In this document: positions 1 through 33,285 of the stretch, in pieces | Layout: each line of letters starts with the position of its first letter | Numbering within the stretch: position 1 is the first letter of the stretch | Origin: Komarekiella atlantica HA4396-MV6 | GTDB lineage: Bacteria; Cyanobacteriota; Cyanobacteriia; Cyanobacteriales; Nostocaceae | Direction of reading: 5' to 3' | NCBI GenBank assembly: GCA_019359395.1 | Contig: JAHHHK010000052.1 | Location: 1-33,285, forward strand | Length of the DNA: 33,285 nucleotides | Program-made: the position numbers and the translations under genes | The notes under the pieces: generated by a model | Database searches by the model: none | Told to the model about the DNA's origin: nothing | The model's input: only the letters and a program-made list of their open reading frames with translations

Positions 1-216
1 TTATTATTTCAACCCCCACATACACCGCAAGTTAATCCAATTGAGCGGTTATGGGAGGAAGTTAAAAGACATTTGGCTTGGGAGAGCTTTGTCACATTAG
101 ATGAATTAAGACAATTTATCTGGCAGCATTTGGAAAAATTAAACACATCAATCGTTGCTTCTATTACTGGTTGGGATTTTATTCTTGATGCTTTATTTGC
201 ATCAAATTTTTCGTGA
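1..216 (+). pseudogene. IS630-family transposase, C-terminal end (cut by window edge)
   Basis: Reading frame 1 is open from the first base to a TGA at 214-216, giving 71 residues with no start in view. It contains the block NPIERLWEEVKRHL, the hallmark of the C-terminal catalytic region of IS630/Tc1-like DDE transposases; the Glu of NPIE is the third catalytic acid. The rest (LDELRQFIWQHLEKL) fits the usual helical tail. The N-terminal part lies outside the window, so I cannot tell whether the element is complete. The following DNA holds a broken acsF fragment, which suggests an insertion or deletion scar. The minus-strand frame here is a shadow. Confidence 0.8.
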
Positions 217-362
217 ATTGGTATTAGTTTAGCAGTTACAAAGTTGATAATAGGTAGGCATTTCAACTCTCCTAAAACTGTAGACAGTCAGATTATTTCT
301 CACAATTTACTTTCAACAATTTAACTGATGTCCATCAATAACTTTTTATGATTAGATAACTT

Positions 363-698
363 TTAAAGGTTAAAACGTTTTATCAATCCATTGGAATAAA
401 CCCACGCGAATATAATACCAGAGTTATTCAAGAGACGAATAACACTGCTGCACAGACATTTACCTTAATTTTGAATACAAATCACCCTAAGTTTTTCCGA
501 CGGTTAGAGCAATGTTCAGAGCTTAATCTGAAACTGGCAGAGATTAATCAGAGCGATGCCTACGGCGGCAAGCTACGCTCACCAATTGTCAAATTCTGCT
601 AAAAATTACCCCTGATAGTCTCCATCGTCTGGCATCTGTTGCAGACTTACCTAATTAAACCCGTTGATACTGAATCATTAAGAGGAACAGTTCGTTAA
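363..698 (+). pseudogene. acsF: Broken C-terminal fragment of acsF (Mg-protoporphyrin IX monomethyl ester oxidative cyclase)
   Basis: One frame (codon starts at multiples of 3) reads FYQSIGINPREYNTRVIQET, then NTNHPKFFRRLEQCSELNLK, and ends KPVDTESLRGTVR-stop at 696-698. This matches my knowledge of the C-terminal third of AcsF/ChlE, the di-iron oxygenase that makes the isocyclic ring of chlorophyll (pattern FYxAIGxxxREY..VI..TN, a KFF.RLE block, and a KLPL.VS...L..YL.KP end). The copy is dead: it lacks roughly the first 250 of about 355 residues, has an in-frame TAA at 600-602, and a short GC-rich stretch (about 557-582, CCTACGGCGGCAAGCTACGC) inserts about eight foreign residues without breaking frame. 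It follows an IS630 transposase remnant. The family assignment is from memory of the family pattern, not a search. Confidence 0.72.
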
Positions 699-761
699 CT
701 AGTACAGGTCAGCGTAAATCAGCCACCCATTTTAAATGTCTAAAACCCTCACAAAACGGTA

Positions 762-816
762 ATTACGAATTACGTTAGCGCAGCGTTAGAGACGCAGGAG
801 CGTCATTACGAATTAC
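762..816. repeat. Small dispersed repeat bounded by 12-bp direct repeats
   Basis: ATTACGAATTAC occurs at 762-773 and again at 805-816. The copies flank a 31-bp GC-rich insert (GTTAGCGCAGCG...AGGAGCGTC). Such inserts of GC-rich, partly palindromic sequence in AT-rich intergenic DNA are typical of Nostoc-type genomes, and the direct repeats look like a target duplication. It lies just downstream of the minus-strand solute-binding protein gene. Confidence 0.5.
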
Positions 817-821
817 ACTTA

Positions 822-1790
822 TCACAAGTCACCCTTGGGAATCTCTTCACGGAATTCTATAACCAGTTGCATAGTTTCCAAAAATAAATCTCGTAAATCG
901 CGATTCAGAAAAACGGCTCCTTGTGAACCGAACGAACGATCAAAAATAGCGACATATCGTTGATTACCATTCACGAATCCTTGCATGAACTTGACAAGCG
1001 AATAGTTCACTGAGTCGAGAAATTTAGAGTTATCTTCAGGAACCATGCAAGCAATCCCCTCTTGTGAAAGAGGACGATCAGGAGCGATCGCAAAAGCATC
1101 AGAATTTTTCGCTTTTTGCAACCATCCCTCCAACAAAATACTATCGGATGCGAAAGCATCAATTTTGCCCTGTTGCAAAGCAGCAAATCCCTCTGCCCTA
1201 GTTTTCAAGTACACTAATATAGCTTTAGGTTGTGCTCGCTTAATTGCCAGTTCATTAGTAGTTTGTGCCAGCACACCAATTCGCTTGTTAATTAGGGATT
1301 GAGGAGAACCCAAATTACTCGCTTTCTTAACTAATAACTGCGTGCCAGTAACACCATAACTGACTGAAAAATCCACTTTTTTATCCCGCTCCCATGTGAA
1401 GCTGGTAGCGTCGCAAACAATATCAACTTGTCGGTTAACTATTTGGGGAATACGTTCTGCTGGGGTAAGTTCGACTAATTTTAGTTGAATTTTTTTGCCC
1501 AATTCTTTTTCTAACTGTTCTTTAATAAGAGTTAGCATGTCCACAGAATAACCAGTTAACTTCCCTTGATTGTCAGAAGAGGCAAAAGGAAGGGCATCTT
1601 TGCTAGTCCCAGCAGTTAGTACCCCTGTCCGCGCCACTTTTTGCATTACAGTCTCCGCCGCAACTACATCAGGCGTAAATGTAGGAAGTATTAGACTCAG
1701 ACAAGTGATCGCACTTATTTTATATACACTCGTTTTCTTCAATGCAGGTAAATACGCTAGATAACCTCTTGGATTCACAAGTACCCTCAC
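822..1790 (-). CDS. Periplasmic solute-binding protein, family 3 type (amino-acid-like ligand)
   Basis: 322 residues. A basic N-terminus and hydrophobic stretch (about residues 20-45, ending DVVAAE) form a Sec signal peptide, so the mature protein should be periplasmic. The body has the bacterial SBP_3 pattern: VARTGVLTAGTSKDALPF opening the first lobe, GYSVDML, a lobe crossing near VDIVCDATSFTWERDKKVDF, and LINKRIGVL with KIDAFASDSILL in the second lobe. These proteins bind amino acids or related small polar solutes for ABC importers or for signalling. No permease or ATPase gene is next to it, so it is an orphan binding protein. The start taken here is a GTG; no better start with a Shine-Dalgarno sequence was found. 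The ligand cannot be deduced. Confidence 0.85.
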   Translation of the reverse strand: MRVLVNPRGYLAYLPALKKTSVYKISAITCLSLILPTFTPDVVAAETVMQKVARTGVLTAGTSKDALPFASSDNQGKLTGYSVDMLTLIKEQLEKELGKKIQLKLVELTPAERIPQIVNRQVDIVCDATSFTWERDKKVDFSVSYGVTGTQLLVKKASNLGSPQSLINKRIGVLAQTTNELAIKRAQPKAILVYLKTRAEGFAALQQGKIDAFASDSILLEGWLQKAKNSDAFAIAPDRPLSQEGIACMVPEDNSKFLDSVNYSLVKFMQGFVNGNQRYVAIFDRSFGSQGAVFLNRDLRDLFLETMQLVIEFREEIPKGDL

Positions 1791-2037
1791 ATTTAGTCTT
1801 TCATAAAGAATTGGCTGAACACCCCTAGCCCAGCCGTTACCAGAGTGGGATAATCTCAGCGATCATGCATCAAAATACAGCAATTTTCCCTATGGAGTAC
1901 AGGCTAATCAAATCTAGTAATGATTCTTTACACTATGCATTTAATAAACATCTATTTAATTGATCAGCGAGATATCTATATACACGTCTACATTTAACAG
2001 CAATTAATTCAAGCGAGTATCAAAAATTGGGAAGAAA
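1791..2037. other. Intergenic region without a recognised gene
   Basis: AT-rich DNA between the solute-binding protein start and the BON-gene terminator. It should hold the promoter of the solute-binding protein gene, but I see no clear operator or RNA gene. Confidence 0.5.
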
Positions 2038-2070
2038 CAAGGGAGAAATCTGCTCAATAATTCCCCCTTG
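2038..2070 (-). terminator. Hairpin downstream of BON-domain gene
   Basis: CAAGGGAGAA (2038-2047) pairs with TTCCCCCTTG (2061-2070) with one mismatch, giving a 10-bp stem. On the minus strand it lies about 25 bases after the BON gene stop and is followed by TTGTTTCTTCCC, a moderately T-rich run, as expected for an intrinsic terminator. Confidence 0.55.
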
Positions 2071-2095
2071 TCCTCCTAATCCCTAATTTCCAGTT

Positions 2096-2587
2096 CTAGG
2101 ACTTTTTTACAGGTTCAACCTTCGCATCTACCTTCACATTCTTCACACCTTGAACTGCTTTGACTAAGGTTTCAGCTTTTTGGAGTTCTTCTTGGGAAGT
2201 AGCTGTGCCTTTAATGACAATATCACCTTCTTTGTTTTCTACTTCTAACTTATTACCTGGTAAGCCTTCCTTCAACTTTTTGCTAACTTCGGTTTTCAAG
2301 TCGCTCCCAATTTTAGCAACAGAAGTGGTAGATTTTGTTGCTTCTGTTTTTGCTGAATCGGTTTTAGCTTTAGTGTCTGTATTCGCTACTGAAGGAGTCG
2401 TTTGTGTTCTTGGAACTTTAACAGCTTTATCTGTAGTTTGAGTTGTTTGAGAAGCCGATTTGGCTGGGACTTGAGCAGCTTCATTAGTAGTACTAGGAGT
2501 TTCTGAACCAGTTTTAGGAGCTTCTTGGCAGCCAAAGGTATTAACTACTAAGACGCTACTAACTAGAAACAGAATTAGCTTATTCAT
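2096..2587 (-). CDS. BON-domain protein, probable exported or lipid-anchored
   Basis: 163 residues. N-terminus MNKLILFLVSSVLVVNTFGC is a short signal sequence ending at a Cys with Gly before it, so a lipoprotein is plausible although the lipobox (T-F-G-C) is not ideal. Residues about 23-95 are a low-complexity Ser/Thr/Lys/Ala linker. The C-terminal 65 residues form a BON domain: a VSKKLKEGLPGN helix, EGDIVIKGTA strands, EELQKAETLVKAVQGVKNV and a final VDAKVEP strand. BON domains bind membranes or phospholipid surfaces and occur in envelope-stability proteins. A Shine-Dalgarno GGAGAT lies upstream of the ATG. Confidence 0.8.
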   Translation of the reverse strand: MNKLILFLVSSVLVVNTFGCQEAPKTGSETPSTTNEAAQVPAKSASQTTQTTDKAVKVPRTQTTPSVANTDTKAKTDSAKTEATKSTTSVAKIGSDLKTEVSKKLKEGLPGNKLEVENKEGDIVIKGTATSQEELQKAETLVKAVQGVKNVKVDAKVEPVKKS

Positions 2588-3227
2588 TATCTATCTCCAG
2601 ATTGAGTAATTGAAGCGATTAATTGATCTATGTGTGTGTAATTGTGAGGAGCAAATGTTAAAAAAAAATTAAATGTGAAATAGCACAAGTGTAGAACCAA
2701 GCACTTAATATTAATGAAAATCGAATCTTGGGCAACTTCTTGAGGCTGAAATGTTGAAGCCAGTTCTTAGAAGCGCCAATTCAATTTTTCTGACGGCTAA
2801 ATCCGAGCAGGGCTTTGCATAATAATTTTGGTTATCTATCGATTTGACGTAGACACCAAACAACTTTTCTAAGGTAAGCTATGCCGCCCCACAGCGGTGA
2901 CTCGATGTTATCAGATTTGGAGAGATTTGGCGAATCCAATCTCAAAACTTTATGACTTTATTATGGCAACATTATGGCAACTTTTTATAAAATTTTAGTG
3001 TAAAAGATATTCTAAGTAATCCTTTTTATACATAAAAATTAAAATTTTAGTAATTAAAGTATAAGCTATAAAAAAGCTGAGATATAACTTAAAATTTAAT
3101 CAAGTGAAGCAAGTAATCAGCGTGTAGCCTTTTTAGCAATATAGTAAGATAAAATATTATCTCTGTTATGAAAAAAAAGTAAAAATATTTTATAACAAAT
3201 ATCTTATAACTATGTTTATTTTCACAC
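2588..3227. other. AT-rich intergenic region, no gene seen
   Basis: 640 bases between the BON gene and the TauE/SafE gene. It contains an 11-bp tandem duplication (ATTATGGCAAC at 2960-2970 and 2971-2981) and long A/T runs. No convincing ORF, RNA gene or strong hairpin was found. Confidence 0.5.
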
Positions 3228-4025
3228 TCAAGGCGTTAGTTCATTAGTCGTGCTAGTTGAATGATTTTCTTGCAAGGACTTACGCAGTGTTACAAATGCA
3301 AGAATACTCGCAACTGTTAGGTAGATACGCTGTAGCCATATACTACTCAAGCTAAGGGTAATATGCCCGCCAATTATTCCACCTCCAAACATAGTAAGAC
3401 CAAGAATCACACCGAGTTTGTAATCCATAATGTCTTGCATCATGAAAATTAAAGTTGCAACGAGTGAAGAAAATATATTAAGAAGCTTAGTCGTAGCTAT
3501 TGCTTGAACAAATGTCATGCGAAATAGCATTATGTAGGCTGCCGTGAGCAACGTAACATAACCACCACTAAAAAAGCCGCCATAAATGCCAAGTATGAAG
3601 GTGGCTATATAGCCTCCAATTTCTGCTATCTGTGAAGGTATCTTATCTGCTGGGGCTACTCCGGCATTTCGGTTGGCAACTGACAACACAGCAATCACAA
3701 TCATTGACATAGAAATAATCAGCGGCATTGATTTTGACGGCACAACCAGAACAAGCAATGCTCCCAAAATTGATGCTACCAGTGTTAAAACTATCAGTAG
3801 TGGTAAACGACGACGGTCAATTACTCCTTTACCAATAAAAGGTAATGTACCACCAACGCTCATTAAGGTTAGTGCCAGCATATTAGTAGCAAGGGCAGTG
3901 CGCGGTTCAACCCCAAATTGAAGCATTATGGGTACAGTAATAAGAGAAGTACTTCCAGTAATTACGCTAATAATACTTGCTAGTAAGAAAACCGCAGTAA
4001 GGATTATTATTTGGATAAAAGCCAT
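3228..4025 (-). CDS. TauE/SafE-family membrane permease (sulfite or organosulfonate exporter family)
   Basis: 265 residues with seven to eight hydrophobic segments. Two related halves are visible, as in the TauE/SafE (DUF81) family: the first starts with VITGSTSLITVPIML and TALATNMLALTLMSVGG, and the second repeats the pattern with FILGIYGGFFSGGYVTLLTA and FVQAIATTKLLNIFSS. The G-x-x-S/G-G-x-x-x-x-x-P/A and A-x-x-T-x-x-x-N motifs are the family signature. Members move sulfur-containing anions, sulfite or sulfoacetate, across the inner membrane; the substrate here is unknown. A MITE-like element sits about 40 bases upstream of the start. The last residues (ENHSTSTTNELTP) are a polar tail. Confidence 0.87.
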   Translation of the reverse strand: MAFIQIIILTAVFLLASIISVITGSTSLITVPIMLQFGVEPRTALATNMLALTLMSVGGTLPFIGKGVIDRRRLPLLIVLTLVASILGALLVLVVPSKSMPLIISMSMIVIAVLSVANRNAGVAPADKIPSQIAEIGGYIATFILGIYGGFFSGGYVTLLTAAYIMLFRMTFVQAIATTKLLNIFSSLVATLIFMMQDIMDYKLGVILGLTMFGGGIIGGHITLSLSSIWLQRIYLTVASILAFVTLRKSLQENHSTSTTNELTP

Positions 4026-4063
4026 AATAAATGTTGTTGTCGATACTTTTTTAACTTATTATC

Positions 4064-4234
4064 AGAGGATGTTTTAAAAGGGTCTTTATATGTCATGTTG
4101 TAGCAAGCTCCCGTAGGGTATGCAGCGTAGCGGAATGAAACATCTCAATATGTGGTCAAACTAGATTCTTCCTTACGCTTTGCTCCACTCAAAATGACAG
4201 TTTTATACCTTATTGGAATTTTCAAACATCCTCT
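4064..4234. mobile_element. MITE-like element with 16-bp terminal inverted repeats
   Basis: AGAGGATGTTTTAAAA (4064-4079) is the inverted complement of TTTTCAAACATCCTCT (4219-4234) with one mismatch. The 171-bp unit has no coding capacity. Its interior carries GC-rich palindromic pieces (CTCCCGTAGGGTATGCAGCG) and TTCCTTACGCTTTGCTCCAC...AATGACA, which resembles common dispersed repeats of cyanobacteria. It lies upstream of the TauE/SafE gene and could affect its promoter. Confidence 0.6.
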
Positions 4235-4559
4235 CAGGGTATACAAATGTTTAAAACATTAATTATTACTGAAAATACACATAGTTTCTAACTATAGCAA
4301 TACTAATGAAAATTCAATATTCAAATATTTTTACCAATTAAGATAGTAAAACAATGTAAAAGTTGGTAGTAACGACTAGAAATCTACCCTAAGTGAGACA
4401 AGGATAAAAACTAAAAAGTAACAAAATATATAACTTTCTATTTTATATCCAACGAAATTGAAGTTTTTATCTCAATTTATATAAACTTAGAATAATGTCG
4501 TATTTGGGAACATATTCTATATCTGAATAAACAATGCAATAAGAATATTTTTTATTAAA
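4235..4559. other. AT-rich intergenic region, no gene seen
   Basis: Very AT-rich DNA between the MITE-like element and the GC-rich repeat at 4560. No supported ORF or RNA structure. Confidence 0.45.
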
Positions 4560-4697
4560 AGCGGCGGGAAATCCTGTCCTCGTACTGGGTTTCTCCCGCC
4601 TCTGTTCTCTACGAGATGTATTCGCGTTCGCTAACGTAGCCGCTACGCGAAGAACGTGGGCAAGCAAGAAAACCGTCCTGCATGGAGCATAGGGCAT
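4560..4697. repeat. GC-rich dispersed intergenic repeat
   Basis: This block is sharply more GC-rich than its surroundings and contains internal palindromes, for example around CGTTCGCTAACGTAGC followed by CGCTACGCGAAG. The minus-strand frame across it (starting MPYAPCRTVFLLAHVLR) is a type of spurious ORF I associate with repeated DNA in Nostoc genomes, so I treat it as a repeat and not a gene. Copy number cannot be checked inside the window. Confidence 0.45.
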
Positions 4698-5064
4698 AGA
4701 TTCTCTAACTTTGGCTCAAAAAGTATTTCATCCTAAAGCTTTGAAATCTCTTCAACACCACACTACAAGCCGTCTATATCTTACCTTTAACCAATGAAGC
4801 CCTGTCGATGATATGCTAATTTGCATTGGCTCGCTCTTAATTTAGCAACCTCCGCAAATGCTTACGAGTACGGTTCTACTGACAGTATCGTTTAGATAGT
4901 TTTTTCTCTGAAAATCTCTTGCTTATCCAGCCAAAAGAAGCTATCCCTGAATGCAAGTTGGTATCATTGTTCAGGACTATCCAAATCAAGTAGCGATCGG
5001 GTTACGATCTTGGCAAACCCTTTTTTGATTTGAGAAGCCCTATTCCAGAATTTTCTGGCTAAAA
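4698..5064. other. Leader region upstream of recA
   Basis: No supported gene. It contains one GCGATCGG near-HIP1 site and leads into the recA control region. Confidence 0.4.
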
Positions 5065-5080
5065 TAGTATATCTGTTCTA
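5065..5080 (+). promoter_or_regulatory. Cyanobacterial LexA box in front of recA
   Basis: TAGTATATCTGTTCTA fits the cyanobacterial LexA operator pattern RGTACNNNDGTWCB with one mismatch (AGTAT for AGTAC), 63 bases before the recA start. It implies SOS-type repression of recA by LexA. Confidence 0.7.
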
Positions 5081-5143
5081 CTCAAGCTCCGAACCCAACA
5101 ATCAATCCTTAAATCCATAAAATCCATATATTTAGAGGCAGTA

Positions 5144-6217
5144 ATGGCTATCAACACCGATACTTCTGGCAAGCAAAAAGCGCTGAATATGGTACTCAAC
5201 CAAATAGAGCGCAGTTTTGGTAAAGGAGCAATCATGCGCCTGGGCGATGCTACCCGGATGCGGGTGGAGACAATTTCTAGTGGAGCGCTCACCCTAGATT
5301 TAGCATTGGGTGGCGGTTTACCCAAAGGACGAGTGATTGAAATTTATGGGCCGGAAAGTTCCGGGAAGACTACAGTAGCGCTACATGCGGTCGCTGAAGT
5401 GCAACGAAATGGTGGTATTGCCGCCTATGTCGATGCTGAACACGCCCTTGACCCCGCCTATTCTGCTGCACTAGGTGTGGATATCAACAATTTACTTATT
5501 TCTCAACCTGATACTGGTGAATCGGCTTTAGAAATTGTTGATCAACTTGTTCGCTCCGCCGCAGTTGATATTGTAGTCATTGACTCAGTAGCAGCATTGG
5601 TTCCCCGTGCTGAAATTGAGGGCGATATGGGTGATGCTCACGTTGGTCTTCAAGCACGGTTGATGAGCCAAGCTTTGCGTAAGATTACTGGTAATATTGG
5701 TAAATCTGGCTGCACTGTAATTTTCATCAACCAGTTGCGACAAAAAATTGGTGTTACATACGGTAGCCCAGAAACGACAACTGGTGGTAACGCATTGAAG
5801 TTTTACGCTTCGGTACGCTTGGATATTCGCCGAATTCAAACCTTGAAAAAAGGTACAGACGAATTTGGTAATCGCGTCAAAGTTAAAGTTGCTAAAAATA
5901 AAGTAGCTCCACCCTTTAGAATTGCGGAATTTGACATTATTTTTGGCAAAGGAATTTCTACGTTGGGTTGTATTGTAGACTTGGCAGAAGAAACTGGCGT
6001 GCTTGTCCGCAAAGGAGCTTGGTATAGCTACAACAGCGACAACATTTCTCAAGGTCGAGACAACGCCATCAAGTACCTAGAAGAAAAACCGGAATTTGCT
6101 GAACAAATTAAGCAACTAGTGCGTGAAAAGCTAGACAAAGGAGCCGTTGTTTCTGCTAACTCCGTAACTAAGACTAGTGAAGAAGAGGAAGAAGCCGATT
6201 TAGAGGAAGAAGAATAG
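5144..6217 (+). CDS. recA: RecA recombinase
   Basis: 357 residues, the usual cyanobacterial length. RecA forms ATP-dependent filaments on single-stranded DNA, drives strand exchange in recombinational repair and stimulates LexA cleavage. Visible motifs are Walker [10 protein letters not shown] at about residues 69-77, the Walker B stretch [14 protein letters not shown], the L1/L2 DNA-binding region with [11 protein letters not shown] and [20 protein letters not shown], and a strongly acidic C-terminal tail ([13 protein letters not shown]) that moderates DNA binding. The start ATGGCTATCAAC follows a weak AGAGG. A LexA-type operator lies upstream and a hairpin follows the stop codon. Confidence 0.98.
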
Positions 6218-6229
6218 TAGTGAAAATAT

Positions 6230-6255
6230 TGATGAGCGGCACTTGCTGCTCATCA
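6230..6255 (+). terminator. Hairpin after recA
   Basis: TGATGAGC (6230-6237) pairs perfectly with GCTCATCA (6248-6255), with up to two more pairs inside. It begins 12 bases after the recA stop. No T-run follows, so it may act as a weak terminator or mRNA-stabilising stem. Confidence 0.5.
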
Positions 6256-6314
6256 CTATAAGTCCAGGGTAAAACTGGAGACGCAGAAAACCTCATCTAC
6301 CTTCATACAGCCTA

Positions 6315-7046
6315 TTATTTGGGATTGTATGGTGTTTGTCTACTTAAAAAGCGATCTAAAATTTCTGACTTTTGCTCTGCGTTTAAGGCATTATGCCAAT
6401 GTTCTAGCTTCCCATACAAGTTAGAGTCGTTGGCAATAGCTAAAGTATCATCTGGGTTTTCAGGCATCGGCTGTTGTCTGTTACGGATGTAAGTAGATAT
6501 TTCTACTGAATTGCTGCCAATTCGAGGCACAAGCTGCATCAGTAACTCCATTGCGACAGTTGGCAAAATGCGGTACGTATGATTTATGAAAAAATTAAAA
6601 GTCATACTGCCTAACTTGATGCGATCGCCATCTTTGAGCTTGAGTGGTTGGTAAACGCGTTCGCCATTTACAAACGAGCCATTGGTGCTGTTAAAGTCAA
6701 CTAAATAGAAGCCTTGGTCAATAAATTGAATAGCAGCATGGCGACGAGACAGATAACTATCAGCAATGCGAATCCCACTACTGCGATCGCGACCTATTGT
6801 CCAAATTTGTTGTGGCTGTCGTAAAGTTTGTGTTTCATTTTCGCATAAGTTAGTTATCAAATAAACAGCAGTAGTATCTACTACACCATTTACATAACAG
6901 GGTTTCACCCTTTCCAACGACGGCTGATACACGTTTTCTAGCTGAAGAATTTCATCTAAAAGGCTGCTATGGTGTTCATACAACTTGAGAAATACCTGAT
7001 ATAAACTTAATCGCCGTTGTATTTCCTTTTGTGCAAAGTCAGCCAT
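6315..7046 (-). CDS. FHA-domain protein
   Basis: 243 residues, no signal peptide, so cytoplasmic. A helical N-terminal region (residues 1-75) precedes a full forkhead-associated domain at about 80-155, with the phosphothreonine-reading residues in place: IGRDRSSGIRI, SYLSRRHAAIQF, LVDFNSTNGSFVNG and LKDGDRIKLGSMTFNF. FHA domains bind phospho-Thr peptides. A C-terminal helical region of unknown role follows. The gene lies downstream of, and in the same direction as, the Ser/Thr kinase gene at 7535-9151, which suggests a kinase/reader pair, although a 488-base gap separates them. Confidence 0.88.
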   Translation of the reverse strand: MADFAQKEIQRRLSLYQVFLKLYEHHSSLLDEILQLENVYQPSLERVKPCYVNGVVDTTAVYLITNLCENETQTLRQPQQIWTIGRDRSSGIRIADSYLSRRHAAIQFIDQGFYLVDFNSTNGSFVNGERVYQPLKLKDGDRIKLGSMTFNFFINHTYRILPTVAMELLMQLVPRIGSNSVEISTYIRNRQQPMPENPDDTLAIANDSNLYGKLEHWHNALNAEQKSEILDRFLSRQTPYNPK

Positions 7047-7534
7047 TATAAATAAGCCTTGTGTTGCCTGATTTCGGTTATGAATATTTTGTCTCAGCCT
7101 ACAATCAGGGATAATTGCTTTTTCATTTTCCGCCGTTAGTTGGAAAGTTGAACTCTTTTAGAGCGTAAAGTTTTACAACTTTTAGATGAGAGTTTCTCTG
7201 CTATTCATAGTCACAATCATCACGATAAGTTTTTTTAAAAAATTATCGTTATCCTTCGTTTTTTATTGTAAATAAATATTTGTTGTTTGTAACAGATAGA
7301 TAATATGAAGATTTGATTAAGAACTAATAAAACGACTACGTAGTTTTACTATGTAACTCAAACAAAATTAAAGACTGGGAAATTAAGGTTATATTAAGTA
7401 TAAGTGCAATAGTATTATATTTTATCAAGTTTAATATTGTTAGACTGTAATCAATTTTTTCACATAAGACATTCTTTCCCAATTTGCAAACATAAGATGC
7501 TCCCTTGGAATTGAACTAATCTAAAAATCTCAAA
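7047..7534. other. AT-rich gap between kinase and FHA genes
   Basis: 488 bases with long A/T runs. It probably holds a separate promoter for the FHA gene. No ORF, RNA gene or clear operator was recognised. Confidence 0.45.
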
Positions 7535-9151
7535 TCACAACAAACCTCGTTTACCATTGGGGCGCACAGTCATCCAATTCGTTTTTGCTAGTGCCATCTG
7601 CTCATCAGAAATTTTAGCACCAGTCAGATTAGCGCCACACAAATTAGCTCCCCGGAGATTGGCATTGCTCAAATGAGCATGGCTAAGATCTGCACCTCGC
7701 AGATCTGCCCCTTCCAAATCAGCATGGTTGAAGTAAGCTTTGGTCAAATTAGCGTCTTTGAGATTGGAGCGAGTGAGGCTGGCTCTGCCAAAATCACTAT
7801 TGTAGAGATTAGCTCCCTGGAGATTAGTTTTTTGCAATTGAGAAGAGTGAAAATTTGTTCCCGATAAGTCAACACCTTGCAGGTTCAGCAAACTTAAATT
7901 ATGTAGAGCAAAATCCCGTCTCCCCTTCAAATAAGCTGTTAGCAAACTTTGAGTATCTAACTTACGCTCAACTCTAGAATTGAGAATTTGTGAACCATGA
8001 CTGTTACTACTAGCCAAAGTAGTGGATTTAGCCATCACAGGCCCCTGATGCATTCCCCCTGCTTGTGATCCAGCGGCTTCTGCTACTCTAGCTCGTCTAG
8101 CACGAATTGCTGCCGCTACCTGCGCCATACCTGTGTTGGCAGCAGCAGAAGGGTTACTGCACAAAACAGCAGAATTATCCCGGTGATTATGTGTTCGCTC
8201 TTTAACACCAGCATCGGATTTACTGAGCAAACCCTGTGCTAGGCTCTCCAGGTATGGTTCTATTTCTAATGCTCTAAGAACTTCTTCCGCTGACTGGTAG
8301 CGAGTACGTACTGACACCTCTAACATTTTCCTCAGTACATTTATCAAATGGTCGCTCACTTGCACAAGCTGCTCCCACATCATTTCACCCGTTGTAGGAT
8401 TGTATTCCAAATCTTTAGGGGTTTTGCCAGTTAGTAGATAAATGCATGTTACTCCCAGCGCATAGATATCACTGGCATAAACCGGACGCATAGCCATTTG
8501 CTCTGGAGGAGCAAAACCAGGAGTGCCGATCGCATAGGCAGTTAATGCTGTGTGACCTGATGGGCTTGGTACAACTTGACTAACTTGATTTTTTACAGCT
8601 CCAAAGTCAATGAGAACCATTCTGGCATCTTGAGTACGGCGAATCAAATTAGCTGGTTTAATATCACGGTGAATTACTTTGCGTTCATGGATGTATTGCA
8701 GCAATGGCAATGTTTCGCTCAAGAACTGCTTAACTCCAGTTTCGCTTAGGATACCGTTGTGTTTAACTTCCTCCTGGAGGGTGTCACCGCTGATATATTC
8801 TTGAACTAAATAGAATTGTTCCTGTTCTTCAAAATAATCTAGCAGCCTTGGTATTTGGGGATGATTGCCAATCTTGCCTAGAGTTTTAGCTTCTCTTTCA
8901 AAGAGTTCTCGCGCCATCTGCAAAACATGTGGCGTGGTTCCAGAGGGACGTAGCTGCTTAATTACACAACTTGGCTCTCCTGGTAAGGCTTGATCATTGG
9001 CTAAGAAGGTTGCTCCAAAGCCACCCTGACCCAATGGTTTGAATACCCGATAGCGATCGCGCAACAGTAGCCGCGAGCCACAAGACTGACACATCTGGCT
9101 ATATGCCAAATTTTCTGGATTGAGACAGGTAGGATTTAAGCAGTAGCTCAT
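7535..9151 (-). CDS. Ser/Thr protein kinase with N-terminal Cys motif and C-terminal pentapeptide repeats (SpkB-like)
   Basis: 538 residues. A Cys cluster opens the protein (C4, C9, C21, C24: a probable small zinc ribbon or redox motif). The kinase domain covers about 33-300 with all catalytic elements: glycine loop GQGGFG (41-46), Lys65, HRDIKPAN (161-168), DFG (182-184) and APPEQ (about 214-218). A low-complexity linker (about 310-400) leads to a run of pentapeptide repeats, A(D/N)Lxx, at about 412-512, which folds as a right-handed beta helix. This order matches the Synechocystis kinase SpkB as I know it. The C-terminal tail ends in MTVRPNGKRGLL. The FHA gene downstream is a plausible partner. 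Confidence 0.93.
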   Translation of the reverse strand: MSYCLNPTCLNPENLAYSQMCQSCGSRLLLRDRYRVFKPLGQGGFGATFLANDQALPGEPSCVIKQLRPSGTTPHVLQMARELFEREAKTLGKIGNHPQIPRLLDYFEEQEQFYLVQEYISGDTLQEEVKHNGILSETGVKQFLSETLPLLQYIHERKVIHRDIKPANLIRRTQDARMVLIDFGAVKNQVSQVVPSPSGHTALTAYAIGTPGFAPPEQMAMRPVYASDIYALGVTCIYLLTGKTPKDLEYNPTTGEMMWEQLVQVSDHLINVLRKMLEVSVRTRYQSAEEVLRALEIEPYLESLAQGLLSKSDAGVKERTHNHRDNSAVLCSNPSAAANTGMAQVAAAIRARRARVAEAAGSQAGGMHQGPVMAKSTTLASSNSHGSQILNSRVERKLDTQSLLTAYLKGRRDFALHNLSLLNLQGVDLSGTNFHSSQLQKTNLQGANLYNSDFGRASLTRSNLKDANLTKAYFNHADLEGADLRGADLSHAHLSNANLRGANLCGANLTGAKISDEQMALAKTNWMTVRPNGKRGLL

Positions 9152-9507
9152 GCACTGTCAACTCGCTGCACGAATAATAACGGGGAGCATTACACTCTGA
9201 TTTCATTATTGAGAGCAGAATCAACTTTTACCAGGTAATTTTTGCTGGAAAGACTTTGAAGAGTTGCTAAAGTTATACTGAGTTTACTTAAAGCTTTAAC
9301 AAACTGAAGAGAATTTACTGTACTGACTCTTGAAACTCTTTTATCAATGATTATTTAGTCTGAATACGTAGCGAATATTGCAAACTTGTTATTTCTCAAA
9401 AACAAATAGTATTACGTATATTTAATTAGTAAAATTTAAATAAAAACACCCATCCCTCTGATCCGCTCTCTACATCTCCAATACCAGTTTAAGTTATATT
9501 AATAAAT
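9152..9507. other. Divergent intergenic region between kinase and metallothionein genes
   Basis: AT-rich, with no recognisable ORF. It should hold the kinase promoter near 9152-9250 and leads into the metallothionein operator. Confidence 0.4.
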
Positions 9508-9527
9508 ATATGAATAGTTGTTCATAT
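9508..9527 (+). promoter_or_regulatory. ArsR/SmtB-type operator of the metallothionein gene
   Basis: ATATGAA (9508-9514), a six-base spacer and TTCATAT (9521-9527) form a perfect inverted repeat about 50 bases before the metallothionein start. This is the usual form of operators for metal-sensing ArsR/SmtB repressors, which leave DNA when Zn, Cd or similar metals bind. No smtB-like gene is in the window, so the repressor must be encoded elsewhere. Confidence 0.75.
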
Positions 9528-9577
9528 GTTTTAGAGTAATCTTCTCACAGTAATCTCAAGAGGAAATTGAGAAAAAT

Positions 9578-9739
9578 ATGACAACCGTAAACCAAATGAA
9601 ATGCGCTTGTCCGACCTGCTTGTGTATCGTTTCGCTTGAAGATGCCATCAACAAGGACAGCAAATACTATTGCTCTGAAGCATGTGCTGAAGGTCATCGA
9701 ACTATCCAAGGCTGTGGTCACGAGGGCTGTGGCTGTTAA
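9578..9739 (+). CDS. smtA: Cyanobacterial metallothionein (SmtA/BmtA type)
   Basis: 53 residues, short enough to be missed by length cut-offs. Translation starts MTTVNQMKCACPTCLCIVS and ends GCGHEGCGC. It has nine Cys (9, 11, 14, 16, 32, 36, 46, 51, 53) and two His (40, 48), with the C-x-C-x-x-C-x-C and CSEACAEGH blocks typical of SmtA, whose Zn4Cys9His2 cluster buffers zinc and cadmium. An AGAGGAA ribosome site lies upstream of the ATG. The gene stands alone, with an ArsR/SmtB-type operator upstream and a strong hairpin terminator downstream, so it should be induced by excess metal. Confidence 0.95.
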   Translation: MTTVNQMKCACPTCLCIVSLEDAINKDSKYYCSEACAEGHRTIQGCGHEGCGC

Positions 9740-9790
9740 GTAGTGCTGAGTGACTATTCTGAGCAGAAGCGTCTACTGACGTTGAGTTGA

Positions 9791-9846
9791 AGTGCTGAGC
9801 CTGAAAAAAGTAGTTTTTACTCAGAACTCAGCACTCAGTACTTTTT
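9791..9846. terminator. Strong bidirectional terminator between smtA and hemL
   Basis: AGTGCTGAG (9791-9799) pairs perfectly with CTCAGCACT (9827-9835). Inner pairs CTGA/TCAG and AAAAA/TTTTT lengthen the stem. TTTTTT at about 9841-9846 follows on the plus strand. It sits between two convergent genes and can serve both. Confidence 0.8.
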
Positions 9847-9849
9847 TGG

Positions 9850-11148
9850 TTACAAGCTAGACATTACATCCTTTGCCACTGCTAAAGTCTGCTCAATATC
9901 TTCTTCAGTGTGAGCCAAAGACGTAAATCCAGCCTCAAACTGAGAAGGTGCTAAGTAAACACCGCCCTCTAACATACCGCGATGGAAGCGTCCGAATTTA
10001 GCGGTATCAGACTTTTTCGCATCTTCATAATTATGAACTGGCCCAGAGGTAAAGAATAACCCGAACATGGCGCTAATTTGACCGCCGCAAGCGGCATGGC
10101 CTGTTTCTTGGGCAATTTTCAGTAAACCGTCAGCTAATTTCTGCGTAATCCGGTCAAGATATTCATAAGTACCAGGCTTTTGCAGCAATTCCAAAGTCTT
10201 AATACCAGCAGTCATCGCTAGGGGATTACCTGAAAGAGTGCCAGCTTGATACATAGGGCCTGCGGGAGCAACCATTGACATGATATCCCGGCGACCGCCA
10301 TACGCTCCGACTGGCAAACCACCACCGATAACCTTACCCAGTGTCGTTAAATCGGGAGTTACACTAAATTTCTCTTGAGCGCCACCGTAAGCAATGCGGA
10401 AGCCTGTCATTACCTCGTCAAACACCAATAAGGCTCCATGCTCGTGGGTAAGCTCTCGTAAGCCTTCTAAAAAGCCAGCATCAGGAGAAATAAAGCCAGC
10501 ATTACCGACGACTGGCTCAAGAATGACACCAGCAATTTCGTCGCGATTTTCTTCAAACAAGGCTTTTACAGCTTCCAGATCATTAAAAGGAGCAGTCAGA
10601 GTGTTGCTAGTTGCCGATTTAGGTACTCCTGGGGAGTCGGGTAAGCCTAGTGTAGCAACACCAGAACCCGCCTTCACCAAAAACGTATCGGCGTGGCCAT
10701 GGTAGCAGCCTTCAAATTTGATAATTTTGTCGCGTTTAGTGAAAGCCCGCATCAGCCGCAAAACTCCCATACAGGCTTCAGTTCCAGAGTTAACAAATCT
10801 TACCATTTCAATGCTGGGAACGGCATCGATGACCATTTCTGCCAAAACGTTTTCCAGTACTGAGGGCGCACCGAAGCTGGTACCTTTTTCCAAGGCTTCA
10901 TGCAGTGCCGCAATCACTTCTGGATGAGCATGACCACAAATTGCCGGCCCCCAAGTGCCCACATAGTCAATATATTGGTTGCCATCTACATCCCAAATAT
11001 ACGCGCCTTTAACGTGATCAAAAACGATGGGTTGTCCGCCTACAGATTTAAAAGCACGCACTGGAGAATTAACTCCTCCTGGCATGAGATTTTGGGCAGC
11101 AGCGAAGATTTCTTGTGATTTGGTTGTTTTTATCGTGGTATTTACCAA
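9850..11148 (-). CDS. hemL: Glutamate-1-semialdehyde 2,1-aminomutase
   Basis: 432 residues, full length for the family. It converts glutamate-1-semialdehyde to 5-aminolevulinate, the committed precursor of haem, chlorophyll and bilins, with pyridoxal phosphate. Visible are [14 protein letters not shown], the [17 protein letters not shown] phosphate-binding stretch, [10 protein letters not shown], the [10 protein letters not shown] Asp that binds the pyridine nitrogen, and the PLP lysine in [10 protein letters not shown] (K272). The start is TTG (11146-11148): it is placed right by the homology ([15 protein letters not shown]) and has a strong AGGAGAG ribosome site, so the rare codon may cap expression. 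It ends against the terminator shared with smtA. Confidence 0.97.
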
Positions 11149-11257
11149 GGTTCTCTCCTAACAGTGGGCAAGAAAAAAAAGCTCTATCTTAGGATAGGGT
11201 TAAAAACTGCTTAGAATTTCTATCGTATAAAATTAGCTGAACTATAAAAATAACAAT

Positions 11258-11446
11258 ATGTTATATAAATCCAATGAAGACTTGCCTTTAGAGATTCGGA
11301 CTCGATTATCTGAGGCATACCAGGATCTTTACCGGGCAGCCTTTAACTCGGCGATCCACTGGTATGGTGAAGCACCAAAAGCTCACCAAGTTGCATTAAG
11401 TGCGATAAAAATGCAATCTGCTATGGAAAAAAATGTTCTTGTTTAA
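11258..11446 (+). CDS. ChaB-like small protein
   Basis: 62 residues. MLYKSNEDLPLEIRTRLSEA followed by YRAAFNSAIHWYG and HQVALSAIKMQSAM matches the ChaB family pattern (YKSNEDLP...RxxLPxxAQxxYRxAFNxAWxxY...A.xxAW.AVK). Family members are small helical proteins; E. coli ChaB is linked to the cation antiporter ChaA, but the biochemical role is not settled. It is transcribed away from hemL and lies 101 bases upstream of hisIE in the same direction. No ion antiporter gene is nearby. Confidence 0.8.
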   Translation: MLYKSNEDLPLEIRTRLSEAYQDLYRAAFNSAIHWYGEAPKAHQVALSAIKMQSAMEKNVLV

Positions 11447-11476
11447 AACTAGCTAATAAAATTCAATTCACAAAAG

Positions 11477-11550
11477 CATATCAGCTGTTGTATTTAGAAT
11501 GGTATCGTGAATCCATGAATCATTCTCATTAGAGTAAGCTAGCTGATATG
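11477..11550 (+). promoter_or_regulatory. Inverted repeat spanning the hisIE leader and start codon
   Basis: CATATCAGCT (11477-11486) and AGCTGATATG (11541-11550) are perfect 10-bp inverted complements, 54 bases apart. The right arm contains the hisIE ATG at 11548. In mRNA the arms could pair and hide the start codon. Confidence 0.35.
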
Positions 11551-12198
11551 TATTCTAACAATCTGTATTCGCTGCGTTCTGCTATCCCTGTTGAGAAAAT
11601 TCGCTACGATGAACAGGGTCTAGTGCCTGCGATTGTCCAAGATTATCTTGATGGCACTGTGCTGATGATGGCATGGATGAATCAGGAGTCGTTACACAAG
11701 ACTTTGGAAACTGGAGAAACTTGGTTTTGGAGTCGTTCCCGTAAGGAATTATGGCACAAGGGAGCGACTTCTGGACATATTCAAAAAGTGCAGAGTATCC
11801 GTTATGACTGTGATAGTGATGCGCTGCTCATTGGGGTGGAACAGATTGGAGATATTGCTTGTCATACTGGTGAACGCAGTTGTTTTCATCAAGTAAACGG
11901 GAAAATTGCTTTACCGCCAAGCGATACATTATCGCAATTGTTTCAGACAATCTGCGATCGCCGTGACAATCCTACTGAAAGTTCTTACACATGCAAGTTA
12001 TTGGCTGGCGGTGATAACAAGATTTTGAAAAAGATCGGTGAGGAAACTGCTGAGGTCGTGATGGCTTTTAAGGATGATGAGGCTGATGCGATCGCAGGTG
12101 AAGTAGCTGACTTACTATATCATACTTTAGTTGCTTTAGCTTACCATCAAGTGGATTTGAAATCTGTTTATCGCAAGTTACAAGAGCGTCGGAATTAG
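11548..12198 (+). CDS. hisIE: Bifunctional phosphoribosyl-AMP cyclohydrolase / phosphoribosyl-ATP pyrophosphatase
   Basis: 216 residues: the second and third steps of histidine biosynthesis in one chain. The N-terminal HisI half (about 15-115) shows [40 protein letters not shown] and the metal site [20 protein letters not shown] with the later RSCFHQ. The C-terminal HisE half (about 125-212) shows TYTCKLL-like [34 protein letters not shown] and [20 protein letters not shown] with its acidic Mg-binding residues. No other his genes are adjacent, as is usual in cyanobacteria. Confidence 0.97.
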
Positions 12199-12813
12199 GC
12201 CCTATGCTGGCTCAAGCCCTGTAAATTCTCAGCTCATTGAGTTTGCACTATATGTTCGACGCGTATACTGACATCTTGATTTCAGATGCGATCGCCCTTG
12301 GAGCATTTCACTTTCAAGTTGCTCCCAATAAAAAGCACGTAAGAATAATTGTAAGCGTTTTTGTAATTCTTATCATTGACTGCTATTTTCCTCACTAATT
12401 CCACAAGGTTTCCACAGGTATTTTTACAGTTTTCCACAGGTGTATTACGAGCCAATAGGCTCTTACCGTTTTACTGGGGATTATTGATTACAAATGGCAA
12501 TGAACTGCGTAGACTGAGTTCTTGTTAAGTAAAGTAACTAAAAAAGGGTTCTAAACCTGATTGTTTCGTTAGCATTTATTTTTTATACAATCGTTTTTAA
12601 CATTTCGCAGCATTGACAAACCCACCCCCTCTTGGCGCACAATGATGCGGCTTGCTTTTGTAGTGCGCTCAACCACTGACATCAAAAATGTCAAATATAT
12701 TACCTAAGATGTTGGTGCAGATTGTCGGATTGGCGAAAGATCGTGTGAGGTAGCTCTAGCCCGCTTTAGCGCAAGCAAGTCCCTCTTAATTAGTCTCATA
12801 GAAGGAAAATCTT
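12199..12813. other. Intergenic region with DnaA-box-like cluster
   Basis: 615 bases without a gene. Apart from three DnaA-like boxes at 12397-12438 and a HIP1-type GCGATCGC at about 12288, it is AT-rich. A GC-rich repeat-like stretch (GCCCGCTTTAGCGCAAGC) lies at about 12760. Confidence 0.5.
12397..12438 (+). promoter_or_regulatory. Cluster of three DnaA-box-like sites
   Basis: AATTCCACA (12397-12405), GTTTCCACA (12408-12416) and TTTTCCACA (12430-12438) lie in the same orientation within 42 bases. The last is a perfect match to the cyanobacterial DnaA box TTTTCCACA. dnaA and dnaN are not in view, so this may be an accessory DnaA-binding locus and not the origin. Confidence 0.45.
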
Positions 12814-13011
12814 ATGAACACAACAGTTAGCATCTTTACAGAAATTCCCGAAACACTCCACGAATCCCTAAAAAACTACTTAGAAAAGCATCCCGATTGG
12901 GATCAAAACAGAGTATTAACAGCAGCCCTATCACTATTTTTGCTGCAAAATGGAGATAGCGATCGCCGTGCGGCCCGAGTCTATCTCGAAACTTTGTTCC
13001 ACCACTGCTAA
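12814..13011 (+). CDS. DUF2811-family small protein
   Basis: 65 residues. The pattern FTEIPETLHESLKNYLEKHP, DWDQNRVLTAALSLFLLQNG and RAARVYLETLF fits the cyanobacterial DUF2811 family of unknown function. It has no signal or membrane segment. The spacing of hydrophobic residues suggests a short helical protein with a ribbon-helix-helix-like look (strand, helix, helix), which is only inference. A good ribosome site, AAGGAAAA, stands before the ATG. It is monocistronic. Confidence 0.82.
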   Translation: MNTTVSIFTEIPETLHESLKNYLEKHPDWDQNRVLTAALSLFLLQNGDSDRRAARVYLETLFHHC

Positions 13012-13443
13012 ATATAATTACCCTGGCTTGAAAATAGGGATTGGGGACTCTATGGGGAAGCAAGCTAGCAAAAGCGTCTGTCTGCGACACGCTGCGTGAA
13101 CGTAGAGAAGCAGTAGTAATAGGGTAGCGGTAGCGAGGTAACGAGCATCACCTTAAAAATCTTCTCCCAACGCGAAGGAGCGTCTCGTAGACAAAGGAAG
13201 CTACTTCATTGCATAAAAGAACTCTGAGCGCCGGAAACTGATGCTCAGAGTTTTCTAGAACCTCTTTTAAAAGTTCATGCATATCTATTGCAAAATTTGA
13301 AAAATTCTCAATGTCATCTGAATGGAACGCATCTAACCTACACTGCGTTCCGCTCAGCATGGCACATTAAGTTACGGATTTATGAAATCCAGTACTTAAG
13401 TATTTTAGTCAAGTGTTAAGAGTTAAAACTCTAGACCATAAAC
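13012..13443. repeat. Intergenic region with GC-rich repeat-like blocks
   Basis: 432 bases. Blocks such as GCGACACGCTGCGTGAACG (about 13084-13102) and GGAGCGTCTCGTAGACAAAG (about 13177-13196) resemble short palindromic repeats scattered in Nostoc-type genomes. A minus-strand frame of 70 codons (13148-13360) crosses the second block; its upstream half could be a small helical protein, but both its start region and its end derive from repeat DNA, so I do not call it a gene. Confidence 0.4.
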
Positions 13444-14163
13444 TCAGGACTTAGCCTCCAACTGCTGGGGTTGAGTAGGACATTCAAATTTATAACCTAC
13501 GCCACGTACAGTTTGAATTAATGCTGGCTGACTAGCATCTACTTCAATCTTCTTGCGGATTTGACCGATATGTACATCTACAACCCGTTGGTCGCCTACA
13601 TATTCATAGTCCCACACTTCTTGGATTAGTTCTGCACGCCGCCAAACCCGACCTGGATGACTGGCTAGAAAATGCAATAAGTCAAATTCCAGGGCAGTTA
13701 AGAGTACTGGTTGGCTATTAAGTGTTACCTCCCGCCGCACTGGATCAATCATAAGTTTTTCAAATAATAGGCGTTTCTGTTCGGCGGTAGTCACAACCCG
13801 CTGACGCCTCAAAATAGCTGCTACTCTGACTTCTAGTTCTCCCAACCCAAAGGGCTTGGTGAGATAATCATCAGCACCTTTAGCAAAGCCGCGAATCTTG
13901 TCAGCTTCGTCTGCACGGCTAGTCAGCATAAGAACAAACACACCATTACGACTTTGCATCTCTTGGCAGAGGTTAAACCCAATTACATCTGGTAAATTCA
14001 CATCTAGAATTACCAAATCAGGGTTAAATTGCTCAAATAGAGCTAAAGCCATCTTTCCATCTTCAGCAGCCTCCACCTGATAGTTCTGCTTAATCAGAAA
14101 GCGTTGGATTAAATTACGAACCGCAGGGTCGTCATCAACTACAAGAATCTTGGCAGGAGCCAT
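13444..14163 (-). CDS. OmpR/PhoB-type response regulator
   Basis: About 239 residues from the ATG at 14163 (MAPAKILVVDDDP); upstream in-frame starts (ATG at 14169, TTG at 14181) exist but add only a few unconserved residues. The receiver domain has the acidic pocket (VVDDD), phospho-acceptor Asp in LVILDVNLPD, Thr in LMLTSRAD and Lys in DDYLTKPFG. The C-terminal winged helix has LTALEFDLLHFLASHPGRVW, RVVDVHIGQIRKKI and a closing QTVRGVGYKFE. It is a DNA-binding transcription factor controlled by a histidine kinase not encoded nearby. It could be the NrrA/Rre37-type regulator, but I cannot confirm this by eye. Confidence 0.93.
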   Translation of the reverse strand: MAPAKILVVDDDPAVRNLIQRFLIKQNYQVEAAEDGKMALALFEQFNPDLVILDVNLPDVIGFNLCQEMQSRNGVFVLMLTSRADEADKIRGFAKGADDYLTKPFGLGELEVRVAAILRRQRVVTTAEQKRLLFEKLMIDPVRREVTLNSQPVLLTALEFDLLHFLASHPGRVWRRAELIQEVWDYEYVGDQRVVDVHIGQIRKKIEVDASQPALIQTVRGVGYKFECPTQPQQLEAKS

Positions 14164-14265
14164 GACCATCACTTTGTACAAAAATTCATAGGATTAACAG
14201 GAGGATTGCGTGAATACGCAGTTTCCACTTCGGCACTAATTAAGAATTTACAAGGCTAAGGCATG

Positions 14266-14306
14266 AGAATCCTGATTATTCAAAATAATAGTGTAATCGG
14301 GATTCT
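14266..14306 (+). ncRNA. 13-bp hairpin, possible structured RNA
   Basis: AGAATCCTGATTA (14266-14278) pairs with TAATCGGGATTCT (14294-14306), 13 positions with one G-U pair, around a 15-base loop. A second possible pairing inside (ATTATT/AATAAT) competes with it. It lies upstream of the response regulator on the opposite strand. Whether it is transcribed is unknown. Confidence 0.3.
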
Positions 14307-14378
14307 GAACAATGAAAGCGCAAAACTTTTGATAGCCAGCGCTACACATAAGTGCAGACCTTGTAATTGTCAATTTTA

Positions 14379-14440
14379 TGTCCCGCAGACAGATGTTCTG
14401 ATCTTAGCCGCAGCGGTCTGCTACGCTGGGACAGTTTTTC
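14379..14440 (+). terminator. Bulged 12-bp hairpin followed by T-run
   Basis: TGTCCCGCAGAC (14379-14390) pairs with GTCTGC (14416-14421) and GGGACA (14428-14433), leaving the six bases TACGCT bulged. GTTTTTC follows. This looks like an intrinsic terminator on the plus strand, or a palindromic repeat acting as one; together with the hairpin at 14266 it could end a short transcript. Confidence 0.45.
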
Positions 14441-14849
14441 CGAGTTAGATACTAATTTAAAACCTTATGGTTTTAAATTGATATGCGTAATACAGATCGA
14501 TGCCACAAGCAATTGTAAGGCTAATTCAATAAGACTCACTCAGGGCACGGTAAGTTGCCAAATTTGAAACAGTAAAGTTAATTTTTTCATAAAGATTATG
14601 TAGGTATCCCAGTTCAAATTCTAGAGTAAAGCGCTAACTAGGTAACGACATGGGGAAATACACGGAGTTCTGGCAATATGTTAAAGTGACTGTAGTTAAA
14701 ATTCACAAGTCAATCAAACTGACCCGTGCTACTATCCTGGTAGGACACAAAAATCTGTCGAGACTTAGTTTCGATTAGAATATGACCTAAAGCTGTTTTA
14801 TTCTTTGACAAAAGACTGCCGCTGACTGAGGCTGAAGTAACAAACTCCC

Positions 14850-15470
14850 ATGAGCGATCAAAATCCCTACGAAAAACTTGGGGTATCAGAAGAGGCTAGC
14901 TTCGATGAAATTCAGGATGCTCGTAATCGCCTATTCGAGCAACACAGTGGCGATGCCAAGCGTCTAGAAATAATTGAAGCAGCTTACGATGCGATTTTAA
15001 TGGATCGCTTACGAATGCGCCAAGAAGGCAAAATTAAAGTACCTGAGCGTATCCGGTTCCCAGAATTGCGTGTGCAATCGCCTCCTAAAGAAAGTCCAAC
15101 TCCGCGTGAGCAGTCGCCCGCATGGCTGCAACGAATGTTGGATCAACCAACACCTGCGGATGTACTCTTACCAGGAGCTTGGTATCTTGGGTTGAGTGCG
15201 GTTAGTGTGTTTTATCCAGAGGCGGGCGACCAGGTTTTGCAGTTAGCATTGGTGGTTGGGGTAGGAGTAAGTATTTACTTTCTCAATCGCAAAGAAGGCA
15301 AATTTGGTAGAGCAGTTTTGTTCACGCTCATCTGTTTGATAGTTGGCCTAATCGCTGGAGGATTAGTAGCTAGCTGGCTAATATCTCAAACACCATTCAT
15401 TACGTCAAATCAATTCTCTACGGTATTAACATTTATATTGTTGTGGTTGGTTAGTAGCTTTCTACGTTAA
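14850..15470 (+). CDS. CPP1-like (J-like) membrane protein
   Basis: 206 residues. N-terminal J-like domain NPYEKLGVSEEASFDEIQDA, without the HPD tripeptide of true DnaJ proteins, runs to about residue 65. A charged linker follows and then four hydrophobic segments (about 100-205). This is the layout of the CPP1/cell-growth-defect-factor family of cyanobacteria and chloroplasts; plant CPP1 is reported to stabilise protochlorophyllide oxidoreductase as a chaperone. The cyanobacterial role is inferred only. The protein should sit in the thylakoid or plasma membrane with the J-like domain in the cytoplasm. Confidence 0.85.
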   Translation: MSDQNPYEKLGVSEEASFDEIQDARNRLFEQHSGDAKRLEIIEAAYDAILMDRLRMRQEGKIKVPERIRFPELRVQSPPKESPTPREQSPAWLQRMLDQPTPADVLLPGAWYLGLSAVSVFYPEAGDQVLQLALVVGVGVSIYFLNRKEGKFGRAVLFTLICLIVGLIAGGLVASWLISQTPFITSNQFSTVLTFILLWLVSSFLR

Positions 15471-15572
15471 ACCTAGCTGAAATTGGGGTCATACCCTATT
15501 TCTACCTCTTAGAAAGTCTACTAAAACAAAATTGGTGTGAGTTTTGAATTTTGGATATGTATTGCTGGTAAA

Positions 15573-15606
15573 GGGTAATGGGTTAGAGGCCAATTACCTA
15601 TTACCC
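15573..15606. terminator. Hairpin between convergent genes
   Basis: GGGTAAT (15573-15579) pairs with ATTACCC (15600-15606); partial inner pairing is possible. It lies between the ends of the CPP1-like and HAD genes and may serve both, though it lacks a clear T-run and resembles a common GGGTAAT intergenic repeat. Confidence 0.4.
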
Positions 15607-15657
15607 AGATGAAAAGAAAATAGACAAATTCCCATTTGAAGTGGTAGATGCATAGTA

Positions 15658-16350
15658 CTAGATAAGACGTTGAGGCTCTAAGATTAAATCTACTGCAAAG
15701 CTTAGATCCTTAACAATTAAGTCGGGGTGGTAAAGTTCTAACTGAGTGCGATCGCGGATACCACACTCCACAGCCATCACCTTAACACCGTGTTTTTTAG
15801 CAGCGGCGATGTCCGCTTCTGTATCCCCCACCATCCAAGTATCAGCAGCGGGGGGAAGATCTGTTAATGCTCGTGCCATCAACAAAGGCTTATCTTCGAT
15901 GTCGCGGGTTTTAACATAGTCGTTACTGAGACAATAACAACGATTTTCTGGGAAAAATCTACCTAAATCGTATTTTTTAAAGGCATAATCTAGTTCCCAA
16001 ACCCGGCGCATAGTCATAACCGCCAAATCGACGCCAGCTTGTTGAATTTTTAACAGTGCATCTACAGCACCAGGTGCAAGGCTGTCATACTGGAAATAAG
16101 GTTCTGTATGCACTGTTTGCCGCCGCAACTGGGAAAATTCTTGTGCTTGGGTTTCGTCTAACCCAGAATTTAAGGCGATTTGTTTTTCGGGAATGCGCGA
16201 TCGCTTCATCTGCCAAAATTCCGCTTTAGAAAGTTCTCGCACTGGTTGATCTTGGTATCGAGTTTTTTCCAAACAGAATTGATAAACGCGGTAGTAGCGT
16301 TCAGAAACATCAATAATCGGGCCGTCGAAGTCAGTAATTAGTCTTAGCAT
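15658..16350 (-). CDS. HAD-family phosphatase
   Basis: 230 residues, soluble. Motif I DFDGPIID at residues 7-14 supplies the nucleophile and acid Asp pair. A helical cap runs over about 20-110. Motif II is VMTMRR, and motif IV GDTEADIAAAKKHG gives the Mg-binding acids, followed by VKVMAVECGI. This is a phosphoglycolate-phosphatase-like HAD hydrolase; the substrate is not evident. It follows the HPPD gene by 142 bases in the same direction and may share its transcript, but a functional tie to tyrosine degradation is not shown. Confidence 0.85.
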   Translation of the reverse strand: MLRLITDFDGPIIDVSERYYRVYQFCLEKTRYQDQPVRELSKAEFWQMKRSRIPEKQIALNSGLDETQAQEFSQLRRQTVHTEPYFQYDSLAPGAVDALLKIQQAGVDLAVMTMRRVWELDYAFKKYDLGRFFPENRCYCLSNDYVKTRDIEDKPLLMARALTDLPPAADTWMVGDTEADIAAAKKHGVKVMAVECGIRDRTQLELYHPDLIVKDLSFAVDLILEPQRLI

Positions 16351-16492
16351 CGGCGGGAAATGTTAATATTTATTAAAATTATCTCATCTGTGGGGCTATT
16401 TTTCGAGAGATAAACTGCACTATCAAGTTTGGCTAGGCGTTTTTTTAGAAACCTCTTTTTAAAAAGTAGGTAGATTTTGAATTTTGAATTGT

Positions 16493-17608
16493 TTAGCTGA
16501 GAGTACCGCGTTTAATTTGTTCGCTTTCAATGGCTTCAAATAAGGCGCGAAAGTTACCTTCCCCAAAACCTTGAGCTTGGGAACGGCGTTCAATAAACTC
16601 AAAGAAAAATGTCGGTTCATTAAAGATGGGCTGTGTAAAAATTTGCAGTAGTAGGGGTGCGGCATTTTGTACCTCTACGGGAGCATCTTCTTGCCAGTCT
16701 ACGAGAATTTCTTGTTGGGCGATCACCTCAATTTCTTGGTGTGATAGTGGCAGTCCTTGCCGCTGTTTTAGCCGTGAGTAGTAGCTGTTGGGAACTGAGA
16801 GTAAGGATAAACCATCGGCACGAAATTGAGCGATCGCGCTAATAAGATTGGGTGTTCGCAAAGCGATATGTTGAATTCCAGGCCCGCGGTTAACATCTAG
16901 AAATTCCTGAATTTGGGAATTGCTAGAAGCTGGCTCATTAATTGGCATCTGTACGCTACCGTTGCGCGAAACCATCACTCGGCTATGTAAAGCAGAGCGA
17001 TCAGTTTTAATTTTAAATACCTGTTGGGGTTGAAAATCTAAAATTTTTTCATACCAAGCCACAGCACGCTCTAAATCGCCTGCTGCTACGTTTAGCACTA
17101 TGTGATCTATGGCAGTAATCGCAGAGGAGGGGGTGGAAGATAAAGGGAAAATGAAGGGATAAGAGGAGGTGGCGAAGGAAGAATTGCCCCCCATCTCTCC
17201 TTCTTCTGTTTCACAGTGCCTTTCTATTAACGTATGAGTTAGCCCGCCCCAAGCGGAAATTTTACCCCACTTGAGGAATATATGACCCTCCTGATGTTCT
17301 TGGATGGGTTGTATAATTTCAGCATCGTGTGCTTGAGCTAGGGCGATCGCTGCTTCCACATCTTCGATAATGAAAGCGACATCTGCCACACCAGGCGGAT
17401 GCTGATGCAGAAACTTAGCCACTGGACTTGTGGGCAACAGCGGTGAAGACAGCAAAAAGCAGACAACACCACTTTTTACTACTTGCGTACAAGTGTGAAA
17501 TGAACTGATACTATCGGCTACTGCTTCAAAACCGAGATGGTGTACAAACCAATCCCGCCACACTTTGGCATCTTCTACATAAAAGTGAACATGGTCAATT
17601 TTTATCAT
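16493..17608 (-). CDS. hppD: 4-hydroxyphenylpyruvate dioxygenase
   Basis: 371 residues. It converts 4-hydroxyphenylpyruvate to homogentisate, the head group of tocopherol in cyanobacteria. Two VOC halves are visible: the N-terminal one opens with IDHVHFYVEDAKVWRDWFVH; the C-terminal catalytic one carries the three Fe(II) ligands His169 (AIDHIVLNV), His247 (GPGIQHIALRT) and Glu337 (FFFEFIERR). The linker at about 135-162 (EEGEMGGNSSF...) is Ser/Pro-rich and low in complexity. The C-terminal gate helix GFGEGNFRALFEAIE is present. It lies 106 bases after the SDR gene and before the HAD gene on the same strand. Confidence 0.95.
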   Translation of the reverse strand: MIKIDHVHFYVEDAKVWRDWFVHHLGFEAVADSISSFHTCTQVVKSGVVCFLLSSPLLPTSPVAKFLHQHPPGVADVAFIIEDVEAAIALAQAHDAEIIQPIQEHQEGHIFLKWGKISAWGGLTHTLIERHCETEEGEMGGNSSFATSSYPFIFPLSSTPSSAITAIDHIVLNVAAGDLERAVAWYEKILDFQPQQVFKIKTDRSALHSRVMVSRNGSVQMPINEPASSNSQIQEFLDVNRGPGIQHIALRTPNLISAIAQFRADGLSLLSVPNSYYSRLKQRQGLPLSHQEIEVIAQQEILVDWQEDAPVEVQNAAPLLLQIFTQPIFNEPTFFFEFIERRSQAQGFGEGNFRALFEAIESEQIKRGTLS

Positions 17609-17714
17609 AAGTTACGAAAATCCAGCACAACAGCTTATATATCTGTAAATTCTGCCTTTTTTGCTAGATTTTCAGGCCTTTCCTAAGCAAGAATTATGTA
17701 AGCACACTCTGATT

Positions 17715-18419
17715 TTAGAAGAACAGATGACTATCAGGTTGAATATTGATTTCCATTGGCACAGCTTGCGGTTCCGCAGAAAGGGCAAAGAAAATAGCAT
17801 TGGCAGCAGTTTCAGGACTAAGCATTTTTTTTCGATCTACCTTTAAATTCACGTTGTCCCAGAAAGGAGAATCTACCCCACCAAAGTAGAATAGCGTGAA
17901 CTTGATACCAAAACGCTTAAGTTCCTCTGCCATGCACTTGCTGAAACCGACGACGCCAAACTTGGAAGCAGAATAAGCCGCAGCCGTCGCCATCGAATGT
18001 TTGCCCAGAATTCCGATCACGTTACAAATATGACCAGACTTGCGCTTTTGCATTTCTTCAGCAGCCGCTTGAGTAGTGTAGAAGCTACCCTTTAAGTTGA
18101 CATCTAGCATCTTGTCTAAATCAGCTGGTTCCAGGTTGTTGTAGGGCTTGAGGATACCAGCACCCGCTGCATTCACCAAAACGTCGATTTGACCAAACTC
18201 AGCAATAGTCTTTTTTATTAAAGTGTCTACCTGTTGCGGATCAGTAATGTCGCAAGGAATGGTCAAAATTGACCCAGATAAATCATCTGCCAGTGTTGTT
18301 AAACAAACCGCATCTCTCGCCGTCAGTACCAACTGTGCCCCCGTGGGGGCAAGTTTGCGAGTTAAAGCTGAACCAATGCCGCCACTAGCACCGACAACGA
18401 CAATGACTTTATCTTGCAT
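17715..18419 (-). CDS. Short-chain dehydrogenase/reductase
   Basis: 234 residues, a classical SDR. Cofactor motif is GASGGIG (residues about 10-16), NAAG lies near 85-88, a conserved Asn is in VNLKGSF, and the catalytic Ser region (NVIGILGKHSM) is unusual: the usual Ser before Tyr is not obvious, with I/G where S is expected. The Tyr-Lys pair is in YSASKFG. It uses NAD(P)H on an unknown substrate. First gene in the minus-strand run SDR-HPPD-HAD; the gap to HPPD is 106 bases. Confidence 0.88.
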   Translation of the reverse strand: MQDKVIVVVGASGGIGSALTRKLAPTGAQLVLTARDAVCLTTLADDLSGSILTIPCDITDPQQVDTLIKKTIAEFGQIDVLVNAAGAGILKPYNNLEPADLDKMLDVNLKGSFYTTQAAAEEMQKRKSGHICNVIGILGKHSMATAAAYSASKFGVVGFSKCMAEELKRFGIKFTLFYFGGVDSPFWDNVNLKVDRKKMLSPETAANAIFFALSAEPQAVPMEINIQPDSHLFF

Positions 18420-18901
18420 TGTATTATTTATATTTATTTACATAATACCGAATTACAGAATAGGGTTGTGCGTAAGCTGCTAACTACTATTTGTTTGCTC
18501 ATTTGCGAGTTGTGGAAAGGAATTATATCTTGCACTACCTAGGATGTGGCTGATAGAGAGATTCTGGCAGTTTCATGAGTGAAAGGATCTGTGGTTGGAG
18601 ATCGCAAAGATGGTTAAACTTTTTCTTAAACGTATTGTTACAGATTGGTAGAATCACTAACTAGCTAAAATTATTAACAATTTATCCGCTGCACTGTCAA
18701 GGCTATTTCAACGTAAATATAAAAGATTCTTGCAGTTATATTAATTATTTTATATATTTTTACTTATTAAGTAAATAACTTTAAATTTGTGTTTTAAGTG
18801 GATTTACTATTTGAATTAAAAACATGAATAAATATAGTAGTTAATATATAACTTGATAAATCATTTGTTAAAGTTATCTACTTAATATAATACCAAGTTA
18901 A
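18420..18901. other. AT-rich divergent intergenic region
   Basis: 482 bases between the SDR gene and the XRE regulator gene. Strongly AT-rich near 18720-18900. No ORF or RNA gene was recognised; promoters of both neighbours should lie here. Confidence 0.45.
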
Positions 18902-19165
18902 ATGTCAATTCAAAAAAAAATAGTAATTCATCAGCCAGAAATAGGTCAATTTATCTATGAAATTCGGCTTTTAATGGGATTGACGCAAGAAGAGTTAGCT
19001 ATAATTATTGGTGTTACTTTTCCAACCGTTAATCGTTGGGAAAATGGACATACTAAACCTTCTAAATTGGCTGTACAGCAGATTGAATCTTTAGTGGGCA
19101 AGCTTGGTGAAAAAGGTCAAAAAATACTGGCTCAGTATAACCAAAAGATTTCAGACTTTGCTTAA
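18902..19165 (+). CDS. XRE-family helix-turn-helix regulator
   Basis: 87 residues. The HTH is clear: IYEIRLLMGLTQEELAIIIG followed by FPTVNRWENGHTKPSKLAVQ, a Cro/C1-type helix-turn-helix of about 55 residues. The short C-terminal helix EKGQKILAQYNQ may dimerise. No ribosome site is obvious before the ATG. It is the first gene of the plus-strand group that leads to the vWA and tubulin-like genes and may regulate them or itself. In other cyanobacteria such short XRE proteins also accompany restriction or helicase genes. Confidence 0.85.
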   Translation: MSIQKKIVIHQPEIGQFIYEIRLLMGLTQEELAIIIGVTFPTVNRWENGHTKPSKLAVQQIESLVGKLGEKGQKILAQYNQKISDFA

Positions 19166-19301
19166 TGTATTGATTCAAAAGCTAGGAGTTTAAAATTGTA
19201 TATCGCATTTACAATTCTACCGAATTAATTAAATTCTAATGTCGGTTTATACATGTCAATATTAGCTGGAATTAGCAATTTTTTATTAAGTAATAATTAA
19301 T

Positions 19302-19484
19302 ATGATATTAGGTTGCGAAATCATTACTGTAGAGTTCTTGCTTTTAACTCGAATGCAAAGAGAAGTAAAGGTATGGAATAGCAATGAATGGGTAGGCGGT
19401 ACACGCATTACATCTCAACTTCTAAATTACTGGTTTGAGGAAGACCAAGTTAGAAATAATATGCCAGGAGAAATTTATCAATGA
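19302..19484 (+). CDS. Small ORF, possible vestige of a DEAD/DEAH-helicase N-terminus
   Basis: 60 residues, stop overlapping the vWA start by four bases (ATGA), which would allow translational coupling. The stretch VKVWNSNEWVGGTRITSQLL followed by NYWFEEDQV reminds me of the region just before the Q motif in large DEAD/DEAH helicases of restriction-type defence systems, where a similar TR.T..LLNYWF block precedes FAQREA. The first residues (MILGCEIITVEFLLL) do not fit that pattern. It may be a remnant of such a gene or a small protein of its own. The vWA ribosome site lies inside it. Confidence 0.35.
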   Translation: MILGCEIITVEFLLLTRMQREVKVWNSNEWVGGTRITSQLLNYWFEEDQVRNNMPGEIYQ

Positions 19485-21313
19485 GTTTTAAATATTTCAA
19501 GCATTGGTTGAGATACTCTTCGATCCAAAGCATTGTTATTTTGGCTCTAATGTCGATTTTTCACCTGTCAACTGTATTAGCTCAGACTACCACGAAAGGG
19601 GGAATTGACTGGATTTTGGTAGTAGATACTTCTGCTTCAATGCGTGGTGTAGGCGGAACAAAAAATATCTTCGCTCAAGTCAAGAATTCGATTACCGAAT
19701 TTGTTAACACAGCCAGATTAAACGATACAGTTACTATCTATACTTTTGACAAAGATGTAACTCTAAATGCTACAAACTTTGCCATTAATAATAATCTAGA
19801 CCGAGGTAAACTCAAGCAAATAATTAGCTCACTACAGGCTGAGGGTATACGTACTCATACAGGCAAAGCAGTGCAAAAAGCGCTGCAACATTCTGCCCTT
19901 TTAAACCACCGTACTGATGCTCTTGGTCGCACTGTCAGCATAGTGTTTTTGACAGACGGAGTACAAGATGTGCGTGGTATTCCTAATCCTGTTCCTATCC
20001 CTAGTAATACCGAATTTTTACGCCAGCAACAATGCAAACCCTATATATTTTTTGTATCTCTAGGGCTAAAAGAACACGAAAAGCAGCTGAATGATTTTGC
20101 TAGTAATCCAGCACTTTGCGGGAAAGGACAGGTATTGCGAGATCCTGGAGGAGTTCAGCTAAATCAACTGGCTCAAAATATCCGACCAGTGCTGATTCAA
20201 CCCAAGCTTGATGTCACTTTACCCACCGCCAATTTGCAGCCGGTATTGCCCGGAACAATCAGTAAACCACTTAATATTAATAGCATCAGCAATGTCAATG
20301 CTAAGGTAAGTTTGCAACTCGAAGACCCTAGCCAAAATGGTATTCGCTTAATTCCACCTGATCGCACCATTGATTTAATTGCGAATAAAACAACAGTCAT
20401 TCCCGTGCGTTTGCAGATCCCAGCAGAAGCAAAGGGAGGTACTAGTAGCTTGCGCTTGGTGTTGACAATCGCAAATAAAGCGATCGCACCAATTACAGTT
20501 GACTGGCCTTTAACTATTAAGTCGAAACTACAAGTGCAACCTACAAAGATAGATTTTAGTTCTGTAGAAGTAGGCAAAACAACTAAAACCCAAACTTTAG
20601 TAATCAAGAGCAATATATCTGGAACGGCTAAATTGCAGTTGCAAGGCAATTCCAAAGACATTTCTGTGGTTGAACCTTCAGCAGCTATATCTTTGCAACC
20701 AGGAGAAACTAAAATTCCTGTGCAGTTACAGGTTGCTGATAGCAGTTTTGCAGGCGATCGCACTTTCACCTTAGTCCTGACCCCAGATAACCCGATTGCT
20801 AGCCCTATTAGTGCAGAAGTTCATCTACATATTTTGATGCCACTGTGGCGAAAAATAATTATTTGGTCGCTCTTGGTACTGCTGATATTGTTAATTGCCT
20901 TAATGGTAATCTGTTTGATTCAACGTAAAACCCCCTTGGAATTAATCGAAGATTTCCGCAATCGTAACCACTTAGAAGGAGCGCTGGTAGTGTTGGAACC
21001 ACTGCCACAATTGTCGGAAGACCAAGAGATTAGTTTGACTCATCAGCGTCAGAGTAAACTGTATTTGAGTAATTTGATACCAGCAATTGCTGCCACAAAT
21101 TCTGATGCCGAGTTAGTCACAGTTTGGCGAGCAGGCAAAAAAAATATAGATTTACACTGTTTGAAAGGTGTAATTTTTGTCAATACTAAAAAAATAAATA
21201 CAGATGAACTCTACGACGAGGACATCATTGAGATTGGCAACGTTAAGCTGCTATTTAACTGGATTGAACACCAAAGACCCTCTGAGACAAGCAGTGGGCA
21301 AACAAACTCTTGA
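19481..21313 (+). CDS. Membrane-anchored vWA protein with FHA-like cytoplasmic tail
   Basis: 610 residues. A signal peptide (residues 1-35, ending STVLA-Q) leads to a von Willebrand A domain at about 42-245 with a full MIDAS: DTSAS (49-53), Thr in IRTHTGKAVQ, Asp in VFLTDGVQD. Residues about 245-445 are beta-rich and repeat the pattern PGTISKPLNI / VEVGKTTKTQTLVIKS / LQPGETKIPVQL, so two Ig-like sandwich domains are likely. A transmembrane helix (about 458-482, IIIWSLLVLLILLIALMVIC) puts the rest in the cytoplasm. The tail ends with CLKGVIFVNTKKINTDELYD and IIEIGNVKLLFNW, the second half of an FHA-like fold, but without the usual SRxH residues. SD AGGAG precedes the ATG. The tubulin-like gene follows after 20 bases. 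Confidence 0.85.
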   Translation: MSFKYFKHWLRYSSIQSIVILALMSIFHLSTVLAQTTTKGGIDWILVVDTSASMRGVGGTKNIFAQVKNSITEFVNTARLNDTVTIYTFDKDVTLNATNFAINNNLDRGKLKQIISSLQAEGIRTHTGKAVQKALQHSALLNHRTDALGRTVSIVFLTDGVQDVRGIPNPVPIPSNTEFLRQQQCKPYIFFVSLGLKEHEKQLNDFASNPALCGKGQVLRDPGGVQLNQLAQNIRPVLIQPKLDVTLPTANLQPVLPGTISKPLNINSISNVNAKVSLQLEDPSQNGIRLIPPDRTIDLIANKTTVIPVRLQIPAEAKGGTSSLRLVLTIANKAIAPITVDWPLTIKSKLQVQPTKIDFSSVEVGKTTKTQTLVIKSNISGTAKLQLQGNSKDISVVEPSAAISLQPGETKIPVQLQVADSSFAGDRTFTLVLTPDNPIASPISAEVHLHILMPLWRKIIIWSLLVLLILLIALMVICLIQRKTPLELIEDFRNRNHLEGALVVLEPLPQLSEDQEISLTHQRQSKLYLSNLIPAIAATNSDAELVTVWRAGKKNIDLHCLKGVIFVNTKKINTDELYDEDIIEIGNVKLLFNWIEHQRPSETSSGQTNS

Positions 21314-21333
21314 ACAATATCACAGGAAAGTGA

Positions 21334-24084
21334 ATGTTAAGTCCCACGGTTGTGCGTCCCACGGTTGTTTTTCGTCCTACCGTTGTCATCGGATTAGGAG
21401 GAACGGGTTATGAAGTTGTACTCAAGCTTAAAAAGCGATTTATAGATGTTTACGGCTCAGTACCAGAAATTATTCGTTTTATTTCTATTGATACTACCGA
21501 AAACATCCAAGAACGAGAAAAATCACCTGATGGTACCAAAGTTGTTTTAGAACCTAACGAACTTTATGCTATATCCGTAGCAAATCCATTACCCTATACA
21601 CGTAACGACCATATCGCTGAATGGTGGCCTAAAGACATTTCAGCATCCAGCCTGATCAGTGGTGCGGGACAGATTCGGGCGCGGGGACGACTCGCCTTAT
21701 TTGCTAGAGTCGGTGATATTAAAGGTTTAATTGCTCAAGCAATCAATGCTGTACGCGAAATTCGCACTAGCAAACAAACATTTTCAGTAAACATTGAAGT
21801 TTCCAATCGTGATGGTGTTGAAGTTTTTATTGTTGGCAGTTTGGCTGGTGGGACGGGCAGTGGCACGTTCTTGGATGTGGCATTTTTAACACGAGAATAT
21901 CTCAATAATTTTTCTAATATTACGGGGGTATTTATTTTACCCAGAGTGTTTGCCAATATTCCCCAAACTCACTTGGTGAAGTCTAATGCTTATGGCGCTC
22001 TCAAAGAAATAGAACACTTTTGGGGATTGTCACCATCTAATAGCATTGAAATTGATTATGGTACTTCCAAGGTTAGAGCCGATCGCCCTCCCTTTGATGC
22101 TGTATTTTTAATTGACGGCGTGAATAAAAAGGGAACTGTAATTAGCCGTCCAGACGATTTACAAAATTTAGTTGCAGATGGGTTGTACATCCAGATTGGT
22201 TCTCAAATCGGTCTAGATGCTGCTAACGTTGCTGATAACATTCGCGCTTATTTAGCAACTGGTGAAAAAGTTCGCGGACGGAATATAAATTATTGTAGTT
22301 TTGGCTTTGCCACACTGACTTTACCTGTACAAGAATACGAGCGGATGAAACTTGAGGATGCTCAAAACTTGCTGAAAAATGAGTTGATGGCATCTACCCC
22401 AACAATCGATTTAGAAAACGAAATCGCGCGTTTTTTACAGGATTGCAAGTTAGCAGATGCTACTACTGTCCTCAATGCTTTGACTGAAAGCAATCAGGGC
22501 GCACAAATGAAATCCGAATTCCGAATTGGCGAAATGCGTTTTGATCGTACAGCTTTGCCGACGATCAAAGAACTCTACAAGCGGCAGTTGGATCAATTTG
22601 AGCAACGGACGGCTCAAGAATTGGGATTGAGTTTTTATCGCTTAGAGCAGACTTCAACTGCTGCGATCGCAACTTGTTGGGAGCGGAGTCTTAACCGTCC
22701 CAATGGACTAGCTTATGCACTCCAATTTTTTACCAAACTTTCTGAAAAACTAGATGAATTGCAGCAGAGCGTACAACGTAAGTCACAAGAGGCGCAATCC
22801 AGTTTCCATGCTTTAAAATTAGAAGCCCAAGAAGAAAAAATTAAAGAAGCCGCAGAAACTTGGTTCTCAAATAAGAACACTATTCAAGCCGCTTGCCAGA
22901 AGTACAAAGAACGGGCTGACCAAAAGTGGAAGATTTATTTACATTGGAAGCGGTGTGATAAAGCAGCTGAACTCTATGGTGTACTCCGGGCTAGGTTGGA
23001 AGAAATCCAAGAAAAGTGCCAACGTCTGCACAGCAACCTAGATAAAGTTTACCGAGATTTAGAACAGAGTTATAACGAGGTCAGCCGTCAAGGAAATAAC
23101 GACAATCCTTTTATTCATACTATTCAACGTGCCAATCTGCAATCGAAACGACCTAAAGTTACTGGCGAAGACTTTATCCGTTGGTATCGAGAACAGTCTC
23201 AAACATTGACTAATTGGCCTGAGAAAAAAGCTGAAGATGTCAAGGCTGATATCTTGGAATTTTTAAATGAGATTTACCGCCCTCTGACGAGTATGAGTGT
23301 TGAGCAGGTTTTGGCAGATAGCAATCCAGAAGATGCGGGACAAGATTTGCAACAACTTGGCAAACTCGCAGTTCCTCTCTGGCAGTATGAAGAATCGGAA
23401 ATACCAGCTCAACAGCAGCACGTAATTACAGAGTTTTATTACTACGGGGTTGAGAGTAGCAACACAGTTTTTAGCAATCCACCTCTTTCAAGTCGGATGC
23501 CTACAGGAAAAAATAGTCCTTCTTTCGTACCGACAGGCGAACCCCACAAAGTCACCCTGTTTCGAGTGGAAGTGGGTGTACCCTTATTTGCCTTCAACGG
23601 AATGAGGGATATGGAGCTAGCTTACTTAGATCCAAATAAAGTCTTCAAGCACTTAGACCGCAATTGGACAAACTTACCCAATTTAATTCCACCAGAAGAT
23701 GATGGTGGGGCGTTGCGTTGGTTTGCCTTAGCATTAGTACCCGAACCGTATAAATTGATTGTCAATCAGAGTAAAAAATATTTTGTTCATACAGAGCAAG
23801 CGCGAAGATTAGAAGGTCAAGTTTTGCCTTTGGGAGGCGATCGCAAGTCGGCATTTAGAGCTTTTAAAAGTAACTTGCGTCTAGTTAAAGAAATTGCTGA
23901 AAAAGTTGAAAGTATTACCCATCAAGACAAAGACAAAGCCAAATTGACTCTGGAGAGTTACATCAACCAACTCAATCAGCATTTAAGCAAAGAAGGCAAA
24001 GTTGATTCCCAGATTAAAGAACAGGTGGAAATGGAAATCCAGGAAATTGAAGCATATTTAGAAGATTTGGATGTGATTATCTAG
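21334..24084 (+). CDS. Tubulin/FtsZ-like GTPase family protein
   Basis: 916 residues. The N-terminal half has the tubulin/FtsZ-type layout: PTVVIGLGGTGYE (glycine-rich first loop, residues about 14-25) and SLAGGTGSGTFLD with the GGTGSGT signature (about 171-177), followed by ILPRVFANIP and KSNAYGALKEIEHF. A later conserved block is KVRGRNINYCSFGFATL (about 313-329). This fits the bacterial tubulin-like family (Tubulin_2 type), predicted to bind GTP and possibly polymerise. Residues about 440-620 are highly helical and charged, probably coiled coil; the C-terminus is helical. No membrane segment. The N-terminus carries PTVV three times. SD AGGAAAG; it lies 20 bases after the vWA gene and 30 before the next, so one operon. 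Confidence 0.87.
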   Translation: MLSPTVVRPTVVFRPTVVIGLGGTGYEVVLKLKKRFIDVYGSVPEIIRFISIDTTENIQEREKSPDGTKVVLEPNELYAISVANPLPYTRNDHIAEWWPKDISASSLISGAGQIRARGRLALFARVGDIKGLIAQAINAVREIRTSKQTFSVNIEVSNRDGVEVFIVGSLAGGTGSGTFLDVAFLTREYLNNFSNITGVFILPRVFANIPQTHLVKSNAYGALKEIEHFWGLSPSNSIEIDYGTSKVRADRPPFDAVFLIDGVNKKGTVISRPDDLQNLVADGLYIQIGSQIGLDAANVADNIRAYLATGEKVRGRNINYCSFGFATLTLPVQEYERMKLEDAQNLLKNELMASTPTIDLENEIARFLQDCKLADATTVLNALTESNQGAQMKSEFRIGEMRFDRTALPTIKELYKRQLDQFEQRTAQELGLSFYRLEQTSTAAIATCWERSLNRPNGLAYALQFFTKLSEKLDELQQSVQRKSQEAQSSFHALKLEAQEEKIKEAAETWFSNKNTIQAACQKYKERADQKWKIYLHWKRCDKAAELYGVLRARLEEIQEKCQRLHSNLDKVYRDLEQSYNEVSRQGNNDNPFIHTIQRANLQSKRPKVTGEDFIRWYREQSQTLTNWPEKKAEDVKADILEFLNEIYRPLTSMSVEQVLADSNPEDAGQDLQQLGKLAVPLWQYEESEIPAQQQHVITEFYYYGVESSNTVFSNPPLSSRMPTGKNSPSFVPTGEPHKVTLFRVEVGVPLFAFNGMRDMELAYLDPNKVFKHLDRNWTNLPNLIPPEDDGGALRWFALALVPEPYKLIVNQSKKYFVHTEQARRLEGQVLPLGGDRKSAFRAFKSNLRLVKEIAEKVESITHQDKDKAKLTLESYINQLNQHLSKEGKVDSQIKEQVEMEIQEIEAYLEDLDVII

Positions 24085-24114
24085 CCCCGTAGTCTACGTT
24101 TTCAGAATGTTTTT

Positions 24115-27100
24115 ATGCCAAAACCAACTATTTTACTTGCACTCGATCCTCATAGTGCTGCTTTTTGTGCAGCCATTAAACAGCAACTACCAGAATTTCC
24201 AACCGCCCAAAGCTGTTTAATTCAAACTTATACCTTAACTTGGGACGGTCAAATTTTTGGCTTTAGTACTGAGTTAGATCAGTTTGCTGATCCGAGTTTT
24301 GATCTGGCGCAAACTCACGGTAAACAAGCTTATGTCTCCAAAATCCGTACCCAGTTCAGCAAAGCGACTAGCCAGATGCAGACTGCACTAATAGATTTAT
24401 TGAAAACGGCTAATCAATCTCCAGAAGCAATATCTGCTAAACGCCAAGGGGTAGAAATCAGCAGCACGCATCGAATATATCTCATGCTGTCAGCCAGCAA
24501 CTACTTTGCGAAGGGAGTAGTTTTCGACATAGTACGCTTGATTCGTTGGCTATTTTCTAAGTACTTTACAGATGTTCCTTACAGCTTAGAAGCTTTATTG
24601 CTACTACCAGGGTTATTTACCCAAGCCACAACTGCTGATTACGGTGCTGCTTACGCGCTTTTGAAAGAGTTAGATTACAAAATGACCAGTGGAGTTGCGA
24701 TCGCTGCTAGTCAAAAAATGCCACTTTTTGATAACTGCTGGCTGATGGACGAGCGAATTGGGGGACTGAAAGATAATTTGCCCAGTTATGCCGATGCTTT
24801 TGCAGGCTTTCTCACCGTGGAACCGGAAACCAGCGGCTTGTTGATTGGCACACAAAAAGTCCGGGGAAAAATTCCCGCCTACAGCGCTTTTGGCTACGCA
24901 GAACTGTTTTTTCCGGGAGAAACAACTATTAACCGATTGAGTGCTGCCTTAGCTGCCGATATCGTGATGGAGCAGTTTTTACCGAAGGCAGAATTCACTC
25001 CAGAGGCAATTCGCAAATGCCTGTTAGATGCCAAAGAATTTGTCCTCAGCGAAGATTTCAGTAATGCTTTTCTCCAATTAGAACGAGATAACGGCAAACC
25101 AGTTTGGCAAGATTTTAATCCGCGTCTTGAGATGGGTGCTGGTATGTCTCAGGAATATGGGATGGAATTGCAGCGTGCTTATCGGCAATTTGAAAATAAA
25201 GAGCTACTTTCCTATAAACGCACGCTGGAAAATTGTTGTAAACAATTACAGGCAACACTAACCACTTTCTTAGATCGCAGCATTAACCGCTATGCTGATG
25301 CTACACCTAGAGGCTTACATGAAGGGGTTAGGCTATTAAATATATTGACGTTTTTTTATTTGGAACTGCAAACGGATTCTGTTGGCGATCAATCCCAGAA
25401 TCTTGTTACAGAACTGCGTGCGGCTGAAGCATTTCTCGACTCTAGATTGCAGGTAACAATTGATAAAGAAACCACTCAAAAGCTGCTCAACCAAATTTTG
25501 TCCTTAAAATTGCGGCAGCAAGAATTACAAGATGCTTTAGCTGAAAGAAAGTCTGAAGAACAACTGCAAGAGTTACAAACAACTCAAAAACAGTTAGAAA
25601 TGGCGATCGCTGATTATCGCCAAGCGTTAAATGCAGAAATCGAACAAGCTCAAAAAATCCGTTTTATGGCGATCGCTCGCGCTCGTGAACAAGCAGAAGC
25701 AGCGATCGCCGTAGCTCAAAATCACCTAACTGCCATTGAAAGTCAACTTGAAACAGCCACAGTTCAACTAAGTGAACTGCTAGGAGAAGAAAACAAATTT
25801 CGCTCTCAGTATTTGATTATTTATCCTATTTTTCTATTTGCTATTTTATTAGGATTTTTAATTTTAATCGGAATTTTTAATCAATCAATATTATGGATAT
25901 TATTACAAAACTTTTGGGCTAACTTAGTTAGTTATCTGCTTTGGAATACGGTAACAATTCTCACTTATTTAGGAATCGTTTGGCTCAAGTACAGCACTAA
26001 CATTCGCGGTCGAATTGAAAAGGTTCAAAAACAAATTAAACGACTAGAAAGTACTGTTAAAGCAACTGTTGTAGAATTACGTCGTAGCTATAATGAAAAA
26101 TCAAAATTAGAATATGATTTATACGCCCAAAACCTTCGCATCGAGGCGTTAAATTATTTGATTAAAACAGCTAAACAAAGGGCTGAAACTTTACGTCAAT
26201 CTCTTGCCAACTTGTCTGAGATATACAATGATTTAGTTATTCAACGGGATCAAGCTACAAGGAATTTTTCCGAAATTCGACTCACAGTTCTGACTGATGC
26301 AGATATTGATGCTTATTACCAAAGTTTTCTGACAACACTCCCAACTGAGACATTCACTCAAGAACGAGTTAGCCGCTCTCAATCGTGGAAAATTCCTGCT
26401 GAAGTATTTAAGAACCAACTTATCCCCTTTGCTCGCCAGCAGTTCGAGCGATTGAGCAATTTGTCTATTGCGGAAGTATTAAAACAATCAGATTTAATTG
26501 CAGCAAACACTGTCAATTTGCGTTTAAATCAACTTTATGATAATGCTAACTTGTTGCTGCGACTTCAGGATATTGACACTAACTTAAACCCAACTTCTCA
26601 ACGGGAAATTACCCTTTGGGTGGGAGCAAAAGATAAAGAGCAAATTTTTGCGCTTTACAGTCGCTTTAGTCGCACTTTAACCGCCTTGATAGCTGAAGAT
26701 GAGCAGAGGTTATGTATTTTGACCCGTTCGTTGGGCTTTCCGGCTTATTTTCTCAGTCAAATTGAGTTTTATCGAGACTGCTATGAGCGGACTCAAAGTG
26801 AACAAATCGACGAAGACGAAAATATTCCAGATTTAATACCAGAGGAAATTGGCTCTGGTAGAGAATTAAAACTAGCTTATCAAACCCTGCTGTTAGCGAT
26901 CGCTCTTGGGTTGGTATCCCAAAATTCTCAAGGAGATTATCACTTCAACGGTCAGCCACTTGGTACAGACCGAGAACAAATTACCTTGGCTCTGGTAACT
27001 GAGTTTACCTTTGATGAACTATATGGACAGCTAAAGGAAAGCGTAGAAGCGATTGAACATGATTTAATTTACTTGAACTTACATAAATTAGAAACATCTG

Positions 27101-27171
27101 CAAAAAATTTAACTCGTTACGAACGTAAGCTTTTAGATCATCTACTCTCAGACTATAACCCTCTGAATTAG
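24115..27171 (+). CDS. Coiled-coil membrane protein with a degenerate tubulin-like N-terminal domain
   Basis: 1018 residues. No family name recognised, but residues 1-290 align by eye with the preceding tubulin-like protein: PTILLALDPHSAAF against PTVVIGLGGTGYEV; YLMLSASNYFAKGVVFDIVR against the GGTGSGT region; LEALLLLPGLF and YGAAYALLKELDY against GVFILPRVF and YGALKEIEHF; KVRGKIPAYSAFGYAELFFP against KVRGRNINYCSFGFATLTLP. The glycine loops are lost, so nucleotide binding is unlikely. Residues about 440-560 and 640-715 are strong coiled coils around two transmembrane helices (about 566-588 and 605-630), so both ends should face the cytoplasm. The last 300 residues are helical. Last gene of the vWA/tubulin-like operon. 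Confidence 0.8.
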   Translation: MPKPTILLALDPHSAAFCAAIKQQLPEFPTAQSCLIQTYTLTWDGQIFGFSTELDQFADPSFDLAQTHGKQAYVSKIRTQFSKATSQMQTALIDLLKTANQSPEAISAKRQGVEISSTHRIYLMLSASNYFAKGVVFDIVRLIRWLFSKYFTDVPYSLEALLLLPGLFTQATTADYGAAYALLKELDYKMTSGVAIAASQKMPLFDNCWLMDERIGGLKDNLPSYADAFAGFLTVEPETSGLLIGTQKVRGKIPAYSAFGYAELFFPGETTINRLSAALAADIVMEQFLPKAEFTPEAIRKCLLDAKEFVLSEDFSNAFLQLERDNGKPVWQDFNPRLEMGAGMSQEYGMELQRAYRQFENKELLSYKRTLENCCKQLQATLTTFLDRSINRYADATPRGLHEGVRLLNILTFFYLELQTDSVGDQSQNLVTELRAAEAFLDSRLQVTIDKETTQKLLNQILSLKLRQQELQDALAERKSEEQLQELQTTQKQLEMAIADYRQALNAEIEQAQKIRFMAIARAREQAEAAIAVAQNHLTAIESQLETATVQLSELLGEENKFRSQYLIIYPIFLFAILLGFLILIGIFNQSILWILLQNFWANLVSYLLWNTVTILTYLGIVWLKYSTNIRGRIEKVQKQIKRLESTVKATVVELRRSYNEKSKLEYDLYAQNLRIEALNYLIKTAKQRAETLRQSLANLSEIYNDLVIQRDQATRNFSEIRLTVLTDADIDAYYQSFLTTLPTETFTQERVSRSQSWKIPAEVFKNQLIPFARQQFERLSNLSIAEVLKQSDLIAANTVNLRLNQLYDNANLLLRLQDIDTNLNPTSQREITLWVGAKDKEQIFALYSRFSRTLTALIAEDEQRLCILTRSLGFPAYFLSQIEFYRDCYERTQSEQIDEDENIPDLIPEEIGSGRELKLAYQTLLLAIALGLVSQNSQGDYHFNGQPLGTDREQITLALVTEFTFDELYGQLKESVEAIEHDLIYLNLHKLETSAKNLTRYERKLLDHLLSDYNPLN

Positions 27172-27297
27172 TTCTTGAATGGTTAGCAAGTAACAGGTTT
27201 ATGTTTGAGTAGTAATATCTACCTTTTGCTCGTGTCAAAAACGTTCTTGTTTGGAAATTACTAGGATATTGGGTGATGCCTTAATCCGCCAAATTTT

Positions 27298-28845
27298 TCA
27301 AGAAAGCTTTGTGAGAAATCCTAAGAATCGTTTGGTTTTTGAGGTGAGGAGTGTGCGACGATAAGCATCTGCCGCTTTCTTAATAGCTTCAGCTTGAGTG
27401 GGATAAGGATGAATCACGCTACTGAGTTTGCTCAAACCTAGTTTACCAACAATTGCCGTAGTTACTTCTGAGATCATCTCACCTGCATGACTGGCGACAA
27501 TGGTTGCACCGATAATTTCATCAGACCCTTTTTTGTGGTGAATTTTGAGAAATCCTAACTCTTCACCGTCGGCGATCGCTCGGTCTACACTATTAAAAGG
27601 AATTGCGATCGTCGCTATATTAATACCCAACTTCTGCGCCTCGTGTTCATACATTCCCACATGGGCAATTTCGGGGTCGGTATAAGTTACCCACGGCATC
27701 ACTAGACTACTGAGTTTGGAGCGCCCCAAACCAAAGGGAGAAAATAGCGTATTTTTAATCACAATTCGCGCCGCCGCATCAGCAGCATGGGTAAACTTCC
27801 AATTCATGCAGATATCGCCAGCTGCATAAATCTTGGGATTTGTAGTTTGGAGATAATCATTTACCTTTACACCCTGGCGCTTATCGTATTCCACCCCCAC
27901 TGCTTCTAAATTTAGACCTTCTACATTCGGCGCACGTCCCGCACCTACTAAAATTTCATCTACTGTGACAGAATCTCGGCGACCATTAGAAGAAAAGTAA
28001 AGTCTTTTACCCTCGGTGACAGTTACCACTTCTTCTAACTGGCAATTCAGCACCACGCGAATTCCTTCGTGAATCAAGACCTTTTGGAGAATTTCAGCGG
28101 CGTCAGCATCTTCCTTATTTAAAAGGTGAGAACCACGATGGAAGAATACCACCTCACAACCCAAACGCCGGAAAGCTTGCGCCAATTCGCAACCAATCGG
28201 CCCACCACCAATCACCGCCAAACGTTCCGGTCGTTGAATCAGGGAAAAAACCGTCTCATTGGTCAGATAACCCGCCTTTTCAATTCCTGGTATCGAGAGT
28301 TGGGCGGCTCTGGCTCCAGTCGCAATTACAGCTTTTTTAAATCGGAGGGTTTTGTTGCCAACTTCCACGGTATTTTTACTTGCAAACCGACCGCTACCCA
28401 AGAAGACATCAACTCCTAGTTTCTGAAAGCGCTCAGCCGAATCATGATGGCTAATCCCAGACCTTACTCGCCGCATCCGTGCCATGACTGCGGGAAAATC
28501 AACATCAACATGTTGGGGAATGTTAACTCCAAACTCCTTGGCATTCCAGATTTCGCCAACTACGCGAGAGGAGCGGATAACAGTTTTAGATGGTACACAA
28601 CCAACATTCAAGCAATCTCCACCCATGAGATGCTTTTCAATCAAAGCTACTTTTAAACCCAAATCTAAGCCGGCTGCACCCGCCGCCACCACTAATCCCG
28701 CTGTACCAGCGCCAATTACTACCAAGTCATAAATATCAGCAGGTTCAGGATTAACCCAATTTGGGGGATGGACGTAGGACACTAACGTCTGGTTATACTC
28801 ATCCATTGGGCGAACTGTGACTCTCTCAAATTCTGAATTTGACAT
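27298..28845 (-). CDS. MerA-like FAD-dependent pyridine nucleotide-disulfide oxidoreductase
   Basis: 515 residues. A FAD-binding GxGxxG is in LVVIGAGTAGLVVA; the redox pair is C78/C83 in GGDCLNVGCVPSKT; an NAD(P)H fold is at AVIGGGPIGCELAQAF; the second FAD contact is IYAAGDI; the dimer-interface active site HPYPTQAEA supplies the catalytic His. It resembles mercuric reductase but lacks the N-terminal metal-binding domain and the C-terminal Cys pair of true MerA, so mercury reduction is doubtful. An extra 35-residue N-terminus (VRPMDEYNQTLVSYVHPPNW) matches cyanobacterial homologues. It follows two TVP38/TMEM64 genes on the same strand, a partnership I know from other cyanobacteria. SD GAGG is present. 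Confidence 0.92.
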   Translation of the reverse strand: MSNSEFERVTVRPMDEYNQTLVSYVHPPNWVNPEPADIYDLVVIGAGTAGLVVAAGAAGLDLGLKVALIEKHLMGGDCLNVGCVPSKTVIRSSRVVGEIWNAKEFGVNIPQHVDVDFPAVMARMRRVRSGISHHDSAERFQKLGVDVFLGSGRFASKNTVEVGNKTLRFKKAVIATGARAAQLSIPGIEKAGYLTNETVFSLIQRPERLAVIGGGPIGCELAQAFRRLGCEVVFFHRGSHLLNKEDADAAEILQKVLIHEGIRVVLNCQLEEVVTVTEGKRLYFSSNGRRDSVTVDEILVGAGRAPNVEGLNLEAVGVEYDKRQGVKVNDYLQTTNPKIYAAGDICMNWKFTHAADAAARIVIKNTLFSPFGLGRSKLSSLVMPWVTYTDPEIAHVGMYEHEAQKLGINIATIAIPFNSVDRAIADGEELGFLKIHHKKGSDEIIGATIVASHAGEMISEVTTAIVGKLGLSKLSSVIHPYPTQAEAIKKAADAYRRTLLTSKTKRFLGFLTKLS

Positions 28846-28878
28846 TGGTGATACCTCGTTGGAACTGGGGATTTGGGA

Positions 28879-28919
28879 GCCAGTCGCGTGCGGAGGCGTC
28901 CTCCGTTGAGCGAACTGGC
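28879..28919. repeat. Palindromic repeat with GGAGG...CCTCC core, copy 1
   Basis: GCCAGT (28879-28884) and ACTGGC (28914-28919) flank CGGAGG/CCTCCG (28891-28896 and 28900-28905) with a three-base loop. It lies between the MerA-like gene and the TVP38 gene upstream of it. A similar core recurs at 29969-30008. Confidence 0.55.
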
Positions 28920-29047
28920 GTGACTGAGAAGATTTCTTAATTCTTTGGCTGGGGTTTAGATTCGAGATTGTTTAATAAGAAATACAGCTTTTGAATTATT
29001 TTGTCAGTTCGATAATTGACAGACACTCTTCAAGTTGAGTTTATTTT

Positions 29048-29821
29048 TTAATTGTTAATCACTTCTTCTTCTAAAGCTTTCCGGGCAATACGGGTGACAT
29101 AAATGGTAACTGCAACTGTAGCAATAAAACCAATGAGTCGAATTGCCCATTGTAAAGTCGGGTTGGTAGATTGAGCCTCAGTTCCAATCATGGCAAGATT
29201 ACCAGCAAGAGAACCAATATAAACGTACATGATTGTTCCGGGAATCATGCCCAAAGAGCCAATAAAGTAGTCCTGGAGTGAAACACCTGTGATGCCAAAG
29301 GCATAGTTCAATAAATTGAAAGGAAATATGGGAGACAGTCGCGTTAACAGCACAATTTTTAATCCTGCTTTGCCAACAGCTTGGTCAATGGCGGCAAATT
29401 TTTTGTTATTTGCAATTTTACGTGCAACCCAGCCTCTTGCTAAATAACGCCCGACGAGAAAAGCCGCAGTAGCACCCAGAGTTGCACCAACAAATACATA
29501 GAGTGAACCCCAAACTACACCAAAGATAACACCAGCACCCAAAGTAAGGATGGAACCTGGTAAGAAAGCGACAGTGGCAATAATATAAAGTGCAATAAAG
29601 GCTAAAGCTCCTACTGCGCCAATGCTATTAATCCACTGCAAGGAGTTCCGTAAAATTGCTTGGGGATTGAAAGAATGTGTATTAATAGATTTCTCTGCCA
29701 GGGCAAAGTCTGTGTTACATAAAAAAGCTAAGCCAACTGCTAGCAATATTAATATACTTAGTCTAAAAAACTTTTGTGAGATTTTGGTATGAGGTTGGTT
29801 GCTCATAATTTGATTTTTCAT
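29048..29821 (-). CDS. TVP38/TMEM64 (DedA-superfamily) membrane protein, copy 2
   Basis: 257 residues with about six hydrophobic segments. The VTT/SNARE-associated Golgi domain is clear: FLPGSILTLGAGVIFGVVWG, GATLGATAAFLVGRYLARGW, LLTRLSPIFPFNLLNYAFGI and GSLGMIPGTIMYVYIGSLAG. Conserved features are the F/Y-LPG-S start, the GRYLARxW Arg, the RLSPxxPFNLLNY re-entrant loop and the IPGT. Family members include membrane lipid scramblase-like proteins and transporters of unclear substrate. It is strongly similar to the neighbour at 30207 (most of the central 130 residues match), so the two are tandem duplicates. It precedes the MerA-like gene on the same strand. Confidence 0.92.
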   Translation of the reverse strand: MKNQIMSNQPHTKISQKFFRLSILILLAVGLAFLCNTDFALAEKSINTHSFNPQAILRNSLQWINSIGAVGALAFIALYIIATVAFLPGSILTLGAGVIFGVVWGSLYVFVGATLGATAAFLVGRYLARGWVARKIANNKKFAAIDQAVGKAGLKIVLLTRLSPIFPFNLLNYAFGITGVSLQDYFIGSLGMIPGTIMYVYIGSLAGNLAMIGTEAQSTNPTLQWAIRLIGFIATVAVTIYVTRIARKALEEEVINN

Positions 29822-30206
29822 AAGTTGTAGAAGTGATAGATATTTTGAAGTGTTTTTGTTAGAAATCTAGATTTTTGTCATTGTTTTCATACTTTATTTA
29901 GGAAATACTAGATTTCTTGTATGAATGTTTGAGAATAAGAATTTTAAGGTTCACGCAGAGGCGCAGCGAAAAGTTCTGAAGGAGGGTTTCCCTCCGCAGG
30001 AAACTTTTCAAGACAGAGGGGCAGAGAAAACAATAAGCTTATATATTTAGCAGTTAGAATTTGATTTATACAAGAGATCAACTAAATCAATCATTGTCGA
30101 TAAAATCTGGATAGAGCATTAAGAGTTTGATGAAAACACGATAATTGTAGACTTTCGTGGTTATTGATACTAGTAAAAACAGTAAGTGATTGATAATCTT
30201 TTTAAA
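29822..30206. other. Gap between the two TVP38/TMEM64 genes
   Basis: 385 bases. It contains the palindromic repeat at 29969-30008 set inside a GTTCACGCAGAGGCGCAG / GACAGAGGGGCAGAGAA repeat that is common in cyanobacterial intergenic DNA. Otherwise AT-rich, no gene. Confidence 0.5.
29969..30008. repeat. Palindromic repeat with GGAGG...CCTCC core, copy 2
   Basis: AAAAGTT (29969-29975) and AACTTTT (30002-30008) flank a perfect GGAGGG-TTT-CCCTCC hairpin (29981-29995). The same core with different outer arms occurs at 28879-28919. Confidence 0.55.
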
Positions 30207-30953
30207 CTAATTGTTATTGTTTGGATCATTGGTGATTTCTGCTGTTGCTACACTTTGAGCTAGAGCTTTTTGAGCAACTTTTGTGACATATATGGTTACT
30301 GCAACAGTAGCAATTAACCCAACCAGTTGTATCGTCCATTGCCAGATTTGAGTTTCTGGAGTGGTTGGCTGATGAGGTATGTTAATTACGGCAAGATTAC
30401 CAGCTAGGGAACCGATGTAAACGTACATTACTGTACCTGGAATGATGCCGATGGAACCTAAGATATAGTCTTTGAGAGAAACTTGTGTTACTCCAAAAGC
30501 ATAATTTAATAAATTGAACGGAAAAATGGGGGATAAACGAGTCAATAGCACAATTTTCCATCCTTCTTTAGCAACTGCTAGATCAATTGCTTTAAATTTA
30601 GGATGTTTGTCCATCATCTGGGTAATCCAATCCCGCGACAGGTAGCGTCCAATGAGAAAAGCAAAGGTCGCTCCAACTGTTGCAGCAATTAACACATAGA
30701 CTGACCCCCAAAATACGCCAAATAGGCAACCACCTTTGAGAGTTAGAAGAGAACCTGGTACAAACAGTAATGTTGCCAAGTTATAAATTGCTATGTATGC
30801 TATTGGCCCCAAGAGGCCAAGACTATCAACCCAAATGATTGAGGTCTGCAAAAGTGCCTGAATGTTAAACTGTTTGGCAACAATTATTAGAGTAGTTACT
30901 AAGCAACTTAACAGTAACAGTTTGAGTTGGAAATTAAATGTGCGCTTGCTCAT
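30207..30953 (-). CDS. TVP38/TMEM64 (DedA-superfamily) membrane protein, copy 1
   Basis: About 248 residues from the ATG at 30953 (MSKRTFNFQLKLLLL), which gives a usual short basic start before the first membrane segment. A longer frame from GTG at 31010 exists but its first 19 residues are not family-like and its ribosome site is too close. Conserved blocks are FVPGSLLTLKGGCLFGVFWG, GATVGATFAFLIGRYLSRDW, LLTRLSPIFPFNLLNYAFGV and GSIGIIPGTVMYVYIGSLAG. It is a tandem paralogue of the gene at 29048. It has a Q-P-T-T-P linker before its last membrane helix and ends ITNDPNNNN. A 21-bp minisatellite lies directly upstream. Confidence 0.9.
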   Translation of the reverse strand: MSKRTFNFQLKLLLLSCLVTTLIIVAKQFNIQALLQTSIIWVDSLGLLGPIAYIAIYNLATLLFVPGSLLTLKGGCLFGVFWGSVYVLIAATVGATFAFLIGRYLSRDWITQMMDKHPKFKAIDLAVAKEGWKIVLLTRLSPIFPFNLLNYAFGVTQVSLKDYILGSIGIIPGTVMYVYIGSLAGNLAVINIPHQPTTPETQIWQWTIQLVGLIATVAVTIYVTKVAQKALAQSVATAEITNDPNNNN

Positions 30954-31036
30954 TTTTATAAATTCACTTAAGGAATTGGCAAACCTGTAGGGCAAAGCGC
31001 CAGACATCACCCTTGAATCTCGAATGTTGAAGTTAT

Positions 31037-31267
31037 GAACACGAAGTTCCGAGTTCTGAGCATAAAGTTCCGAGTTCTGAGCACGAAGTTCCGAGTTCTA
31101 GGCACGAAGTTCCGAGTTCTGAGCACGAAGTTCCGAGTTCTGAGCATAAAGTTCCGAGTTCTGAGCACGAAGTTCCGAGTTCTGAGCATAAAGTTCCGAG
31201 TTCTGAGCATAAAGTTCCGAGTTCCGAACACGAAGTTCCGAGTTCCGAACACAAAGTTCCAAGTTCT
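31037..31267. repeat. 21-bp tandem repeat (minisatellite), 11 copies
   Basis: Eleven 21-base units fill 231 bases, each built around AAGTTCCGAGTTCTGAGCA with a variable CAC/CAT-GA/AA junction, plus a decayed partial twelfth unit. Because 21 is a multiple of three, several frames stay open on both strands and encode seven-residue repeats (such as LRTRNFM); I treat these as by-products. It lies between the glycosyltransferase and the first TVP38 gene, both on the minus strand. Confidence 0.92.
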
Positions 31268-31296
31268 GAAGATAAACTACTTACATGAGAGACAGC

Positions 31297-32007
31297 TTAA
31301 ATTCTTCTAAATTTCTCCCGACGATACCAGCTATGAAGTCGTTTAGGTGAAACACCGAGTAGATAAGCAATGATGATTATTTGATTAAGTAACATAGTTT
31401 TAAAAACTCCCTTTTGCAACCACCTACGGGCTGAGGTGACAACTGGCACAGGAATAATTACAATTTTTCCAATGCATTTTAAACGACGCATGAGTTCAAA
31501 GTCTTCCATGATGGGTAATTCAGGAAATCTACCTATTTGCTGAAAGACTTCTTTTGTTAAAAAAATTGCTTGGTCGCCGTATGGCATTTGGCAGAAACGC
31601 GATCGCCAATTTACTCCCCACTCCACCCATCGTAAACTCAAAAGTGATGCATCAATCCGCAAGTTAAATGCACCAGCTACAGTCTGGGGTCGTTGTAGCG
31701 CTGTGCGAATCATGGCATCAAACTCAGCTGGTAAACGGGTATCTGCATGAAGAAAGAGTAGAATCTCGCCACTAGTAGCCATAGCACCCGCATTCATTTG
31801 AGCAGCACGACCAGGAGATGATGAAATAATTTTTACACCCAATGACTGCGCTATTTCTAGTGTGTTGTCTTGGGAACCACCATCTACTACAATCACTTCT
31901 ATATTTGTACTAGGTTGAATTGTTGTGATTGCTTCATTAATATTTCTCGCTTCATTTAACACTGGAATGATAATACAAATTTTGGCAGCGCCAATATTCT
32001 GACTCAT
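31297..32007 (-). CDS. Family 2 glycosyltransferase, TIGR04283-type
   Basis: 236 residues. GT-A fold: CIIIPVLNEARNINEAI opens it, VIVVDGGSQDNTLEIA binds the nucleotide, FLHADTRLP carries the DxD-like metal site, and MEDFELMRRLKCIGK is the ED acceptor motif. GRAAQMNAGAMATSGEILLF is characteristic of the family annotated as selenodomain- or arsenosugar-associated transferase (TIGR04283), as I recall it. A hydrophobic C-terminal segment (MLLNQIIIIAYLLGV) may tether it to the membrane. Donor and acceptor are unknown. No radical-SAM partner is in view. It is upstream of the TVP38 genes on the same strand, separated by the minisatellite. Confidence 0.88.
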   Translation of the reverse strand: MSQNIGAAKICIIIPVLNEARNINEAITTIQPSTNIEVIVVDGGSQDNTLEIAQSLGVKIISSSPGRAAQMNAGAMATSGEILLFLHADTRLPAEFDAMIRTALQRPQTVAGAFNLRIDASLLSLRWVEWGVNWRSRFCQMPYGDQAIFLTKEVFQQIGRFPELPIMEDFELMRRLKCIGKIVIIPVPVVTSARRWLQKGVFKTMLLNQIIIIAYLLGVSPKRLHSWYRREKFRRI

Positions 32008-32283
32008 GATTTCTGAATTTGCTGGTCTTGTTGTATTTGCTAGAAATAATTCGGTACAGCTATCATAGGGCTGCTCAGGATGAGTCGAGACGCTCTAGTG
32101 GTGATAATTAATACGTATAACCGCTTGAAATGTCTCAATGTACTAGATGCGGATGCTGAAGCGATCGTACTAACCTCCAAGGTGTTAATCTCCGCAAGAA
32201 TCAATTATCGCAAATAAAACCGCTCTTAGTACAATTATATTAACTAGCCCCAATAGCTACTTTGTCTACATATCAGGGAGAAA

Positions 32284-32700
32284 ATGCCAGCAAAAGATGT
32301 ATATCATGATGCAGTTAAAAATGCCTTAATTAAGGATGGTTGGATAATTACAGCTGATCCTTATCCGATTAAATATGAAGAAGTTAAACTGTTTGCTGAT
32401 CTCGCTGGTGAAAAAACCATTGCTGCGAGTAGAGAAGGAAAACAAATTGTTATTGAAATTAAAAGTTTTCTCAGCCGTTCTCCTATGCGTGATTTTGAAA
32501 CTGCATTAGGTCAGTATCTCATTTATAAAGCTCTACTTTCTCTTGAATATCCTGAACAGGAATTATATTTGGCAATAGGTGAAATAATTTATGAAGATTT
32601 CTTTCAAAAAGTGGCAATTCAATTAATTTTAGCAAAATATCAAATCTCACTATTAGTTTTTGATATGAATAAACAGGAGATTCTGAAATGGATAAGTTAA
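32284..32700 (+). CDS. xisH: XisH family protein (PD-(D/E)xK nuclease-like)
   Basis: 138 residues, full length. Named for the fdxN-element excision controlling factor XisH of Anabaena. The sequence MPAKDVYHDAVKNALIKDGW, then LFADLAG, IVIEIKSFLSRSPMRDFETA and LGQYLIYKALL gives a D...ExK pattern (Asp in FADL, E-x-K in IEIKS) with a following Gln, which is the PD-(D/E)xK nuclease active-site layout. In Anabaena XisH and XisI are needed with the recombinase XisF for excision during heterocyst development; no xisF is in this window, so this is an orphan pair. SD AGGGAG; it overlaps xisI by 13 bases. Confidence 0.93.
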   Translation: MPAKDVYHDAVKNALIKDGWIITADPYPIKYEEVKLFADLAGEKTIAASREGKQIVIEIKSFLSRSPMRDFETALGQYLIYKALLSLEYPEQELYLAIGEIIYEDFFQKVAIQLILAKYQISLLVFDMNKQEILKWIS

Positions 32701-33029
32701 CTCAATATCAAAATTTGATCAAGAAAGTTTTAACAGAGTATCAAAGAATATCGTCACAAGTTACTGTTTGTGACGTGGACGAAGTATTAATGTTTGATGA
32801 TAATAGAAGTCAATATCTTTGGTTCAATATTGGTTGGAAACAAGGGAAGAGAATTAAAGGAATTTCTGTTTATATTCGTATTAAAAATGAAAAAATTTAT
32901 ATCGAAGAAGATTTGACTGAGGAAGGAATGGCAACTGAGTTAATGCATTTAGGTGTTCTTGCTAGTGATATTGTCTTGGCTTTTCAGCCTCCAGAAGTGA
33001 GGAAATATACTGAGTTTGCAACAGTTTAA
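32688..33029 (+). CDS. xisI: XisI family protein
   Basis: 113 residues, full length. MDKLTQYQNLIKKVLTEYQR, VLMFDDNRSQYLWFNIGWKQ, VYIRIKNEKIYIEEDLTEEG and LGVLASDIVLAFQPPEVRKY are the family hallmarks of XisI (fdxN-element excision controlling factor). A ribosome site AGGAGA lies within the end of xisH and the start overlaps it by 13 bases, so the two are translated together and probably work as a complex. The last codons and the stop fall within the first copy of a perfect 76-bp tandem duplication, so the gene end is repeated just downstream. Confidence 0.93.
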   Translation: MDKLTQYQNLIKKVLTEYQRISSQVTVCDVDEVLMFDDNRSQYLWFNIGWKQGKRIKGISVYIRIKNEKIYIEEDLTEEGMATELMHLGVLASDIVLAFQPPEVRKYTEFATV

Positions 33030-33163
33030 TATTATTTCCTACCTCTAACCGCAACTGTACGTTAATACCCTCGTCTAAGTAGAAGCGAAGTTTGCAACAG
33101 TTTAATATTATTTCCTACCTCTAACCGCAACTGTACGTTAATACCCTCGTCTAAGTAGAAGCG
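33013..33163. repeat. Perfect 76-bp tandem duplication over the xisI 3' end
   Basis: Copy 1 is 33013-33088 and copy 2 is 33089-33163 (75 identical bases, plus one base at the junction). The first copy contains the last five codons and the stop of xisI; the second repeats them out of context. Lack of any difference points to a recent event. Confidence 0.95.
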
Positions 33164-33229
33164 TTCAAGGGGCGACAATCGCCTCTAAACCGAGGCAGAT
33201 AAAGGTTTGGGGGATAAAGACCCCTTGAA
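33164..33229 (+). ncRNA. Structured element downstream of xisI
   Basis: TTCAAGGGG (33164-33172) pairs perfectly with CCCCTTGAA (33221-33229), enclosing an inner GCCTC/GAGGC stem (33181-33185 and 33192-33196). TAAACC and GGTTT inside can form a competing stem. It starts directly at the end of the 76-bp duplication. It could be a terminator, a mobile-element end or a small structured RNA; no T-run follows. Confidence 0.35.
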
Positions 33230-33285
33230 AAATTTGTGTACTTATTGAGAATGAAGTGTATAAGGGTAGTAGATTCTTCTGTGGG

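Follow-up and report, generated by a model that had tools for sequence, protein, structure and literature searches.

Operons that combine FtsZl1 and vWA genes were reported by Makarova and Koonin (2010, PMC2875224). In the parts of that paper used here, FtsZl1 is defined by an N-terminal FtsZ/tubulin domain with a GGGTG(S/T)G-type loop, an extended coiled coil, and a C-terminal domain. The protein was predicted to remodel membranes, and most of its members share their operon with a vWA gene. The T6-H7 elements, which aid FtsZ filament formation, were not identifiable, and a non-polymerizing FtsZl1 was left possible. A reviewer of the paper countered that no complex is possible between an FtsZ-like protein of the cytosol and proteins of the periplasm (PMC2875224). 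Kaur (2020, PMC7159879) has read tubulin + vWA loci as conflict systems. The sections of both papers used here report no tested function for either kind of locus. The initial annotation of the present locus knew of no described function for the set, but operons of this kind had been described in 2010 and 2020.

We analyzed a window of 33,285 nucleotides, positions 1 to 33,285 of contig JAHHHK010000052.1 of Komarekiella atlantica HA4396-MV6. The features discussed below are:

18902..19165, plus strand: XRE-type HTH gene, 87 aa (Pfam HTH_3, E 2.8e-12)
19481..21313, plus strand: vWA protein, 610 aa (Pfam VWA_2, E 2.3e-14)
19625..19639, plus strand: MIDAS motif D-T-S-A-S, residues 49-53, read in the sequence
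20855..20911, plus strand: predicted transmembrane helix, residues 459-477 of the vWA protein (hydropathy 3.37)
20933..21280, plus strand: FHA-like, predicted cytosolic tail of the vWA protein, about residues 485-600 (hhalign against FHA domains)
21334..24084, plus strand: predicted FtsZl1-type tubulin-like GTPase, 916 aa (Tubulin_2, E 9.7e-65)
21391..21408, plus strand: T1-like loop GLGGTG, residues 20-25, in 25/25 complete-frame copies
21844..21864, plus strand: T4 GTP loop AGGTGSG, residues 171-177, in 25/25 complete-frame copies
24115..27171, plus strand: pseudo-tubulin, full-length FtsZl1 paralog, 1018 aa (hhalign E 1.9e-25, 654 columns)
25813..25980, plus strand: predicted membrane hairpin within the coiled coil, about residues 567-622 (hydropathy)
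27154..27168, plus strand: conserved C-terminal peptide Y-N/S-P-L-N, in 27/27 copies

The ORF coordinates (19481-21313, 21334-24084, and 24115-27171) bore out the claim of three large plus-strand genes, separated by 20 bases (vWA/GTPase) and 30 bases (GTPase/third gene). The trio does not start at 18902, however; this position belongs to a fourth gene, and the vWA ORF runs from 19481. Judged from its HTH_3 match, the 87-aa product of the fourth gene is a probable regulator of the repressor-like type. An intact copy lies 5' of the trio in one other locus (L073, 76% identity over 80 residues), broken copies were found at the trio loci L034 and L044, and no copy was detected in the remaining trio loci searched. 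The XRE gene is likely an old neighbor of the trio. Scans for promoters (20 versus 22.2 in shuffles) and terminators (6 versus 6.9) stayed at shuffle level. A 60-aa ORF is also present 5' of the vWA gene, and its reading frame is interrupted in most relatives.

The vWA protein had been annotated as exported and then membrane-anchored, with MIDAS residues and an FHA-like tail. Export and anchoring of a MIDAS protein are supported by the D49TSAS motif and by two hydropathy windows that exceed 1.6, one at residue 15 and one at residue 459. The predicted order is signal peptide, vWA domain, Ig-like region, single membrane helix, and small cytosolic domain. The MIDAS motif is kept in 10 of 11 aligned vWA copies; the eleventh copy is cut ahead of the motif position. 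FHA domains are characterized by a phosphothreonine-binding half with GR and SxxH motifs and by C-terminal strands, and both are present in 14 FHA domains from the Komarekiella genome. When compared with these domains by hhalign, the tail gave a match of 33 columns with an E value of 1.7e-6 (0.29 for the reversed control), all within the C-terminal third of the FHA fold, while the phosphothreonine-binding half found no counterpart. Pfam FHA gave no match in the vWA protein. Thus, the proposed FHA likeness holds for the last third of the fold but not for the phosphothreonine-binding half. A PDB sequence search with the vWA alignment returned no tubulin.

The second protein had been described as a soluble tubulin/FtsZ-like GTPase with a GGTGSGT loop. 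Our data agree with this description, given the strong Tubulin_2 match, the string AGGTGSGT at residue 171, and the lack of any hydropathy window above 1.24. The loop counts refer to 25 copies, as 3 of 28 GTPase loci had no complete frame and were excluded. The T1-like loop aligned to the FtsZ T1 loop with an E value of 0.0044 (reversed 0.097). To check the fold, an AlphaFold2 model was used (pLDDT 78.0), which shows long helices at residues 407-586 and then a mixed alpha/beta domain at residues 594-914. In a Foldseek search with this model, CetZ, FtsZ, and tubulin entries accounted for matches 1-19, with a best E value of 1.1e-5. PDB sequence searching with the 916-aa protein yielded no tubulin, and one of the PDB searches gave mostly coiled-coil look-alikes. 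We conclude that the protein is predicted to have a tubulin fold, and it probably binds GTP. It resembles FtsZl1 (PF13809) in its FtsZ-like N domain with GTP loop, its coiled coil, and its C-terminal domain, although the latter is mixed alpha/beta in our model and mostly helical according to the part of PMC2875224 used here. The predicted fold is shared with CetZ, FtsZ, and TubZ, whereas the long coiled coil and the extra C-terminal domain set the trio proteins apart.

The claim that the third gene encodes a coiled-coil, double-pass membrane protein is supported by the hydropathy prediction, with windows at residues 567 (2.98) and 604 (1.59). At a cut-off of 1.6, two hydrophobic windows are found in 26 of 27 copies, and the Komarekiella copy, with its second window at 1.59, is the exception. 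At the sequence level, we confirmed that the protein is a full-length paralog of the predicted 916-aa GTPase that lacks the GTP loops. In profile-profile comparisons against the common cyanobacterial FtsZl1 alone, the N part matched with 2.4e-12 and the C part with 7e-9; reversed controls against the first FtsZl1 alignment gave 0.16-0.51 (hhalign). The T1 and T4 motifs occur in none of the 27 copies. The structure model is weak, with a mean pLDDT of 53.4, and Foldseek placed TubZ or tubulin entries at ranks 1-15 (best E 0.039, prob 0.99). We dropped the idea that the invariant E236 is a retained T7 catalytic acid, because the alignments show no consistent counterpart of the stretch 290-303 of the GTPase. 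Searches for the third protein in viral contigs and in plasmids did not find it.

When compared to the FtsZl1 operons, in so far as PMC2875224 was used, the trio is similar in having a vWA gene in the operon and membrane-linked partners. It differs in adding a second, GTP-dead, membrane-anchored paralog, a homolog of the FtsZl1 GTPases that is itself no GTPase, and in having no kinase, P-loop GTPase, or OmpA gene. Furthermore, its GTPase represents a lineage separate from the common cyanobacterial FtsZl1. The GTP-dead, membrane-anchored tubulin paralog is the new part of the operon; the rest belongs to a described family. The third gene may sit among families A1-B9 of additional file 6 of PMC2875224 as an uncharacterized family.

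The suggested co-occurrence of the three genes in fixed order across cyanobacteria was found in 13 genera of the family, counted by full-length GTPase matches, and outside the family in a single genome of the same class, but it is not general. Neither outcome named as refuting in the initial annotation, co-occurrence confined to close relatives or a 916-aa protein predicted without a tubulin fold, was observed. The third protein is present in 9 of 386 genomes of the phylum, two of the nine being relics, and among 60 genomes of the order in the Komarekiella genome only. Because the loci L033-L043 and the G genomes share overlapping species sets, the trio counts were taken from scans of 217 family genomes. 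Each of the 26 GTPase matches counted as full-length (900 or more profile positions; G460, with internal stops, included) had a vWA match directly upstream, three of these partial, and a third-gene match directly downstream. Conversely, the full-length third genes adjoined a GTPase match in 27 of 27 cases. Only pieces of the third gene were present in 14 of the 217 genomes, some perhaps owing to contig breaks (as perhaps in G465), and G466 among them retains a full-length GTPase. Eight more third-gene pieces and two more vWA pieces, all in genomes already counted, were left out, and one of the family genomes, G490, has 38% contamination and lies close to G489. The GTPase and the third protein diverge together (Mantel r 0.910; 0/2000 permutations as high), in a comparison that dropped G460 and G466 from the 26 and contained no unlinked control gene. 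The dN/dS values in the trio are 0.19, 0.15, and 0.22. These computations show that the linkage of the trio is obligate and that its genes are under purifying selection.

We propose that the trio forms a tubulin-like scaffold switched by GTP, which its dead paralog docks to the membrane and which is coupled to a vWA sensor in the periplasm, a reading for and against which we see about equal weight. The topology, predicted by hydropathy only, has the vWA domain outside, a short domain inside, a soluble GTPase, and a double-pass third protein. The three proteins would constitute one membrane-bound machine. Its vWA protein would be exported and stay anchored through a single helix, with the MIDAS domain in the periplasm and the small FHA-like domain in the cytosol. 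With its GTP loops intact, the 916-aa tubulin relative would switch or assemble with GTP. The 1018-aa protein, a duplicated sister, would have lost family-type GTP binding and would send a hairpin of its coiled coil into the membrane; because it has kept the family body and the C-terminal domain, it may dock the live subunit to the membrane, act as a template for it, or cap it. If the vWA domain sensed a ligand or a change in the envelope, GTP-controlled assembly at the membrane would be biased. We infer contacts between the three proteins, GTP binding itself, polymerization, the direction of signaling, and the purpose of the set; filament formation, signal passage, and tethering, as envisaged in the initial annotation, are presumed likewise.

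Alternatively, the trio could be an immune (conflict) system. The vWA protein or the GTPase would detect an invader, and the infection would be stopped or the cell killed by an assembly of the tubulin pair. We consider this possible but doubtful. It follows the interpretation of tubulin + vWA loci by Kaur (2020) and draws on Thermales megaplasmids. In a tree of the live GTPases, the trio lineage groups with the copies on these megaplasmids and not with the FtsZl1 common in cyanobacteria, albeit with a long-branch warning. In four megaplasmid records found, brxL lies downstream of a tubulin gene and a hypothetical gene, with an IS in front of it in L058; in L059, the tubulin gene is truncated. 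The order vWA-tubulin-hypothetical is seen in the three intact loci. HmaB and HmaC matches (E 0) lie upstream in Meiothermus, annotated helicase and DNA-methylase genes downstream in L058 and L059, and type I-C cas genes upstream in L059. The vWA protein of these loci is homologous and of the same architecture (E 4.1e-13), the Meiothermus GTPase is 27% identical to the Nostoc-type one over 95%, and the third protein also ends in a conserved NPL motif (by eye). The latter is, however, shorter (677-689 aa, L056-L059), lacks the hairpin, and showed no significant homology to the Nostoc third protein (hhalign E 0.65, 0.22, and 0.71). Against the Nostoc-type FtsZl1, E values were 0.047 and 0.1. In local mode, 8 and 6 of 100 column shuffles were as good for the N parts and 14 and 21 for the C parts. 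One C score exceeded all 100 shuffles in global mode, which we do not trust because it involves 40 columns at domain edges. Compared with the Thermales GTPase, the Thermales third protein gave an E value of 0.0023 (C part 2.2e-4; 3/100 shuffles as good in another framing).

Patchy presence and decay of the trio, with mere pieces of the third gene in the 14 family genomes, and the adjoining XRE regulator are also consistent with an immune role. According to the part of PMC7159879 used here, the Firmicutes versions of the GAP1-N2/DO-GTPase conflict systems combine an extracellular vWA protein with a pair of tubulin + coiled-coil genes; whether the second tubulin is dead is not stated there. The trio shows the same pattern, with the outward orientation of its vWA protein predicted by hydropathy only. 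On the other hand, GAP1-M (PF20014) is absent from the Komarekiella genome (positive control, Corynebacterium glutamicum), as is BrxL_ATPase, and BrxL and Hma were seen beside the Thermales loci only. A Pfam scan of 20 proteins of the window detected no DO-GTPase or FNIII protein. The MoxR AAA+ ATPase, whose gene lies beside the vWA gene in MoxR-vWA ternary systems (PMC7159879), was likewise not found among the 20, nearest neighbors included. Moreover, no PADLOC model matched the three proteins of the window or those of Meiothermus, nor any of 10 flanking genes, chosen from many, of cyanobacterial trio loci.

A housekeeping cytoskeleton that remodels the membrane or organizes the envelope, comparable to the FtsZl1 proposal of 2010, appears unlikely. 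The predicted membrane anchors in two of the three proteins, the predicted tubulin fold of the 916-aa protein, and the scanned flanking genes in cyanobacteria, which resemble ordinary chromosomal genes, would fit such a function. The trio is, however, found in only 9 of 386 sampled genomes and decayed in several, and is therefore not needed for a general process. That the third gene encodes a coiled-coil membrane protein whose likeness to tubulin reflects chance and not kinship is extremely improbable, since, despite a single-protein Pfam match under the curated cut-off (E 0.0034), weak SMC coiled-coil matches as the only NCBIfam result, and a profile that misses FtsZ (E 0.19, reversed 0.22), both halves match two separate FtsZl1 alignments, with reversed controls for the first, and TubZ and tubulin head the structure search.

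Our preferred reading of a docked scaffold can be taken further. The trio might be a transmembrane tubulin receptor, in which GTP-controlled assembly is governed from the cell exterior through the obligate link of a GTP-dead, membrane-inserted relative with its live sister and the periplasmic vWA sensor; with the BrxL/Hma context of Thermales, it would be an envelope-sensing arm of prokaryotic immunity. This extension is speculative, and we rate it as quite unlikely. No other case is known to us in which a tubulin relative of prokaryotes has become the GTP-dead, membrane-inserted partner of a live sister. If the proposal is true, the trio would provide a concrete route by which cytosolic FtsZ-like and periplasmic proteins meet, through the cytosolic domain of the vWA protein and the membrane-planted dead sister, and it represents a minimal three-gene set for testing contact between FtsZl1 and the periplasm. 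The tubulin superfamily would then gain a pseudo-enzyme that has lost its GTP loops and acquired a membrane anchor.

The window is one entire contig of a 7.8-Mb genome. Four of its plus-strand genes encode, in order, an XRE regulator, a vWA protein, a Tubulin_2 protein (the GTPase), and a 1018-aa protein (the third protein). The block is laid out as follows:

17715-18419, minus strand: short-chain dehydrogenase gene, 5′ flank of the four-gene block
18902-19165, plus strand: XRE regulator gene, first of the four
19481-21313, plus strand: vWA protein gene
21334-24084, plus strand: GTPase gene
24115-27171, plus strand: third gene
27298-28845, minus strand: flavin disulphide reductase gene, 3′ flank of the four-gene block

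The tight spacing of the three large genes described in the initial annotation was confirmed, with gaps of 20 and 30 bases. The start at 18902 that it gave for the trio operon, however, is that of the XRE regulator gene and not of the vWA gene. The stop codon of a 60-aa ORF (19302-19484) overlaps the vWA gene start codon. Peptides with 38-45% identity occupy the same position in the compared loci L040, L044, and L045, and the ORF is interrupted in most other loci; it may represent either a leader peptide or a conserved untranslated region. Ten loci (L033-L035, L037, L038, L040, L042-L045) have a homologous protein of ~973 aa ahead of the trio or what remains of it, indicating a shared site; this protein is of the triple GAF type in L033 and is missing at that position in the window. 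Elsewhere on the contig, minus-strand genes for an FHA protein (6315-7046) and a pentapeptide-repeat protein kinase (7535-9151) lie near recA (5144-6217), and an xisH-xisI pair (32284-33029) is located at the window edge.

The GTPase matched Tubulin_2 in Pfam with an E-value of 9.7e-65. Its AlphaFold2 model, based on 22 sequences, had a mean pLDDT of 78.0, and the best PDB structure match reached E 1.1e-5. All 19 PDB matches with E ≤0.001 came from CetZ, FtsZ, or tubulin-containing entries, which substantiates the tubulin fold proposed for the 916-aa protein. In an alignment with cyanobacterial FtsZ (E 0.0044, against 0.097 for the reversed control), its two glycine loops fell on T1 and T4, and both were kept in 25/25 GTPase copies with a complete frame. 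The K. atlantica genome contains one ordinary FtsZ, and no Tubulin_2 match besides the GTPase was found in it.

The third protein gave just E 0.0034 to Tubulin_2 in Pfam. In a profile–profile comparison, 15 of its copies aligned with 22 FtsZl1 proteins over 654 columns with E 1.9e-25. Its N- and C-terminal halves separately matched both the GTPases of the trio lineage (4.7e-6 and 6.7e-8; reversed-profile controls, 0.16-0.51) and FtsZl1 proteins from outside this lineage (2.4e-12 and 7e-9). In the alignment with FtsZl1, the hydrophobic hairpin (~567-622) appears as a coiled-coil insertion. The sequence ALDPHS takes the position of GLGGTG in the GTPase, the motif is absent at the position of AGGTGSGT, and none of the 27 full-length third proteins has a T1 or T4 loop. 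All 27 copies end in Y-N/S-P-L-N. The structural model was of low confidence (pLDDT 53.4; 50-86 in blocks of ten for the first 236 residues); its first 15 PDB matches were TubZ and tubulin entries, with a probability ≤0.99 and a best E of just 0.039. The third-protein profile alone did not detect FtsZ (E 0.19; reversed, 0.22). We read the third protein as a pseudo-tubulin with a predicted membrane anchor.

The vWA protein starts with a hydrophobic stretch at residue 15, followed by a VWA_2 match at residues 45-160 (Pfam, E 2.3e-14) with the MIDAS motif DTSAS at residue 49, and by an Ig-like region with sub-threshold matches. A single strong membrane helix at 459 leaves ~130 residues beyond it. 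According to the positive-inside rule, a K/R-rich flank of a membrane helix marks the cytosolic side. The residues after the helix are K/R-rich (QRKTPLELIEDFRNR), and the vWA domain is thus predicted to lie outside. The FHA-like tail of the initial annotation was retained in part: compared with FHA domains of the same genome, the tail matched the last third of the fold (E 1.7e-6 over 33 columns; reversed control, 0.29), but the phosphopeptide-binding half was unmatched and Pfam FHA gave no match. Judged from its sequence, the tail is therefore FHA-like and probably not a phosphothreonine reader.

Among 217 Nostocaceae genomes, the GTPase was present in 30 (E ≤1e-60), whole or partial vWA genes in 32 (E ≤1e-40), and whole or partial third genes in 41; in 14 genomes, the third gene occurred in pieces only. 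Named records with the third gene were Nostoc, Goleter, and one Nostocales MAG. The co-occurrence that the initial annotation set as a check across cyanobacteria held within the family. GTPase matches spanning 900 positions or more numbered 26 and came from 13 genera; one match contained internal stops. Each of the 26 was immediately preceded by a vWA match at a distance of 19-65 bases (three partial, at least one of these at a contig end) and immediately followed by a match to the third gene at a distance of 14-230 bases (25 full, one broken). Likewise, a GTPase match adjoined 27/27 full-length third genes. Beyond the family, the trio was found with unchanged gene order in one genome, G313, which belongs to a different family within the class, with identities of 35, 42, and 27%; the third gene of G313 stops by an apparent transposase fragment (by eye) near a contig edge, and its end is on another contig. 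Phylum-wide, the third gene occurred in only 9/386 genomes, two of them with relics and one with a broken copy, and a first single-sequence search found it in 1/60 order genomes, that of K. atlantica itself. Tubulin_2 proteins of any kind were found in 61/292 phylum genomes (57 above the curated cut-off); five were trio-type GTPases (~915-935 aa, 200-222 bits), all with the third gene. The third gene was present solely as pieces in L041-L043, L075, and L076 (among them the loci of genomes G164 and G414); in L041, a contig end may account for the break. We conclude that the trio is patchily distributed and behaves as a module, its components being retained and lost jointly. Compared with seven near loci, the window gave mean dN/dS values of 0.19 for the vWA protein, 0.15 for the GTPase, and 0.22 for the third protein, indicating purifying selection on all three genes. 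In a comparison confined to these two linked genes, GTPase and third-protein divergence correlated across 24 genomes (Mantel r 0.910), which indicates shared descent rather than contact.

Among 72,556 plasmid records, 14 matched the GTPase. The three best were Thermales megaplasmids, of which Meiothermus alone reached ≥80% coverage. Three intact Thermales loci have the order vWA-tubulin-hypothetical, as in the trio; a fourth has a truncated tubulin gene, which lies behind a transposase gene. A brxL gene follows the block in each of the four loci, in L058 past an IS, and proteins matching HmaB and HmaC are encoded upstream in the Meiothermus locus. Genes near these blocks (L056-L059) include Hma genes in L056, CRISPR genes in L059, and helicase and methylase genes in both L058 and L059. 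The vWA-tubulin-hypothetical-brxL block is by itself a candidate defence module. In an N-domain tree of 22 rows, which carries a long-branch warning, cyanobacterial trio and Thermales GTPases formed one clade (95/93), with the common cyanobacterial FtsZl1 outside. The vWA proteins of both groups could be aligned nearly end to end for the greater part of the sequence, with E 4.1e-13. Profile comparisons of the Thermales and Nostoc third proteins gave no demonstrable homology; by eye, the conserved NPL end of the former resembles the end of the latter.

Other relatives were also noted. In L052, from a distant genome within the phylum, a 588-aa protein (10384-12150, minus strand) with a signal-like start, a sequence DASGSM that resembles a MIDAS motif by eye, and a hydrophobic helix late in the chain, in which Pfam calls no vWA, precedes an FtsZl1 gene and then a 931-aa protein. 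An Azospirillum plasmid (L093) carries an FtsZl1 gene near OmpA-family and caspase-family genes. Frames of ~500 aa with weak Tubulin_2 matches (~19-35 bits) occur in many cyanobacteria (genomes G041, G158, G186, G240, G088, G221, G264, G266, G192, G123, G025, G103, G053, and G019), possibly representing another divergent tubulin-like family.

The FtsZl1 family is already known. In the accessible parts of the paper defining it, cyanobacteria are among the members, the majority of FtsZl1 operons hold vWA genes, membrane remodelling is proposed, and a reviewer objects on grounds of topology (PMC2875224). The available text of a second study describes GAP1-N2 loci as conflict systems combining tubulin genes with outside-facing vWA proteins; in Firmicutes, the tubulin genes are paired and accompanied by coiled coils (PMC7159879). 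Tubulin_2 proteins are described as a divergent group with a separate history (PMC9871819); PMC10067837, in its accessible part, treats a subject other than tubulins of the FtsZl1/Tubulin_2 kind. In the full-text literature, which covers few subscription journals, no title named an experiment on the trio, and no tested function for the FtsZl1 family was found there, the 2010 supplement being excluded. Within the literature thus covered, an obligate third component in the form of a dead, anchored sister is undescribed. Immune and remodelling readings differ in purpose, not anatomy, and the evidence does not tell them apart. The reading that uses every part of the trio is a GTP-switched tubulin-like scaffold that would be docked at the membrane by its dead paralogue and coupled to a periplasmic vWA sensor.
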